NCBI RefSeq assembly: GCF_014191715.1
Contig: NZ_JACHWY010000001.1
Coordinates: 1,240,001-1,304,000 of the forward strand
DNA: 64,000 bases
Reading direction: 5' to 3'
Source of the DNA: Litorivivens lipolytica
GTDB lineage: Bacteria; Pseudomonadota; Gammaproteobacteria; Pseudomonadales; Spongiibacteraceae
In this document: one piece after another, positions 1-64,000 of the stretch
Position numbering within the stretch: position 1 is the first letter of the stretch
How the letters are laid out: each line of letters opens with the position of its first letter
The notes under the pieces: generated by a model
Database searches by the model: none
Told to the model about the DNA's origin: nothing
Seen by the model: only the letters and a program-made list of their open reading frames with translations
Program-made: the position numbers and the translations under genes

Positions 1-500
1 ATGCCGATCATTAGCTGACGCTGGTTGCGCAGGGATTCCGGGCCGGGAATCAGGTGGTGAATACGCTGACTGATCGCTTTCACACTCGCCTGCCAAGGTC
101 GCGTCAGGCTCGCCTCTGCAAGAAATTCCGGATAGCTCACCTGAAGCCGAGCGAGGTATTCAATGTAGTGGCTATCCAGCCCCGCCTGTCGAATATGCTC
201 CACAAACGGCACCACCAGACAGCGCAGCAATGCGGGCAACTGCTCGCCCTCACCGGCCTCATCACAGGCCTGCAGCAGCTGAGTGCGGAAGGCGTCAATA
301 TTCCGCATGCGATATTCGAGAATCGCGCTGAACAAGCCCTCGCGATCACCAAAGTGATATTGCATCGCCGCGACGTTTTTCTGACCCGCGGTGCGGGCAA
401 TTTCGCGCAGGGAGACAGATTCAATCCCCTTGCTCGCAAACAGCTGTTCCGCCGTCAGTATCAGGCGTTCGCGGGTTCCCTCCGGCGTGATGTCATTCAT
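1..500 (-). CDS. TetR/AcrR family regulator, C-terminus cut by window edge
   Basis: This is a DNA-binding repressor of the TetR family, truncated by the left edge, with about 166 residues visible. The N-terminus, MNDITPEGTRERLI, leads into a helix-turn-helix at roughly residues 10-55, with the typical SLREIARTAG helix followed by YHFGDREGLFSAIL. The rest is the start of the helical ligand-binding domain. I chose the ATG ending at 500 because it is the usual family start; the Shine-Dalgarno sequence before it is weak. It lies 45 bases downstream of the methyltransferase gene on the same strand, so the two may be cotranscribed. The ligand cannot be read from the sequence. Confidence 0.85.
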   Translation of the reverse strand, partial: MNDITPEGTRERLILTAEQLFASKGIESVSLREIARTAGQKNVAAMQYHFGDREGLFSAILEYRMRNIDAFRTQLLQACDEAGEGEQLPALLRCLVVPFVEHIRQAGLDSHYIEYLARLQVSYPEFLAEASLTRPWQASVKAISQRIHHLIPGPESLRNQRQLMIG

Positions 501-545
501 CTGCTTTTGCCCAACCGTGATTTTCTGTCGTTGTGTTAAAAGGCT

Positions 546-1235
546 TCATCCTGAGCCTGCCTGCTGCACCGTGAGCCCGCCATGATACAGACTGACATGG
601 GAAAATTCTTCGGACTCAGCCAGATCCGGCACCGTGAAGGCTCGCTCTCCGCCAAGGCGAATATAGCCCGGCTCGGAGAAATCCCGAATCCGGGAGTCCG
701 CCAACAGCACATCATCGGCGCGCTCAAGAAAGGTTTTCAGCAAGGGCAGATTGGCCCGATCGTAGAGCACGTCCGCCACGATCAAAAGATCGCAGTGCTC
801 GCTGAAATGATCCGCATCATCGATACATTCGAGCACTACGCCATTCAGCTCGGCATTTAACTCAGTGGCACGGAGAGCATCGCCGTCGAGGTCGCAGGCG
901 ATTACCCGCCTAGCACCCGCCATCGCCGCGGCAATGGCCACCACCCCGGAACCACAGCCAAAGTCCATCACCGTTTTGCCCGCCACCCACTGAGGGTTAT
1001 CCAGCACAAAACGCGCCAGCACCTGGCCACTGGCCCAGCAGAAGCACCAGTAGGCGGGGTTGTCCATAAGCCAGCGAACCTCCTCATCGGTGAGGCCATG
1101 CTGGGGATAATCTTCGTTTAGCAGAAACAGTGAAATTTCCGGCACCAGCGGCAGCGGTGTGGCCTCAATACGGGCTCCGCGCACCGAGCGCTCCACACAC
1201 CGGGTTAATTCCGTGTTCTGATATTGGCGGGACAA
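546..1235 (-). CDS. Class I SAM methyltransferase, ETFB-lysine-methyltransferase-like
   Basis: A 229-residue Rossmann-fold methyltransferase. Motif I (VMDFGCGSGVV) is at about 89-99, the acidic loop (ACDLD) at 113-117 and the motif IV region (DLLIVADVLYD) at about 149-159. The segment AYWCFCWASGQVLARFVLDNP just before motif I resembles the lysine methyltransferase group that modifies electron-transfer-flavoprotein beta subunit (METTL20/ETFB-KMT), a relative of PrmA. ETFB methylation is therefore an inferred role, and it would fit a genome with many acyl-CoA dehydrogenases. The gene is divergent from the CULT gene, with about 75 bases between starts. Another protein substrate is possible. Confidence 0.75.
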   Translation of the reverse strand: MSRQYQNTELTRCVERSVRGARIEATPLPLVPEISLFLLNEDYPQHGLTDEEVRWLMDNPAYWCFCWASGQVLARFVLDNPQWVAGKTVMDFGCGSGVVAIAAAMAGARRVIACDLDGDALRATELNAELNGVVLECIDDADHFSEHCDLLIVADVLYDRANLPLLKTFLERADDVLLADSRIRDFSEPGYIRLGGERAFTVPDLAESEEFSHVSLYHGGLTVQQAGSG

Positions 1236-1310
1236 TTACACTCATCCTATACTGAGTATCGTAGACCGGGTGACAAGGCTCACCCTGAGCAGCGGAGCAT
1301 TGTAACGACA

Positions 1311-1691
1311 ATGGCCACTGAAGACACGATACTGCCCGGCTGGCTGGACCAGTGCCTCCAGCAGGAAGAGCGCCGACCGGAGGACTACATCCTCTGCAGC
1401 CTCTGTCTGTCGCCTATTACCCACAAGCAGGCGCGCCTCAGCGTACAGGGCGCCCACGAACACCGCGTCGTTAACCCCCACAACATCACTTTTCAGCTGG
1501 CCTGTTTTGAGGTCGCACCGGGTTGCACTATCAGCGGTCCTCCCACCCCCGCTTTCAGCTGGTTCCGTACCTTTTACTGGCAGTACGCCACCTGCAGCGA
1601 ATGTCACGAACATATGGGCTGGTATTACGAAAATCACGATCAGGACAGTTTCTTTGGCCTGATCATCAGCCGGTTGGCCATCTCGGGTTAG
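1311..1691 (+). CDS. CULT-domain (cereblon-type) ligand-binding protein
   Basis: This 126-residue protein consists almost entirely of a CULT domain, the thalidomide-binding fold of human cereblon. Zinc ligands are C29/C32 and C95/C98. The tryptophan cage is W84, W90 and W104. The spacings (W+6, +14; C at +5 and +8 after the second W) equal those of human cereblon W380, W386, W400, C391 and C394, and the NPH motif is also kept (55-57). Stand-alone bacterial CULT proteins of this size are known, for example in Magnetospirillum, but their natural role is unsettled; cyclic imides or uridine-like ligands have been proposed. The start is ATG 1311; an upstream in-frame ATG at 1224 would run into the divergent gene. 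Cytoplasmic, with no signal peptide. Confidence 0.9.
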   Translation: MATEDTILPGWLDQCLQQEERRPEDYILCSLCLSPITHKQARLSVQGAHEHRVVNPHNITFQLACFEVAPGCTISGPPTPAFSWFRTFYWQYATCSECHEHMGWYYENHDQDSFFGLIISRLAISG

Positions 1692-1746
1692 CCGGCCGAG
1701 CGATTACGACAAAAGACAATCAACCTGACAGTGGAGGCATTCCTCT

Positions 1747-2250
1747 GTGATTGAGCTAAAGAAAAACAATAAGGGCTACTGTCTTATTCTCCAACCCAAC
1801 TGCTCGGCAGACTGGCAGATGAACCGGCAGATTATTCTGGCCGTCGGGCTGGTCAGCGCCGTGGTTGCGCTGGGTTTTGCGGCCATCGGTGCATGGCTGA
1901 TCCTGCCCTTTGCGGGCTTGGAAATGCTGGCCCTTGGCAGCGCTCTATACTGGGTTAACCGGCACCAGCATCACCGTCACATCCTGTGGCTGGAACAGGG
2001 CTTACTGCGCATAGAAAAAGGCTACCGTTGGCCCAGCCAAAGCTGGCAATGGCCGGTGGAGGAAGTCGCCCTTCACGTATCCGATGACGACCTGAGTAGC
2101 CCGCTGTGTATCAGTCTGTGCCAGGGTAGCAGCCAGGTGGAAATCGGGGAATTTCTGACCCGGGAAGATAGTCAGCAACTAATCTCGACACTGCGAACCC
2201 TGGGACTGGCGACCCGCGGTTACAGCCATCATGACAGCTGGCAGGCCTGA
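1747..2250 (+). CDS. DUF2244 family membrane protein
   Basis: A 167-residue inner-membrane protein with a GTG start at 1747 and a GGAG Shine-Dalgarno sequence about 10 bases upstream. Two adjacent membrane segments lie at about 28-50 and 52-70, followed by a basic RHQHHRH stretch and a soluble domain of about 95 residues. Length and topology match the DUF2244 family, whose function is unknown. It starts 55 bases after the CULT gene on the same strand, so the two may share a transcript. Confidence 0.75.
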   Translation: MIELKKNNKGYCLILQPNCSADWQMNRQIILAVGLVSAVVALGFAAIGAWLILPFAGLEMLALGSALYWVNRHQHHRHILWLEQGLLRIEKGYRWPSQSWQWPVEEVALHVSDDDLSSPLCISLCQGSSQVEIGEFLTREDSQQLISTLRTLGLATRGYSHHDSWQA

Positions 2251-2255
2251 CGCCC

Positions 2256-3095
2256 TTATTCCACCTGCAGACGAAGATAACCGAGCCCATTGAAATGGGC
2301 TTCGTAAACGCCTGTTTCCAGCGGAATCATATTGCCCATCGCGCCGGTGAGGAGCACCTGTCCCGGCTGAATCACCCACCCCTGCTCCACCAGCGTGTTG
2401 ATTAACCAGAACAGCGCCTTCCACTGATTACCCATGACCTGAGTGGCGTCCCCGCGCTGCAGGGTGCTGCCATCAAGGCGCAGACGCGCGCGAACCGCAT
2501 TAATATCCACGGACTCCGGATCCAGCGCGGGGCCCAGCAGAAAAGCGCGAGCGCCGGCGTTTGCCGCCACAATCGCCTCGCCGGTCATACCCACTGTACT
2601 GTCAAAACCGAGATCGGGAATTTCCAACGCCGGCATCACTTCAGCCACCACATACTGCACTTCAGACACATCAGCCAGCGGTTCGGGAATCAGCGTATTC
2701 ACACGGAAGGCCAACTCCATCTCCAGCATGGGTTTGCGGAAATCAGCACGTTTGATCACAGCCTTATCGCCATCAAAACGCAAGGCCGAATCAGGCCACA
2801 GCACCCCGGCAACGGGTTCACGCAGGTTAAAGCGCTGCTGCCCCGCGACACTGGTCAAACCGGCTTTGAAGCCAACGGGCGAGCGACCATCAAGGGCTTC
2901 CAGCACCGCACGGCGTTGATGCCGATACGCCGTCTCCAGGGTAATGGCCTGCTCGGCCGTCACACTTAAGTACGGCGCCTGAAAGGGCCCTTTGGGCGGC
3001 TCACGGCCGGGATCGTCCTGTATTACCAAGTTGCTGCAGGCGGACACCAGCAGCACGGTGCTTGCGAAAAGAAGGTGTTGTAAGGTTCGGAACAC
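2256..3095 (-). CDS. 2-keto-4-pentenoate hydratase / FAH-fold lipoprotein
   Basis: A 279-residue protein with the fold of MhpD-type 2-hydroxypentadienoate hydratases. Family landmarks are VGFKAGLTS, the paired acidic metal ligands in MLEMELAF and the third in [11 protein letters not shown]. The start is GTG at 3095 because AGGAG sits seven bases upstream. This gives a lipoprotein signal, [19 protein letters not shown], with the acylated cysteine at residue 20 and serine at +2, predicting an outer-membrane lipoprotein. Catabolic members of this family are cytoplasmic, so a lipidated periplasmic form is odd. It converges with DUF2244 and is divergent from rimO. Confidence 0.8.
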
Positions 3096-3211
3096 GAAGG
3101 TTCTCCTGCGTGGCTCGGGGAGCGGTACCGTGGCTGTCGCGGTTCCGCTCAGGTAGAATGGCGGCCCCACGCCGCTGGCGCGCTACGCATTTTGCTCAAC
3201 CCGAGGTTTTT

Positions 3212-4540
3212 ATGTCCAATTCCAAAGTCGGCTTTGTCAGTCTGGGCTGCCCCAAAGCCCTGGTCGACTCCGAGCGCATTCTTACTCAACTGCGCCTCGA
3301 CGGCTATGACATAGTGCCCAGTTACGAAGACGCCGACGTTGTTGTGGTCAACACCTGCGGCTTTATCGACAGCGCCAAACAGGAATCCCTCGACGCCATC
3401 AACGAGGCAATGACCGAAAACGGCAAAGTGATTGTGACGGGCTGTATGGGCAAGGGCAAGGATGCGGAAACCATCCAACAGGCCCACCCCGGCGTGCTCA
3501 GCGTTAGCGGCCCAGCAGACTATCAGCAGGTGGTCGGCGCGGTGCATCAGTATGTGCCTAGCGAGAAGAAAACCGAGTACAACCCGCATATCGATCTGGT
3601 ACCTAACATCAAGCTCACGCCGCGGCACTACTCCTACCTTAAGATTTCTGAAGGCTGTAACCACCGCTGCAGTTTCTGCATTATTCCGTCCATGCGCGGC
3701 GACCTGGTATCCCGCCCCATCGCCGATGTGGTTGCCGAAGCAAAACAGCTGGTTGAAAACGGAACCCGCGAGTTGCTGGTTATTTCACAGGACACCAGCG
3801 CCTACGGCGTGGATCTGAAATACAAACTCGATTTTGTCGACGGCAATGCGCTGGAAACCCGCATGCAGGATCTGGCGGTGGCCTTGGGTGAACTGGGCGT
3901 GTGGGTCCGCCTGCACTATGTTTACCCCTACCCCCACGTGGACAAGGTCATTCCGCTGATGGCGGAAGGCAAGATTCTGCCCTACCTCGACATTCCCTTT
4001 CAGCACGCCAGCCCCCGCGTACTGAAGCTGATGAAGCGCCCCGGCAATCAGGAAAAAACCCTGGAGCGGATTAAAGCCTGGCGTGAAATCTGCCCGGACC
4101 TCGTGATTCGCTCGACCTTTATCGTGGGCTTTCCCGGCGAAACCGAAGACGATTTTCAAATGCTGCTCGACTGGCTCGAAGAAGCCCAACTCGATCGGGT
4201 CGGCTGTTTCCAGTACTCGCCCGTTGACGGCGCGACGGCCAATGACCTGCCGGACCCGGTACCTGACGAGATCAAGCAGGAGCGTTGGGAGCGCTTTATG
4301 GAAACCCAGCAACGCATCTCCGCCGCCCGCCTGCAGGAGCGCATTGGTCAGCAGCTGGAAGTCCTGATCGACGTGGTGGATGAAGAAGGCGCCATCGGCC
4401 GCTGCTACGCCGATGCCCCCGAAATCGACGGCAAGGTCTACCTCGACGGCATCACCGACCTGCAACCGGGCGACGCCCTGCTGGTCGATATTGTCGGCGC
4501 CGACGAATACGACCTCTGGGGCGTACCCAGCGCGGCCTGA
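3212..4540 (+). CDS. rimO: Ribosomal protein uS12 methylthiotransferase RimO
   Basis: A radical-SAM enzyme of 442 residues that adds a methylthio group to the conserved aspartate of ribosomal protein S12. The N-terminal domain holds three cluster cysteines (C13, C49, C78). The radical-SAM cluster is CNHRCSFC (C149, C153, C156). A C-terminal TRAM domain covers about the last 70 residues. Length is normal. ATG 3212 was chosen because the sequence then begins [15 protein letters not shown] as in the family; a GGTAGAAT minus-10-like box lies at 3152-3159. It is followed two bases later by rsmE. Confidence 0.97.
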
Positions 4541-4542
4541 GT

Positions 4543-5256
4543 ATGAACCTGCTGCTGCTTGAGCCACAGGAAGTCACAGCGGAGGGCTGCGTTACCCTGG
4601 CAGATCGCCGCCACCACCACCTGCGCACGGTACTCAACAGCGCGCCCGGCGATACCCTGAAGGTAGGCATGCTCGGTGGTAACATCGGTTCGGCCACACT
4701 AAAAGAAACGACTCCCGAGCGCTCCATACTGAGCGATCTAGTCTGCACTCGGCCGCCCCCTGCCAAACTCCCGCTGACACTCATCCTCGCCCTGCCTCGC
4801 CCCAAAGCCGCGCGCCGTATTTGCCGCACCGCCGCCGAGCTGGGCATTGAAAAACTGATTCTGCTGAACAGTTATCGGGTCGAGAAGTCTTACTGGCAGA
4901 GCCCGCTGGTTCAGACCGAACGCATCGCCTCCTATTTTCTGGAAGGTCTTGAACAGGCCGGCGATACCGTGCTGCCGGAACTCATTGTAGAAAACCGCTT
5001 CAAACCCTTCGTTGAGGACCGGTTGCCCGCTCTGCTTGAGGGCAAGCGAGCCCTGCTGGCCCACCCCTATGGCGACGCGATCCCTACTGAGGCCATCACC
5101 GAGCCCACGGTTCTGGCCGTCGGCCCGGAAGGCGGATTTATTCCCTACGAAGTTGAAAAACTCCTGCTCGCGGGCATGCAGACCATGTCGCTGGGCGAGC
5201 GTATCCTGCGCGTCGAAAGCGCCGTGCCTACCCTGTTAGCCAAACTGTTTCCGTGA
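4543..5256 (+). CDS. rsmE: 16S rRNA m3U1498 methyltransferase RsmE
   Basis: A SPOUT-family methyltransferase of 237 residues that methylates N3 of U1498 in 16S rRNA. An N-terminal PUA-like RNA-binding part (about 1-70) precedes the knotted domain, which has GPEGGF at 194-199 and LGERILRVE at 217-225 forming the SAM pocket. It starts two bases after the rimO stop, and its TGA overlaps the GTG start of the next gene by four bases, so the three genes form one translationally coupled unit. Confidence 0.95.
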   Translation: MNLLLLEPQEVTAEGCVTLADRRHHHLRTVLNSAPGDTLKVGMLGGNIGSATLKETTPERSILSDLVCTRPPPAKLPLTLILALPRPKAARRICRTAAELGIEKLILLNSYRVEKSYWQSPLVQTERIASYFLEGLEQAGDTVLPELIVENRFKPFVEDRLPALLEGKRALLAHPYGDAIPTEAITEPTVLAVGPEGGFIPYEVEKLLLAGMQTMSLGERILRVESAVPTLLAKLFP

Positions 5257-6089
5257 AGATTGTCCTCAGCCGAAAAGGCTTTGATTCCAGTGCCGGCGGT
5301 TGCCCCAGCCCGATATTGCCCGATGGTCGCCTGTTGTCTCTGCCCATTCCCGATGCACACTCAACGACCACCTACGGTGCTATCAATCTGCCAAACGGGC
5401 TAATCCGGGACCTTACCCGCGAACGGCTAGGTGATCAGAACGGAGCTCATCTCGACCCGGATATCGACGCTGGCGCGATAAAGCGTAAACGAGGCTGGCG
5501 CCCACTGTTCGGGCAGTTCGGCGCGGCCCAGAGCCACCTGCGCAACCACAACGTCGGCCCGGGCGACCTGTTTTTATTTTTTGGCCTGTTCCGGCAGGTG
5601 GCATTCGCTGACGGCCGCTGGCAATGGGAGGCCACACCAGCCCGCCACGTGCTGTGGGGCTGGTTCCAGATAGATGAGGTGTGGCCGCTGACACCTGCAG
5701 AGACTCTCCCCGTCTGGGCCCAAAATCATCCCCACGCTGGCCGCTCCGACCTGCCGGGGAACACTCTCTATGTGGCCCGCCGTCAACTGGAACTGCCGGG
5801 GCTGACCGACGCGCTGCCGGGGGCAGGCTGTTTTCCCCGGTTCAAGCCAACCCTGAAACTGACTGCGCCGAAGGCCCGCACCGTATCCCAATGGCGCCTG
5901 CCGCGCTGGTTTTATCCCTCGCAAGACAAGCCGCCTTTGAGCTATCATCGGCGCCCTGAGCGCTGGCAGTTAAAACCCCGCTGGTGCGAGCTGCAAGCGG
6001 CGGCCCGAGGTCAGGAATTTGTCCTCGACAGCGCTCATTACCCGGCGGCAAAACGCTGGGCTGGAAATCTGATCACCAAAAACCACTGA
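5253..6089 (+). CDS. Nucleotide-modification-associated domain 3 (Nmad3) protein
   Basis: A 278-residue protein matching the Nmad3 family along its length: MKIVLSRKGFDSSAGG and PSPILPDGRLLSLPIPD at the N-terminus, GDLFLFFGLFRQ and HVLWGWFQI in the middle, and RGQEFVLDS near the C-terminus. The family was named for its association with DNA base-modification systems in phages and bacteria; its reaction is unproven. The GTG start at 5253 overlaps the rsmE stop by four bases. The position directly behind two ribosome-modification genes suggests an RNA-related role here, which is inference. Confidence 0.85.
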   Translation: MKIVLSRKGFDSSAGGCPSPILPDGRLLSLPIPDAHSTTTYGAINLPNGLIRDLTRERLGDQNGAHLDPDIDAGAIKRKRGWRPLFGQFGAAQSHLRNHNVGPGDLFLFFGLFRQVAFADGRWQWEATPARHVLWGWFQIDEVWPLTPAETLPVWAQNHPHAGRSDLPGNTLYVARRQLELPGLTDALPGAGCFPRFKPTLKLTAPKARTVSQWRLPRWFYPSQDKPPLSYHRRPERWQLKPRWCELQAAARGQEFVLDSAHYPAAKRWAGNLITKNH

Positions 6090-6098
6090 AAGGACGGC

Positions 6099-6623
6099 AT
6101 GCTGAAATTCACGAGACTTCTGTATTTTGTGAGTGATCACCTGCCCTGCAAAATCATTCGCGGTGATAAGGAACACCCTTATCTGGAACGCTATTACCTC
6201 TGCTCCGTGCTGGGGCGGCGCTTTTATTTGCACCGCTTTCTCGGCGGCGACGTGGATGAGGCCCTGCATAACCATCCCTGGAAAAAATCGAATTCGTTCC
6301 TGCTCACCGGCGGCTATCGCGAATGTATTTCTCGTCGTCGGGGCACCGATGACTATCGCCAATTGAGCATCGAATCGCGCCAGCTCAAGGCCGGCCACCT
6401 CAATCGCATTGACGCCGATTGCCTGCACCGCATCGTTGAAGCCAAACCGGAGACCTGGACGGTGTTTTGGCACACCATCCCCCGTGTTCAGCCCTGGGGG
6501 TTTGTGGTGGACGACGAAAACGGCGAAAACCGCTTTGAGGAATACGCCAATGGGCGCGGCGCCGACTGGTACAAACGGGCGCCTAAGGGCAAGCGTTGTG
6601 AAGAGCGTCTAGCCTTCCGCTAG
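6099..6623 (+). CDS. Cupin-like conserved hypothetical protein
   Basis: A 174-residue soluble protein. I see a cupin-like metal pattern: H57 and H59 in ALHNHPWK, a glycine pair at 71-72 in LLTGGYRE, and a later histidine, H110, in DCLHRIVEAK followed by a hydrophobic strand TWTVFWH. These would fit a double-stranded beta-helix with one metal. It begins nine bases after the Nmad3 gene with AAAGGACGG just upstream, so it is probably the fourth gene of the rimO unit. No function is assigned. Confidence 0.6.
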   Translation: MLKFTRLLYFVSDHLPCKIIRGDKEHPYLERYYLCSVLGRRFYLHRFLGGDVDEALHNHPWKKSNSFLLTGGYRECISRRRGTDDYRQLSIESRQLKAGHLNRIDADCLHRIVEAKPETWTVFWHTIPRVQPWGFVVDDENGENRFEEYANGRGADWYKRAPKGKRCEERLAFR

Positions 6624-6805
6624 GACTGCTCAGCGCTGCGGCGCTGTTCGCAGCGCCGAAGGATTTCTCGTTTTTCTTCTGCCGTTGCGCCATGCCACGC
6701 GAGTATTTCTTTCAGCGTGCGAAAACAGCCCATACACACATCCGCTTCATCAAGACAGCAGTTGCGCACGCAGGGTTGTTCAATCTCATCGCCGTGTTCA
6801 GGCAC
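6620..6805 (-). CDS. DUF1289 cysteine-rich small protein
   Basis: A 61-residue protein of the DUF1289 family, often described as a putative Fe-S protein. Cysteines at 12, 16, 17, 24 and 27 (PCVRNCCLDE, VCMGCFRTL) and the EILAWHGAT segment are the family signature. It overlaps the SDR gene upstream by eight bases and converges with the cupin-like gene with a four-base overlap. Role unknown. Confidence 0.8.
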   Translation of the reverse strand: MPEHGDEIEQPCVRNCCLDEADVCMGCFRTLKEILAWHGATAEEKREILRRCEQRRSAEQS

Positions 6806-7649
6806 TTTCCTTCTCGTTTAAATCCAGCTGCTGTTCAGGAATCTGGTTATCAAGAAAATTCCGAATAGCATGCTGGGCGATGGCTGCTACCGCCTGCCCT
6901 CGCGGCAGGCCGTTGAGTGCCGCCTGATTGTCGCGATTGTGCACACCGCAGATATGGCTGGGCTCGCTGCCCAGGGCTTGCAGCCCTTCAGCAACAACCT
7001 CTTCCGGCGTCTGGTAGATACTGTGCTGCCCCTCGCCCCGCTCTACCGCCGACGCCACCCCGGGTGACAAGGTCATCCCGGCGATACACGCCATGACATC
7101 AACGTTATAGGGTTTGAATTCATGCCAGAGCGATTCGGCCAACACAATGTTGTAGGCCTTGGTCGCCGCGTAGTGAGAATAGAAAGGCGCGCCCTGCAAG
7201 CCGGAGCCGGAGGACATCAGCACAATACCTCCGCGTTTGCGGGCCAGCATCGGTTGCGCAAAGTGATGCACCAGCACCAGTGGCGACAGCATATTGACCT
7301 GTGCTTTGGTGAGTTCGTAGTCCAGCCCGAGATCGGCTTTGAAAAAGGGCCCGACATCGGCCAGCGCAGCGTTGTAAACCAGCATCCCAATCTCGCGGGC
7401 GCCAACGCCTTCGACAATCGTTCCAAGACTCTCGGCACTGCCCAGATCGGCAACGATCGGGTGGCAACTTGCGCCAGTTTCTCGCTCAAGCTCGAGGCAT
7501 GCCTGATCCAGCAATTCACGATTGCGATCAATCAACACCAGATTTAGCCCCTGCGCGCCCAGACCCGCGGCCCAAGCGCGACCGATACCCTGCGCCGCGC
7601 CGGCGATCAGCGCCCACGGCCCGTACTGACCTTTCAGATTCGACCCCAT
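6798..7649 (-). CDS. Short-chain dehydrogenase/reductase
   Basis: A 283-residue classical SDR. The cofactor loop GAAQGIG is at 17-23, and VYNAA at about 91-95 replaces the usual NNAG. The catalytic set is S147, Y160 and K164 in YSHYAATKA. The C-terminus carries an extension of about 30 residues. The substrate is not identifiable. It is translationally coupled to the DUF1289 gene and is divergent from an esterase at 7700. Confidence 0.85.
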   Translation of the reverse strand: MGSNLKGQYGPWALIAGAAQGIGRAWAAGLGAQGLNLVLIDRNRELLDQACLELERETGASCHPIVADLGSAESLGTIVEGVGAREIGMLVYNAALADVGPFFKADLGLDYELTKAQVNMLSPLVLVHHFAQPMLARKRGGIVLMSSGSGLQGAPFYSHYAATKAYNIVLAESLWHEFKPYNVDVMACIAGMTLSPGVASAVERGEGQHSIYQTPEEVVAEGLQALGSEPSHICGVHNRDNQAALNGLPRGQAVAAIAQHAIRNFLDNQIPEQQLDLNEKESA

Positions 7650-7699
7650 TGTGCTGTACTCACCTATTATCGTTATAAAAAAATAGCCCAGAATTGCGA

Positions 7700-8590
7700 A
7701 TGACGCTCAGCGAAAATTACCAACAATTGCGCGCCGCGCTGACACCGGGACTGGCCAATCCTGACGACAGCCTCGAGGAAGTGCGCCAGAAAATGCACGC
7801 TATTCATCCTACCGAGATCCCCGATGATGCGACGGTAGAGACCCTTCACGATTACCCGGTCAGTACAGTCAGCGTACAAACCCCCGCCGTGACGAATCGT
7901 GACAGTGCGGTAATGATGGTTCACGGTGGCGCCTTTGTCTCCACGCAAATCCCTCACTACATCCCCTACGCCACTGCGCTGTCGCGCTATTTCAAACGTC
8001 AGGTCATCATCTTCGATTACCGGCTCGCACCGGAACATCCGTTTCCCGCCGCGCTGGACGACAGTGAAGCGGTCTACCGCTCGCTGTTAGAGACCTTTAC
8101 CCCATCGCGCCTCGCCATCATCGGTGATTCCTGTGGAGGCGGTATCGCGCTAAGCCTGCTGTGCCGGTTGCGCGATAGCGACTTACCCTTGCCCGCAGCA
8201 TACGCCGGCCTCAGCCCCTGGCTCGATCTGGAAATGACCGGAGATGCCGCCATGCAGGACCGCGGCGAAGACCCTTTTGTGTGCGCGCCCTGGATTCGCC
8301 AACGCGGCCTCGATTATGCGGGCAGCGCTGAACCGGGCGACCCGCGCTTGTCTCCGCTGCATGCAGATTTCAGCGGGCTGCCGCCCCTTTTCTTCGCCAC
8401 CGGCAGCGAGGATATTACCCGCGATGATTCGCGCCGTGCGCATCGCAAGGCTTTGTCGCACGGTGTGCACAGCGAGCTCGATCTCGCCCCTCATATGATT
8501 CACGGTTATCACGGTCTTAGCGCACTGGCACCCGAATGCTCGGTGGGCTGCGAGCGCATTGCCGCTTTTATTGATCACTGGCTGGAGTAA
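7700..8590 (+). CDS. Alpha/beta hydrolase, hormone-sensitive-lipase type
   Basis: A 296-residue esterase of the alpha/beta-hydrolase-3 (HSL) family. The oxyanion motif HGGAF starts at H75. The nucleophile is S144 in GDSCGG. The acid is probably D238 in TGSED, and the base is H268 in MIHGYHG. I placed the start at ATG 7700 rather than the in-frame TTG at 7694. It likely hydrolyses short to medium acyl esters in the cytoplasm. It runs directly into a crotonase gene four bases downstream. Confidence 0.85.
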   Translation: MTLSENYQQLRAALTPGLANPDDSLEEVRQKMHAIHPTEIPDDATVETLHDYPVSTVSVQTPAVTNRDSAVMMVHGGAFVSTQIPHYIPYATALSRYFKRQVIIFDYRLAPEHPFPAALDDSEAVYRSLLETFTPSRLAIIGDSCGGGIALSLLCRLRDSDLPLPAAYAGLSPWLDLEMTGDAAMQDRGEDPFVCAPWIRQRGLDYAGSAEPGDPRLSPLHADFSGLPPLFFATGSEDITRDDSRRAHRKALSHGVHSELDLAPHMIHGYHGLSALAPECSVGCERIAAFIDHWLE

Positions 8591-8594
8591 GCGC

Positions 8595-9353
8595 ATGGTT
8601 GACTACGAAACACATAACGACGTGGCGATTATCACGCTCAATCGCCCGGACTTTCGCAATGCCATCGATACAGAAACCGGCGTCGCTCTCTTCGAGGCAG
8701 TACAACGCTTCGAATCAGATGACGCCCTGAGGGTTGCCGTGCTTACCGGCGCCGGTGGTCATTTCTGCGCTGGCGCCGATCTCAAAGCCCTGAACAACGA
8801 CGTCAGCTGGAACCCAGACTTCGGCCACGGCCCACTCGGCCCGACTTGGCATACCCCCTCCAAACCCGTTATTGCCGCTGTCGAAGGCTACGCCGTCGCG
8901 GGCGGTCTGGAACTGGCACTGTGGTGCGACTTGAGGGTCGCCGCAGACAGCGCCGTATTTGGTGTCTTTTGCCGCCGCTGGGGTGTACCACTGATTGATG
9001 GCGGCACCGTGCGCCTGCCGCGCCTGATTGGCGAAAGCCGCGCCATGGATATGATTTTGACCGGGCGCAGTGTGGACGCGGAGGAAGCCTTCAGTATCGG
9101 GCTTGCCAATCGGCGCTGCGCTGATGGCACAGCCCTGAGTACAGCCCTTGCCATGGCGGAACAGATTGCATCAAGTCCTCAGGCCTGCATGCTGTCTGAT
9201 CGACGCTGTGTGCAGAAAGCCGCCGGCCAGCCTTTTAATGATGCGATGGCGATAGAAGGCAAGCTCGGCTGGGACTACCTGCAATCTAGGGGGTTTGCAG
9301 ACGGTGTCGCGCGATTTGTTGGCGGTGCCGGTCGGCATGGCGAGGGCAGCTAA
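8595..9353 (+). CDS. Enoyl-CoA hydratase/isomerase (crotonase) family protein
   Basis: A 252-residue crotonase-fold protein. Oxyanion-hole segments are GGHFCAGADL and YAVAGGLELAL. The second catalytic position of true hydratases (an E in a PELGL-type segment) is replaced by RRWGVPLIDGG, a recognised subgroup whose reactions vary. It acts on CoA thioesters in the cytoplasm. ATG 8595 follows GGAG at about 8583. It sits between the esterase and mltF, with one base before the mltF start. Confidence 0.85.
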   Translation: MVDYETHNDVAIITLNRPDFRNAIDTETGVALFEAVQRFESDDALRVAVLTGAGGHFCAGADLKALNNDVSWNPDFGHGPLGPTWHTPSKPVIAAVEGYAVAGGLELALWCDLRVAADSAVFGVFCRRWGVPLIDGGTVRLPRLIGESRAMDMILTGRSVDAEEAFSIGLANRRCADGTALSTALAMAEQIASSPQACMLSDRRCVQKAAGQPFNDAMAIEGKLGWDYLQSRGFADGVARFVGGAGRHGEGS

Positions 9354-9354
9354 G

Positions 9355-10677
9355 ATGCACCGGTGGGCCCTACTGTGCAGCCTGATTCTGCTCACAGCCT
9401 GCAGCGATGCGCCGGAGGAAAGCGATCGTACCTTGCGGGTTGTCACCCTCAATTCGCCCACTACCTATTTTTTCAGTCAGGATGGAAAAGCGACCGGCCC
9501 CGAGCACGATTTAGCCACGGCGTTTGCCAAAGCACAGGATCGTGACATTGAGTTTCTGGTTGTGGACACGCTAACGGAGGTTTTCGACGCGCTGGAAAAC
9601 GGCAAGGCTGACCTGGCCGCCGCCGGCTTAAGCAAGACCGAAGAACGCGAGCAACGCTTTCTCTTGTCACGCAGTTATCGCAGCACCCAACAGCAGGTTG
9701 TTTGCCGTCGCGGAGGCAAGAAGGCGCGCTCCGTCAGCGAGCTAAAGAACATCAAGCTAGCCGTCGTCAAAAACAGCAGTTACGAACAACGACTGCTGGC
9801 ACTCCAGCAGAAACACAAAGAACTTACTTGGGAGAGCGTCGATTCCGATAGCGAAACCCTGCTGCACCGGGTGTGGAAGAAAAAGATCGATTGCACCGTC
9901 GCTGATTCCCACATCGTTGCAGTGAACCGTCGCTACTTACCCGAGCTATTGGTGATGTTTGATCTGACAAAAGATGACCAGCTGGTATGGGCCATGCCCA
10001 AGGAACTCACCGGGCTTAAGCGTTCCGTCAATTCGTGGTTGAATAGCGATGCCGGGCTCAGCCGCCTGCAAAAGATCGAAGACCGCTACTACAGCTACAT
10101 CGATACCTTTGATTTTGTCGATACCCGAGCTTTAGTGAGGCGTATCGATAGTCGCCTGCCCAAATACCGCGCACTGTTCGAAGCCGCCGCCCAAAAACAC
10201 AAACTGTCACCGACCCTGTTGATGGCGCAGGCTTATCAGGAATCGCACTGGAATCCCAAAGCCTCCAGCCCCACCGGGGTAAAAGGTATCATGATGCTAA
10301 CCCGCAATACGGCGAAATCTCTTGGGGTAAAGAACCGGCTCAATCCGGAACAGGCGATTCCCGCTGGCGCAGCCTACCTTGCCAAAATGCGCTCGCGCTT
10401 CAAAGAAGACATTCCTGAGCCGGATCGCACCTACCTTGCTCTGGCCGCCTACAATCTGGGGCGCGCGCACATGCACGATGCACAGACGCTGGCACGGCAG
10501 CTGAACAAAAATCCCTATAGCTGGGCAGATATAGAAAGCGTGTTACCGCTGATGTCGGAGAAGAAGTACTACCGCAAACTGAAATATGGCTACGCCCGGG
10601 GCATTGAGCCGGTGCTCTATGTGCAGCGGATTCGCAATTACCAGAATATTATCGAACAGAAATTGAAGTCGAATTAA
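9355..10677 (+). CDS. mltF: Membrane-bound lytic murein transglycosylase F
   Basis: A 440-residue lipoprotein with the lipobox LLTAC (acylated C16). A periplasmic solute-binding-like regulatory domain (about 27-250) precedes a lysozyme-like SLT domain (about 275-430) with the catalytic glutamate E296 in AQAYQESHW and the following GIMMLT motif. It cleaves the MurNAc-GlcNAc bond, leaving a 1,6-anhydro end, during peptidoglycan recycling. ATG 9355 gives the proper signal peptide. The gene converges with DUF502, with a four-base overlap of stops. Confidence 0.93.
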   Translation: MHRWALLCSLILLTACSDAPEESDRTLRVVTLNSPTTYFFSQDGKATGPEHDLATAFAKAQDRDIEFLVVDTLTEVFDALENGKADLAAAGLSKTEEREQRFLLSRSYRSTQQQVVCRRGGKKARSVSELKNIKLAVVKNSSYEQRLLALQQKHKELTWESVDSDSETLLHRVWKKKIDCTVADSHIVAVNRRYLPELLVMFDLTKDDQLVWAMPKELTGLKRSVNSWLNSDAGLSRLQKIEDRYYSYIDTFDFVDTRALVRRIDSRLPKYRALFEAAAQKHKLSPTLLMAQAYQESHWNPKASSPTGVKGIMMLTRNTAKSLGVKNRLNPEQAIPAGAAYLAKMRSRFKEDIPEPDRTYLALAAYNLGRAHMHDAQTLARQLNKNPYSWADIESVLPLMSEKKYYRKLKYGYARGIEPVLYVQRIRNYQNIIEQKLKSN

Positions 10678-11294
10678 TCCTTGTTCCGACTGGAGCGTTT
10701 CTCATCATCTTCGGACAGCACGCCGCCACTCAACACCAGCTGCAGGGCATCGGCCGGTGATAGATCCAATGGGCGGGTATATTTTTTCGGGACGATCAAT
10801 GTGTAGCCGCCGACCTGATAACTCATCGGCAAAAACACAGCGATCTGATCATCTTTCAGCTCACTGGCGATGGTATTGCCATTGCCTTTTTTATTGACAG
10901 TCACAATCCCAATCAGACTGCTGTCGGTTCCCGGCAGCTCCACCATCACTACCGACTCTTCCTCAAACTTCTTGCCGCCCATGATATCCATCACTTCTTT
11001 CAGGGCACCGTATATCTGTTTCAGAACCGGCAAGCGCTCAAGCAAGCGGCCCGGCAAGCCCCAGAAGAAATCTGCTGCCGGCCAGCGCGAACTGTAACCA
11101 ATCACGGCTGTCAGCACGACCACCAGAATGATCGCCATGCCGGGGAAGTAAATACCACCCAACACCGCTTTAAGGGGCGGCGCCATCCAGGTTTCCATCG
11201 TGCGGAAAACCCAGATCGTGATCTGAATGGAGATAACAACCGGTAACAGGACCATCAAGCCCCGAAAAAAGGCAGCGCTGAAATTTCGCATCAT
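10674..11294 (-). CDS. DUF502 family membrane protein
   Basis: A 206-residue inner-membrane protein with two N-terminal membrane segments (about 9-29 and 50-70) and a cytoplasmic domain containing LPVLKQIYGALKEVMD and FLPMSYQVGGYTLIVPK, which are typical of DUF502. Function is unknown. The last residues are basic (RSSRNKD). Its stop overlaps the mltF stop on the other strand. Confidence 0.85.
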   Translation of the reverse strand: MMRNFSAAFFRGLMVLLPVVISIQITIWVFRTMETWMAPPLKAVLGGIYFPGMAIILVVVLTAVIGYSSRWPAADFFWGLPGRLLERLPVLKQIYGALKEVMDIMGGKKFEEESVVMVELPGTDSSLIGIVTVNKKGNGNTIASELKDDQIAVFLPMSYQVGGYTLIVPKKYTRPLDLSPADALQLVLSGGVLSEDDEKRSSRNKD

Positions 11295-11440
11295 GAGATA
11301 GTTACGGCTCAGTGTGAAAACCGTGATGGAAGCACACAGAGCACAACAGGAGCAAGGAAGGAGTTTGGTAATGCGGCGAGGTTCACAGGGCTGTGCGACT
11401 CACGTCATAACTGCCTGCTCAACGGAACAGCCGCATCATG

Positions 11441-11521
11441 GATGATTGTGGTAGCGAAGCAATCTTTTGGCTTGTGGCGCAAGCGTGATGAGATTGCTTC
11501 GTCGTTCCTCCTCGCAATGAC
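11441..11521. repeat. Dispersed intergenic hairpin repeat
   Basis: The minus-strand reading contains the TCATTGCGAGGAGGAACG type of sequence, followed by two inverted arms, CGAAGCAATCT (11455-11465) and AGATTGCTTCG (11491-11501), which pair over 11 bases around a 25-base loop. This resembles a short palindromic repeat seen in many bacterial genomes. It abuts the stop codon of the acyl-CoA dehydrogenase gene at 11522 and could act as a transcript end or mRNA 3' structure. Only one copy lies in this window. Confidence 0.6.
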
Positions 11522-12658
11522 CTACTGACAGTAGGCCTCACCTGCGGCGATGCGCTTGCCGAGTGCGGCAAGGTTCTTTGCAGAACTGCCCAGCATCATC
11601 TCGTTATGACGCATCCAGGTGCAGTAGCGCCACAGCGGGTAGTCACGATCGATCCCCATTCCACCGTGGAGATGCTGCGAGGCATAACTGACGCGATGTC
11701 CTACATCGCCAGCCCAGATCTTGGCAATCTGAACTTCGTTGGTAGCGTTGTGACCACCTGCCAAACGGCTAACCGCCTGATAGGTATTCAGTCGCAGACA
11801 CTCCACGTCGATAAAGCAGTTCGCTGCTCGATGGCCCACGGCCTGGAAGGTCGCCACCGGCACACCAAACTGTTTGCGCTCGGCGGTGTAGCTGGCCGTC
11901 ATACGCATGGCGCAATCGGTCACACCTACCTGATGGGCGCACAATGCTGCGGTCGTGTGTTCGGTCAGCCACTGCATTACCTCAGCACCCTTGTCGGCAC
12001 CCGCCAACACGTCCTCAGCCGCAACCGATACATCCTTCAGTGCGACTTCGTATTGAGGTTCGTAAGTGGTGACTTTCATTTCATTCAACGTCACCCCGTC
12101 AGCTTTCGGATCGACCAAAAGCGCTATAACACCATTGTCAGTCTTGGCGGACACAATCATGCGCTCGGCGCGATGGGCAAAGGGCACACACAGCTTGGTG
12201 CCACTCACGCTGTAACCACCATCTTTCGCCACTGCTGTGGTTAGCCGCGGGCTGGCGGGGTTTTCATTGTGCTTTTCCATTAAAGCCGCGGTCAGCATCA
12301 GCTTGCCTTCGGCGACGCCGGGCAACAGGCGCTGCTTCTGTTCATCGGTGCCAAACCGCTGTACCGGCAAGGCGCCGGACACCAGATTGGGAATCACAGG
12401 AGCCGGGGCAATGCTGCGGCCAACCTCTTCCACCAGCAAGGCCAGCTCGGTAAAACCAAAGCCCATGCCAGCGTATTGTTCTTCGAGGGCCACGCCCAGC
12501 AGACCAGCTTCTGCCAATTTTCCCCACAAGGCTTCGTCAAAACGCTCACCTGCGTAATCGTCGCTGGCTTTCAGTTTTTCGGGCGATACCAGATCGGTAA
12601 AAATCTGCCGCGCCAGGTTCTGTACTTCGCGTTGTTCTTCGCTGAATCCAAAATTCAT
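11522..12658 (-). CDS. Acyl-CoA dehydrogenase, probable non-catalytic partner subunit
   Basis: A 378-residue acyl-CoA dehydrogenase-fold protein of the FadE/steroid type. It has the N-terminal helical domain, a divergent middle domain and the C-terminal segment HLHGGMGIDRDYPLW. I do not see a glutamate at either usual catalytic-base position, whereas the gene just upstream has one. Such pairs form alpha2-beta2 heterotetramers in steroid side-chain degradation (for example ChsE1-E2 of Mycobacterium). The start is ATG 12658 (MNFGFSEEQREV). It lies 14 bases after its partner. Confidence 0.85.
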   Translation of the reverse strand: MNFGFSEEQREVQNLARQIFTDLVSPEKLKASDDYAGERFDEALWGKLAEAGLLGVALEEQYAGMGFGFTELALLVEEVGRSIAPAPVIPNLVSGALPVQRFGTDEQKQRLLPGVAEGKLMLTAALMEKHNENPASPRLTTAVAKDGGYSVSGTKLCVPFAHRAERMIVSAKTDNGVIALLVDPKADGVTLNEMKVTTYEPQYEVALKDVSVAAEDVLAGADKGAEVMQWLTEHTTAALCAHQVGVTDCAMRMTASYTAERKQFGVPVATFQAVGHRAANCFIDVECLRLNTYQAVSRLAGGHNATNEVQIAKIWAGDVGHRVSYASQHLHGGMGIDRDYPLWRYCTWMRHNEMMLGSSAKNLAALGKRIAAGEAYCQ

Positions 12659-12672
12659 ATCACAGTCCTCGC

Positions 12673-13860
12673 TTAGCGTGCCGCGCGGGGCATCCACAGG
12701 CCCGCTGCCGAAATAATGTCGCGCTGAATCTCGTTGGTGCCACCACCAAACGTGATGATGGAAGCGGTGCGGTATAGACGCTCGACTCGAGCCGCATGTT
12801 CCTGCGCCTGAGGCGAGTGCTCGCTGACCAGTGACATCTGTTCCATCACTTCACCCAGTGCGCGATATACCTCGATAAAGAATTCAGAACCGTAGACTTT
12901 CGCCGCCGACGCATCGGCCATTTCCAGATTGCCTTCGGTCATGGCCCAGGCCTGTTTGTAGCAAACCAGTTTCAGGGCTTCGACACCGGCGCGCACCTTG
13001 GCTAGATTCATCTGTACCCAGGGCTGGTCGATCAGCTTGCCACCTTCCGGCAGTTCGGTTTCCTGCGCCCATTTCACCACCCCGTTAAACAGCTGCTGAG
13101 TCGGACCACAGTTCACAAGGCTCAGTCGCTCGCGGTTCAGCTGGCCGGTAATCAGCTTCCAGCCCTTGTTCAGCTCGCCGACCAAGGCATCGTCATTGAC
13201 GCGAATATTGTCGTAGTAGGTGGCGTTGGTACGCACACCGCCGAGGGTCACGACAGGCGTGCTGCTCCAGCCCGGATCAGAGGTCGGCACCAGAAACATG
13301 GAAATCCCCTTATGAGGTTTTTCCGCGTTCTGATCGGTGCGACAGGCCAGCCATACGTAGTCACAGAAATGGGCCAGCGAGGTCCACATTTTCTGACCGT
13401 TGATCACCCACTCATCGCCCTCTTTTACGGCAGTGGTTTTGAGGCGAGCCAGATCCGTACCGGCGCCCGGCTCGGAATAACCAATCGCAATCAGGCATTC
13501 ACCGGAAAGAATTTTGGGAACGATATTGGCTTTCTGCCACGCGTTGCCGTGCTCGGCCAACTGCGGTCCTACGGATTCCGTGGTCAGGAAGGGGAAGGGG
13601 TAGCCGGCGCGCATAATCTCTTCCACGAAAATAAACTGTTCGATTGGGCTCAAGCCCTTACCGCCCAGTTCCTTGGGCCAGCCCACGCCGATCCAGCCGT
13701 CCTTGCCCATTTTCAACAGGGCTTCGCGCCACAGGGGGCCACCACCCTCGCCCATATCGCGGTTACATTCCGCCGTCAGCTCCGGCGTCATCAATTCTTT
13801 GAAGTAAGCCCGCAGCTCTGTGCGCAGCGCCTCCTGTTCCGGCGTAAATTCGACCTTCAT
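12673..13860 (-). CDS. Acyl-CoA dehydrogenase, probable catalytic subunit
   Basis: A 395-residue flavin-dependent acyl-CoA dehydrogenase. FAD-binding segments include GYSEPGAGTD and MWTSLAH. The probable base is the glutamate of LNRERLSL, which aligns with isovaleryl-CoA-type enzymes, since the medium-chain position is FGGGTNEIQ with no acid. It oxidises acyl-CoA to enoyl-CoA and passes electrons to ETF. It is the first gene of a two-gene minus-strand unit, divergent from the DUF35/thiolase pair 226 bases away. Confidence 0.88.
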   Translation of the reverse strand: MKVEFTPEQEALRTELRAYFKELMTPELTAECNRDMGEGGGPLWREALLKMGKDGWIGVGWPKELGGKGLSPIEQFIFVEEIMRAGYPFPFLTTESVGPQLAEHGNAWQKANIVPKILSGECLIAIGYSEPGAGTDLARLKTTAVKEGDEWVINGQKMWTSLAHFCDYVWLACRTDQNAEKPHKGISMFLVPTSDPGWSSTPVVTLGGVRTNATYYDNIRVNDDALVGELNKGWKLITGQLNRERLSLVNCGPTQQLFNGVVKWAQETELPEGGKLIDQPWVQMNLAKVRAGVEALKLVCYKQAWAMTEGNLEMADASAAKVYGSEFFIEVYRALGEVMEQMSLVSEHSPQAQEHAARVERLYRTASIITFGGGTNEIQRDIISAAGLWMPRAAR

Positions 13861-13993
13861 TGCTTGTCCTCGTGAGCCAGAGAAAGCACCATCATAGGCC
13901 TTGGCCAGACCAGCACAATAACGAATCCTTTCAAAGCACTGACATATCCAATCAAGGCGAATTGGCCAAAGCTTTCACCCAAACGGCGTATTG

Positions 13994-14009
13994 GGCCAGT
14001 AAACTGGCC
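13994..14009. promoter_or_regulatory. Palindrome in divergent promoter region
   Basis: A perfect GGCCAG-TAAA-CTGGCC palindrome lies in the 226-base region between the divergent acyl-CoA dehydrogenase and DUF35/thiolase units. A shared operator is plausible, but no regulator gene is adjacent. The rest of this intergenic stretch shows no clear gene. Confidence 0.35.
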
Positions 14010-14086
14010 GGATTCGCTGTTGTTCCACGAGTACCGTGGGCTAGTATGGTCGCCTATTGCTAAAAACTCGCCCGGAGACCCTCTGA

Positions 14087-14521
14087 ATGAGTGCAAAACC
14101 CGTAAATGCCGCCATTGAAGGCTGGCATACTCTCGACACTGACAAGCCCCAATTGCTGGGCAGCCGCTGCGACAGCTGTGGCACCTATTATTTCCCGAAA
14201 ATGCTGAAGTACTGCCGCAACCCCGGCTGCGACAGCTCGGATTTCAGCGAAGTCCCCTTAAGCCGCACCGGCAAGATCTGGTCTTACACCAACGCGTGCT
14301 ACAAGCCGCCGGAGCCCTTTGTGGCCGACGATCCTTTCGTGCCCTATGCCATTGCGGCGGTAGAGCTGGCCGAAGAGCAGATGATCGTGCTCGGTCAGGT
14401 CGTCAAAGGTATTGATGTGGACCAGCTGAAAGTGGGCATGGACGTTGAGCTGGTGCTGGAAACCCTGCACGAGACCGAGGAAGACACCAAGGTCACGTGG
14501 AAGTGGAAACCCGTTGCGTAA
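14087..14521 (+). CDS. DUF35 Zn-ribbon/OB-fold acyl-CoA-binding protein
   Basis: A 144-residue protein with a rubredoxin-like zinc ribbon (C28, C31, C43, C48) and a C-terminal OB fold (about 60-140). DUF35 proteins are obligate partners of lipid-transfer-type thiolases, as in the ChsH2 C-terminal domain with the Ltp2 retro-aldolase, or act in other acyl-CoA enzymes. It starts 15 bases upstream of such a thiolase, which supports a complex. Confidence 0.85.
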   Translation: MSAKPVNAAIEGWHTLDTDKPQLLGSRCDSCGTYYFPKMLKYCRNPGCDSSDFSEVPLSRTGKIWSYTNACYKPPEPFVADDPFVPYAIAAVELAEEQMIVLGQVVKGIDVDQLKVGMDVELVLETLHETEEDTKVTWKWKPVA

Positions 14522-14536
14522 GGGAGCAAACAGATT

Positions 14537-15724
14537 ATGAGTAACGATATCGCCATTCTCGGCGTCGGCATGCACCCCTGGGGCAAGTGGGGTCATAACT
14601 TTGTGGAATACGGCGTGGCCGCCGCGCGCGCTGCAATCGCCGACGCGGGCATCGACTGGAAAGACGTGGGCTTTGTGTCCGGCGCAGCCACTATGCGTTG
14701 CGGCTACCCCGGCTACGTGGCCGGCGCCACCTTTGCCCAGGCGCTGGGCTGGCAAGGCGCGGAAGTGAATACCTCCTACGCCGCCTGTGCTTCCGGTTCA
14801 CAGGCGCTTGCCGCTGCACGCGCCAAAATTCTCAGCGGTGAGTGCGAAGTGGCACTCGTTGTAGGAGCCGATACCACACCCAAGGGCTTTCTGGCGCCAG
14901 CCAAAGGCTACCGCCCGGAAGACCCGGACTGGGTGCGTTTTTATCTGGGTATCACCAACCCCACCTACTTTGCCCTCTACGCCCGTCGCCGCATGGACGT
15001 TTACGGCGATACCGAAGAAGACTTCGGTTTGGTGAAGGTGAAAAACAGTGAGCACGGTTTCACCAATCCCAACGCGCGCTACAAGAAAAAGTTCACGCTC
15101 GACGACGTCGCCCAATCGGCCATGGTTGCCGATCCTCTGCGCCTTCTGAACGTCTGCGCCACCTCCGATGGCGGTGCGGCGATGATTGTCTGCAGCATGG
15201 ATTACGCGAAGAAAATGGGCAAAGCCGATGCGGTCAAAGTAGCGGCTATTTCCACAGTCACACCGACCTTCGCCAGCGAAGTGGTTGAGATGCCAGATAT
15301 TGCGACAGACTCTGCCGCAGCCGCCGGTGTCGAAGCCCATCGCTTCCGCGCCTCGCTGCCGGTCAAAGCCTATGAAGAAGCCGGCATTGGTCCGGAAGAT
15401 GTCAGCGTAGCGGAAGTCTACGACCTGTCATCTGCCCTGGAGCTGGATTGGTACGAGGATCTACAATTCTGCGCCCGCGGTGAAGCGGCTCAACTGGTTC
15501 GCGAAGGCGTAACCAAACTGGGTGGCAGACTGCCGGTAAATACCTCCGGCGGTCTGGCCTGCTTCGGCGAAGCCGTTCCGGCGCAGGCACTCGCTCAGGT
15601 TTGCGAGCTGACCTGGCAGTTACGCGGTCAGGCAGGAGATCGACAAGTGGAAGGCGCCAAGGTTGGCATTACCGCGAATCAGGGCCTGTTCGGGCATGGC
15701 TCGTCGGTGATTGTGAAGCGCTAA
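14537..15724 (+). CDS. Lipid-transfer (SCP-x/Ltp2-type) thiolase family protein
   Basis: A 395-residue thiolase-fold protein. The conserved cysteine is C84 in YAACASGSQAL. The C-terminal motif is NTSGGLACFGEAVPA rather than the GHPxGA of classical thiolases, as in Ltp2-like proteins, which can act as retro-aldolases on beta-hydroxyacyl-CoA. With the preceding DUF35 gene it likely cleaves a branched or steroid-type acyl-CoA. It ends just before a strong bidirectional terminator. Confidence 0.85.
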   Translation: MSNDIAILGVGMHPWGKWGHNFVEYGVAAARAAIADAGIDWKDVGFVSGAATMRCGYPGYVAGATFAQALGWQGAEVNTSYAACASGSQALAAARAKILSGECEVALVVGADTTPKGFLAPAKGYRPEDPDWVRFYLGITNPTYFALYARRRMDVYGDTEEDFGLVKVKNSEHGFTNPNARYKKKFTLDDVAQSAMVADPLRLLNVCATSDGGAAMIVCSMDYAKKMGKADAVKVAAISTVTPTFASEVVEMPDIATDSAAAAGVEAHRFRASLPVKAYEEAGIGPEDVSVAEVYDLSSALELDWYEDLQFCARGEAAQLVREGVTKLGGRLPVNTSGGLACFGEAVPAQALAQVCELTWQLRGQAGDRQVEGAKVGITANQGLFGHGSSVIVKR

Positions 15725-15742
15725 GCCCGGCCTAAGAAACGC

Positions 15743-15771
15743 AAAAGCCCCGCCAATGTGCGGGGCTTTTT
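15743..15771. terminator. Bidirectional rho-independent terminator
   Basis: The stem AAAAGCCCCGC (15743-15753) pairs with GCGGGGCTTTT (15760-15770) around a six-base loop. A T-rich tract follows on both strands. It sits between the convergent thiolase and TonB-receptor genes and can serve both. Confidence 0.9.
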
Positions 15772-15790
15772 GTTTGTTCCGAATAATCAG

Positions 15791-18040
15791 TTAGAACTGA
15801 ACCGTCAGGTCAAGACCGTAAGTCGCAGGCTCACCGAAGTAGCCACTGTGGAAGTAGGCCTGACTGATGTCATGCACCAGATATTCCTCGTCTTCCATGT
15901 TCTTACCCCACAGGGCCACAGCCACTTCAACACCGCCCAGATCAATCTCGGACCAGTTCAGGCGCGCGCCCAGCAGGCCGTAATCGTCGAGGAAGAAGCC
16001 TTCGATGTCGTCGTTACTGGCGGTACCGAAGCGCTCATCGCGCCAGGTGTAATCCACGGTCGCACGCAGATTGCCGATCCCGAAATAGGGGAATTGATAC
16101 TCCACCACCACGCTATAGGTGTGCTCCGGCGCGTAGGGCATGATGTAGTTGCTGCTCACGTCCTGCTGGAAGTTGGGTGAATTGGGGTTGTTCTCAATCA
16201 CCTCAACAAAGTCGGCGTCGGTATAACCGTAACCGAGATTCAGGGTCAGGCCTTCGGAAAGAATAGCCGTCAGATCCGCTTCAAAACCGCGAATTTCCGC
16301 TTTACCGGCGTTAAACACGTCGGTCAGGAACACCACCGTGTTATCCAGAATCTGCTGAATCTGCATATCGGTGTAGTCGCTCTGGAAGGTCGCAGCATTC
16401 AAACGAACGCGGTTATCAAACAGGGTCGACTTGATGCCCAGCTCATAGCTGACCATTTCTTCCTCATCAAAGGCGGGCTGAAAACCGGCTTCGGTAGAGC
16501 GCACGTTAAAACCGCCTGACTTGTAACCGGTAACCACCTTGGCGTAGGTGTTCACCTGCTCATTGATGTCATAGGACACGGTCAGGCTGGGGTTAAAGTT
16601 GCTCCAGCTGTCACAGGCCTGCTGGGTATTATTGGGGGAGTTGCTGAAATTGATACTGAACTTCTCCGCACAGCGATCGTCTTCGGTATAACGTGCTCCG
16701 AAGGTCAGGCTCAAGTCGCTGCTTGCATCCCAGGTCAACTGACCGTAAACAGCCCAGGCTTCGTTTTCCGAGTCGATGATACGGTTCTCAGCGACGGAAC
16801 CGGCCACGGTATCCACTTCGCGCTCGTAGCCCGTTTCTTCAAAGTAATACAGGCCTGACACGTAGCTGAAGTTATCGCCAATATCACCGACCAGCTGCAG
16901 TTCCTGTGAAGTCTGATCCTGATCAATATTAACCACTACATCAAACCACTCGACACCGGCACCGTAGTCCATCACCACGTCTTCTGACACTTCACGGTAA
17001 GCAGTAATGGATTTCAGGGTGCCGATGGGCAAATCCCAGGTGAAGGTCAGTGCGTGGCCACTGACTTCAGTTTCAGAATCTTCAACTGGCACATCCCACT
17101 CGCCTTTGCTCAGGCGCTTCTCGCTGGCGCGTTCACGGAACTGGGGAGTAAACAGGTTGGTAACGATCAGATCGGCCTGCAGGGTGTTGATGTCATCCTG
17201 CGACGCGCCGCCGGCAATCGCATCAGTTACATCCTGAGCAGTCACCGCGCGATCTTCGTTGATTCGCAGCACTTGGTAGTAAGGCTGGGGACCAACAATT
17301 TCGGAAATATCATAGGCGTAATCCAGCGACAGGTTGTCACTGATGTCCCAGCGCAAAACAAAGCGCGCTGCTTCGCGCTCTTCCTCGACAAAATCATTGC
17401 TGCCATTGATATTGTCGACCCAGGGGCCCTTTTCCGACGTTGAGTAAGAGATCTTGGCGCTGAGTCCGGCCATGGCGCCGGTATCCAACTGGAAGGTAGC
17501 TTTTCGGTAATCGCGATTGCCTGTGGCCAGAACGGATTTGAAACCGAATTCTTCATCGGGGCGGGCGCTGATCATATTAATCGCACCACCGGTGGTGTTG
17601 CGGCCGTACAGGGTGCCCTGTGGGCCGCGCAGGACTTCGATCCGCGCCAAATCAGCGACATCGCTGGTCAAACCCACACTGCGACCAACGTAAACCCCAT
17701 CGATATACACACCAACTGCGGGATCCTGCGTGGTCTGGGAATCGTTATTGCCCACACCGCGCATAAAGATCACCAGCGAGCTGCGGCTGTTCGGAAAAGG
17801 CGTGATATCGACGTTCGGAGTGCGGGCCGTAATGTCGCCCAGATCATCGATACCGAACTGGTCTAGCTGATCTCCAGAGAAAGCGGCCAGTGAAATCGGC
17901 GTATCCTGCAGTGACTCTTCCCGTTTCTGGGCCGTAACCACGACCTCCTCCAACTGGGTACTGCGCTGCTGCGCCATCGACACGTGCGGCGTCAGCGCCA
18001 CGGCGCCGGCAATGGCCACAAGCTTGGTGAATTTCTCCAT
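15791..18040 (-). CDS. TonB-dependent outer-membrane receptor
   Basis: A 749-residue receptor. It has a signal peptide (about 1-24, ending SMAQQ), a TonB box region LEEVVVTAQKR near residue 33, a plug domain with RGVGNND and LRGPQGTLYGRN, then a 22-strand barrel ending in the aromatic C-terminus VQF. ATG 18040 has AGGGAAA upstream. Receptors of this large group, often linked to lipid, aromatic or steroid catabolism, import bulky substrates. Position next to the acyl-CoA dehydrogenase/thiolase genes suggests it supplies their substrate. Confidence 0.9.
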   Translation of the reverse strand: MEKFTKLVAIAGAVALTPHVSMAQQRSTQLEEVVVTAQKREESLQDTPISLAAFSGDQLDQFGIDDLGDITARTPNVDITPFPNSRSSLVIFMRGVGNNDSQTTQDPAVGVYIDGVYVGRSVGLTSDVADLARIEVLRGPQGTLYGRNTTGGAINMISARPDEEFGFKSVLATGNRDYRKATFQLDTGAMAGLSAKISYSTSEKGPWVDNINGSNDFVEEEREAARFVLRWDISDNLSLDYAYDISEIVGPQPYYQVLRINEDRAVTAQDVTDAIAGGASQDDINTLQADLIVTNLFTPQFRERASEKRLSKGEWDVPVEDSETEVSGHALTFTWDLPIGTLKSITAYREVSEDVVMDYGAGVEWFDVVVNIDQDQTSQELQLVGDIGDNFSYVSGLYYFEETGYEREVDTVAGSVAENRIIDSENEAWAVYGQLTWDASSDLSLTFGARYTEDDRCAEKFSINFSNSPNNTQQACDSWSNFNPSLTVSYDINEQVNTYAKVVTGYKSGGFNVRSTEAGFQPAFDEEEMVSYELGIKSTLFDNRVRLNAATFQSDYTDMQIQQILDNTVVFLTDVFNAGKAEIRGFEADLTAILSEGLTLNLGYGYTDADFVEVIENNPNSPNFQQDVSSNYIMPYAPEHTYSVVVEYQFPYFGIGNLRATVDYTWRDERFGTASNDDIEGFFLDDYGLLGARLNWSEIDLGGVEVAVALWGKNMEDEEYLVHDISQAYFHSGYFGEPATYGLDLTVQF

Positions 18041-18181
18041 GAGTTTTCCCTGCAATTATTCTATTGTGTAAAAATCGGCTAATTTTGTTGAAAGACCCCC
18101 GGCAAATCAAGCGATCCACCGCCTTCCTACCTCGCTTGGATTAGGCTAAGGTAGCCGCATTGTACTGACTTCTCAGAGCCC

Positions 18182-19153
18182 ATGACTTCGTTCCATCCAC
18201 CCCGCCTGCTGCGAAACGCCCACCTCCAATCCATTTTGGCCTCAACCCGACTGCGCAAACTGCGCATTGGCCCACGTGCCCGTTTGCTGCAACAGGCCAG
18301 CCGCGAAGTGCTGGTGGAATGCGCCGACGGAACCCGGCTGGTGGGCGAATACGCCGAGGCACAGGGCGAAAGCAAAGGGCTGGTGATCCTGATTCACGGC
18401 TGGGAAGGCAGTTCGCAATCAACTTATATGCTGTCGGCGGGTAGCGCACTGTATCAGGCCGGTTACAGCGTGTTCCGTCTGAATCAGCGCGACCATGGGC
18501 CGAGCCATCATCTGAATCGCGAACTGTTTAATTCCACGCGCCTCAGCGATGTATTGGGCGCGATTGAATGGATTCAGGCCGAGTTCCCCCATGAAACCAA
18601 CTATCTGGCGGGATTCTCTCTGGGCGGCAACTTTTCCTTGAGGGTGGCGGCCAATATTGAAGACCGCAAGATTTCTCTGGATCAGGTCGTGGCGGTCTGC
18701 CCGGTGTTGAATCCGGTTAACACCATGGAGGCACTGGATAGCGGTTGGTGGGTGTATGAGAAATATTTCGTGCGCAAATGGAAACGCTCACTGAAAACCA
18801 AACTCAAGCACTTCCCCGAACTGGGCTACGAAAAAGACCTTCTGACGCTGCGCTCATTGCGTGAAATGAACCACTTTTTCGTGCCGCGTTTCACCCAGTT
18901 CAAAGACGCACCAACTTACCTGCTCGCCTACGCCATTATTGGCGACGCCTTAAGCAACCTACAGGCTCCCTGCCATATCATTGCCGCAGAAGATGATCCC
19001 ATTTGCGGCGCCGAAGATTTACCGAATCTGGCAAAACATTCTAATCTTACGGTCGAGAGTACCGCCTTTGGCGGGCACTGTGGCTATGTCAGTAACTTCA
19101 AACTGGATAGCTGGGTTGACCAGCGTTTACTGGAGCTGTTTAACCCGACCTGA
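18182..19153 (+). CDS. YheT-type alpha/beta hydrolase
   Basis: A 323-residue hydrolase of the YheT/UPF0017 family. RNAHLQSILAS near residue 11 and LIHGWEGS at 70-77 are family marks. The nucleophile is S146 in GFSLGGN, the acid is in AAEDDPI, and the base is the histidine of GGHCGY. The physiological substrate of the family is unknown; lipid esters are likely. It is divergent from the TonB receptor. Confidence 0.85.
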   Translation: MTSFHPPRLLRNAHLQSILASTRLRKLRIGPRARLLQQASREVLVECADGTRLVGEYAEAQGESKGLVILIHGWEGSSQSTYMLSAGSALYQAGYSVFRLNQRDHGPSHHLNRELFNSTRLSDVLGAIEWIQAEFPHETNYLAGFSLGGNFSLRVAANIEDRKISLDQVVAVCPVLNPVNTMEALDSGWWVYEKYFVRKWKRSLKTKLKHFPELGYEKDLLTLRSLREMNHFFVPRFTQFKDAPTYLLAYAIIGDALSNLQAPCHIIAAEDDPICGAEDLPNLAKHSNLTVESTAFGGHCGYVSNFKLDSWVDQRLLELFNPT

Positions 19154-19165
19154 GCGGAGGCCACG

Positions 19166-19603
19166 ATGGCAGACTGGCAATGGGTAACTCGAATACATAA
19201 GGCCGTTTTCAAGGCCACGGATGGCCGACTGGGCGGCAGCCTGATGGGCATACCCATGGTGATGATGCACACCATCGGCGCCAAAAGCGGAGAGACCCGT
19301 AGCATTCCGGTTGCCTGCTACCCCCACCCTGAAGGCTTGCTGGTACTCGCCTCCAACAACGGCGGTCCGAAAATGCCAGCCTGGTATTACAATATGCGGG
19401 CTCACCCAGAATTCGACATTCAGTTCAAGCGCGAGAAACGCCGCGTAAGAGCTGAACAGATTTCAGAGCAGGAGCGACTGCAGTACTGGGATGCCATGTC
19501 GGAAATCAACCCGCGGATCGTGCACTACTGGCACAATGCGCAGGCTGAACATAATCGCCAGATACCGGTGATTTTGCTGCGCACCCTCGAAGTCCTCAGC
19601 TGA
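19166..19603 (+). CDS. Deazaflavin (F420)-dependent nitroreductase-family (Ddn-like) protein
   Basis: A 145-residue split-barrel protein resembling mycobacterial Ddn and related F420H2-dependent quinone reductases: MMHTIGAKSGETRSIPV binds the cofactor phosphate, followed by SNNGGPKMPAWYYNMRAHP. F420 is rare in gammaproteobacteria, so the cofactor could be F420 or another flavin or deazaflavin. It starts 12 bases after the yheT-like gene with GCGGAGG upstream and is probably cotranscribed with it. Confidence 0.82.
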   Translation: MADWQWVTRIHKAVFKATDGRLGGSLMGIPMVMMHTIGAKSGETRSIPVACYPHPEGLLVLASNNGGPKMPAWYYNMRAHPEFDIQFKREKRRVRAEQISEQERLQYWDAMSEINPRIVHYWHNAQAEHNRQIPVILLRTLEVLS

Positions 19604-19608
19604 ACGGC

Positions 19609-20469
19609 TTAAACGCGGGATTGAATCGCCTCGTGAATCGCAAGATGCCTTTTGGCCTCTTCGAAGTGCAGCACTTCGACCAGCTTGCCATCCACCACCG
19701 CAACGGCTTTTTTCTCGGCTTTGGCTGCTTCCCAAGCCTCGATAATTCTGCGGGCGCGATCTACCGTTTCCGCTGAGGGAGCAAAGGCCCTGTTAGCCGG
19801 CTCGATCTGGCTTGGATGAATCAGAGTCTTGCCATCAAAGCCAAGCACCACGCCCTGCTCACAGGCCGCCGCATAGCCGGCTTCATCTTTGATATCAAGA
19901 TAGACCCCATCGAGAATATCCAGTCCGTGAGCCCGCGCAGCCAGCATGCAGATTTGCAGTGACACCTGCATACCCAAGCGATCCGGTGTATGGGGCACCC
20001 GCAGCTCTTTGGCCAGATCCGACGTTCCCATCACGATCACTTCATTGCGCTTGTCCGCACCGCAGATTTCGTCGATATTGAGAACGCCACGCGGGGTTTC
20101 TGCCATCAGCCACAATTTCAGGTTCGAACCTTCCTGCTTCAGCAGCTGAACCACGGCATTCACTTCACCGGCTGACTCCACTTTCGGCAGACAGAGCGCT
20201 GCGATCGGAGCGTTGGCGAAGGCGACGATGTCATCACGACCCCACGGCGTATCAAAACCGTTGACCCGCACCACCAGCTCGCGATCACCGTAGCCGCCCT
20301 TGTTCACCGCCGCCAACACCTGTTCGCGGGCCGCCGCCTTTTGATCCGGTGCAACCGCATCCTCAAGATCGAGAACCAGACTGTCGGCATTAAGGCTGCG
20401 GGCTTTTTCCAGCGCGCGAGCATTGGAACCGGGCATATACAAAACGGAACGGCGTGGGCGAAGGGTCAT
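19609..20469 (-). CDS. HpcH/HpaI (CitE-like) CoA lyase or thioesterase
   Basis: A 286-residue TIM-barrel protein of the CitE/malyl-CoA lyase family: RSVLYMPGSN at 6-15, LVLDLEDAV with the acidic metal ligand, VRVNGFDTPWGRDD, and MAETPRGVLNI. The function could be beta-methylmalyl- or citramalyl-CoA cleavage, or malyl-CoA hydrolysis. The start is ATG 20469 (MTLRPRRSVLY). It is a stand-alone protein without citrate-lyase partner genes nearby. Confidence 0.85.
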   Translation of the reverse strand: MTLRPRRSVLYMPGSNARALEKARSLNADSLVLDLEDAVAPDQKAAAREQVLAAVNKGGYGDRELVVRVNGFDTPWGRDDIVAFANAPIAALCLPKVESAGEVNAVVQLLKQEGSNLKLWLMAETPRGVLNIDEICGADKRNEVIVMGTSDLAKELRVPHTPDRLGMQVSLQICMLAARAHGLDILDGVYLDIKDEAGYAAACEQGVVLGFDGKTLIHPSQIEPANRAFAPSAETVDRARRIIEAWEAAKAEKKAVAVVDGKLVEVLHFEEAKRHLAIHEAIQSRV

Positions 20470-20569
20470 GGTATATCCGTAGCAAAAGGAAAAGAGTCTA
20501 GCACAGCTCCGCTGCCGAATTTGGGCCCCGAAACCGGGAGAAAACCGGCGCAATAGCGCTGAGAAAAAT

Positions 20570-20597
20570 AAAAAACCCCGCACTAGGCGGGGTTTTC
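20570..20597 (-). terminator. Terminator of groESL
   Basis: On the minus strand, GAAAACCCCGCC and GCGGGGTTTT form a GC-rich stem with a short loop, followed by a T-run. It lies about 22 bases after the groEL stop. Confidence 0.88.
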
Positions 20598-20618
20598 GGA
20601 TGCGAGAAGCAGGCCGGC

Positions 20619-22292
<1,674 letters not shown>

Positions 22293-22318
22293 TTAATGCG
22301 ATTTCGGGTGAACGTGAA

Positions 22319-22606
22319 TTACTCGACGATGCCGAAAATTTCAGATTCGTTCAGGATGATCAGCTCTTCGCCGTCAACTTTAACGGTGCTGCCAGAGTAC
22401 TGACCGAAGATCACCTGATCGCCCGCTTTTACGCCAACCGGGCGCAGTTCGCCGTTTTCCAGCAGCTTGCCTTCACCCACGGCGACAACCTCGCCTTGGT
22501 TCGGCTTCTCTTTTGCGGAGCCCGGCAGCACGATACCGCCAGCCGATGTCTGCTCTTCTTCCTTGCGACGAACGACAACGCGATCGTATAACGGACGAAT
22601 TTTCAT
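22319..22606 (-). CDS. groS: Co-chaperonin GroES (10 kDa)
   Basis: A 95-residue Gro[15 protein letters not shown] start, the mobile loop [13 protein letters not shown], and the roof loop. It caps GroEL. AGGGAG lies seven bases upstream of the ATG. First gene of the groESL operon. Confidence 0.98.
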
Positions 22607-22694
22607 TTGCCAAATCTCCCTTTAAATCAAGGTCTTAGTGTTAAGATTAAAGTATGACCAGCCGGGCCTGCGTTTGGCCTGCGGCGCAGCCGGT

Positions 22695-22721
22695 TTAGCA
22701 CTCTACCAGCGAGAGTGCTAA
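22695..22721. promoter_or_regulatory. CIRCE operator (HrcA-binding)
   Basis: TTAGCACTC - nine bases - GAGTGCTAA is an exact match to the CIRCE consensus bound by the HrcA repressor. It lies directly downstream of and touching the minus-10 box of the groESL promoter, so repressor binding would block transcription start. hrcA itself is not in the window. Confidence 0.95.
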
Positions 22722-22748
22722 TAATAGGCCGCAAGCACCCCCAGTCAA
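22721..22748 (-). promoter_or_regulatory. Sigma-70-type promoter of groESL
   Basis: On the minus strand TTGACT (22748-22743) and TATTAT (22726-22721) are separated by 16 bases, close to the vegetative consensus. I do not see a good sigma-32 pattern at this place, so heat control is likely through HrcA. Confidence 0.8.
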
Positions 22749-22824
22749 GAAGAAACGATGGAGCACCTGCGGATAGGGTAATGGGGTCGCTTTCGGGGCT
22801 TTCAAGGGTCCAAGGACAATTTTT

Positions 22825-23313
22825 TTATTCTTCGCGCTTATACTCGCCGTCGATGGTTACGTGACCATCGCGATCGACGCGGGTTTGCGGGGGATATTGC
22901 TCGGGCTTTGACTCACCCGCCTTAAAACCGCCGGCCTGAAATCCGCCCTGGGTATGCGCGTGCACCAGTCCGGATTTAAGCATCCGGTCAATGATCCGGC
23001 GCCGAATAGGCCCGATCAGACAGCAAAAGCCTACCGTGTCAGTAAAGAAACCGGGCGTCAGCAGCAGGGCGCCGCCCACCGCCAGAAAGAGCCCTTCGAG
23101 AATTTCGGTAGCCGGAACCTCGCCCGCGTTCAGCCGGGTCTGGGCACGGGTTAAGGTAGAAAAGCCCTGTTGGCGCAGCAGATTGACACCAATAAAAGCC
23201 GTCAGGGCCACCAGAGCGATCGTCGGCAAGGCACCGATGCGACTGCCAACCTCGATCAGTAGCCACATTTCCAGAATCGGAACACCGACAAAGAGCAGGA
23301 ACAGAAAACGCAT
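22825..23313 (-). CDS. fxsA: FxsA family membrane protein
   Basis: A 162-residue cytoplasmic-membrane protein with three to four hydrophobic segments in the first 110 residues (GVPILEMWLLIEVG, LPTIALVALTAFIGVNLL, GGALLLTPGFFTD) and a hydrophilic tail. FxsA was named for suppressing exclusion of phage T7 by F plasmid; its own role is unknown. It is commonly next to groESL, as here. Confidence 0.9.
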   Translation of the reverse strand: MRFLFLLFVGVPILEMWLLIEVGSRIGALPTIALVALTAFIGVNLLRQQGFSTLTRAQTRLNAGEVPATEILEGLFLAVGGALLLTPGFFTDTVGFCCLIGPIRRRIIDRMLKSGLVHAHTQGGFQAGGFKAGESKPEQYPPQTRVDRDGHVTIDGEYKREE

Positions 23314-23428
23314 GAGTTAGCTCAGGGAATTGGGTCGGCCACCATGCCAAGGGCTCGCATCAATGGCAAGCCTCTTGCGAAAAATGGCCGAAGCACGAGT
23401 TATTACAGGAAGCTTGGTCACTAACGGT

Positions 23429-24097
23429 TTAGAGAGCGACCGGTTGTTCGATTACGGACAGTATCGGGTGATGAATGTCGGCCTTCAACCCCGACAGGGT
23501 TTTGCGATCCTTACCACGCATGGGCTGGGCCAATTCCTCGGCCCGCGCCATCAACTGATCGACCGTCGTGGCGGCATCCACGATTCCCGCTTGCGCTGCC
23601 TCGTCGCCACCAAAGCGCTTACCGGTCAGCAGGGCATCGCGCAATACCCGCCCCTGCAGCTTGCCCGTTACCAGCGCATTCATGCCCGCTTCCAGCGTCA
23701 TGCCCAGATCGATTTCCGGCAGACACATAAAGCCTTTATCAGCGCACATGACGCTGTAGTCGCTGGCAATGGCAATCATAAAGCCCAAGCCAAAGGCGTG
23801 GCCGTTGATCACCGACACAACCGGAACCGGGAACTGCAGCAGACGCGCCACCATATGCATGCAATCTTTAACAAAACCAATGGCGGCTTCCGGCTCCGCA
23901 CTGTCGAGAAACTCGAGATCCAGCCCCTGGGAAAAGTTCTTGTCGCGCCCGGTAATCAGTAGAAGAGTGACAGAGCTATCTTCAACAACCTTATCCAGGG
24001 CAGCATTAAACGCAGCAAGGCTATCCGGATTGAACTTGCCCTCCTCTGCCATAGTCAGTGTGGCGGTGCTGTTCTCGGTATCCAGTGTCAGAGCCAT
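23429..24097 (-). CDS. Enoyl-CoA hydratase/isomerase family protein, isomerase-like
   Basis: A 222-residue crotonase. It has oxyanion segments KNFSQGLDLEFL and NGHAFGLGFMIAI, with CLPEIDLGMTLEAG following. The single acid in LPEIDLG and the short length resemble delta3,delta2-enoyl-CoA isomerases more than hydratases. It would act in unsaturated fatty-acid oxidation. It is transcribed in the same direction as the fructosamine-kinase-like gene upstream, nine bases away. Confidence 0.8.
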   Translation of the reverse strand: MALTLDTENSTATLTMAEEGKFNPDSLAAFNAALDKVVEDSSVTLLLITGRDKNFSQGLDLEFLDSAEPEAAIGFVKDCMHMVARLLQFPVPVVSVINGHAFGLGFMIAIASDYSVMCADKGFMCLPEIDLGMTLEAGMNALVTGKLQGRVLRDALLTGKRFGGDEAAQAGIVDAATTVDQLMARAEELAQPMRGKDRKTLSGLKADIHHPILSVIEQPVAL

Positions 24098-24106
24098 TAT
24101 GCTTTC

Positions 24107-24853
24107 CTACAGTCTGTTGATTGCATCAAAACCGCGCTCACATTCTCCCCAATAACTGTCGCCAAACAGGTTGTAGTGATTGAGCGCGTGATAGAGGTTG
24201 TAGATATCCCGCTTGTTTTCATATTCCGACGACAAGGGGAAGTGGCGATTGTAGGCCTCTATGAATGCAGATGGAAAGCCACCGAAAAACTCCGTCATGG
24301 CGATATCCACTTCCCGATCCGCGAAGTAGACGGCGGGATCAATCAGCCACACGCGCTCGGCATCTAGCAGACAGTTTCCCCGCCAAAGATCGCCGTGAAC
24401 CAAGCTCGGATGAGAACAGTGTTCATTCAGGTAGTCAGTCAGACACTGGCCCATATGCCCAAGGCTGATCTCACAATAGCGATGCTTTTCCTTGTCCTCG
24501 ATCATGCTGACTTGAACCTGCAGCCGCTCACCCAAAAAGAACTCTCCCCAGCTGCAATGGCGCTGGTTGTATTGCGGGTTCAAGCCAATGTAGTTGCTCT
24601 CTTCAAAGCCGTAGTAGGGTTGCGGCATGCGGTGCATGGCTGCAAGACCTTCCGCTAACAACTTGGCCTTTTGATCACTCCACTGACCGACAGCGTCTAT
24701 TTGCTGCATCTTCATTTGCGTGTCGTCTACCGCGTAAACCTCAGGCACTGACACCACATCTGCCGGCAGCAACTTGCGCAGCCACTTGAGCCCAATCGCC
24801 TCCGCTTCCAATGCGTCGGGGAAAGGGGTGTTATTGATTTTTGTAAAGACCAT
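24107..24853 (-). CDS. Fructosamine kinase family protein
   Basis: A 248-residue protein of the fructosamine/ketosamine-3-kinase group (APH-like kinase fold). The catalytic loop is VHGDLWRGNCLLD, followed by the metal-binding DPAVYFADREVDIAM. Such enzymes phosphorylate ketosamines on glycated proteins for repair. The start is ATG 24853 (MVFTKINNTPFPD). Although the frame stays open upstream, that part is antisense to cysK. Divergent from cysK. Confidence 0.9.
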   Translation of the reverse strand: MVFTKINNTPFPDALEAEAIGLKWLRKLLPADVVSVPEVYAVDDTQMKMQQIDAVGQWSDQKAKLLAEGLAAMHRMPQPYYGFEESNYIGLNPQYNQRHCSWGEFFLGERLQVQVSMIEDKEKHRYCEISLGHMGQCLTDYLNEHCSHPSLVHGDLWRGNCLLDAERVWLIDPAVYFADREVDIAMTEFFGGFPSAFIEAYNRHFPLSSEYENKRDIYNLYHALNHYNLFGDSYWGECERGFDAINRL

Positions 24854-24973
24854 ACATCCAGCTGTTGTCTCGATTTGATATCGCTCATGGTAGCAAAGGG
24901 CTGTCGAAATCCGGCGATGAAAGGCGTAGTCTTTAGCGATTTCCGACACGATGTCACAAAACTGGAGCGCACC

Positions 24974-25954
24974 ATGATTCACGATTCCATCCTCGACACC
25001 ATCGGCCACACCCCCGTCGTCAAACTGAACCGCATCGCCCCTGACCATGTGACGATGTACGTAAAGTGCGAATTTTTTAACCCGCTGTCGTCGGTCAAGG
25101 ACCGACTCGCCATCGGTATTATCGAAGACGCGGAAAAGCGCGGCGTGCTCAAACCCGGCCAGACCGTGGTCGAGGCCACCTCCGGCAACACCGGCATCGC
25201 GCTGGCGATGGTCTGTGCGGCCAAGGGTTACCCCTTTGTGGCGACCATGGTGGAAACCTTTTCGGTAGAACGTCGCAAAATCATGAAAGCTCTTGGTGCC
25301 AAAGTCATTCTGACTCCGAAGGAAAAACGCGGTACCGGCATGGTCGAGCTGGCGAAAAAGCTGGCCGAAGACAACGGCTGGTTCTGGGCAAGCCAGTTCG
25401 AAAACGAAGCCAACCCCACCTATCACCGCAACACCACTGGCCCCGAGATCCTGCGGGATTTTGCCGGCAAGCGGCTGGATTACTGGGTGACCGGCTGGGG
25501 CACCGGCGGCACCATGACCGGCGCCGGCCAGATGCTCAAGCTGGCCCGGCCTGACCTGAAAATCATCGCTACCGAACCCGAGGGCGCGCAACTAATGGGC
25601 GGCAAGGACTGGGCGCCACACATGATTCAGGGCTGGACGCCGGACTTTCTACCCAAGGTCTTGGATAAATCGGTCGCTGACCAGATCCTGCCCGTTACCG
25701 ACCAGGAAGCCCGCGACACCGCTCGACGCCTCTCTCAGGAAGAAGGCATCTTTTGCGGCATTTCTGCCGGTGGCACGGTCGCGGCCGCCATGAAAGTTGC
25801 CGAAAAAGCCGATAAAGGCAGCGTGATTCTAGCCATGCTGCCCGATACTGGTGAGCGCTATATGTCGACCTTCCTGTTCGAAGGCATCTCCGACGAGTCA
25901 GACGAGCAGTGGCTGGAGCAGAACACGGGCAAAAACAGCAGTGCCTACTGGTAA
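24974..25954 (+). CDS. cysK: Cysteine synthase A (O-acetylserine sulfhydrylase)
   Basis: A 326-residue PLP enzyme that makes cysteine from O-acetylserine and sulfide. The PLP lysine is K42 in SSVKDRLA. SGNTG binds substrate, GTGGTMTG the phosphate, and GISAGG the pyridine nitrogen serine. ATG 24974 with GGAGCG upstream is preferred over an earlier in-frame ATG. Its end overlaps the next gene by 14 bases. Confidence 0.93.
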   Translation: MIHDSILDTIGHTPVVKLNRIAPDHVTMYVKCEFFNPLSSVKDRLAIGIIEDAEKRGVLKPGQTVVEATSGNTGIALAMVCAAKGYPFVATMVETFSVERRKIMKALGAKVILTPKEKRGTGMVELAKKLAEDNGWFWASQFENEANPTYHRNTTGPEILRDFAGKRLDYWVTGWGTGGTMTGAGQMLKLARPDLKIIATEPEGAQLMGGKDWAPHMIQGWTPDFLPKVLDKSVADQILPVTDQEARDTARRLSQEEGIFCGISAGGTVAAAMKVAEKADKGSVILAMLPDTGERYMSTFLFEGISDESDEQWLEQNTGKNSSAYW

Positions 25955-26279
25955 GCGCGACGGCAACCAAAAGAGCAATGGTGAAAGCGCGGCAGAAGCC
26001 ATTTACCGCGTGGTTGCCAGCATTCCTCCCGGCCAGCTGGCCAGCTACGGTCAGGTGGCCGAGCTGGCCGGCTTACCTAGGCAGGCACGCAGGGTCGGCC
26101 GGGTGCTGAGCCAGCTTCCGGCGGATACTCGCCTGCCCTGGTTTCGGGTGGTCAATGCCGCCGGCAAAATCAGTTTCCCCGTCGGCAGCTCGGGCTATCA
26201 ACGCCAGTTGAATCACCTGATCGATGAGGGTTCTGCCTTTGCCGACGGCCGCCTGCGCTGGCGCGATTGCCGCCTTTAA
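25941..26279 (+). CDS. Alkyltransferase-like (ATL) DNA-binding protein
   Basis: A 112-residue MGMT C-terminal-domain protein. The alkyl-acceptor cysteine of PCHR is replaced by tryptophan (W67 in LPWFRVVN), the hallmark of ATL proteins, which bind O6-alkylguanine and hand it to nucleotide excision repair. The DNA-binding arginine finger is in QARRVGRVL (about 48-56). The start is probably GTG 25941, inside cysK; no better start is visible. Confidence 0.85.
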   Translation: MPTGKRDGNQKSNGESAAEAIYRVVASIPPGQLASYGQVAELAGLPRQARRVGRVLSQLPADTRLPWFRVVNAAGKISFPVGSSGYQRQLNHLIDEGSAFADGRLRWRDCRL

Positions 26280-26355
26280 ACTTTCCCCTCCTGGCCCCAA
26301 CATTTTGCTTGACCAAATTCGAAGGCCGGCGTAAAAAGCGCGATCTTTTTTTGGC

Positions 26356-27183
26356 ATGCAATTTTGTATGGCATGGATCTCCTTCGACGTTTTTCGCACT
26401 CTCGGCTTTCCGGACACAGTGACTCTCAAAGCGGAACAGCTGTTCCGCCACAAGCAGGACATTAGCGCCGCTGAATGGGTGCTATTCCCGCCCTATTGGC
26501 AGCTTAATTCGCTGCTATACGGTCTTAACGCCAAAACTTTTCCGAGTGAAGCCAGCTATCGGCTTGGTCACAACAAGGTGGAAATGACCCGCGCCTTCGA
26601 AGTGGTTGCACCGGCCAACACACCGCTCACCCTGATCGCCGCCAATACCGACGATGAGGCCGAACGCCTGTGGTCGACAATGACCCTGCCCTTTGTCGCT
26701 AAACAACCCAAGGCCTCAATGGGCGAAGGTGTGTGGCTGATTGAAAGTGCCGCTGACTGGCGCACTTATCGCGAGAAAACCGACACGCTGTATGTGCAGG
26801 AATACCTGCCGATTGATCGTGATATTCGCGTCGTCATCGTCGGCGACACGGTCCTCGCCGCCTACTGGCGCAAACAGGCGCCGCGAGGGTTTTACAACAA
26901 CGTGGCCAAGGGCGGCGAAGTGGATTACAGCCCGGTTCCGGCGCAGGCGGTGGAACTGGCTCTGCATCTGGCGCGCTCACTGAACATCAATCACGCGGGC
27001 TTTGATATCGCGATGGTCGGCAACCATCCCTATGTACTGGAATTTAATCGCCTGTTCGGCAATCAGGGCATTCCCGGTGGCGATGCCCGTTTACGGGAGG
27101 CGATTCTGGATTTACTGCAGCGGGAGTCACGCCCTCAGCCGACCGCGCCAGCAAAGCCGCGTCGATTGCGCCGGGCTGCCTGA
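26356..27183 (+). CDS. RimK-like ATP-grasp protein
   Basis: A 275-residue protein with ATP-grasp features: FVAKQPKASMGEGV as nucleotide loop, YVQEYLPIDRDIRVVIVGD, a RGFYNNVAKGG loop, and the metal ligands in FDIAMVGNHPYVLEFNRL. The N-terminal part (about 1-60) is not recognised. Such enzymes join a carboxylate to an amine using ATP; the substrate is unknown. ATG 26356 or 26368 could be the start, and neither has a good Shine-Dalgarno sequence. The C-terminus is basic and proline-rich. Confidence 0.75.
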   Translation: MQFCMAWISFDVFRTLGFPDTVTLKAEQLFRHKQDISAAEWVLFPPYWQLNSLLYGLNAKTFPSEASYRLGHNKVEMTRAFEVVAPANTPLTLIAANTDDEAERLWSTMTLPFVAKQPKASMGEGVWLIESAADWRTYREKTDTLYVQEYLPIDRDIRVVIVGDTVLAAYWRKQAPRGFYNNVAKGGEVDYSPVPAQAVELALHLARSLNINHAGFDIAMVGNHPYVLEFNRLFGNQGIPGGDARLREAILDLLQRESRPQPTAPAKPRRLRRAA

Positions 27184-27207
27184 CCTGAGATTTACGTTTT
27201 GTGCAGG

Positions 27208-27627
27208 CTACTGCAGTGACGCCAACGCCGCTTCTGCAATAGCGACATCTTGCTCGGTCAGCGCGCCACCGACTCCTATAGCGCCAATGATCTTGTCGCC
27301 GTGACGAATGGGCAAACCGCCGCCGAGCAGCGTCACATCTTTCATGGTCACCATCGATAACAGGTTGGCCTGATTGCTGCTCAGGGCTTCGGCCAGCTCT
27401 TCGGTGCTCAGCCCCATCAGGGCCGCCCGAGCTTTGGCAGGAACCGCTTCCACAGCAATGACCGGTGTGTGGTCCATGCGGTGAAAGGCCTTGAGAATAC
27501 CGTCGGTATCGACCACGGCAATGGCCACCGCCACCTCCATGTCGCTGGCTTTGGCGAGCGCCGTTTCGATAAGCCTCAAGGCGGCGGCTGATGAAATGGA
27601 TTCACTGGTAAAGGTCAAGGCAGCCAT
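27208..27627 (-). CDS. GlcG/HbpS-like protein
   Basis: A 139-residue protein of the GlcG/HbpS family (four-helix/PAS-like fold, sometimes binding haem or cobalamin). Marks are AIAVVDTDGILKAFHRMD in the core and LGGGLPIRHGDKIIGAIGVGG near the end. Often linked to glycolate or diol catabolic genes. Here it follows the SDR gene after nine bases on the same strand. Function unproven. Confidence 0.82.
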   Translation of the reverse strand: MAALTFTSESISSAAALRLIETALAKASDMEVAVAIAVVDTDGILKAFHRMDHTPVIAVEAVPAKARAALMGLSTEELAEALSSNQANLLSMVTMKDVTLLGGGLPIRHGDKIIGAIGVGGALTEQDVAIAEAALASLQ

Positions 27628-27636
27628 ACGGCCCTC

Positions 27637-28500
27637 CTATTCAATGACGGCATCACTGAAGGTCGTTACATCTCCCAGCATAGGACGATGTGACGGCGGT
27701 TGCTTGCCGTCAATATCCACCACCCCGTATTCCTCAGCCAATTCCGCACCGACCCAGACTTTGCCTGTGCGCGCCATCAGCTGCGGATCATTGGCCAGGG
27801 CGTCGATCACGCGACCGGGGAACTCCGGACTCTCCGCCGTCGCTTCCATATCTCGGTATAGCTCAGGGTCGGCATCAAACACGGCCTGACTGCGCTCGGT
27901 TTTCAGCAAACCCATCCACAAGGAGACGACCGCGACATTGTAGGGTTTGAAATCCACCGCCATATCGTGGGCCATTTTGTCGACCGCCGCCTTGCCGGCA
28001 CCATAGGCGGGGCCATGCATATAGCAGCGCCCACCAAAAGAAGAGGTATTCACCACCAGGCCGGCGCCAGCCTTCACCAGTAAGGGAGCGGCGTAATAAC
28101 TGGATACGTAAGTCGAGCGCATTCCCACATCGAGAATCGCCTGCAAACTCAGCGGCTTCTCCCAGAACGGCCCGTGCTGCACCAGCTCTGGCGGCACATA
28201 GAGCGCATTGTTGACCAGAATATCGAGGCGCCCCTGCTCGCGTTCAATCTGCTCGAACAGGGTTTTTACCTGAGTGTCGTCGCTGTGATCACAGACCACC
28301 GCGATGCCCTTGCCACCGCGCGCTGTAACCGCCTCGGCCGTGGCAAATACCGTTCCCGGCAAGGGGGCGTCGCCCTCTTTCTGGCTGCGCCCAGTCACAT
28401 AGACCGTCGCACCTGTCGCCCCCAACGCCAGTGCGATGCCTTTACCTGCGCCCCGGCTAGCGCCGGTCACCAGCACCACGCGATCTTTGTTCAAGCCCAT
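27637..28500 (-). CDS. DHRS1-like short-chain dehydrogenase/reductase
   Basis: A 287-residue SDR. The cofactor loop is GASRGAGKG (13-21), NNA at 97-99, and Y166/K170 in YGAGKAAVDK the catalytic pair. The segments DHSDDTQVKTLFEQIEREQG and GRSTY-like region resemble the animal DHRS1 group (steroid and ketone reductase). The start is ATG 28500. It is probably cotranscribed with the GlcG-like gene. Confidence 0.85.
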   Translation of the reverse strand: MGLNKDRVVLVTGASRGAGKGIALALGATGATVYVTGRSQKEGDAPLPGTVFATAEAVTARGGKGIAVVCDHSDDTQVKTLFEQIEREQGRLDILVNNALYVPPELVQHGPFWEKPLSLQAILDVGMRSTYVSSYYAAPLLVKAGAGLVVNTSSFGGRCYMHGPAYGAGKAAVDKMAHDMAVDFKPYNVAVVSLWMGLLKTERSQAVFDADPELYRDMEATAESPEFPGRVIDALANDPQLMARTGKVWVGAELAEEYGVVDIDGKQPPSHRPMLGDVTTFSDAVIE

Positions 28501-28626
28501 TGCTTCTCACCTATGTTTTTGCGCTTGTACCAGTATTGCAGCTCAATGCCCGACGCGCCTCCTCCGTTTGTAGCAGCGGCCGCAAAATGCGGGCACAATG
28601 GATCGAAAAGCACAGCGAGAACGCGC

Positions 28627-29862
28627 GTGGAACTGGTTGAATCTCTGGTCGGATCACAATTACTTGCTCACGGACTGGTGGCACTGCTCAATATCATTTT
28701 GATCATTGCTGCCCGCCCGATCTCCGAGGTCTTTAACGACGGCCGCAATACGGATTTCCAGCAAGGCCTGCTCCGGGTGATGGCCTATATGCTGCTCATT
28801 CTCACCATTGCCGATCTGGCGCTGGTGTGGCTCCTGCCCGGCTACCATCAATTTTTTATTCGACTCGGCCTCTCGCTTGTACCGGTGTATGGCGCGATAT
28901 TTATTTTTAATATCCTGTCGCACTTTATTCGCAAGCGTTTCGGGCTTGAGCGCAAAATCGACGACAAGCTGGTTTACCTGGACACCTACAACAGCCGCCT
29001 GATGGAACTGTTTGCCGTAGTGGTGCTGGTACTGGTGGTGATCTATGCCCTGATCAAAATCTGGGGCCTCGACAGCCTGCTGGAAACCACCGGCATCTTC
29101 GGCCTGATTTTCGCCTTCCTCGCGTTGACCAACCAGATCTGGGCGCCAGACATTTATTACGGCATGGTGATTCTGAATTCCGACATGATGTCGGATGGGG
29201 ATACGGTGCGGCTCGAAGGCGATTCCAGTATTTACATCATCAACAAGGTCACTTTCATTTACACCATCTTGCTGGATATACAGAACAACCATCGTTCGCT
29301 GATTCGCAACAGCAAGCTGATCAACATGACCGTGGAGAATTTGACCAAGCGCGCCTCCATCGACGGCTTGCGGGAATCACTGAAATACAACATCGGCTAC
29401 CCGGACATTCAATCCAGCGATAACGAGGAACGGATACAGGAACTGCAGAAATTCAAGCGCCGTATCGAAAACATGTTTACCGCAGTTGCGGAGGCGCTGA
29501 AAGATAGCGAGAACAACCGAATTAACGGTAACTGCGACTTTGAATGGGCGCTGACCGACGCCGGCGATTATGCCCTGACCTACACCCTCTGGTACTACCT
29601 GGAAGCGATTCCCAACACCAAAGTCACCCGAACCGTGCGCCAGCACTTGCTGGGCACTCGCTTTATGATCAACCAGAAAGTCTTCGAAGAATCCATTGCT
29701 CACGGCGTCGACCTGTCGACACCGATTCTGGTTCACCAGTCAGAAAAGCAGGGCCGGCGCCCCTTGCCAGTCTCTACGCCCGCCCAGCGAGCTCAACAGA
29801 AAAAGCCGGAAGGAAATAATGGCAATGGCGGAAACGGCGACGGCCCGCGCGAAACCAGCTGA
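28627..29862 (+). CDS. MscS-like mechanosensitive channel family protein
   Basis: A 411-residue membrane protein with membrane segments near 10-30, 50-70, 78-99, 125-147 and 152-180, followed by a small beta domain (GDTVRLEGDSSIYIINKV) and a cytoplasmic alpha/beta domain, the order of MscS-type channels. The C-terminal tail is low-complexity (N/G-rich). The GTG start at 28627 is preferred (VELVESLVG); an in-frame ATG at 28546 is an alternative. It converges with the aldolase gene one base away. Confidence 0.75.
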   Translation: MELVESLVGSQLLAHGLVALLNIILIIAARPISEVFNDGRNTDFQQGLLRVMAYMLLILTIADLALVWLLPGYHQFFIRLGLSLVPVYGAIFIFNILSHFIRKRFGLERKIDDKLVYLDTYNSRLMELFAVVVLVLVVIYALIKIWGLDSLLETTGIFGLIFAFLALTNQIWAPDIYYGMVILNSDMMSDGDTVRLEGDSSIYIINKVTFIYTILLDIQNNHRSLIRNSKLINMTVENLTKRASIDGLRESLKYNIGYPDIQSSDNEERIQELQKFKRRIENMFTAVAEALKDSENNRINGNCDFEWALTDAGDYALTYTLWYYLEAIPNTKVTRTVRQHLLGTRFMINQKVFEESIAHGVDLSTPILVHQSEKQGRRPLPVSTPAQRAQQKKPEGNNGNGGNGDGPRETS

Positions 29863-29863
29863 G

Positions 29864-30619
29864 TCAGTCGTCGAGCACGCTCGCGTCGAGTCGAATTTCC
29901 CGGCGCGCCATCGCCTCCCACAAAAACGGGAAGCCATTGCCGTCAATCATGTCACCAAGGCCCTGCGCTACGTCTGAAGGCATGGGCTTACCGCCACCCA
30001 GCGCCTCGACTTCCCAGGCGGTGCGAGCCCGCCACTCCAGCGTCACCGCACGCAAGTGGGCTTGCGCAATATCCTTCGCCACAACCAACACCCCGTGATT
30101 GACGAGCAGCGCCCACTTGGCCTTGCCCAATAACTCGGCACAGCGAGCGCCCTCACTGGATTCGTTGACGGTTACGTTGTACTCATCCATCAGTTTCAGC
30201 TCGCCACTGACCTGAGCCGAGGTCTGATCATAAATTGGCGGCACGCGCCCGGCGTTGGCCCAAACGGTACCGTAGCGCGAATGGTTGTGAATGATCACTT
30301 TGACGTCAGAGCGGCGGGCATGAATTTCCGTGTGCAGGTTGATCGCCGGCGTCACATTCCAGCCGCCTTCTATAACCTTGCCACTTTCATCAAGCCGCAG
30401 AATATCGCCAGCCGTCAATTCATCCCAAGCCAATTCCCAAGGGTTCACCAGAATACTGCCGTCGTCCTGCAGGTAGCTGATATGGCCAGCAATATGGTCA
30501 CTGTAGCCTTCCCGATAGAGCACACGACAAAGCAAGGCCAGCTCCGCCTGCGGCGATAGCGACGGCAACAACGGTCGTTTCTGAGGCACCGGGGCCAGTT
30601 GTTTCAGCAGTTCGTTCAT
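29864..30619 (-). CDS. Class II aldolase/adducin family protein
   Basis: A 251-residue zinc enzyme of the AraD/FucA fold. Zinc ligands are H111 and H113 in IIHNHSRYG and H175 in LVNHGVLV, with the likely catalytic acid E99 in HTEIHA. It would cleave or decarboxylate a hydroxy-keto compound. It is the last gene of the six-gene minus-strand operon that begins at 35726, starting four bases after the TauD gene. Confidence 0.85.
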   Translation of the reverse strand: MNELLKQLAPVPQKRPLLPSLSPQAELALLCRVLYREGYSDHIAGHISYLQDDGSILVNPWELAWDELTAGDILRLDESGKVIEGGWNVTPAINLHTEIHARRSDVKVIIHNHSRYGTVWANAGRVPPIYDQTSAQVSGELKLMDEYNVTVNESSEGARCAELLGKAKWALLVNHGVLVVAKDIAQAHLRAVTLEWRARTAWEVEALGGGKPMPSDVAQGLGDMIDGNGFPFLWEAMARREIRLDASVLDD

Positions 30620-30622
30620 TGC

Positions 30623-31552
30623 TCAGCTCGCCCTTGTCTCTGTGTTAAGTGGCATCGGCTCACCCAAAACGCTATCGCCGAGAATCGTCGTCCGGTGGAT
30701 CAAGCGTTTAGCACCGGGCTTTACGCCGGGGGCTGAATGCATATAGCGCCAGTTATCCCACAGGATCATGTCGCCCTCCTGCCACGGATGCAGATAAGCA
30801 AACTCCGGGCGCGTTACATGAGCCACCAGTTCCGTTAACAGGGCATCACTTTCTGTCTTGCTGACGCCGTCGATACGTTCGACAAACATCGGGCAGACAT
30901 TAAGAATTTTCTGGCCCGTTTCCGGATGCTCCAGTACCAGCGGATAGCGTGAATCAGGAAAATCGGGAAAGCCTACATCGCTCGGTTTTTGCGGCGCACC
31001 GGGCCCGGCCACGTAAGTCGAGGTATCCAGAAAGGGCATTTTGTTGAGGTTAACCTCAAAGCGATAAATGACCTTAAGGCCTTCAATCTTCGCTTTCATG
31101 GCATCACTCAAGGCCTCGTATGCCTTTGCCTGATCCGCATAGCCTGTTTGCCCGTCTTCGGCAGGGAGCCTGACAGCGCGCAGGATCGCCCCTCGGTTCG
31201 GTTTGGCGGTGTAGACCAGATCCTTGTGCCAGGGCAGGCGACCCACCCACTCTTCGCCATCCCATACCGACACGGGGTTGGTGCGGCTGTCTTCACTGTT
31301 CAACTCCATCAACTCGGGATAGTCGCCGCTGCGAATTGTCTTGAGGGGGTGGGCTTCCAACTCACCGAACAGCTTGCTGAAGCGAATCTGGTTTTCCGGG
31401 TTTGCATTGCGCCCTCTTACCAACAGCAGGCCATGTTGCAGCCAGAGGTCTTGCAGCTCACGCCGCTCGTCGTCAGCCCACTGCGCAGAAAAATCAAAAT
31501 CCTCGATTTTTACACCCAACGCATCACACAAGGGTTGTACCGAAAAACTCAT
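30623..31552 (-). CDS. TauD/TfdA family Fe(II)/2-oxoglutarate dioxygenase
   Basis: A 309-residue non-haem iron dioxygenase. The iron triad is H109 and D111 in LPWHKDLVY plus the histidine of WRYMHSAPG; the 2-oxoglutarate arginine is in KRLIHRTTILG. Family members hydroxylate sulfonates, phenoxyacetates, carnitine precursors or other small acids. Here the gene lies inside an operon with a Rieske oxygenase and CoA enzymes, so a hydroxylation step of the same pathway is likely. The start overlaps the DUF35 stop by four bases. Confidence 0.9.
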   Translation of the reverse strand: MSFSVQPLCDALGVKIEDFDFSAQWADDERRELQDLWLQHGLLLVRGRNANPENQIRFSKLFGELEAHPLKTIRSGDYPELMELNSEDSRTNPVSVWDGEEWVGRLPWHKDLVYTAKPNRGAILRAVRLPAEDGQTGYADQAKAYEALSDAMKAKIEGLKVIYRFEVNLNKMPFLDTSTYVAGPGAPQKPSDVGFPDFPDSRYPLVLEHPETGQKILNVCPMFVERIDGVSKTESDALLTELVAHVTRPEFAYLHPWQEGDMILWDNWRYMHSAPGVKPGAKRLIHRTTILGDSVLGEPMPLNTETRAS

Positions 31553-31956
31553 GCGTTTACCTCGCTGTAAACTGGCGCCATAAAGGCCTCTCCGTCGAGA
31601 GGTTTTAGTTCTCGGAAATGCAATTGCAAAGGCATATCACACGCGGGCGCTACACCCTCGGACAAAAATAATTGCGTTACCAACTGCACGTCGGGCGCAT
31701 CATCAGGAATAACAATGGCCGGCATATAAGGTACCTCGAACGCGCCATTAATCTGGCGCTGAACCTGCGTCCAGGAAAGCAAACGCGCGCGATCTCCCAG
31801 CGGCCGCCAGCTGGAATGCTCGCCACAGCTCGGGCAACTGGCTTCGGGATACCAGATATCGATACGACAGTTTCGACAGCAGCATGTAATCAGTTCGCCG
31901 CGACTGGCGGCCTGCCAGAAGGTTTGGATCAGGGCCTGCTCAGACATTTCATTCAC
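31549..31956 (-). CDS. DUF35 Zn-ribbon/OB-fold protein
   Basis: A 135-residue protein with a zinc ribbon (C27, C30, C41, C44) and an OB fold behind it. It overlaps the adjacent thiolase gene by eight bases and so is its likely subunit. This is the second DUF35/thiolase pair of the window; the first is at 14087-15724. A start at M4 (31947) is also possible. Confidence 0.85.
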   Translation of the reverse strand: MNEMSEQALIQTFWQAASRGELITCCCRNCRIDIWYPEASCPSCGEHSSWRPLGDRARLLSWTQVQRQINGAFEVPYMPAIVIPDDAPDVQLVTQLFLSEGVAPACDMPLQLHFRELKPLDGEAFMAPVYSEVNA

Positions 31957-33196
31957 CTCTCGCTAAAATCAAGGTGGCGCCTTCATCGGCGGTAAACCCC
32001 GCATAGGCCGCACGCCGAACCTGTTCAACCTGATTTTGCGCAGTGCCGCGAATCTGCCTAACGAGTTCAATCACATGGGCGATGCCCAGCACATAGGCGT
32101 GCGACAACAACCCGCCGTGGGTATTACAGGGAATCCCACCCTGGGAACGCGGCCGCCGATAGTAAAGCCGGTCGTCGGCAATAAACTCTCCGCCCTCACC
32201 TTTCTGGCAAAAGCCCATGTCTTCGACCTGCATCAAGGCGGTACCGGAAAAGCAGTCGTAGACGCCAATGACATCGATATCCTTGGCGCTGATGTCGGCC
32301 ATGGCATAGGCCCAGGGCGCGGCAAAGGTTTGGGGCGTGGCGGTCAGGTTTTTCTGCTGACTGATATAGGGTGCACCATCAATGCACCCGCGGCCGACCC
32401 CTTCGACGATGGCAGGCGTATGCGGAAAATCGGCAGCGCGCTCAGCGGCGCACAGGACAAATGCGCCTGCGCCGTCGGAAATCAGACAACAGTCTTCCAC
32501 CCGAAACGGGTCTGCCAGCAGGGGGCGCGCGAGATATTGCTCCAGTGACATTTCCCGATCATGCATAACGGCGCCCTTATGGCTATTGGCGTGTCGCCGA
32601 AAGGTCAGCGGAATCTGCGCCAACTGCTCGGCGGTGGTGCCAAACTCGTGCATGTGCCGGTGCATAAAGGTCGAAAAATACAGCGGCTGCGGAAACCAGC
32701 CGAAGGGCAACTCAAAACCCGCCTTCATCGGCTCACTGGCATGCCAGTCACCCGGGCGCTTGCCCCCCTGTGTGCGCGTGGTCGCCCAGTCGACCGAAAA
32801 CACATTGACGATGGTGCTGGCCTGTCGATTGCGAATCGCATGGGCTGCCGTGTGGGCACAGGTCGCACCCCAGATCATCGCGCCGCCTTCCTGCGAAAAC
32901 CAGATGTCTCCCGTGGTATTGAAATGGGCGCGAAAATCATCGGGCGTAATTTGATCGCCAATCCCGGGGCTGATCATCAGCCCATCGACATCATCGGGTT
33001 TCAAGCCCGCATCAGCGATTGCCGCGGCGACCGCTTCCAGCGCCATTGCCTTGGCGCTGCGCCCCGAAGGGCCGCTGTATTCCGTCTCGCCAATCCCGAC
33101 AATGGCGACTTCGCCGCGAATATCGTCCAGCTCGACCGAATGCCCCCAGCTAAACGAGCCGGCGCGCTCCTTTAATTGTTTAATGGTTTGAGCCAT
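31949..33196 (-). CDS. Thiolase family (lipid-transfer type) protein
   Basis: A 415-residue thiolase-fold protein with VGIGETEYSG at the N-terminus, CAHTAAHAIRN at the usual nucleophile region, and NTHGGLLSHAYVLG in place of the classical GHPxGA loop. As an SCP-x/Ltp2 relative paired with DUF35, it may work as a retro-aldolase or thiolase on a bulky acyl-CoA. Coupled by single-base overlap to the ligase gene upstream. Confidence 0.85.
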   Translation of the reverse strand: MAQTIKQLKERAGSFSWGHSVELDDIRGEVAIVGIGETEYSGPSGRSAKAMALEAVAAAIADAGLKPDDVDGLMISPGIGDQITPDDFRAHFNTTGDIWFSQEGGAMIWGATCAHTAAHAIRNRQASTIVNVFSVDWATTRTQGGKRPGDWHASEPMKAGFELPFGWFPQPLYFSTFMHRHMHEFGTTAEQLAQIPLTFRRHANSHKGAVMHDREMSLEQYLARPLLADPFRVEDCCLISDGAGAFVLCAAERAADFPHTPAIVEGVGRGCIDGAPYISQQKNLTATPQTFAAPWAYAMADISAKDIDVIGVYDCFSGTALMQVEDMGFCQKGEGGEFIADDRLYYRRPRSQGGIPCNTHGGLLSHAYVLGIAHVIELVRQIRGTAQNQVEQVRRAAYAGFTADEGATLILARGE

Positions 33197-34764
33197 CAGC
33201 GCTCCACCTCAAACTGTGCCGCTTTTGCATCCCAGGTCTGCTCACTGACTCCGCGCTCGCGCAGCGGGTTTTTCTGCACTTTCTGCGTAGGCGTCATAGG
33301 CAGCGAAGACATAAACTCAATATAGCGAGGCACAAAAAAATACGGCGCGTTTTGATTGATGAATCGAGCCAACGCTTCTTCAGACAGCGACTGCCCGGGA
33401 GCGACCACCGCTGCCAACATGATCTCGTGCTCGGACTCCAGCTCTGCCGAGGTAACGCCGTAAACCGCAACATTTGCAATCGCCGGGTGACTGCGGGCAA
33501 TGGATTCAATCGCCACAGAGGACACGCTCCGCCCCTTGTAGCGAATCAAATCCTTCTTGCGATCGACAAAATAAAAATGGCCCGCCTCGTCCTGTTTTAA
33601 CAGGTCGCCCGTGTGATACCAGCCGTTGTGAAAGGCTTGCTCAGTCGCTTTCGGATTCCTGAAGTAACCGTTGAACAGGACATGAGGCGACTTCTCCCGC
33701 ACACAAATTTCGCCGGGCTCGCCGACCGGAACCGGCTGATCGTTCTCGTCCAGCAAGGCCACCTCGATATCATCTGCCGGCGTACCCAGTGAATTAGGTG
33801 GCCATTCAGTTTGATTGTCGTCATAGCGGCGCATCAGCAGCATGATTTCACTCTGACCAAAGCCCTGGTGAATGGCATTGATGCCAAAACGCTTTTTGAA
33901 CGGCTCGCGAATGGCGTCCGGCATCGGCACCATCTGGGCACTGCGGACCGGGTTGTCTGCGTCGTTGTCTGCGGGCGGCGCGTTCCACAGGAACATGTGC
34001 ATGGCACCGAGGGTAAAAACATGGCTAGCCTGATAGAAGCGGGTTCGCTCCCAGAAAATGGACGCCGAAAACACCGGATCCATGGCGCAGGTTGTGCCAG
34101 TAACCAGCGCCGGATAGATGCCGGTCACCCAAGCCGCGGAGTTGTAAAGCGGCAGACAGTTGTAGGTGACATCTCCTGCGCTCACCCCGCCCATTTCCGC
34201 GGCGCTCAAGGCACTGCGCACCCAGGCATTATGGCTCTGCATCACGCCCTTGGATTTACCGGTGGTGCCGGAAGTCCACATGATGGAAGCGGTATCGCCG
34301 TAATCGATATCCGGCGCCTCAAATGCCCTGTCAGAAACCAGCTCCTGACACTCCGCGCTGATCTCCAGAACCGGTGCCGCCAGCGTGACGTCGTCCAGTC
34401 GCCCGCGAAAGTCGGCGTCGGTAATAACGAGTGAGGGTTCGCTGTCGTCCAGCGTCTCTTGCAGCCACAGCCCACGGTAATCCGTATTCACCGGTATCCA
34501 GTGAACACCCGCGAGATTGGCGGCAAAGGCCAACAGTACAAAATCCGGGCTGGATGACAGATACAGGCAGAGCCGCTCACCCCGCGCCAACCCTCTGGCC
34601 TGCATGCCGGCTGCCAAGGCTTTTGCCTTTTCAAAAGCACTGGCATAGGTAATACAACGATCTTCCGCCCGCAGAAAAACCACGTCGGGAGTAGCCGCCG
34701 CGTAGTGGGCCAGAATATTTCCCAAGACGCGATTTTCAGGAACCGTGTAATCCAGCAATACCAT
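33196..34764 (-). CDS. AMP-forming acyl-CoA ligase
   Basis: A 522-residue ANL-family adenylating enzyme. The P-loop IMWTSGTTGKSKGVM lies at 161-175, GWYHTGDLL and DRKKDLIRYKGR are the hinge motifs, and the catalytic lysine is in TPTQKVQKN. It activates a carboxylic acid to its CoA thioester, the entry step of this operon. It is most like the CaiC/fatty-acid ligase branch. The ATG 34764 overlaps the Rieske stop by one base. Confidence 0.9.
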   Translation of the reverse strand: MVLLDYTVPENRVLGNILAHYAAATPDVVFLRAEDRCITYASAFEKAKALAAGMQARGLARGERLCLYLSSSPDFVLLAFAANLAGVHWIPVNTDYRGLWLQETLDDSEPSLVITDADFRGRLDDVTLAAPVLEISAECQELVSDRAFEAPDIDYGDTASIMWTSGTTGKSKGVMQSHNAWVRSALSAAEMGGVSAGDVTYNCLPLYNSAAWVTGIYPALVTGTTCAMDPVFSASIFWERTRFYQASHVFTLGAMHMFLWNAPPADNDADNPVRSAQMVPMPDAIREPFKKRFGINAIHQGFGQSEIMLLMRRYDDNQTEWPPNSLGTPADDIEVALLDENDQPVPVGEPGEICVREKSPHVLFNGYFRNPKATEQAFHNGWYHTGDLLKQDEAGHFYFVDRKKDLIRYKGRSVSSVAIESIARSHPAIANVAVYGVTSAELESEHEIMLAAVVAPGQSLSEEALARFINQNAPYFFVPRYIEFMSSLPMTPTQKVQKNPLRERGVSEQTWDAKAAQFEVER

Positions 34765-35726
34765 TACTGGGCCTCCACATAAAACTGCTTTGCCCACTTG
34801 CGATAGCGTGCAATCGGACCATCCCCGTCACACAGCTGGGGCGACGGCTCGTAACGCTTGTTTTCCCAGATAAAGGCATCGTCCGTCAACTGGCGATTAA
34901 CCTCTTTATTAAAGGCCGCGCCAATACGATCAATCTTCGGGTCGCGCTCGGGGTTTTTGTAAGACACATGGAAATACTGAATCACCGTTTCATCATCGAC
35001 CGGCACATTCGTGGTGAGCATGCAGACGTCGATCAATGTCTGGTAGCGCACTTCCGCCCAGCCAAAACCCACACTGGTAGATTTCAGCGTACCTTCTACC
35101 GGGCCGCCGGAACTGGGGAAGGTCTGGGTGCTCTCCATAATCATAAAGTGATCACGGAATTCAAAGTTATCGTATTCCGCCGCACCCGGATGACCGTGCA
35201 CCGAGACAAAGTGCGCGCCATCCGCCGTGTTTTCACCCATTTCCTGAATACAGGTTTTGATGGTGTGCGCCGTGGAGATCGGTTTTACGTAGGCCGGGTC
35301 ATCCAGCTCCGCCACAAACGGCAATTCATAGAGAGGATCGGCGCCGTCCGGGTGATACCAGGCCATCACAATGCCGTGACGAATCGCCAGCGGGTAGGTG
35401 CGCACGCAGGCCTTTTCATTGAGCCGTTTGGCATAGGGAATTTCGATAACCTTGCCCGCACCATTGAACACCCAGTGATGGAAGGGGCACTTAATGCCCT
35501 CGCCCACAACCTCGCCACCCGCCCCGAAATTGGCGCCGAGATGGGGGCAATAGGCATCCTGCAGATGCAATTCGCCGGAGGCAGTGCGCCACATAACCAG
35601 GTCACGGCCAAAATAGCGCAGCGGTTTGATCTCGCCGGGTGACACATCCTGTTCGAAACCGACGTGAAACCACCCGAAGGGGATGGGGAAGGGAAAGCGT
35701 TTTTCGCGGGCCAGTATCTGACTCAT
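34764..35726 (-). CDS. Rieske non-haem iron oxygenase, KshA-like
   Basis: A 320-residue oxygenase. The Rieske cluster ligands are C60, H62, C80 and H83 (CPHLGA, CPFHHW). The mononuclear iron motif N-x2-D-x2-H-x4-H is N166, D169, H172, H177, with the third ligand near D283 in TDDAFIWENK. The short length, this motif and the IWENK ending resemble 3-ketosteroid 9alpha-hydroxylase oxygenase (KshA) and cholesterol 7-desaturase-type enzymes. GGAGG precedes the ATG. No reductase gene is nearby, so it must borrow electrons from elsewhere. Confidence 0.9.
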   Translation of the reverse strand: MSQILAREKRFPFPIPFGWFHVGFEQDVSPGEIKPLRYFGRDLVMWRTASGELHLQDAYCPHLGANFGAGGEVVGEGIKCPFHHWVFNGAGKVIEIPYAKRLNEKACVRTYPLAIRHGIVMAWYHPDGADPLYELPFVAELDDPAYVKPISTAHTIKTCIQEMGENTADGAHFVSVHGHPGAAEYDNFEFRDHFMIMESTQTFPSSGGPVEGTLKSTSVGFGWAEVRYQTLIDVCMLTTNVPVDDETVIQYFHVSYKNPERDPKIDRIGAAFNKEVNRQLTDDAFIWENKRYEPSPQLCDGDGPIARYRKWAKQFYVEAQ

Positions 35727-35747
35727 GCAGCCTCCAGAGAGGTTTGA

Positions 35748-35794
35748 TTGACAGCTATGTCAGCCAGACTAGTTTCTGCTAACATAAGTGTCAA
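35748..35794. promoter_or_regulatory. Long inverted repeat, probable TetR operator
   Basis: TTGACAGCTATGT (35748-35760) and ACATAAGTGTCAA (35782-35794) are inverted copies matching at 11 of 13 positions, centred between the divergent Rieske operon and the TetR gene. The arrangement fits an autoregulated TetR operator controlling both directions. Confidence 0.6.
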
Positions 35795-35814
35795 TGAAAT
35801 CCCGGTAATGTTGC

Positions 35815-36462
35815 ATGACGGCCCCCAACCGACGCGAACAGCAGAAAGCCGAAACCCGGCAGAGTATCCTTGAAGCGGCAATCGATGCCTTTGCCCGACT
35901 CGGCTATGACGGCACCAACTTTCGTGAAATCACACAGCGCTGCGGCGCCGACCGCCCCCTGATTCTCTACCATTTCAAAAACAAGGAAAGCCTCTGGAAG
36001 GCTGCCGCGGAACAGGTTGAACTCCGCTTTAGCGAGACTTTCGAGTCACTCTATCAGCCGGAGAAAACCCCGCTAAGCAATGACCGGGAACGCATCCAGC
36101 TGTTGATGAGCGCTTTTATCGATACGCTGATCGCGGTGCCAGCCTACGGCCAGATTATGCTCCGCGAAGGCGCCAGCGAGGGTCCGCGCATGGAGTGGCT
36201 GGCCCGGCACTTTGCACCGATCAAGGCCCTGCGCATGGAGCTCGACGACGCGGATATCGTCTACCGGGTGCAGCGCACCATCCTGCGCGATATTCTCGGC
36301 AGCGTCATGGTGTCATTTGTCACGCTGGGCCCCTTAATGGATCGCTCCCTTGCTCTGGTAACCGGCAGCCCCCAAGCCGGTATTCACCCCCTCGGCCCAC
36401 AAGCCAAGCAGGCCTTTATCGATTATCTGCTCGCGATGGTGTTCCGGGACGACGCCAATTAG
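35815..36462 (+). CDS. TetR/AcrR family regulator of the Rieske operon
   Basis: A 215-residue repressor with a helix-turn-helix in the first 60 residues (NFREITQRCGADRPLILYHF) and a C-terminal ligand domain with a DUF1956/CecR-like look. It is divergent from the six-gene operon, with an inverted repeat between them, so it probably represses that operon until the substrate or its CoA ester appears. Confidence 0.87.
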   Translation: MTAPNRREQQKAETRQSILEAAIDAFARLGYDGTNFREITQRCGADRPLILYHFKNKESLWKAAAEQVELRFSETFESLYQPEKTPLSNDRERIQLLMSAFIDTLIAVPAYGQIMLREGASEGPRMEWLARHFAPIKALRMELDDADIVYRVQRTILRDILGSVMVSFVTLGPLMDRSLALVTGSPQAGIHPLGPQAKQAFIDYLLAMVFRDDAN

Positions 36463-36474
36463 CCCCTCACATTT

Positions 36475-36538
36475 AGTAAACTTTAATTTTATATTTTGGT
36501 AAATATATGTTTATTATATTTACTCTAATCCGTTTACT
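36475..36538. promoter_or_regulatory. AT-rich nested inverted repeats upstream of the hydroxylase gene
   Basis: An AT-rich island stands out against GC-rich surroundings. Outer arms AGTAAAC (36475-36481) and GTTTACT (36532-36538) are perfect inverted copies. Inner arms GGTAAATATA (36498-36507) and TATATTTACT (36515-36524) match at nine of ten. It is probably a promoter with two operator sites for the membrane hydroxylase gene. Confidence 0.5.
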
Positions 36539-36579
36539 TTCGTTTGACAGCCGCAACTGTCGAATACGAGGATTTCAGC

Positions 36580-37278
36580 ATGAGCTACGATTGGCAGGCC
36601 ACACTGATTTTACTGGCGACCCTGACGGTAGTTACCGTCACAGGAAATTTTCTGGTCAAGCGTATTCGTGCCTTCGACGGCATGCGCGACATCAACCGCG
36701 AAGAGGATCAACGCAAGATCGCGCAGGACAAATACCCCCCGATCGTTGCCTCAACCCGGAAAATCGGCGGTATCACCAACCTGGTGTTTTACGCGCTCGT
36801 GGTGCCTTTTATCGTCACGATAAACAGCCAGCCCCTTTGGAAGATTCTGCTAGATATTGTCGCCATCTTGATGGTGTACGATTTCTTTTATTATCTGACG
36901 CACCGCTTCGTGTTTCACGGCAAAGGCTATTTCCGAAAGATCCACGGCCTACACCATCAGGCGCGTAAACCCACCCATATCGATGCCTACTACGTGCACC
37001 CGCTGGAGACATTCATCGGCATCGCGTTGTTTATGGGATCAGCGGCCCTGCTGGGGATTTTTATGGGGCCGTTTCATGTGGCGACACTGGCAGTCTGCGT
37101 GCTGGTCTTCCAGAATCTCAATGTTATCAATCACTGCCATATCCGCATGGACAGCTTTCCGGGCAGAACACTGAGCTGGATTTCAGTCAAACACGCCAAT
37201 CACCACAAGGATATGCAACAGGGCAACTACGCCACCATTACCCTGCTGTATGACAAAGTGTTTGGAACGCTGGTCTGA
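36580..37278 (+). CDS. Fatty acid hydroxylase / sterol desaturase superfamily protein
   Basis: A 232-residue integral membrane di-iron enzyme. The histidine boxes are HRFVFH, HGLHHQ and HANHH, with a further HCHIRMD, and there are about four hydrophobic segments. It likely hydroxylates or desaturates a lipid or sterol-like substrate in the inner membrane. ATG 36580 follows GAGGATTTC; an ATG at 36544 is upstream. Its position suggests a link to the neighbouring catabolic genes. Confidence 0.85.
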   Translation: MSYDWQATLILLATLTVVTVTGNFLVKRIRAFDGMRDINREEDQRKIAQDKYPPIVASTRKIGGITNLVFYALVVPFIVTINSQPLWKILLDIVAILMVYDFFYYLTHRFVFHGKGYFRKIHGLHHQARKPTHIDAYYVHPLETFIGIALFMGSAALLGIFMGPFHVATLAVCVLVFQNLNVINHCHIRMDSFPGRTLSWISVKHANHHKDMQQGNYATITLLYDKVFGTLV

Positions 37279-37542
37279 CTATTTCAGAGCATCTTCTTCA
37301 CTGACACGCGGCCGGCTTTCCCGCGTGCCGCGCATGGGGTGGGATTTGGGTGGACGATTGCCGTCGTCGTGACAAAGAACCACATGATCCTCGTGCACCT
37401 CGAGCAACACACCAACAAAGGGCATATCGCCAAGACTACCGTCGACGCGGTAACTCACCACATCGCCGGGCTTGAAGGTCTTTTCATCAAAGTTAAATGA
37501 GAAAGGGCACTGTTCGTCGCCCGGCTGCACCATATCTTTCAT
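37279..37542 (-). CDS. Small protein with SH3-like look, unknown
   Basis: An 87-residue protein. The start at ATG 37542 follows AGGACAGATCG, which is better than the in-frame ATG at 37596. The core FKPGDVVSYRVDGSLGDMPFVGVLLEVHE is a pattern of alternating hydrophobic residues as in small beta barrels, and the C-terminus is charged. No family is recognised. It directly abuts the hydroxylase stop on the other strand. Confidence 0.6.
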   Translation of the reverse strand: MKDMVQPGDEQCPFSFNFDEKTFKPGDVVSYRVDGSLGDMPFVGVLLEVHEDHVVLCHDDGNRPPKSHPMRGTRESRPRVSEEDALK

Positions 37543-37663
37543 CGATCTGTCCTGTACTGACTCTCTACCAAGCCCCGCTCCGTATCGGCTACTCACCGCG
37601 TGGAGAATAAAGAGCTCACGGCCCGCTAATAAGCAACATTGTAGTTCATTAACAGATCGAAAC

Positions 37664-38308
37664 CTACGCCTTCCTCAGAAGGTAACGCAACAGTAATGCG
37701 AGGACTTCTGCCCTGAAGGATTCGTCACCCAGAGCCTGCGGACGCTCCCGCAGGGCCGCCGTTAACGCGCCCTCCAGGGTATGACGGGCGAGAAAGGCCT
37801 GAACATCCCGATCTCCCACTTGCAGGCGATCCGCGTGCTGCGCCAGAAACTGGCTGAACCAATCGGCCCAGGAGGGATTGGACTCAGCCTGGGTGCGCTG
37901 ATTCACCCGCTCGCGCACATCCAGTGCCTGATGGTACTGCTGGTAGAAGTCCGGGTTCATTTGATAGAGGCGCTGCAGAAAATCGGCTTCCATAGCAATA
38001 ATCGCACGCAAGGTATCTTCAAAGGATTCGCTGGAGAGCTTCCAAATACGCTTGAATTCCGCGCTCGCCTGATCGGCCAGCTCCGCCAGCTGATCCTCAT
38101 AGACTTCTGCCAGCACCGCTTCCTTGTTGGGAAAATACTGGTAGACCGAGGCAATATTGACCCCCGCGACATCGGCAATGCGCTGGGTGGTCAGGCGCTC
38201 GGCACCCTCCTCATCAAGAATTTTCAAACAGGCTTCGCGAATGGCTCGCACCAATTCCGCCGAGCGGCTTTGTTTCGGGCGTTTGCGGGCGCGGGGCAGC
38301 TCAGTCAT
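37664..38308 (-). CDS. TetR/AcrR family regulator
   Basis: A 214-residue repressor. The basic N-terminus RARKRPKQSRS leads to a helix-turn-helix with TTQRIADVAGVNIASVYQYF at about 40-60, then the helical ligand domain. It is divergent from the sulfotransferase gene, and a 6-3-6 palindrome lies just before that gene, so it may control the 38474-41872 group. Confidence 0.87.
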   Translation of the reverse strand: MTELPRARKRPKQSRSAELVRAIREACLKILDEEGAERLTTQRIADVAGVNIASVYQYFPNKEAVLAEVYEDQLAELADQASAEFKRIWKLSSESFEDTLRAIIAMEADFLQRLYQMNPDFYQQYHQALDVRERVNQRTQAESNPSWADWFSQFLAQHADRLQVGDRDVQAFLARHTLEGALTAALRERPQALGDESFRAEVLALLLRYLLRKA

Positions 38309-38444
38309 GACGGCCCGCTTCCAGAAAAATGTAAGTATTCCTGAGATTTCTCATAAATTCTTTTATTTTCATGCAGTTAAAAACACAAAAACCGCAGTTG
38401 TCAGTCGCAAAGGGGCTTTTTAGATTGTAGCCACTAGCCACTTG

Positions 38445-38459
38445 ATCAATCACATTGAT
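38445..38459. promoter_or_regulatory. Palindrome upstream of sulfotransferase gene
   Basis: ATCAAT-CAC-ATTGAT is a perfect 6-3-6 palindrome 15 bases before the sulfotransferase start, in the divergent region with the TetR gene. Candidate operator. Confidence 0.4.
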
Positions 38460-38473
38460 GCTTAAGGTAAACC

Positions 38474-39610
38474 ATGTACTTTGACTTTGACTATTACTGG
38501 CGCGTTATTCGCTACGTCTGGGGCTTGAAGCAATGGCCCAAACGTCGCCAGCTGCTGTTCCGGCTGCTGGTAATCACACCAATACTGACCCTGTTTCATA
38601 CCGTCTGTTTTCTGTTGGACTATCTACTGTTTCCCAAACTCTGGTTCCAGCAGGTGAAAACACCGGTGTTTGTGGTCGGCCACGCCCGCAGCGGCACTAC
38701 CCTGATGCATCGACTGATGTCTGCGGACGGCGATCGTTTCAGCTACTTTCTTTATTGGGAAACCTTTTTCCCCTCCCTGCTGCAGAAAAAAGTCATTCGC
38801 CTGCTAGGCAAACTCGACGCCCTGTTCGGCAGCCCTATTTTTAAAAAGCTACAGGCTTGGGATGAGAAAACCTTCGGCCCCTTCCGCCATATGCACGATA
38901 TGAGCTTGTGGAACTCCGAGGAAGATCAATTTGTGATGCGCGCGGCCTTCGTAACCCAGCAATGGGCGACGGATCTGCCGGTCATGGATGTGATCGATAT
39001 CTTCCACGTGGACCAGATGCCCGCCAAACGCAAACGCTGGCTGCATCACTATAAAGAGTGCGTCAAACGCCAACTGCTGCTGAATGGGGGCGATAGAATT
39101 CACCTGAGCAAAAACCCGGTGATGAGCGGCTGGGTCGGCTCACTGATCGAAACCTTCCCCGATGCCAAAATTGTGGTGATGATGCGCGATCCCAGCCAAT
39201 GCATTCCAAGCCTTTTGAAACTGGTCGAAAAGTCCTGGCAGCATCAGGGCTGGAAGAAGGCTGACTATCAGTCATCCCTCGACGTACTTCGCAATCTGTC
39301 TTTTGAAACCTTCCACAATCCCGCCCAGCAACTGGCGGCCAATCCACAGACCCCACAGATTGTGGTCGACTACCGGGACATTACCCGTTCGCCGCGCGAA
39401 ACCGTCCATGCCGTGTACAAGGCGCTGGGCCTGGAACTCTCGGAACATTTTGATCGCTATTTGCAGGCGCAGGCCGAGCGCGAGAAAAATCATGCCTCGA
39501 AATTTGAATACAGCCTGGGTGAATACGCTCTGACCAGCGACACCATCGAACAGGAATTGAAAGACTTTTACGATCATTATCAGTGGCCTCGCAGCAGCGA
39601 TGCGGCCTGA
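38474..39610 (+). CDS. PAPS-dependent sulfotransferase family protein
   Basis: A 378-residue protein with the PAPS 5'-phosphosulfate loop VFVVGHARSGTTLMHRLM at 65-82 and the 3'-phosphate region KNPVMSGWVG then VVMMRDPSQCIPS. A hydrophobic segment at 33-52 may anchor it to the membrane. It would transfer sulfate to a hydroxyl group of a lipid or steroid-like molecule. First gene of a run with DUF1214 and SDR genes. Confidence 0.88.
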   Translation: MYFDFDYYWRVIRYVWGLKQWPKRRQLLFRLLVITPILTLFHTVCFLLDYLLFPKLWFQQVKTPVFVVGHARSGTTLMHRLMSADGDRFSYFLYWETFFPSLLQKKVIRLLGKLDALFGSPIFKKLQAWDEKTFGPFRHMHDMSLWNSEEDQFVMRAAFVTQQWATDLPVMDVIDIFHVDQMPAKRKRWLHHYKECVKRQLLLNGGDRIHLSKNPVMSGWVGSLIETFPDAKIVVMMRDPSQCIPSLLKLVEKSWQHQGWKKADYQSSLDVLRNLSFETFHNPAQQLAANPQTPQIVVDYRDITRSPRETVHAVYKALGLELSEHFDRYLQAQAEREKNHASKFEYSLGEYALTSDTIEQELKDFYDHYQWPRSSDAA

Positions 39611-39625
39611 GAGATGGAGCACACC

Positions 39626-41002
39626 ATGACCGACGACAATAAGGAAATGAAACAACAACTGCGCGCGGCCTTTGACGACATGATTCAGTTTTTTCAGGAA
39701 GCCCGCGATGCCATCGATACGCCCGAGCTTTACCCGGCCCCGCCCACCGAACGCAACCTCGCCGAGGGCTACCGTTATATGCTGGGTTTCATGCTCAGCG
39801 GCATAGAGCGCTCGCTGGCCGACCCGCTCTACCCGCGCTTTCGCCGCGCCATCCAGCCCACCAACCGGGCCACGATTGATAACGCCGACGCGGTCTATCT
39901 GATGGCGGAAATTGATGGCAACTACAGCTATCGGGTACGGGGAAAAGCCAAGGACACGCGTCATTGGCGCGGTGAACAACCGGCCGACGGAGTGACCGCT
40001 CCGCAATATATTATTTTCGAGCTGTCCAGTGGTTACGCCGGGGACTCCGGCAAGCTCTCGGAAATGAAACCCGGCTCACGCATCAATACCGGCACCCTCG
40101 ACAGCAGTCAGATCGCCGTGGATGCCAATGGTGAATTCGAGATTCTGATCGCCCCGACAAAACCCGTTGGTTACGAGGGTAATTTTATTCCCAGCAAGCG
40201 GGTCAGCCACAACACCGAATACGTGGGTCGCTTCCTCACTTGTCGCGAGTTATTCCACGATTGGGAATATCAGGATGTGATGGATCTGGAAATTCTGCGA
40301 CTCGACTGTGAACAGGACATAAAGCCCCCCATCACCGCCAACGAGGCCGCTCAGTTGATGCGTAATGTCGGCGAAATCGCCCGCAATCAGGTGCATTTCT
40401 GGAACGCCTTCAACGCCATCACGCTAGAAACCTATGGCAAAATTCCCGGCGGCATCAGTGACAAGATGGGCATGGATCGGCCCTTTATGCCGGTCAACGA
40501 TATGAATCCGCCCAACGCCCTCGGCATTGCAACCGGCGGTGGCCAGAGCAGTAATATCTATGCGGGCGGGACGTATCTGTTAGATGACAACGAAGCCCTG
40601 ATCATCGAAACCCATACCCCAGTAGAACCGGCCTTTATGGGTTTTCATCTGGCCAACCTGTGGGGCGAGTCGCTGGATTTCGAAAGTTACCCCTCGAATA
40701 TTAATGCCCACTTTCTCGATCGCGATAAGGATGGCGGCTATCGCTGGGTGGTGTGTCACAAGGATCCGGGTATTGCCAACTGGGTAAGCACGACTGGCCT
40801 GCCTCACGGTTATACCTCGATGCGCTGGACCTATCCCTCTCCGCCTCCGAAAGAGCAGTGGCCAACGTTAAAAGTCGAGAAAGTAGCCTTCGATGAAATC
40901 CGTAGCAAACTGCCTGAGGCAAGAATCGTCAGCGAAGCGGAGCGCGCCGAACAGCGGCTGATCCGACATCGCCATGTGCAGCGTCGTTATCGCCAATACT
41001 GA
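39626..41002 (+). CDS. DUF1214 domain protein
   Basis: A 458-residue soluble protein. The C-terminal half carries the DUF1214 pattern with ANLWGESLDFE and GYRWVVCHKDPGIANWVST, and the N-terminal 100 residues are helical. No catalytic residues can be named. DUF1214 genes are often next to sulfotransferase genes in lipid- or steroid-using bacteria, as here. ATG 39626 follows GGAG; an in-frame ATG is at 39614. Confidence 0.75.
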   Translation: MTDDNKEMKQQLRAAFDDMIQFFQEARDAIDTPELYPAPPTERNLAEGYRYMLGFMLSGIERSLADPLYPRFRRAIQPTNRATIDNADAVYLMAEIDGNYSYRVRGKAKDTRHWRGEQPADGVTAPQYIIFELSSGYAGDSGKLSEMKPGSRINTGTLDSSQIAVDANGEFEILIAPTKPVGYEGNFIPSKRVSHNTEYVGRFLTCRELFHDWEYQDVMDLEILRLDCEQDIKPPITANEAAQLMRNVGEIARNQVHFWNAFNAITLETYGKIPGGISDKMGMDRPFMPVNDMNPPNALGIATGGGQSSNIYAGGTYLLDDNEALIIETHTPVEPAFMGFHLANLWGESLDFESYPSNINAHFLDRDKDGGYRWVVCHKDPGIANWVSTTGLPHGYTSMRWTYPSPPPKEQWPTLKVEKVAFDEIRSKLPEARIVSEAERAEQRLIRHRHVQRRYRQY

Positions 41003-41020
41003 GTTAGGAGCACAATAAAA

Positions 41021-41872
41021 ATGAAAACACTGGAAGGAAAAACCGCCTTTATCACTGGCGCCAGCCGCGGCATCGGCCGCGCCATCGCGCAACGTTTCGC
41101 CGCCGAAGGCGCCAATGTCGTGCTCTGCGCGTCGCGACTCGGCGCGCACGGGGACCTTCAAGGCACACTCGAAGAAGCCGTCGATGAGATCAATGCCAGC
41201 GGCGGCAAGGCGGCGGCGGAAGTCTGCAACCTGCTCGACGAAGCCGCCCGCGCTGATCTCATCCAACGTGCCAGCCAGCATTTTGGGCCCATCGATATTC
41301 TGGTGAATAACGCTGCCACCTCCGTTATGAATATGCCCAGCCTGATCAGCACCAAACACCGCAACCGCATGTTCGACCTGAACGTCAATGTGCCCGTCGA
41401 ATTAACGCAGCAAGCCCTGCCGGGAATGCGCGAGCGCGGCGCGGGCTGGGTGCTAAATCTTTCCAGCGCCACTACCGACCAACCTGTAGTGCCCTATCGC
41501 GACAGCCGTGAAGCGGCCTTAGTCATCGGCGCCTACGGTGCCAGCAAGGCTGCCCTCGCCCGCTACAGTGAAGCACTCGCCCACGAATTAGCACCGGAAA
41601 AAATCTACGTGAATACGCTGGCTCCCGAAGCCATCGTCCTCACCTCGGGAGCGGACTATGTGCGCGACATTGCGCGCAAGAATCCGGATATGGTCGAGCC
41701 GGTTGAGATGATGGCCGAAGCGGCGCTGGCGTTGTGTTCCAAATCGCTGGTCGGTCTCACGGCTTACAGCCGACAGCTCGTTCACATGCTGGGTCTTGAG
41801 GTGATGTCGCTATGTGGTAGCGAGAAAATCGGCGATGCCTTTGCGGCAGCCGATGTGGATGCCACCGCCTGA
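41021..41872 (+). CDS. Short-chain dehydrogenase/reductase
   Basis: A 283-residue SDR with GASRGIGRA at 13-21, NNAA, SSAT and the YGASKAALARY catalytic pair. TTAGGAG precedes the ATG. It probably oxidises a hydroxyl made by the neighbouring enzymes. Third gene of the sulfotransferase run, 18 bases after DUF1214. Confidence 0.87.
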   Translation: MKTLEGKTAFITGASRGIGRAIAQRFAAEGANVVLCASRLGAHGDLQGTLEEAVDEINASGGKAAAEVCNLLDEAARADLIQRASQHFGPIDILVNNAATSVMNMPSLISTKHRNRMFDLNVNVPVELTQQALPGMRERGAGWVLNLSSATTDQPVVPYRDSREAALVIGAYGASKAALARYSEALAHELAPEKIYVNTLAPEAIVLTSGADYVRDIARKNPDMVEPVEMMAEAALALCSKSLVGLTAYSRQLVHMLGLEVMSLCGSEKIGDAFAAADVDATA

Positions 41873-41935
41873 GACTGGCAATCGACCACCGGCATCCGCA
41901 AAATAGGCGGGCATTTACACTAGGACTTAACGACC

Positions 41936-42556
41936 TTGTACGCCCGCTTTTTTCTACTTTTAGCCATGTTCGCAGCATTGCCAGCCAGTGCCTGCAACCT
42001 GTCGGCCTCAACTCTGGTGGCACGGTATACGGTGTCACATACCAATGGCGATTCTCACCCGCTGGTGCTCTGGCGCGCCAATCATCAAGTGGTTCAGCAG
42101 CGCCCTGATCGCGGCATCAGCGATTACTGGCAGTGGCTGCGCAACGGCAGCTTTACCCACACCCGCTATTTCGAACACTTTGCCCGTGGCGTGGAAATGC
42201 CACTGCAACTGGATGAGTGGTCGCCGCGCTGGCAGCTACTGTCTTCGGAAGCGCTCGAAAAAATGACACTGCAAAGCCAGAAAGGCGACGGCTGCAAACT
42301 GACGCAAAAGTATCATCGTCCACTACCGGGCGGCGATTTAACGGTCTGGTGGAACCCCTATCTGAAACTCGTGGTCTTGTTGAACCGGCAAAAGAGCGGC
42401 GAATCTACCACCATGAAGCTGGTAGATTTCGATACAGACAGCAAGGTGGTAAGCGAATTTATTGCCGATCTGCAGGAATTGCCGACAAGGCCACTGGCTG
42501 AGATTCAGAAAGAAGCGCGATTTATTGATGCCGTGCTAGATCGGGGAGTGAACTGA
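41936..42556 (+). CDS. Exported hypothetical protein
   Basis: A 206-residue protein beginning with TTG at 41936 (AGGAC upstream). It has a signal peptide ending near PASAC at residue 20, so it could be periplasmic or lipidated. It contains a few aromatic-rich stretches (DYWQWLRNGSFTHTRYFEH) and no recognised domain. It stands alone, 63 bases after the SDR stop. Confidence 0.65.
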   Translation: MYARFFLLLAMFAALPASACNLSASTLVARYTVSHTNGDSHPLVLWRANHQVVQQRPDRGISDYWQWLRNGSFTHTRYFEHFARGVEMPLQLDEWSPRWQLLSSEALEKMTLQSQKGDGCKLTQKYHRPLPGGDLTVWWNPYLKLVVLLNRQKSGESTTMKLVDFDTDSKVVSEFIADLQELPTRPLAEIQKEARFIDAVLDRGVN

Positions 42557-42681
42557 TACCGGCATAAAAATCGTCAGGCCTCAAAGGCAGGCAGAACAAC
42601 GTGTCCAAAATTTCATGGCAAGCCTTCCCTTATCGCGGTGAACTGGAGTGATCGCAGTTTGATAACAAGAAGGACAGCGCC

Positions 42682-43863
42682 ATGACCCAGCTCGATTACC
42701 GTATTTTCGACGCCGACCACCACTACTACGAAGCCGAAGATGCCTTTACTCGCCATATGGATCCAAAAATGCGGCGCCGCTGCATGCAGTGGGCTGACGT
42801 TGATGGCAAACGCAAACTCATGGTCGGCGGCAAACTCTGCCCCTTTATTCCCAACCCGACCTTCGATCCGGTCGCCAAGCCCGGCTGCATGGATCAGTTT
42901 TTCCGTGCAAAAAACCCGGAAGGTAAAGGGCTAAAGGAACTGTTCGGCGAGCTGGAGCCCATTCGCCCGGAATACCGCGATCGCGACGCCCGGGTGGCGC
43001 TGATGGATAAACAGGGCATCGAAGCCATGTTTATGTTCCCGACACTCGGGGTCGGAATGGAACAGGCGCTGAAAGACGATCCCGAGGCTATTTGTGCGGC
43101 GTTTTACGCCTTTAACCGCTGGCTCGAAGAAGACTGGGGCTGCAACTATCTGGACCGTATTTTCGCCGCACCCTATATCAGTCTGGTCGATCCGGACTTT
43201 GCGGTAAGCGAACTCGAATGGGCGCTTGAGCACGATGTGCGCGTGGTCGTCATGCGCTCGGGCCCGGTGATGCTGCCGACGGGCAACCGCAGTCTCGGCC
43301 ATCCGGATCACGACAAGTTCTGGGCGCTGGCCTCACAAAGCGGTATTACCGTTGCCTTCCACTCCGGCGACTCCGGTTATCACAGCTTTAATGAATTCTG
43401 GGGTGAAGGCGGCCACATGAAGGCCTTCGGCACCTCCCTGCTGGGCAGCGTTCTGAGCGCTAATCCGATTTCCGATACGGTTGCATCGCTGGTGATTGAT
43501 GGGGTGTTTGACCGTCACCGCAATCTGCGGGTGGCGACCATAGAATCCGGTTCCAGCTGGGTTAAACCCCTGCTCAAGTCATTGGCCAAAACCTACGGCC
43601 AGTTTCCCCAGGCCTTTTCCCGCGACCCTGCAGAAACCCTGCGCGAGCACGTGTGGGTCTCCCCTTATTACGAAGACGATTTGCAGGAACTGAAAGCAGC
43701 GATCGGCTCGGACCGGATAATTTTTGGCTCGGACTATCCCCACGCAGAAGGCTTGGCCGAACCGGTCAGTTTTATCGAGGATATTGCGGACTTTTCAGCC
43801 GACGAGCAGCGACTGATCATGCGGGACAACGGGATGGCGCTGATCCAGCGCCGCCCCGCCTGA
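42682..43863 (+). CDS. Amidohydrolase 2 family protein
   Basis: A 393-residue TIM-barrel metal hydrolase or decarboxylase. Metal-binding signs are FDADHHYYE at 9-17, the histidine of VAFHSGDSGY, and the aspartate of FGSDYPHAEG near the C-terminus. Members decarboxylate aromatic acids (ACMSD-like) or hydrolyse CoA-linked or lactone substrates; related genes accompany steroid and terpenoid degradation. GAAGGACAG precedes the ATG. Confidence 0.85.
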   Translation: MTQLDYRIFDADHHYYEAEDAFTRHMDPKMRRRCMQWADVDGKRKLMVGGKLCPFIPNPTFDPVAKPGCMDQFFRAKNPEGKGLKELFGELEPIRPEYRDRDARVALMDKQGIEAMFMFPTLGVGMEQALKDDPEAICAAFYAFNRWLEEDWGCNYLDRIFAAPYISLVDPDFAVSELEWALEHDVRVVVMRSGPVMLPTGNRSLGHPDHDKFWALASQSGITVAFHSGDSGYHSFNEFWGEGGHMKAFGTSLLGSVLSANPISDTVASLVIDGVFDRHRNLRVATIESGSSWVKPLLKSLAKTYGQFPQAFSRDPAETLREHVWVSPYYEDDLQELKAAIGSDRIIFGSDYPHAEGLAEPVSFIEDIADFSADEQRLIMRDNGMALIQRRPA

Positions 43864-43897
43864 AGGTCTGATAACCTGAGAGGCTTACCCTAAGGAA

Positions 43898-44251
43898 TTA
43901 ATCGCTGGAATCGCCGCCCGTGATATTGCCGGGACGCTGTGGCATGGTGGGGAAGTTCGCCACCTTGCCACTGCTGGCGGGCAGTTCGTGGATCTTGCCG
44001 ACGCCTTCCTTCTCCACTTCATCGATACGGATAATGGAGTGCATGGGCACGTAGGAGCGAGTGACCTGGGCAAATTCGTTTTTCAACTTCTCTTCACCCG
44101 GATTCACGATCATCTGACCTTCCTCGCCGAAGACAAATTCTTCCACTTCGAGAAAGCCGTACATCTCACTCTGGTAAATCGCCTTGGCGTACAGCTCATA
44201 CACCTGATTCTGGTTGTAGAAAATCACCTTGTAGATGGGCGTTTTACTCAT
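43898..44251 (-). CDS. DUF1820 family protein
   Basis: A 117-residue soluble protein of the gammaproteobacterial DUF1820 family ([25 protein letters not shown] beginning, split here: [10 protein letters not shown] and VYELYAKAI). Function is unknown. It is usually divergent from miaB, as here. Confidence 0.85.
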
Positions 44252-44340
44252 TCGCGTACCTGAAACTCGCTGGATCCGAAAAAAGGGCGGCGATAGTAGC
44301 ACATTTGCCCATTTGTCGCGCAAAAAATCAGCAATCCCGC

Positions 44341-44370
44341 TTGGGCGTTTCGGGCCCTCATCTGTATAAT
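44341..44370 (+). promoter_or_regulatory. Probable promoter of miaB
   Basis: A perfect TATAAT at 44365-44370 is preceded by TTGGGC (44341-44346) at 18 bases. It lies about 55 bases before the miaB start. Confidence 0.5.
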
Positions 44371-44424
44371 GGCCGCCCATTTTATACACAGCGCCTATTA
44401 GAGACTGCGCCAACCCGAGACCCT

Positions 44425-45762
44425 ATGGCCGACGCCCCGAAAAAGCTTTACATCAAAACCCACGGTTGCCAGATGAATGAGTACGACTCCGCCCGTATTC
44501 AGGACTTGCTGGGGGTATCGCACGGCCTCGAACCTACGGATAACCCGGACGAAGCCGACGTTTTGCTGCTCAATACCTGCTCAATCCGGGAAAAAGCTCA
44601 GGAAAAGGTCTTCCACCAACTGGGACGCTGGAAGCAACTCAAAGACAAGAACCCCAATCTGGTGATTGGCGTGGGCGGCTGTGTCGCCAGTCAGGAAGGC
44701 TCGGATATCGGCCAGCGCGCTCCTTACGTGGACGTGATCTTTGGCCCCCAGACCCTGCACCGGGTGCCGGACATGCTCAAAAGCCGCAAGCCCGACGGCC
44801 CGATTGTGGTGGATGTGACTTTCCCGGAAATCGAGAAATTCGACCGACTGCCTGAACCCTCGGTGGAAGGCCCCAGCGCTTTTGTCTCGATCATGGAAGG
44901 CTGTTCCAAATACTGCACGTTTTGCGTGGTGCCCTATACCCGCGGCGAGGAAGTGAGTCGCCCGCTGGAACAGGTGATTGCGGAAGTGGAATCCCTGGCC
45001 GAGCGCGGCGTGCGTGAGGTCAATCTGCTGGGACAGAACGTGAATGCCTACCGCGGCGCGACTTCAGATGGCGATATCGTGGATTTCGCCGAGTTGCTGG
45101 GCTTTGTCGCGGCCATCCCCGGTATCGATCGCATCCGTTATACCACCTCACACCCGGTGGAGTTCTCCGATGCCTTGATCGAGGCCTACCGACATATTCC
45201 CCAGCTGGTGAATCACCTCCACCTGCCGGTACAAAGCGGCTCGGATCGCATTCTCAAGGCCATGAAGCGCGGCCATACCGCTGATGAATACCGGGCTAAA
45301 ATTGCTAAACTCCGGGAAATTCGCCCCGATATCAGCCTTTCATCCGACTTTATTATCGGCTTCCCGGGGGAGACCGAAGAAGACTTCAGCGAAACCATGC
45401 GCCTGATCGGCGATATTGGCTTTGATACCTCTTTCAGCTTTATCTATAGCGCCCGCCCCGGCACCCCGGCGGCCCAGCTGGACGACGATACGCCCGAAGA
45501 GGTCAAGAAACAGCGCCTGCAACTGTTGCAGCAGCGCATCGTGCAAAAGGCCCAGGAAATCAGCCAAAGTATGGTGGGCAGCACCCAGACCGTGCTGGTG
45601 ACCGGTATCTCCAAGAAAGATCCTGGGCAACTTCAGGGCCGTACAGAGAACAACCGCGTGGTGAACTTTAGCGCACAGGATCAATCACTTATCGGCGAGT
45701 TTGCCGAAGTGACCATCCGTGAGGCGCTGCCCAACTCCCTGCGCGGAGAGCTCGTCGCCTAA
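44425..45762 (+). CDS. miaB: tRNA-2-methylthio-N6-dimethylallyladenosine synthase MiaB
   Basis: A radical-SAM methylthiotransferase of 445 residues acting on i6A37 of tRNA. Cluster cysteines are C15, C52, C86 and the radical-SAM set C160, C164, C167 (GCSKYCTFC). A TRAM domain is at the C-terminus. It is a paralogue of rimO in the same window. First gene of the conserved miaB-phoH-ybeY-corC order. Confidence 0.97.
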
Positions 45763-45840
45763 AAAGGTTTGGCGGCACTCAAAACTCGGTTATCCTAAAC
45801 TTATCGAACACGTCTGCGGGACGGAACAACCGGAAACACT

Positions 45841-46839
45841 TTGACTTCAACACCAGTACAAACCGTTCTCACCCTCGAACCCAACGATCCTCACTTATTG
45901 GCGCAACTCTGCGGCCAGTTTGATGAACACCTGCAGCTGATTGAACAGCGCCTCGGTGTGCGCATTGGCGTGCGCGGCAATGCGCTGGCGCTGGAAGGCA
46001 GCCAAAGCGCGGTGGATACAGCGACCGGCGTGATTGAAGGGCTCTACCGCGAGTGCGAAAACGGCGCCGAGCTGAACCCAGAGACCATCCATATCCGCTT
46101 GCAGGAAACCGGACTCGAGCAGCCCCGAGAGGGCGAACCCAATGTCGCTGCCCTCTCCCTGATCCGCACCAAGAACGCCACCATCAAGCCACGCGGCAAA
46201 AACCAGCAGCTCTATGTGAAGGCGATCAAGGCCAACGATATCAACTTCGGTGTGGGCCCGGCGGGCACAGGAAAAACCTATCTGGCGGTGGCCTGCGCCG
46301 TTGAGGCCCTGCTCAATCATCAGGTCGAGCGAATTCTGCTGGTGCGGCCGGCGGTTGAAGCCGGCGAAAAACTGGGCTTTCTGCCCGGCGATCTGGCCCA
46401 GAAAATTGACCCCTACCTGCGCCCACTCTACGACGCCCTCTATGAAATGATGGGCTTTGAAGTGGTCAGCAAACTGATTGAGCGCAATGTGATTGAAATT
46501 GCGCCGCTGGCCTATATGCGCGGCCGCACGCTGAACAATTCCTATATTCTGCTGGACGAAGCCCAAAACACGACCCGAGAGCAAATGAAGATGTTCCTGA
46601 CGCGGATCGGTTTTGGCTCCACCGCCATCGTCACCGGCGATGCCACCCAGATCGACCTGCCGCGCGGCACCCCGTCCGGCCTGACCCACGTGCTGAATGT
46701 ACTGAAAGAAATCGACGGCATCAGCATGACCTTTTTCCAGTCCAAAGACGTGGTGCGCCACCCCTTGGTGCAGCGCATTGTTGAAGCTTACGAGTCCTAC
46801 AACGGCGACGCCGCTTCCTTCGACAAAACCAAGTCATGA
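45841..46839 (+). CDS. ybeZ: PhoH-like ATPase (YbeZ)
   Basis: A 332-residue PhoH-family protein. Walker A is GPAGTGKTY (139-147), Walker B is YILLDEAQN near 234-242. It is a partner of YbeY in rRNA processing and quality control. The start is TTG 45841; no ATG gives the expected N-terminus. It overlaps ybeY by four bases. Confidence 0.93.
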
Positions 46840-47291
46840 ACCTCATCCTCGACCTGCAGAACGCCAGTTCGGTGTCTGCCCCGCCCTCGCTCGCCGACTT
46901 TGAGCGCTGGGTTGGCGCGGCCCTGCATGGCCGACGTGATGAAGCCGAAGTGTCCATTCGGCTGGTGGACGAAGACGAGGGGGCGCAACTGAACGCGCAA
47001 TACCGACAGAAGGACTACGCTACTAATGTCTTGTCCTTTCCGGCGGATCTGCCGCCAGAGCTGGGGCTGCCCCTGCTTGGCGATCTGGTGATCTGCGCGG
47101 GCGTGGTGCAGCGCGAGGCTATTGAGCAGGGCAAGCCGGAAATCGCCCACTGGGCACACATGGTGATTCACGGCACCCTGCACCTGATTGGTTACGACCA
47201 TATTGATGACGCCGATGCCGAGGTGATGGAAGGCCTCGAAATCGGCATTCTGGAAACACTGGAGTTTCCCAACCCCTATCTGGCAAACTAG
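46836..47291 (+). CDS. ybeY: Endoribonuclease YbeY
   Basis: A 151-residue zinc-dependent endoribonuclease for 16S rRNA 3' maturation and ribosome quality control. Zinc ligands are H112, H116 and H122 in [19 protein letters not shown] at 64-71 is another family mark. Overlaps ybeZ by four bases. Confidence 0.96.
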
Positions 47292-47349
47292 CCGGCCGGG
47301 CTAACTGCAGCCACAAGAAAGCTCCTACAGGAGGACAGCACACAAATTC

Positions 47350-48222
47350 ATGAGCGACGACCGATCTGGCAACGATTCAGGCGATAAATCCTGGATCGAA
47401 AAAATTGCTCAGGCCTTCGCCGGCGAACCGAGAAACCGCGACGACCTCGTCGATATTCTGCGCATTGCGCGTCAGAACGAGGTTATCGACAGCGACGTAC
47501 TCGGCATCATTGAAGGTGCAATGAATGTAGGGGATATGCAGGCGCGGGAAATAATGGTGCCGCGTCCGCAGATGGTGGTGATCAAAGTTGATCAGCCCTT
47601 CAACGAAATCCTCTCTCTGATTATCAAATCAGCCCACTCCCGCTATCCCGTGATTGGCGAAAGTGCGGATGAAGTGCTGGGCATCCTGTTGGCAAAAGAT
47701 CTTTTGCCGCAGCTACTCAAATCCAACCCCGAAGAAATCGACCTGCAGAGTATCCTCCGTCCGGCCACGCTGGTGCCGGAGAGCAAACGGGTGAATGTGC
47801 TGCTGCGCGACTTCAGGGAAAAACGCAATCACATGGCCGTGGTCATCGACGAGTATGGTGGTGTGGCCGGTCTCGTGACCATTGAGGACGTGCTGGAGCA
47901 GATCGTCGGCGAAATTGAAGACGAGTACGATGAAGACCACGACGCCTTCATTCGTAAAATTGCCGACAACGACTTTATCGTCAAGGCGCTGACCCCCATT
48001 GAAGACTTTAACGAGACCTTCAAAACGGAATTCAGCGACGAAGAGTTCGACACCATCGGCGGTATTATTCTGCAACAGCTCGGCCACCTGCCCAGCCGCA
48101 ATGAAGTCGCCACGATCGAGCGTTGCGAGTTCAAGGTGATCAATGCCGACAACCGGCAAATCCACCTGCTGCGAATGCGTCTGCTCGAAGAAGAAGTCGA
48201 AGAGGCCGAGCTGGTTCAGTAG
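47350..48222 (+). CDS. corC: CorC/HlyC-type CBS domain protein (YbeX)
   Basis: A 290-residue cytoplasmic protein with two CBS domains (about 70-190, including MVPRPQMVVI and DEYGGVAGLVTIEDVLEQIVG) and a C-terminal CorC/HlyC transporter-associated domain. It is linked to magnesium and cobalt efflux and, as YbeX, to ribosome quality. AGGAGGA precedes the start. Confidence 0.93.
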   Translation: MSDDRSGNDSGDKSWIEKIAQAFAGEPRNRDDLVDILRIARQNEVIDSDVLGIIEGAMNVGDMQAREIMVPRPQMVVIKVDQPFNEILSLIIKSAHSRYPVIGESADEVLGILLAKDLLPQLLKSNPEEIDLQSILRPATLVPESKRVNVLLRDFREKRNHMAVVIDEYGGVAGLVTIEDVLEQIVGEIEDEYDEDHDAFIRKIADNDFIVKALTPIEDFNETFKTEFSDEEFDTIGGIILQQLGHLPSRNEVATIERCEFKVINADNRQIHLLRMRLLEEEVEEAELVQ

Positions 48223-48276
48223 TCGGCTAAATGCTAGGCTCAGCGGCATTCATTGTTTGCTGCTGAGCCTGACTTT

Positions 48277-49818
48277 ATGAGTGACCGCTTTCACCAGTTC
48301 GCCCAGCTTCTGGTCGATATCAGTGTTCTATCCATACTGTTTGTCCTGCTTATCGGGCTGATCTACGTTGGCTACCTCTACTGGATCGACGTGCGCCAGA
48401 CCCAGCACGCCATCCGCCGAAACTACCCCGTTATAGGCCGCTTTCGCTACCTGTTTGAACACCTCGGCGAGTTTTTCCGCCAGTACTTTTTTGCCATGGA
48501 TCGCGAAGAATTGCCCTTTAACCGGGCCCAGCGTTCGTGGGTTTATCGCGCAGCCAAAAATGTGGATACCACCGTCGCCTTCGGTTCCACGCATCCGATG
48601 AATCAGGCCAATGATGTTCTTTTTCTGAACGCCGCGTTTCCCACCTTAAAAGAAGACTTCGTCCCTGCCTCCGCCGTCACCGTCGGTGAAGGCTATTGTG
48701 AGAAGCCCTACACCACCGATAAGTTTTTTCATATTTCCGGCATGAGCTTTGGGGCGATTTCCGTTCCCGCCGTTAAGGCGCTGTCGTCCGGCGCCGCGCA
48801 GGCCGGCATCTGGCTAAACACCGGCGAAGGCGGTCTGTCACCCTACCATTTAAGCGGCAACTGCGATCTGGTGTTTCAGATGGGTACCGCGAAATACGGT
48901 GTTCGCGACCACGAAGGCCAGCTAAGCGACGACAAACTCAAGGAGGTTGCTGGCCACGACTCGGTGCGAATGTTTGAAATCAAATTGAGTCAAGGCGCCA
49001 AACCCGGCAAGGGCGGGATTCTCCCCGCCGCCAAAGTCACCGCCGAAATCGCCGCCATTCGCGGTATTCCGGAAGGCCAGGATTCCATCAGCCCCAACGG
49101 CCATGTCGAGGCGCGCAATGTGGATGAGCTGCTCGACCTGATCGTGCGGGTCAGGCGCGTTACCGGCAAACCCACCGGCTTCAAGGCTGTGATGGGAGAC
49201 ATACATTGGCTGGATGAGCTGTTCCAGCGCATTACCGAACGCGGGCTCGACAGCGCACCGGATTTTATCACCATCGACAGTGGCGATGGCGGCACCGGCG
49301 CCGCCCCTCAGAGTCTGATGGATTATGTCGGCCTCTCGATTCGCCGCAGCCTGCCGCTGGTCGTCGACAAGCTCCATGAGTGGAATCTGCGCCAGCGCAT
49401 CAAGGTGATTGCCTCGGGTAAACTGGTGAACCCCGCCGACGTGGCCTGGGCTTTGTGTGTGGGCGCTGACTTTATCGTCTCCGCCCGCGGCTTTATGTTT
49501 GCCCTTGGTTGCATTCAGGCTTTGCAGTGCAATAAGAACACCTGCCCAACCGGGGTAACAACGCATAACCCGGAGCTACAGAAGGGCTTAGTGCCCGAGA
49601 GCAAGGCGGTGCGGGTTGCCAACTACGCCAGCAATCTGATGCAGGAAGTTGGCGTGATCGCTCACTCCTGCGGTGCACGTGAAGCCAGAGAGTTGCAGCG
49701 CCGTCACGCGCACATCATTAATGATCGAGGCATTCCTGAACCGCTGGATATCCTCTACCCGGAACCGCGCCCCAAAGCCGGACTGTTTCAGAGCGTCTCG
49801 CACGAGAAAACACGCTAA
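48277..49818 (+). CDS. FMN-binding glutamate-synthase-family protein, membrane-anchored
   Basis: A 513-residue protein with a membrane segment at about 17-36, then the FMN-dependent central domain of glutamate synthases (GMSFGAISVPAVKALSSGA, GEGGLSPYH, IKLSQGAKPGKGG, DSGDGGTGAAP). The amidotransferase domain is missing. The C-terminal CNKNTCPTGV is kept. The reaction is unproven. ATG 48277 is preferred over an in-frame TTG at 48253. It lies between corC and lnt, which are adjacent in most relatives. Confidence 0.88.
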   Translation: MSDRFHQFAQLLVDISVLSILFVLLIGLIYVGYLYWIDVRQTQHAIRRNYPVIGRFRYLFEHLGEFFRQYFFAMDREELPFNRAQRSWVYRAAKNVDTTVAFGSTHPMNQANDVLFLNAAFPTLKEDFVPASAVTVGEGYCEKPYTTDKFFHISGMSFGAISVPAVKALSSGAAQAGIWLNTGEGGLSPYHLSGNCDLVFQMGTAKYGVRDHEGQLSDDKLKEVAGHDSVRMFEIKLSQGAKPGKGGILPAAKVTAEIAAIRGIPEGQDSISPNGHVEARNVDELLDLIVRVRRVTGKPTGFKAVMGDIHWLDELFQRITERGLDSAPDFITIDSGDGGTGAAPQSLMDYVGLSIRRSLPLVVDKLHEWNLRQRIKVIASGKLVNPADVAWALCVGADFIVSARGFMFALGCIQALQCNKNTCPTGVTTHNPELQKGLVPESKAVRVANYASNLMQEVGVIAHSCGAREARELQRRHAHIINDRGIPEPLDILYPEPRPKAGLFQSVSHEKTR

Positions 49819-49877
49819 TCGCTTGGAAGCCTTCAGGCTCACCGATAGAATGACAAAAACCTCTTTGAGCGCACGGA

Positions 49878-51368
49878 ATGAGTCTTAAAAACGCCAGCCT
49901 TACGACCCTCTCACTGATTGCGATGGTGTTGTGTGGCGTTGCCGTAACACTCTCCTTTGCGCCCTTCGGTTTGTGGCCTCTGAGTCTTTTAGCCGCCGCC
50001 GTACTCAACCTCGCCCTGGAAAAATCGACTCCCCGCCGCGCGCTCGCGCTTGGCTGGGCTTATGGCGCAGGCCTTTTTGGGAGTGGCGTGTCGTGGATCT
50101 ATGTGTCCATCCACGACTACGGCTTTACCTCGGCGCCGCTGGCCATCGCTTTTACCGCCATCTTCTGTCTATTTCTCGGTGGCATTCCGGCGCTGGTTGC
50201 CTGGGCCTACTGCCGTTGGCTGCGCGATGGCCGCGGCGGGCGCGTGCTAGGCTTTGCCGCCATCTGGCTCCTGTCAGAGTGGATTAGGGTTTGGTTGCTG
50301 ACTGGCTTCCCCTGGCTTTATCTCGGCTATGCCTATATCGATACACCTCTGGCGGGCTGGGCTCCGATCGGCGGGGTGTTTCTGCTGAGCCTGATGGTCT
50401 ATTTCTGCGGCGCCTGTCTTGCTCAGGCCCTGCTCTATCGTCGCTATGCCTTGCTACTTGCAGCAGTGGCCCTGTGGGGACTGGGTTATTCACTGCAAAG
50501 CGTGGAATGGACCGAGGCTAATGGCCGGGAGCTGAAAATCGCAGCAGTGCAGGCCAATATCACTCAGGATCAGAAGTGGTTGCCGGAGAATTACGAGCCG
50601 ACGCTAAAACTTTACGACGAGCTGACTCAACCCCTGCTGGGGCAGCACGATGTGGTGATCTGGCCGGAAGCGGCCATTCCCAATTACTACCATATCGCCA
50701 AGGACTATCTCGATATGATGGCTGAGATGGCCGAGCAAAGTGATACCGCGCTGGTCACGGGCATCCCCCTGCGCACGCCCGAAGGCGTCTATAACGCACT
50801 GGCGGTGCTGACCGGCGGCAGCGGCGTCTATGCCAAGCAGCGGCTGGTGCCCTTTGGCGAGTACGTCCCCCTCGAAGATTGGCTGCGTGGCCTGATCCGC
50901 TTTTTCAATCTGCCCATGTCGAGCTTTACCGAAGGTCCCGCCGAGCAAAAACCGCTGATGATCAAGGAGCACACCGTCGCGCCCTACATTTGCTACGAAG
51001 TGGTCTACCCGGATTTTCTGGTCAATCAGATGAACGACGCCGAGCTGCTACTGACGGTTTCCAACGATGCCTGGTTTGGTCGTTCCATCGGCCCTAAACA
51101 GCATTTCCAGATGGCCCGAATGCGGGCACTGGAGACCGGGCGCGAGCTGATTCGCGCTACCGGCACCGGCACTACCGCGATAATCGACGCCCGCGGCAAG
51201 GTCCGCGAGCGCATCGCCCCCTTTGAGCGCAGCGTGCTCAGCACCACGGTAAAAGGCCGTCACGGCAGCACGCCTTTCATGCAGCTGGGATCATGGCCGG
51301 TCTGGCTGCTGTGCTTTGCGCTGGTGGCTATTGCCGCCTTTACTCGCCCTGACAATCGCCGCCTTTAG
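49878..51368 (+). CDS. lnt: Apolipoprotein N-acyltransferase
   Basis: A 496-residue inner-membrane enzyme that adds the third acyl chain to lipoproteins. It has six or seven N-terminal membrane helices and a periplasmic nitrilase domain with the catalytic triad E264 (WPEAAIP), K320 (YAKQRLVPFGEY) and C372 (PYICYEVVYPD). Length is normal. Confidence 0.96.
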   Translation: MSLKNASLTTLSLIAMVLCGVAVTLSFAPFGLWPLSLLAAAVLNLALEKSTPRRALALGWAYGAGLFGSGVSWIYVSIHDYGFTSAPLAIAFTAIFCLFLGGIPALVAWAYCRWLRDGRGGRVLGFAAIWLLSEWIRVWLLTGFPWLYLGYAYIDTPLAGWAPIGGVFLLSLMVYFCGACLAQALLYRRYALLLAAVALWGLGYSLQSVEWTEANGRELKIAAVQANITQDQKWLPENYEPTLKLYDELTQPLLGQHDVVIWPEAAIPNYYHIAKDYLDMMAEMAEQSDTALVTGIPLRTPEGVYNALAVLTGGSGVYAKQRLVPFGEYVPLEDWLRGLIRFFNLPMSSFTEGPAEQKPLMIKEHTVAPYICYEVVYPDFLVNQMNDAELLLTVSNDAWFGRSIGPKQHFQMARMRALETGRELIRATGTGTTAIIDARGKVRERIAPFERSVLSTTVKGRHGSTPFMQLGSWPVWLLCFALVAIAAFTRPDNRRL

Positions 51369-51391
51369 CACTCACTGTCCAGAGCTGATAA

Positions 51392-53908
<2,517 letters not shown>

Positions 53909-53916
53909 GCGTGACA

Positions 53917-54417
53917 ATGCCTCGTTTACTGCTCGTACTGCTGATTAGCGCTCTGGTGGGTTGCGGCTTTCAGCTGCGTGGCTCCCCGGCGCTGAGCGGC
54001 AAGGGCGAGGCAGTGCACGTGGTTCAGGCACACGCTGACAACCCCTTGCGCCGACGCATCAGCCAACAAATCGCGATGTACAATCTGCAGGCCGTAAAGC
54101 GCAATGAAGCGAGCTACCGCTTTGTTATCTCCGAGGTTGAGCGCACGGATACTGTGCTTTCGCTCGACAGCGATGCGCGCACGGCCGAGCGACGTCTGCT
54201 GATTGAAGCGGATCTAAGCCTGTTTGGTGAGGATGACCAACTGCTGCAAAATCAGCGCATTCGCGAACAGCGCATTCTGTTTACCGACCCGGACAACCCG
54301 GTGGGCGATTCCATTGAATCGCAGCTCGTGATCAACGAATTGGAAGATGCCACCGCCCAGCGGATTGCCCTGCTGCTCGCACGCTGGCTGGACAAGCTCG
54401 AGCCACCCGCCCAATGA
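53917..54417 (+). CDS. lptE: LPS-assembly lipoprotein LptE
   Basis: A 166-residue outer-membrane lipoprotein that plugs the LptD barrel for lipopolysaccharide insertion. Lipobox LVGC (C16), then the family-typical GFQLRG. GTG 53911 is a possible earlier start. Its stop overlaps holA by four bases. Confidence 0.92.
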   Translation: MPRLLLVLLISALVGCGFQLRGSPALSGKGEAVHVVQAHADNPLRRRISQQIAMYNLQAVKRNEASYRFVISEVERTDTVLSLDSDARTAERRLLIEADLSLFGEDDQLLQNQRIREQRILFTDPDNPVGDSIESQLVINELEDATAQRIALLLARWLDKLEPPAQ

Positions 54418-55430
54418 AATTGCGCGCCGACCAGCTCAGCAAGCACCTCGCCTCGCCGCTACTGCCAGTCTATGTCATCAGCGGCGATGAGCCGCTGCTG
54501 GCGCAGGAGGCCTGCGATGCCATTCGCAAGGCGGCTCGCGATCAAGGCTATACCGAACGCGAAGTCTTGGATGTGGATACTGGATTCAACTGGGGCCATC
54601 TCACCGCAGCCAGTCAGTCCATGTCACTGTTTGGGGAGCGAAAGATTCTCGACCTTCGCCTGAACGGCAAGCTCGGTAAGGAAGGCTCGCAAGCCCTGTG
54701 CGACTACTGCGAAACGGCAACCCAGGACACCCTACTCTTGGTGCAATGTGGCCGACTGGATCGCTCAGCCCAGCGCGCCAAATGGGTTAAAGCCGTGGAA
54801 AAACATGGCGCCATGCTGCAAATCTGGCCGATTGATCGCCAGCAGTTGCCGCGCTGGTTGCAACAGCGGGCTCAGAGTCTCGGCCTGAATATTGATCGCA
54901 CCGGCATTAGCCTGCTGGCCGAGCGGGTTGAAGGCAACCTGCTCGCGGCTGCGCAGGAGCTGGAAAAACTGAAAATACTGGTCGGCAGTGACGCGATCAG
55001 TGGCGACGCCGTGAACAGCCTCGTTGCCAGCAACCCCCGCTACGATGTCTTCAAGCTGATTGATTGCGTTCTCGCCGGCCAGGTGAGCACAGCACTGAAA
55101 ATGTTGCGCGGCCTGCGCAATGAAGGCGCCGAAGCCATTCCGCTGATGGGTGCCATCAACCGCGAAATTCGCAATCTCTACCAGTGCGCCCAGCAGATCG
55201 GCCGCGGCAACGGCATTGATCGGGTGCTCGACAGCGCCGGGGTATGGGACAAGCGCAAACCCTTGTACAAACAGGCGCTGGGGCGAGTAAAAGAGGCCGA
55301 GTTGGCCAAACTGTTACAACTGGCGCAAGAGATTGATTTAAGCCTGAAGGGCCAACGAGAAGGCCAGCCTTGGGAGATGATTGATCAGTTGGTGTGCCGG
55401 TTGGCGGGGCAACCACTGGCGATTGCCTGA
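54414..55430 (+). CDS. holA: DNA polymerase III delta subunit
   Basis: A 338-residue clamp-loader delta subunit that opens the beta clamp. PVYVISGDEPLLAQEA at the N-terminus and the AAA+-like fold without a Walker A motif are typical. It closes the leuS-lptE-holA run. Confidence 0.93.
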   Translation: MKLRADQLSKHLASPLLPVYVISGDEPLLAQEACDAIRKAARDQGYTEREVLDVDTGFNWGHLTAASQSMSLFGERKILDLRLNGKLGKEGSQALCDYCETATQDTLLLVQCGRLDRSAQRAKWVKAVEKHGAMLQIWPIDRQQLPRWLQQRAQSLGLNIDRTGISLLAERVEGNLLAAAQELEKLKILVGSDAISGDAVNSLVASNPRYDVFKLIDCVLAGQVSTALKMLRGLRNEGAEAIPLMGAINREIRNLYQCAQQIGRGNGIDRVLDSAGVWDKRKPLYKQALGRVKEAELAKLLQLAQEIDLSLKGQREGQPWEMIDQLVCRLAGQPLAIA

Positions 55431-55435
55431 AAACT

Positions 55436-55471
55436 ACCCCTCTCCCAGAGGAAGAGGGTTGGGGTGAGGGG
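55436..55471. repeat. Intergenic CCCCTCTCCC-type repeat
   Basis: CCCCTCTCCCAGAGGAAGAG followed by GGTTGGGGTGAGGGG is a sequence type found as a dispersed intergenic repeat in many proteobacteria. It folds into hairpins and lies between the convergent holA and decarboxylase genes, where it could serve as a terminator. Confidence 0.5.
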
Positions 55472-55473
55472 AC

Positions 55474-56634
55474 TTAGATAACGTAAGTCTTCAGCGGCGG
55501 AAAGCCGTTAAATTCCACCGAGCTGTAACTGGTGGTGTAAGCACCGGTAGACAGCCAATACAAGCGATCACCGGCTTCCAGGGTTTGCGGCAACGAGTAG
55601 CGGTGGTCTTCGTAGAGAATATCCATGCTGTCACAGGTCGGCCCCGCCAGTACCACTTCCTCTTCCTCGACACCGTCACCGGCCTTGTCGCAGTACAGCG
55701 GGTATTTGATCGCCTCGCCCAGTGATTCAATCAAGCCACCGAACAGGCCCACATCCAGATAGACCCAGCGGTAGAGCGAATCGCGTGATTTGCGCGAGAT
55801 CAACACCACCTCGCTGACCAGCACACCACTCTCCCCCACCAGCGAGCGGCCGGGTTCGATGATGATTTCCGGCTGCTCCTCGCCAAAGTCTTCATCCAAG
55901 AAACGACGAATGGCTGCGCCGTAGGCGTCAATTTCATGACTACGGCTGCTGTAGAGGGCCGGTAGTCCACCGCCCATATTAATCAAACGAAGTTTGATAC
56001 CGTGCTCCGCCACACGGTCGAAGATAAAGCGAACCTTGGCAATCGCCGCGTCCCAGGCACCGATATCACGCTGCTGCGACCCGACATGGAAGGAAATACC
56101 CACCGCTTCCAAACCCAGCTCTTTCGCCAGCACAATCAGCTCAATCGCCATATCGGCCTGACAGCCGAATTTGCGAGACAGTGGCCAGTCAGCGGTTTCA
56201 GTACCCTCGGTCAGAATTCGTACGTAGAGCTTGCTGCCCGGTGCATATTTGGCAACGTTGCGCAGGTCCGACTCGCTGTCGGTGGCGAACATGCGGATGC
56301 CCTTGTTATAGGCGTATTCGATCTCGCGAGCCTTCTTGATGGTATTGCCATAGCTCATGCGATCAGCGCTTACGCCGAGGGACAGCAGCTTGTCCAGCTC
56401 ATAGACCGAGGCGATATCGAAGTTGGAGCCCATCTCTTCCAGGCAGCCAATAACCGCCTGATCCGGGTTCGCCTTAACCGCGTAGTAAACAGAGGCGAAG
56501 GGGAATACCTCGCGCAGTTCCTGGTATTTGCCACGAATAACCTCGCGATCCACAACCAGACAGGGGGTCTGTTTGTCTGCAGCGAACTCGCGAATACGCT
56601 GCCAACTGCTCTCCGGAAGGATTGCCTGCTCCAT
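55474..56634 (-). CDS. Type III PLP-dependent ornithine/lysine decarboxylase
   Basis: A 386-residue alanine-racemase-fold decarboxylase. The PLP lysine is K54 in YYAVKANP; HVGSQ and EPGRSLVGES bind PLP; the catalytic cysteine C334 is in GPTCDSMD from the partner subunit. The GPTCDSMD variant points to ornithine or lysine as substrate, giving putrescine or cadaverine. Possible precursor step for polyamines. Confidence 0.9.
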   Translation of the reverse strand: MEQAILPESSWQRIREFAADKQTPCLVVDREVIRGKYQELREVFPFASVYYAVKANPDQAVIGCLEEMGSNFDIASVYELDKLLSLGVSADRMSYGNTIKKAREIEYAYNKGIRMFATDSESDLRNVAKYAPGSKLYVRILTEGTETADWPLSRKFGCQADMAIELIVLAKELGLEAVGISFHVGSQQRDIGAWDAAIAKVRFIFDRVAEHGIKLRLINMGGGLPALYSSRSHEIDAYGAAIRRFLDEDFGEEQPEIIIEPGRSLVGESGVLVSEVVLISRKSRDSLYRWVYLDVGLFGGLIESLGEAIKYPLYCDKAGDGVEEEEVVLAGPTCDSMDILYEDHRYSLPQTLEAGDRLYWLSTGAYTTSYSSVEFNGFPPLKTYVI

Positions 56635-56879
56635 GGTATAAACCCCGCTTTTGCCAGGTTAAGTAAGCCGGGGATTTAGCACCCCCTAAAAGGGCGCGAA
56701 TCCTACAGCAAAAAGTTACCAGCGCAAATAATGTTTTTAATGTCGCAAGGTAATTTTTCACCCTCCGACCGCCAACTTTTACCGGAAGTGGATGGGGAAC
56801 CTGTGCTGTCATTCGAATGTCATTTATAGCACGCAGACTACAGCACACCAGAAGGAAGAGACATCAAAAAGGAAGCGTC

Positions 56880-57086
56880 ATGAAAACACAGGAAAAAGAA
56901 CTGGACGTTAAAGCTCTTTGTAGCCGTAAACTCTTGGATTTATTAAAAAACGACGAATGGGACAGTGCCCGTGAGCGGCGCAAAATCGAGACCGAGCTAA
57001 TTGCCCGTCAACACTATCTCGAGCAGATGGAAGCCCTCAGTGGCAAGAAGCGTGTGTTGGCGCCATCTACAGCGACCAGACATTAA
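56880..57086 (+). CDS. Small charged hypothetical protein
   Basis: A 68-residue highly charged helical protein (MKTQEKELDVKALCSRKLLD, then EWDSARERRKIETELIARQ). AGGAAG lies seven bases before ATG 56880. No domain is recognised; heptad-like spacing suggests a helical hairpin. The stop lies inside the 3' end of the convergent GspF-like gene (20-base overlap). Confidence 0.6.
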   Translation: MKTQEKELDVKALCSRKLLDLLKNDEWDSARERRKIETELIARQHYLEQMEALSGKKRVLAPSTATRH

Positions 57087-58035
57087 TCAGAGCCACGTAG
57101 GGCAGCAAGGCCAGCAACAGCCACGGCAGGGTGCGCGTCCAGAACGCGGCCTGCTCCACGCAATCCTCATACACCGCTCGAGTCAGCGCTACTTGCGCAT
57201 CCTGCACCGTCGAACCGGCCTGCAGCTGCGGCATATTCACGCCCACGATCAGGTGACTCTCCTGCAGTGCAGCCGACAGCTTGCCGCCCTGACTTACCGC
57301 CTTATACAGCGAGAGATAGCGCGGCTTCATCGGCGTGGGTGGCATGCGCCGGGCCGACTGCTTCAGCGCCTGTGACACAGGAAAACCCGCTGCCACACAC
57401 AAGTTCAGATGACTCAGAAAATGGAAGGTCTGGTAGCGCGCCAGCAGGTTGCCGATACCCGGCAAGTGAAACGCTGCCCGCCGCAAGGCTTGCGGCATCC
57501 AGCCCGCGCGATAGGACACCAGTGTCAGCGGCACAATGCAGGCCAGCAGCACCCCGGGAATCATCGCCAGCACCACATTGCCAAGCGCCTGATACAGCCC
57601 CATTTCTCCCAGCAGCCAGGCAAAGGTGGGTATGCCGATGGCAAAGCAGAGCATGATCAGCGCCGGCATCCACAGATTGCGGCGCAGCTCGTCAAGAAAA
57701 GCCCCAAGTAGGCGGTAGTGTGCAGAAATGCGATCGTAGACCGCCGATAGCGCTCCGGTGGCCATCCCCAGCTGCATGAACTGCAACTCCCAGTCGTAAA
57801 ACTGACCGCCCTTTTTCAGCTCATCGATGACCAGCTCCTGGCCAGCAGCAAACTGCTCCGCCAGGTCGCTTAATTCCGCGCGTTCCGCGACCTGTTGGCC
57901 GTGGCGCATGAGGGCAAATACTTGATCCCAATCACTGTCGCCGGTCTGCTGCTCGCTGAGCGCAGAAAAGAGATTGGCGCGGTGTTGACTGGTCAGTTCT
58001 TGAAGTTCCATGGTGGTCGAGAGGCTGTAATCCAT
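57067..58035 (-). CDS. Orphan type II secretion F-domain (GspF/PilC-like) protein
   Basis: A 322-residue inner-membrane protein with two T2SSF-like repeats (first half about 20-125, second about 195-300) and three hydrophobic segments near 126-145, 150-175 and 302-322. It resembles GspF/PilC platform proteins, but no ATPase, pseudopilin or other secretion genes are near. An alternative ATG is at 58011. Confidence 0.75.
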   Translation of the reverse strand: MDYSLSTTMELQELTSQHRANLFSALSEQQTGDSDWDQVFALMRHGQQVAERAELSDLAEQFAAGQELVIDELKKGGQFYDWELQFMQLGMATGALSAVYDRISAHYRLLGAFLDELRRNLWMPALIMLCFAIGIPTFAWLLGEMGLYQALGNVVLAMIPGVLLACIVPLTLVSYRAGWMPQALRRAAFHLPGIGNLLARYQTFHFLSHLNLCVAAGFPVSQALKQSARRMPPTPMKPRYLSLYKAVSQGGKLSAALQESHLIVGVNMPQLQAGSTVQDAQVALTRAVYEDCVEQAAFWTRTLPWLLLALLPYVALINVWSL

Positions 58036-58110
58036 ATTGCCAGTTTATTATCGCTATAATTGGGGGCGACTTTAGCACAGCCAGCCGCAACTGACATGGG
58101 GAGAGATTCG

Positions 58111-58791
58111 ATGGCAAAGCAATTTCCGCAAAAACGCTCGTCTTCTGCGGAAATCAGCCGTTTTCTGGACAAAGCAAACACCCTCCCCGCAAAGGCTGAT
58201 AACCAGCGCCTGATCTTCGCGCTAGATGCCACCGCCAGCCGCCAAGCCACTTGGACGCAGGCCTGTGCCCTTCACGGCGAAATGTTCAGCGCCACCCGCG
58301 ATCTCGGCGGCCTCGCCATTCAACTGTGCTACTACCGCGGGCTAGGGGAATTCTACGCTAGCCCCTGGGGTTCTTCGCCTGCGACCCTGCACGATCAGAT
58401 GGCCAGTGTGCGCTGCGTGGCGGGATATACCCAAGTCCGCGCGCTGCTGCGTCATTGTCTCGAAGAGCATCAGCGAGGACGGCTGCGCGCCGTCATCTTT
58501 ATTGGAGACGCCGTCGAAGAATCCGTGGACGAACTCTGTGCACTGGCCGGCGAATGCGGGCTGCGCAAACTGCCCCTGTTTCTATTTCAGGAGGGCGACG
58601 ACGCGGACGTAGCGCGCTGTTTCAAGCGTCTGTGCAAACTCAGCGGCGGCGCCTACGCCCGTTTTGATGCCGCCAGCGCCGCTCTGTTGAAAGCACTGCT
58701 GCGTGCGGTGGCCAGCTTTGCCGCCGGCGGCGTGGATGCGCTGCGCAAATTACCGGATAATGCGGCCAGACATCTTCTGGAGCAGTTGTAG
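58111..58791 (+). CDS. VWA-domain protein
   Basis: A 226-residue soluble protein with a von Willebrand factor A fold. The MIDAS motif is D39-A-T-A-S43 in FALDATASRQ; AVIFIGDAVEES gives the next metal-site aspartate. GGGGAGAG precedes ATG 58111, and a TATAAT box is at 58055-58060. Its stop overlaps the GTG of the next gene by one base, so it is translationally coupled to a membrane J-domain protein. Confidence 0.85.
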   Translation: MAKQFPQKRSSSAEISRFLDKANTLPAKADNQRLIFALDATASRQATWTQACALHGEMFSATRDLGGLAIQLCYYRGLGEFYASPWGSSPATLHDQMASVRCVAGYTQVRALLRHCLEEHQRGRLRAVIFIGDAVEESVDELCALAGECGLRKLPLFLFQEGDDADVARCFKRLCKLSGGAYARFDAASAALLKALLRAVASFAAGGVDALRKLPDNAARHLLEQL

Positions 58792-59513
58792 TGATTTTGC
58801 GTTTATTGCTGGCGGGCGCGGTACTGTTCGCCATCATCGCGGTGGTTCGTCGGGCCAACCAGAAAGGCCCGGTTGAGCGTCGCAAGTACTACCTAACCCT
58901 GACACTCACGGTGCTGGCCGGTGCGCTGGTGCTGCTGTCCCTGACCGGGCGCGTGCACTGGATCGGCGCACTGATCGGTGCCGTACTGCCCTTTATCCGT
59001 CAGGCCTTCCCCCTGCTAATCCGCCTGGTGCCCTTTCTCGCTCACCAGCGCAAAGCCGGCGCGGCCGGTCGCGGTGCCACTACCGGCAATCAATCTGCCG
59101 TCGATACCCCGTGGCTGCATATGACCATGGATCACGATAGCGGCGCTTTGGATGGCGAAGTGCGGCAGGGTGATTTCAGCGGCCGCACGCTGAATGAGCT
59201 GTCACTCGAAGAGCTCACTCAGCTGTTTGTGGAATGTCAGGTGGACCGGGAATCTGCCGAGCTGCTCGATACCTATCTGAGCCGCCGCTTTGGCAAGGAC
59301 TGGAATAAACGGGACGGACGAAGTTCGGGCAATCAAGGTCCGATGAACCGGGAACAAGCTCTGTCCGTATTGGGTCTGAGTGAGGGTGCGAGTCGCGACG
59401 ACATTATCAAAGCCCATCGCAGCCTGATGCAGAAACTGCACCCGGACCGCGGTGGCAATGATTATCTGGCGGCGCAAATCAATCTGGCCAAAGATACCCT
59501 GCTCGACGAGTAA
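58791..59513 (+). CDS. Membrane-anchored J-domain protein
   Basis: A 240-residue protein with two or three N-terminal membrane segments (about 1-20, 34-50, 55-82) and a C-terminal J domain (185-240) with the HPD motif at 217-219 (KLHPDRGGN). It resembles TIM14/Pam18-like DnaJ proteins and would recruit DnaK to the inner membrane. The GTG start overlaps the VWA stop. Confidence 0.9.
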   Translation: MILRLLLAGAVLFAIIAVVRRANQKGPVERRKYYLTLTLTVLAGALVLLSLTGRVHWIGALIGAVLPFIRQAFPLLIRLVPFLAHQRKAGAAGRGATTGNQSAVDTPWLHMTMDHDSGALDGEVRQGDFSGRTLNELSLEELTQLFVECQVDRESAELLDTYLSRRFGKDWNKRDGRSSGNQGPMNREQALSVLGLSEGASRDDIIKAHRSLMQKLHPDRGGNDYLAAQINLAKDTLLDE

Positions 59514-59591
59514 GCTGCTTGTCAGGGACAATAGTCAGCGCGGCCTAACGCCGAATTAATCTGTAGTTGAAGTAACCTTGAGGACACTCGG

Positions 59592-59885
59592 ATGACCTTT
59601 GTGATTCAAAACCAGCATGGCCACTTTCTCGGCAAGAATAAGGAATGGACCGATGGCCGGGACCGCCGCATTGTGTTTCGCTGCCAGGACAAAGTTGATG
59701 CCATCAATATGGTCTTTGAACTCAGCTCCAAGGATATTGAACTGCGCGCCCACTATCTGGAATGCGAGGTCGACGACTTCGGCAACCCGGTAGTTGAGGC
59801 GTCATCGGTACCACTGCCCATGAGCGGCGAAGAAGACGCCGAAGAGCTTGAAAGCAGCCCCGACAACCCCCATATCTCTGTTTGA
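59592..59885 (+). CDS. Hypothetical acidic small protein
   Basis: A 97-residue soluble protein with an acidic C-terminus (EEDAEELESS). The first half looks like a small beta domain (FVIQNQHGHFLGKNKEW). No family is recognised. TTGAGG lies upstream of ATG 59592. It is between the J-domain gene and htpX, with 78 and 33 base gaps. Confidence 0.6.
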   Translation: MTFVIQNQHGHFLGKNKEWTDGRDRRIVFRCQDKVDAINMVFELSSKDIELRAHYLECEVDDFGNPVVEASSVPLPMSGEEDAEELESSPDNPHISV

Positions 59886-59918
59886 CTCTCTGCCGCATAA
59901 GGCTTACGGAAAACTTCG

Positions 59919-60812
59919 ATGCTCAGAATTGCTCTTTTTCTCCTGACCAACATGGCCATCCTGATTGTGGCCAGCACCGTCCTCAACCTGCTGGGCTTTT
60001 CCGGCTACCTGCAGGCCAACGGCGTCGACTTAAACCTGACCGCGCTGCTGATCTTCTGCGGCATCTTCGGCATGTCCGGCTCGCTGATCTCGCTATTCAT
60101 CTCCAAGTGGATGGCCAAGCGCAGCACCGGCACCCAGATCATCACCAACCCGCGCACCCGCGAGGAACAGTGGCTGATGCAGACAGTAAAAGAACTATCT
60201 GACAAGGCCGGTATCAAAATGCCGGAAGTGGGTATCTTCCCTTCCCACAGTTCCAACGCCTTTGCCACCGGCTGGAACCGCAACGATGCGCTGGTCGCCG
60301 TATCTCAAGGCTTGCTGCAACGCTTTCGCCCGGAAGAAGTACGCGCCGTGCTGGCCCACGAAATCGGTCACGTCGCCAATGGCGACATGGTGACCCTCAC
60401 CCTGATTCAGGGCGTGGTAAACACCTTCGTGATGTTCTTCGCCCGCGTAATAGGCCACACCATTGACCGTGTGGTCTTCAAAACCGAGCGCGGCTACAGC
60501 TTCGGCTACTACATTGTGGTCATGATCACCGAAATGCTTCTGGCGATTTTGGCCTCTGCCATCGTGATGTGGTTTTCCCGCTGGCGTGAATTCCGTGCGG
60601 ATCACGCTGGTGCGACACTGGCCGACCGTCAATCCATGATCGCCGCCCTGCAACGCCTGCAGGCTGAACAGGGTGTTGATCCGGGCGACATGCCCGGCGA
60701 ACTGACTGCCTTTGGTATTCGCAAAGCCAAAGGTCAATCGCTGGCGGAATTGTTCAGCAGCCACCCGCCGCTGGAAAAACGGATTGAAGCGCTGCGCCAA
60801 GGCCCTCGCTAA
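59919..60812 (+). CDS. htpX: Membrane protease HtpX
   Basis: A 297-residue M48 zinc metalloprotease in the inner membrane. Two N-terminal membrane helices, HEIGH at 147-151, then a third and fourth segment near 160-180 and 195-220, and the third zinc ligand glutamate in EFRADHAG. It degrades misfolded membrane proteins. Its stop overlaps the next ATG by one base. Confidence 0.95.
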
Positions 60813-61474
60813 TGAGCAAGCAGCGTTTCAGCGCAGCCCGCAGGGAACTGTGTGAAACGCTGCACGCCCTTGCCGATGCCCGGCTTAGCCCGGGTAGCAC
60901 AGGAAACGCCTCTGTCCGTGTCGATGGGGGCCTGTTGATTTCTCCGACCGGCGCCGTCTGTTCCCAGATCCAGCCCGCTGATGTGGTGTTTATCGACAGC
61001 GAAGGCGCTCCAGAAGCCGGGGCACTGAAGCCCTCCAGTGAATGGCATATGCATTTCGCCCTTTACTGTGAGCGGCCTGAGATTGGCGGTATTGTTCACT
61101 GCCACTCGCGCTACGCCACCACCCTAGCCTGCCTGCGCAAAAGCATTCCCGCCTATCACTACATGATTGCCATGGCTGGCGGCGACTCCATTCGCCTGGC
61201 CGACTACGCCACCTTCGGTACCGAAGCGCTGGCCGAAGCCGTAGTTAACGCATTGAAGGATCGCAAAGCCTGCCTGATGGCCAATCACGGTCAGATAGCA
61301 CTGGGCGCAACATCGGAGCAGGCGCTGGCACTGGCGATTCAGGTGGAGGATCTGGCCGCGGGTTATTACCAATGTCTCACACTGGGCGAACCAAGCTTGC
61401 TCACCCGAGAAGAGATGGCAGAGGTGCTGGAGAAGTTTTCTGGCTATGGTCAGCAGCCGGGCCAGCACACCTGA
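60812..61474 (+). CDS. Class II aldolase/adducin family (FucA/OtnC-like)
   Basis: A 220-residue zinc enzyme: STGNASVRV and LISPTG (29-46), catalytic E77 in SSEWHMH, H97 and H99 in VHCHSRY, and the last zinc histidine in MANHGQIALG. Size and motifs fit fuculose-phosphate aldolase or the OtnC decarboxylase group. It is coupled to htpX by a one-base overlap. Confidence 0.87.
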   Translation: MSKQRFSAARRELCETLHALADARLSPGSTGNASVRVDGGLLISPTGAVCSQIQPADVVFIDSEGAPEAGALKPSSEWHMHFALYCERPEIGGIVHCHSRYATTLACLRKSIPAYHYMIAMAGGDSIRLADYATFGTEALAEAVVNALKDRKACLMANHGQIALGATSEQALALAIQVEDLAAGYYQCLTLGEPSLLTREEMAEVLEKFSGYGQQPGQHT

Positions 61475-61478
61475 AACG

Positions 61479-61781
61479 CTAGTTGTCGATCAAAATCAGT
61501 TTGCCTGTTTCCGGATCACGGTAGACCTGCCCCAACGATTCGTAACCCTCTCCGCCATCCAATTGTTCCTGCACCGCCTGTGGCACAGAAGGTAACTCTC
61601 GCCCGACTTCAAGATTGAGTTCACGCTGTACAGCAAAGTGTCGCTGCAGCTCTGGACTGAAAGACACCAGTGCGGCGATCAAGCCGCAGGCAAATACCAG
61701 AATAATGTCCACCAGATTGGCCAGCGGCCCGAGGGGGTCTTCCTCGTGATCCAGAAAAGACGAGCGGCGCCACTTATCCAT
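61479..61781 (-). CDS. DUF2149 (ExbD-like) membrane protein
   Basis: A 100-residue protein with one N-terminal membrane helix (about 21-40) holding an aspartate, D25, in NLVDIILVF, as in the proton-carrying aspartate of ExbD/TolR, and a short periplasmic domain. In known gene sets DUF2149 sits with a MotA/TolQ/ExbB-type channel and a CobN-like protein, as here. ATG 61781 is preferred; the in-frame upstream ATG (61823) would overlap the ExbB-like gene. Confidence 0.85.
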   Translation of the reverse strand: MDKWRRSSFLDHEEDPLGPLANLVDIILVFACGLIAALVSFSPELQRHFAVQRELNLEVGRELPSVPQAVQEQLDGGEGYESLGQVYRDPETGKLILIDN

Positions 61782-62226
61782 GATGTTCGGCCCGACTTTG
61801 AAGGGACTCCAGCGCCGCGTCATACCATCGGCGCCTCAAACGCCCCAGCACAAAACCGATCATACCGGCGAGCAGGCCGATCACCGTGGTATCAAAGGCT
61901 GCCATCATCGCTGTAGTCAGCACCTTAAGCTCCCCCTCCCCAAGGGCTGCTAATCCGGGCCCAAGAGGAATCAGCGTTCCCATCAGACCCAGCATGGGGG
62001 CAAGCCGGGTGATGAAATCCGCGCGTTCAATGCGGCGACGACCGGTTCGCATCAGCGCCTTGTGCCCCTGCTCACGAATACGGGCGATACCGCCGAAACG
62101 TTCGCCAACGGCGAGTCCAACCTCGTAGAATGCCAGTGCGAGAAAAAACAGCAGAGCCCAGATTACAGGCTCCAATAGCACACTGGTAATCTGATGAAGC
62201 AGGCTCAGTGAATAACCAGCAAACAT
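61774..62226 (-). CDS. MotA/TolQ/ExbB proton channel family protein
   Basis: A 150-residue protein with three membrane segments (about 18-38, 70-92, 103-127) and the TolQ-type pattern APMLGLMGTLIPLGPGLAAL followed by AAFDTTVIGLLAG. It would use the proton gradient to drive a periplasmic or outer-membrane partner. It overlaps the DUF2149 gene by eight bases and follows the CobN-like gene. Confidence 0.9.
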   Translation of the reverse strand: MFAGYSLSLLHQITSVLLEPVIWALLFFLALAFYEVGLAVGERFGGIARIREQGHKALMRTGRRRIERADFITRLAPMLGLMGTLIPLGPGLAALGEGELKVLTTAMMAAFDTTVIGLLAGMIGFVLGRLRRRWYDAALESLQSRAEHHG

Positions 62227-62238
62227 TGAATTCTCCTC

Positions 62239-64000
62239 TTAATGTGCCCGGCGACCACGCCAGAATCCGACGATCACTAACCCAGCCGTAATTAGCGTAA
62301 GCAGCCACAACAAGGTTTGTGTCGCCGCCTCGCCCTTTTCGTTAGCGGCTGCCGTAACGTCCCGCAGTTCAGCCACCCGCACCATCTCACTACCACCTTC
62401 CTGCGACTCGGGAATTCGAGCCCGCGCCAGCACCTGCTCCAAAGCCTCGGCCTGATCAGATTCGAGCAAAGTCTTGATGCGTTCGAAGACCGGATGGTTG
62501 GGGTGGGTATGACCACTGCCGGGCAGGCCATCGACTAAGACGTTGTCGGCAAACTGACGGGCCAGCTGCTGCTGTGTCGCTTCGCCAGCTTCCCAGAAAC
62601 CTTTGTCGATGGCGACCAGCATGATGGCCAGCATATTGGTCTGAACGTGGCGACGGTGGCCCTCACCCAGAAACTCGTCCAGCCCCAGTTCATGACTGTC
62701 ATCGACGTAAACGGCTTTCACAGACTCCCAGGCTTCATCACGAATAATGTCGGGGCTGGTCACCTGCCAGCCCCAGAGGTACTCCACAAACTCGCTACCC
62801 ATCGTGCGGGCACCGGCATAACCCTCTTCCATCAGAGGCTTGATCCATTGCGGGTTCAGAAAACGCCCGCGCAGCTCACTGAGTAGTGCGGTTTCCAGTG
62901 CTTCTATGCGGGCCCGATCCGCGTTGGCGTGGTTGATCACAGCACTGTCCGGCTGACTGCCGCTAATTTTTTCGACGGCCATATTCAAGCCACCGAGATA
63001 ATCAAAAGCGTCGTTGTTGTCGATCAAACCATAGAGGTTGCTGGCACGACCCAGGTAGGTATTGGAAATCCCCTCTAGCTGCTTCTCAAACAGGGGCTGC
63101 ACCGCTTCACCGGACAAACCTCCGCCATAGGCATGCCCCATCCGTTTGATAAAGACCTCTGCCAGTTGCTCGCGATCATTCCAGGCACCAGAGCGCTCTG
63201 CCAAACGATTGATACCGGCACCGTAGGCGCCGGGAGCAATACCGAAGACTCGCAAACTGGCCTGACGACCGGCTTCAGTGGCGGCACCCGGCGAGGCACT
63301 CAACAACTCCCGCGCCTCATCGACCCAGTTAGCCGCAACCAGATTGCGTTCGAAGGGCTCACGCCCGCCTTCACGAGATTCGCCGAGCGACGCAAGTGCC
63401 GCGTCCAGCGCGGGAATTAGTAGCGGATAGTTTTCGCGAATAAGATCTGCACTGGCGTCCAATGCCAGCAGACTAGCACGATCAAGCAACACCAGATGTT
63501 CACCATAGAGATCACGGAACAGGCCCGAGGTGGTAAACACCACGTCCAAGCGGCGGGATTGCTCTGCCCCAAGCGGCAGCCTCTCCAAGCCTTTGATAAT
63601 CCCACGACTGTTCCAGACTGGGCGCACGCCGAGCAGCTTCATACCAAAGGCAATCATTGCGCCTTCATCACGTACCGCATCGGATGCCCACAAAATCACA
63701 CCCTGTTTATTGCGCTGACCCGGCACTAACCCGTCAATGTCCAAGGTCTCCCCTTTCAACACCGCGCCGGCCAGCTCACTGCCCTGTTCAAAGCCCACAC
63801 GGGTCGGCAGGAGGCTCCCATCCAAAGCATAGAAGTTACGCCCGGTGGGCAAGGCCTCTGGGGTACGGATCGGATCATTGCCCTTACCCGGTTTCACGAA
63901 GCGGCCATTCAAACCCGCCAGCAGGGCCTGCATTTCAGCTGCGGGGGAGCGGATCAGATTTTCCTTCCAACGCGCCCGGGAATTGCTGTCGGTAGTCCCC
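62239..64000 (-). CDS. CobN-like (HmuS-type) protein with C-terminal membrane anchor, partial
   Basis: The 587 C-terminal residues of a CobN/H-subunit chelatase-like protein; the frame stays open to the window edge (RWKENLIRSPAAEMQALLAG, GNDPIRTPEALPTGRNFY). True CobN proteins are soluble, but this one ends in a membrane helix (LLWLLTLITAGLVIVGFW) and a basic tail. With the ExbB-like and DUF2149 genes it resembles HmuS-HmuU-HmuV of haem-uptake loci rather than the B12 cobalt chelatase. Confidence 0.88.
   Translation of the reverse strand, partial: GTTDSNSRARWKENLIRSPAAEMQALLAGLNGRFVKPGKGNDPIRTPEALPTGRNFYALDGSLLPTRVGFEQGSELAGAVLKGETLDIDGLVPGQRNKQGVILWASDAVRDEGAMIAFGMKLLGVRPVWNSRGIIKGLERLPLGAEQSRRLDVVFTTSGLFRDLYGEHLVLLDRASLLALDASADLIRENYPLLIPALDAALASLGESREGGREPFERNLVAANWVDEARELLSASPGAATEAGRQASLRVFGIAPGAYGAGINRLAERSGAWNDREQLAEVFIKRMGHAYGGGLSGEAVQPLFEKQLEGISNTYLGRASNLYGLIDNNDAFDYLGGLNMAVEKISGSQPDSAVINHANADRARIEALETALLSELRGRFLNPQWIKPLMEEGYAGARTMGSEFVEYLWGWQVTSPDIIRDEAWESVKAVYVDDSHELGLDEFLGEGHRRHVQTNMLAIMLVAIDKGFWEAGEATQQQLARQFADNVLVDGLPGSGHTHPNHPVFERIKTLLESDQAEALEQVLARARIPESQEGGSEMVRVAELRDVTAAANEKGEAATQTLLWLLTLITAGLVIVGFWRGRRAH

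Follow-up and report, generated by a model that had tools for sequence, protein, structure and literature searches.

The question raised by this locus is what a compact set of six genes, two of them encoding oxygenases of different types, degrades in Litorivivens lipolytica. The genes lie within a 64,000-nucleotide stretch of contig NZ_JACHWY010000001.1, here called the window.

Gene organisation and conservation

The six minus-strand open reading frames at 29864-35726 are all real, as confirmed by the ORF and Pfam check. In order from the first gene, and followed by four flanking genes, they are:

34764-35726, minus strand: KshA-like Rieske oxygenase, first gene (320 aa; PF00355 and PF19298 KshA_C above cut-off)
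33196-34764, minus strand: AMP-forming acyl-CoA ligase (522 aa from ATG; PF00501, PF13193)
31949-33196, minus strand: predicted Ltp2/IpfD-type retro-aldolase of the thiolase superfamily, annotated as thiolase (Thiolase_C_1, tyrosine pair, structure model)
31549-31956, minus strand: DUF35 partner with zinc ribbon and OB fold (GTG start; 135 aa; PF12172)
30623-31552, minus strand: TauD-family Fe(II)/2-oxoglutarate dioxygenase (PF02668, 198 bits)
29864-30619, minus strand: class II aldolase/adducin-fold protein, lyase or decarboxylase (PF00596 Aldolase_II)
35815-36462, plus strand: TetR regulator, divergent from the operon (PF00440)
36544-37278, plus strand: fatty-acid-hydroxylase/sterol-desaturase family protein (PF04116)
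27637-28500, minus strand: SDR (76% and 69% identity to the SDRs of L142 and L143)
27208-27627, minus strand: HbpS/GlcG-like small protein (PF03928), in the same syntenic block as the SDR

Junctions from Rieske to class II aldolase gene are -1, -1, -8, -4 and +3 nt. The genes are thus tightly packed as first described, although one overlap, at 8 nt, is longer than four bases. The ligase has a possible alternative GTG start at 34797 (ORF reading), and metal and cofactor motifs appear intact on inspection. Scans of the sequence gave three promoter candidates (3.2 in shuffles) and nine terminators (6.7, sd 2.2), none clearly above background. The TetR protein likely regulates the operon, judging from gene position; a divergent TetR gene is also found at L028, L030, L040 and L084.

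A congeneric genome, G001, has the identical gene order at 69-88% identity; this arrangement is therefore not due to chance. Its DUF35 gene is broken by a run of N, with no read-through. In G002, the contig starts within the DUF35 gene and continues with TauD and class II aldolase. No rule of co-occurrence of all six genes was found outside the genus. Absences from gene lists are soft because the gene caller overlooks some genes, including the DUF35 gene of the window.

Across genomes the operon resolves into two modules. Rieske(-ligase)-aldolase-DUF35 is the first: a Rieske gene from one of two separate lineages is found no more than 2 kb from the aldolase at 17 of 20 named gammaproteobacterial loci, and a DUF35 gene is present at 59 of all 63 named aldolase loci. 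Seven Haliea-type loci have the other Rieske lineage, no adjacent operon-type ligase, and enoyl-CoA hydratase and/or thiolase genes near the aldolase. Beyond the gammaproteobacterial clade there are 43 further named loci. None gave a Rieske match, and many carry genes for a CoA-transferase and an amidohydrolase in its place. TauD and class II aldolase adjoin the aldolase at only 3 of the 20 gammaproteobacterial loci. They form a pair at 20 of 30 class II aldolase loci, including 15 of the 24 away from any operon-type aldolase. This count covers 26 of 28 genomes (without G180 and G295) plus G001, G002 and the named loci; L197, where no class II aldolase was called, was left out. The expectation that the six genes act as one unit is thus weakened: G001 has the full order and G002 a partial run, but the class II aldolase-TauD pair is separable.

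The predicted retro-aldolase and its partners

Pfam and NCBIfam label the third gene product a thiolase/lipid-transfer protein, with 255.9 bits against PRK07855 (NF005892), under the curated cut-off of 469. The structure model (pLDDT 89.3 from 44 sequences; a seven-sequence model was poor, at 44.8) is closest to Ltp2-ChsH2 (6ok1; Z 50.1, 372 aligned residues, rmsd 2.1), followed by Sal-Shy (9myr; Z 46.2). PhlC scores Z 41 and canonical thiolases about 33. Model and alignment leave out 20 of the 63 loci, including L045, L085 and L047, the last of which had a reference running across a stop codon; the tree is without L156, which has no usable frame.

Met107 of the operon aldolase aligns with the cysteine of two thiolase paralogues in the host genome, the position of the thiolase nucleophile (Cys89 in thiolase numbering). 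Tyr313, within a YDCF motif, and Tyr368 align with Ltp2 Tyr294 and Tyr344. Tyr313 is present in 21/21 operon-clade rows and Tyr368 in all 20 rows that retain that end; the pair is absent from all four other host thiolase-superfamily proteins aligned. Cys315 occupies the place of the Ltp2 oxyanion histidine (YDCF versus YDHF). Catalytic roles for the two Ltp2 tyrosines are described in PMC12329534.

The family labels would suit a PhlC- or SCP2-type thiolase or acyltransferase in a biosynthetic operon, and PhlABC also couples a thiolase with a DUF35 protein (PMC12329534). This very improbable reading is rejected on aligned residues and predicted fold: the nucleophilic cysteine is missing, the aldolase tyrosines are kept, and PhlC ranks below both Ltp2 and Sal. 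The enzyme is predicted to be a retro-aldolase.

The DUF35 protein matches zf-ChsH2 (PF12172) above cut-off; its OB_ChsH2_C half (PF01796) falls below. It has a C-x2-C-x10-C-x2-C zinc ribbon from residue 27. This is a free protein, not supplied by a MaoC hydratase as are ChsH2 and Shy. None of the four DUF35 matches in the host lies in a frame of sufficient length for a MaoC-DUF35 fusion (137-196 aa). With this partner, the aldolase fold and tyrosines support the retro-aldolase-type pair originally proposed.

The Rieske and KshA_C domains score 65.6 and 105.1 bits, both above cut-off, and the KshA-like assignment stands. The protein contains C-x-H/C-x2-H, and E-x3-D-x2-H-x4-H, presumably the Rieske oxygenase motif, is visible in the sequence. 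Its orthologue clade has support of 100/99 in a tree omitting the truncated L034 protein; the best solved relatives are 4qdc and other KshA entries. In G001 another KshA-like protein is encoded next to HsaC, and its orthologue in the host shares 88% identity with it. The operon protein is about 32% identical to this G001 protein and belongs to a separate clade. The host genome has eight clear KshA-like Rieske paralogues. For the ligase, the best NCBIfam match is PRK06155 (408 bits, under the cut-off of 722).

The TauD protein retains its Fe/2OG ligands: H109/D111 in 19 of 20 rows (one gap) and H272/R283/R287 in 20 of 20. It scores 162.2 bits against the taurine dioxygenase equivalog NF007104, below the cut-off of 313. 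TauD matches of 37-42% in G130, G179, G200 and a second G095 gene were not counted as orthologues; in the stretches read, their neighbours appear to be amidohydrolase-like genes. In G028 the search gave no TauD match at its limit.

In the class II aldolase, the three metal histidines H111, H113 and H175 are kept in 30/30 rows. Position 92, alanine in 30/30 rows, was provisionally placed by hand opposite FucA Glu73, the catalytic glutamate. The zinc aldolase of the first-pass annotation keeps its metal site, but the label is uncertain because of this alanine. The best sequence relatives are TqaM, 4xxf, 9n43 and NovR.

Steroid context and proposed pathway

The host encodes 9,10-seco steroid-type genes and is probably a steroid-degrading bacterium; its HsaA and KstD are NCBIfam matches under cut-off. 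In a sample of 390 genomes from the order, HsaC-type matches occur in 96, among them 7/7 genomes with the operon aldolase and 28/28 with the class II aldolase, which in this sample is confined to HsaC-positive genomes. All HsaC matches are profile matches under the curated cut-off, and the counts ignore phylogeny (the seven genomes fall in four genera, the 28 in thirteen). The host genes and this co-occurrence support steroids among the substrates first suggested, and its confinement makes the class II aldolase a candidate steroid gene.

Gene neighbourhoods point the same way. In G001, the operon block continues into SDR-HbpS-HsaA-D-E-G-F-like genes; SDR homologues stand at the head of SDR-HsaA-D-E-G-F-like runs in G323 and G095, and the HbpS/GlcG-like gene follows the SDR in G001 and G002. 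Labels for HsaD/E/F/G, Ltp3/Ltp4, FadD19 and MscS are based on sequence, annotation and gene order rather than family matches. The PF04116 protein is a recurrent neighbour, with homologues (47-76%) at L028, L032, L033, L035, L041 and L042. In G341, class II aldolase-TauD-ligase genes lie beside canonical Ltp2-type and MaoC-type genes. TauD and class II aldolase are probably a second steroid-associated module.

A canonical Ltp2-type protein exceeds its cut-off in 6/7 operon-aldolase genomes (G001 and G002 were outside the search). Replacement of Ltp2 by the operon aldolase is therefore rejected as a general rule. In the host itself it is possible: no canonical Ltp2 match exceeds the cut-off (4 of 12 first-look candidates scored), and a search with the operon aldolase (9/9 candidates scored) gave four weaker places. 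This co-residence speaks against a simple substitution. It weighs against the pathway proposed below, as do the sub-threshold HsaC, HsaA and KstD matches, the co-occurrence counts blind to phylogeny, the differing Haliea-type loci and the loci with no Rieske match.

The operon could instead degrade a non-steroid aryl- or terpenoid-alkanoic acid and merely occur in steroid degraders. The ibuprofen genes ipfABDEF encode the same four enzyme types, and a Rhizorhabdus plasmid arranges its ligase, thiolase, DUF35 and TauD genes likewise (29, 27, 29 and 39% identity); none of the annotations in the 20.9-kb stretch shown is steroid-related. This is unlikely given the invariable HsaC association, the adjoining HsaA-D-E-G-F-like run in G001 and a Rieske protein of KshA rather than alpha-beta type.

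The best explanation is a role in steroid catabolism by CoA activation, Rieske beta-hydroxylation and retro-aldol side-chain cleavage, for which we judge the chances about even. Computation supports the family assignments, the fold and key residues of the aldolase, the co-occurrence with steroid genes and the division into two modules. The reactions, the sequence in which they run and the substrate are inferred. The CoA ligase would activate a steroid carboxylate, most likely the C17 side chain. By analogy, the KshA-like Rieske protein would then hydroxylate the carbon beta to the thioester; M. tuberculosis KshA prefers a steroid CoA thioester as substrate. The Ltp2/IpfD-type enzyme and DUF35 would split the beta-hydroxyacyl-CoA by retro-aldol cleavage into a ketone and an acyl-CoA, the latter being propionyl-CoA in the case of a steroid-22-oyl-CoA. 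On substrates of this class, TauD and the class II aldolase-fold protein would probably carry out another hydroxylation and either a decarboxylation or a C-C cleavage.

Alternatively, the aldolase may follow conventional dehydrogenation and hydration encoded elsewhere, with the Rieske protein hydroxylating the nucleus or another position. KshA hydroxylates the nucleus of CoA-linked steroids, some Haliea loci place enoyl-CoA hydratase and/or thiolase genes beside the aldolase, and the canonical Ltp2 of G341 stands with a MaoC-type gene. Yet the operon has no hydratase or acyl-CoA dehydrogenase, its DUF35 is unfused to a hydratase and two Rieske lineages adjoin the aldolase; this alternative is rather doubtful.

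The proposed beta-hydroxylation leads to a more specific idea, speculative and less probable than the steroid role itself. A KshA-family Rieske protein would install the C17 beta-hydroxyl of steroid-22-oyl-CoA, without the igr/ChsE-ChsH dehydrogenase and hydratase, for an Ltp2-type aldolase with free DUF35; TauD and the aldolase-fold protein would form a tailoring pair, specific to steroids and not yet described, in side-chain degraders. According to PMC12502768 and PMC8399759, the propionyl part of the side chain is removed in three steps: dehydrogenation, hydration and retro-aldol cleavage. If true, an oxygenase-first shortcut like that for ibuprofen would offer another route to this end, with a bearing on marine sterol turnover and on the production of 17-ketosteroid synthons. 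It would also give a function to one of many KshA-like Rieske paralogues.

Comparison with known systems

Among open-licence papers, judged on titles and abstract openings, none was recognised for the six-gene set or for a Rieske-made substrate of an Ltp2-type steroid aldolase. The earlier remark that no recognised pathway matches is too strong in view of the first four genes. In ipfABDEF of Rhizorhabdus wittichii MPO218, ligase, Rieske, thiolase-like retro-aldolase and OB-fold partner are likewise clustered, on pIBU218; no ipf-type genes are among the annotations shown for pUPO218. As published, this pathway comprises CoA ligation, dioxygenation and retro-aldol release of propionyl-CoA. The IpfD, IpfE and IpfF assignments rest on where the genes lie and on their annotation and sequence rather than on family matches. 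Putative IpfD is 31% identical to the operon aldolase over 365 residues and has YDAF and the second tyrosine. However, IpfAB is an alpha-beta ring dioxygenase whereas the operon has a single KshA-type subunit, only 26% identical to IpfA over 121 residues. Putative IpfE lacks the four-cysteine zinc motif, and the ipf cluster has no TauD or class II aldolase annotated. The plasmid class II aldolase nearest in sequence (42%) comes from Rhodococcus; the 24.7 kb shown for it include no gene annotated as Rieske, TauD or DUF35.

KshA, the 3-ketosteroid 9-alpha-hydroxylase, shares Rieske and KshA_C domains with the operon protein, whose gene sits with an aldolase and a ligase. TcLtp2-ChsH2, a C3 side-chain aldolase, shares the tyrosine pair and a C4 zinc-ribbon DUF35. 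It differs in clade, in having YDHF and in the fusion of DUF35 to a MaoC hydratase; the operon encodes neither a dehydrogenase nor a hydratase. CtSal-Shy, a C5 side-chain aldolase, shares the YDC motif; it has Gln352 at the place of Tyr368 and a C3H1 rather than C4 zinc ribbon (PMC12329534). Ibuprofen ipfABDEF and the Ltp2/Sal steroid aldolases together offer the closest described logic for the operon.

Operon layout and neighbouring genes

The six tightly packed minus-strand genes described in the first-pass annotation were found as placed; the junctions measure -1, -1, -8, -4 and +3 nt. The encoded proteins belong to the Pfam families Rieske and KshA_C, AMP-binding, Thiolase_C_1, zf-ChsH2 (DUF35), TauD and Aldolase_II, and the gene order is shared with the named relative Spongiibacteraceae UBA5047 (L028). 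The upstream neighbours are a TetR gene in divergent orientation and a gene of the fatty-acid-hydroxylase family; downstream are a plus-strand MscS-like gene (named from sequence alone) and then minus-strand SDR and HbpS-like genes. The operon is a real finding: neither its gene combination nor its steroid association is ordinary. The operon and other features of the window are:

11522-15724: second DUF35 gene (14087-14521) and thiolase gene (14537-15724), divergent to two overlapping acyl-CoA dehydrogenase genes; the thiolase retains Cys at the aligned nucleophile position
15791-18040: TonB receptor gene, following the DUF35/thiolase pair
29864-35726, minus strand: Rieske, CoA ligase, thiolase-like aldolase, DUF35, TauD and class II aldolase genes
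37664-38308: second TetR gene, adjoining a sulfotransferase-family gene (38474-39610)
42682-43863: Amidohydro_2 protein, about 7 kb from the operon

The aldolase family and its partner genes

The thiolase-like protein is very probably a retro-aldolase of the Ltp2/IpfD type. Its structure model (pLDDT 89.3) is nearest to the steroid side-chain aldolase complexes Ltp2-ChsH2 and Sal-Shy, and its tyrosine pair (Tyr313 and Tyr368) is absent from four other aligned thiolase-superfamily proteins of the host. Relatives are encoded at 63 named loci, and at 59 of these a DUF35 could be detected within the retrieved sequence. The gammaproteobacterial sequences (the window and 20 loci) form a single group (95/74), whose sister comprises 43 rows from Actinomycetota, Myxococcota and other taxa; neither clade includes the three canonical Ltp2-like proteins. 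YDCF is present in 21/21 operon-clade aldolases and the Ltp2 Tyr344 equivalent in all 20 where that end is present, while the distant sister clade has YDPF and the equivalent tyrosine in 43/43. A second paralogue at locus L060, a further row, has YDCF, with His in place of that tyrosine. The presumed IpfD of the ibuprofen cluster has YDAF and, like the operon aldolase, keeps the Tyr344 equivalent. Both tyrosines are therefore constant and the third motif residue is variable (His, Cys, Pro, Ala).

Many YDPF-clade loci (L045-L090, mostly Actinomycetota and Myxococcota) lie near tandem CoA-transferase III or Amidohydro_2 genes, the latter being the Pfam family of the protein at 42682-43863. The aldolase of L035, a record titled Klebsiella pneumoniae, clusters in the tree with loci of uncultured Gammaproteobacteria close to Halieaceae; this bin is probably mislabelled.

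Of the 20 named gammaproteobacterial loci, 17 have a Rieske gene no more than 2 kb from the aldolase, six an operon-type ligase (48-69% identity), three TauD with the class II aldolase and one the class II aldolase alone. Two Rieske lineages occur: the window enzyme belongs to a clade of ten rows (100/99), and seven Haliea-type loci use the other.

TauD adjoins the class II aldolase at 20 of 30 class II aldolase loci, and at 15 of the 24 not near an operon-type aldolase. At two loci (L187 and L192) a ligase with 43-44% identity to the window ligase comes after the pair; in L187 (genome G341) this trio adjoins canonical Ltp2-type and MaoC-type genes. Across nine compared genomes (G000-G002, G028, G095, G130, G179, G200 and G323; G000 is the host), the class II aldolase is present in all nine and a TauD match in eight, with the matches of five counted as orthologues (>=46%). 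No published description of the pair was found in the literature searched. The class II aldolase-fold protein has three metal His and Ala at position 92 in 30/30 rows, and its best PDB sequence relatives are TqaM, 4xxf, 9n43 and NovR; consequently, this protein is just as likely to be a decarboxylase or an oxidative lyase as an aldolase.

A ligase-thiolase-DUF35-TauD run in the window operon order (27-39% identity) occurs at L209 6472-10930 on Rhizorhabdus wittichii pUPO218, a plasmid of an ibuprofen degrader distinct from its ibuprofen plasmid.

Association with steroid catabolism genes

The operon likely serves steroid catabolism. In 390 genomes drawn evenly from the order, the HsaC profile (E <= 1e-50) matches 96, the operon aldolase (E <= 1e-100) seven and the class II aldolase (E <= 1e-60) 28. 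All seven operon-aldolase genomes (4 genera; nominal hypergeometric p 4.6e-5, kinship ignored) and all 28 class II aldolase genomes (13 genera; nominal p 3e-19, kinship likewise ignored) are HsaC-positive. Cholesterol-growing isolates of Spongiibacteraceae and Halieaceae have been reported (PMC5790920).

Genome G001 has HsaA-, HsaD-, HsaE-, HsaG- and HsaF-like genes following on from the operon-MscS-SDR-HbpS block; about 18 kb upstream, that contig also carries a KshA-HsaC-HsaA-type trio. In G323 and G095 the HsaA-D-E-G-F-like run is headed by a homologue of the window SDR. Given this synteny, the SDR and HbpS genes in the window probably represent what is left of a larger steroid block; the host run is located at C1:10-15 kb.

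In the host genome (3.49 Mb, 9 contigs), eight Rieske proteins match KshA_C clearly, among them that of the operon, and there is one weak match. One KshA-like gene adjoins HsaC- and HsaA-type genes; a KstD-type gene lies elsewhere. Scores are all under the curated cut-offs (HsaA 414/450 bits, KstD-type 599/789, HsaC part-protein 157/450). Near C1:219-228 kb is a cluster read as Ltp3/Ltp4 with two DUF35s, a ligase and enoyl-CoA hydratases. Three HsaA-type matches (C1:10346-11530, C1:1128219-1129391 and C2:170758-171897) are 88, 55 and 46% identical to the G001 gene; the first heads the HsaA-D-E-G-F-like run, separated from the window block, and only the second adjoins an HsaC-type gene.

Proposed reactions and known systems

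Three precedents combine to suggest a scheme. The ibuprofen pathway is described as CoA ligation, acyl-CoA dioxygenation and retro-aldolase (IpfDE) cleavage to propionyl-CoA and a catechol; the pIBU218 cluster runs AMP-ligase, OB-fold, an unnamed protein taken as IpfD, Rieske beta and Rieske alpha. TcLtp2 and CtSal reportedly work with a DUF35 partner to cleave beta-hydroxyacyl-CoA steroids (PMC12329534), and a steroid CoA thioester is the reported preferred substrate of M. tuberculosis KshA. By analogy, the ligase would convert an acid to its CoA ester, the Rieske enzyme would hydroxylate this at the beta carbon, and the aldolase-DUF35 pair would perform retro-aldol cleavage of the beta-hydroxyacyl-CoA. 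With steroid-22-oyl-CoA, the beta carbon would be C17 and the products a 17-ketosteroid and propionyl-CoA.

That the Rieske enzyme makes the beta-hydroxyl is plausible by analogy, if slightly doubtful; a C17 side chain as substrate is rather unlikely. The scheme fits the host, in which every DUF35 match sits in a frame too short for a MaoC-DUF35 fusion (4 matches, frames 137-196 aa) and no canonical Ltp2 exceeds the cut-off (4 of 12 first-look candidates scored). The 43 aldolase loci outside the gammaproteobacterial clade speak against a fixed scheme: all lack a Rieske match, and the aldolase family can therefore do without one. Since six of the seven operon-aldolase genomes also carry a canonical Ltp2-type protein, the operon may act on another acid, one whose side chain differs in length or branching, or one derived from a ring. 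Compared with known systems, the operon follows the ligase/Rieske/retro-aldolase scheme in a steroid-linked variant and supplements it with a TauD/class II aldolase pair.
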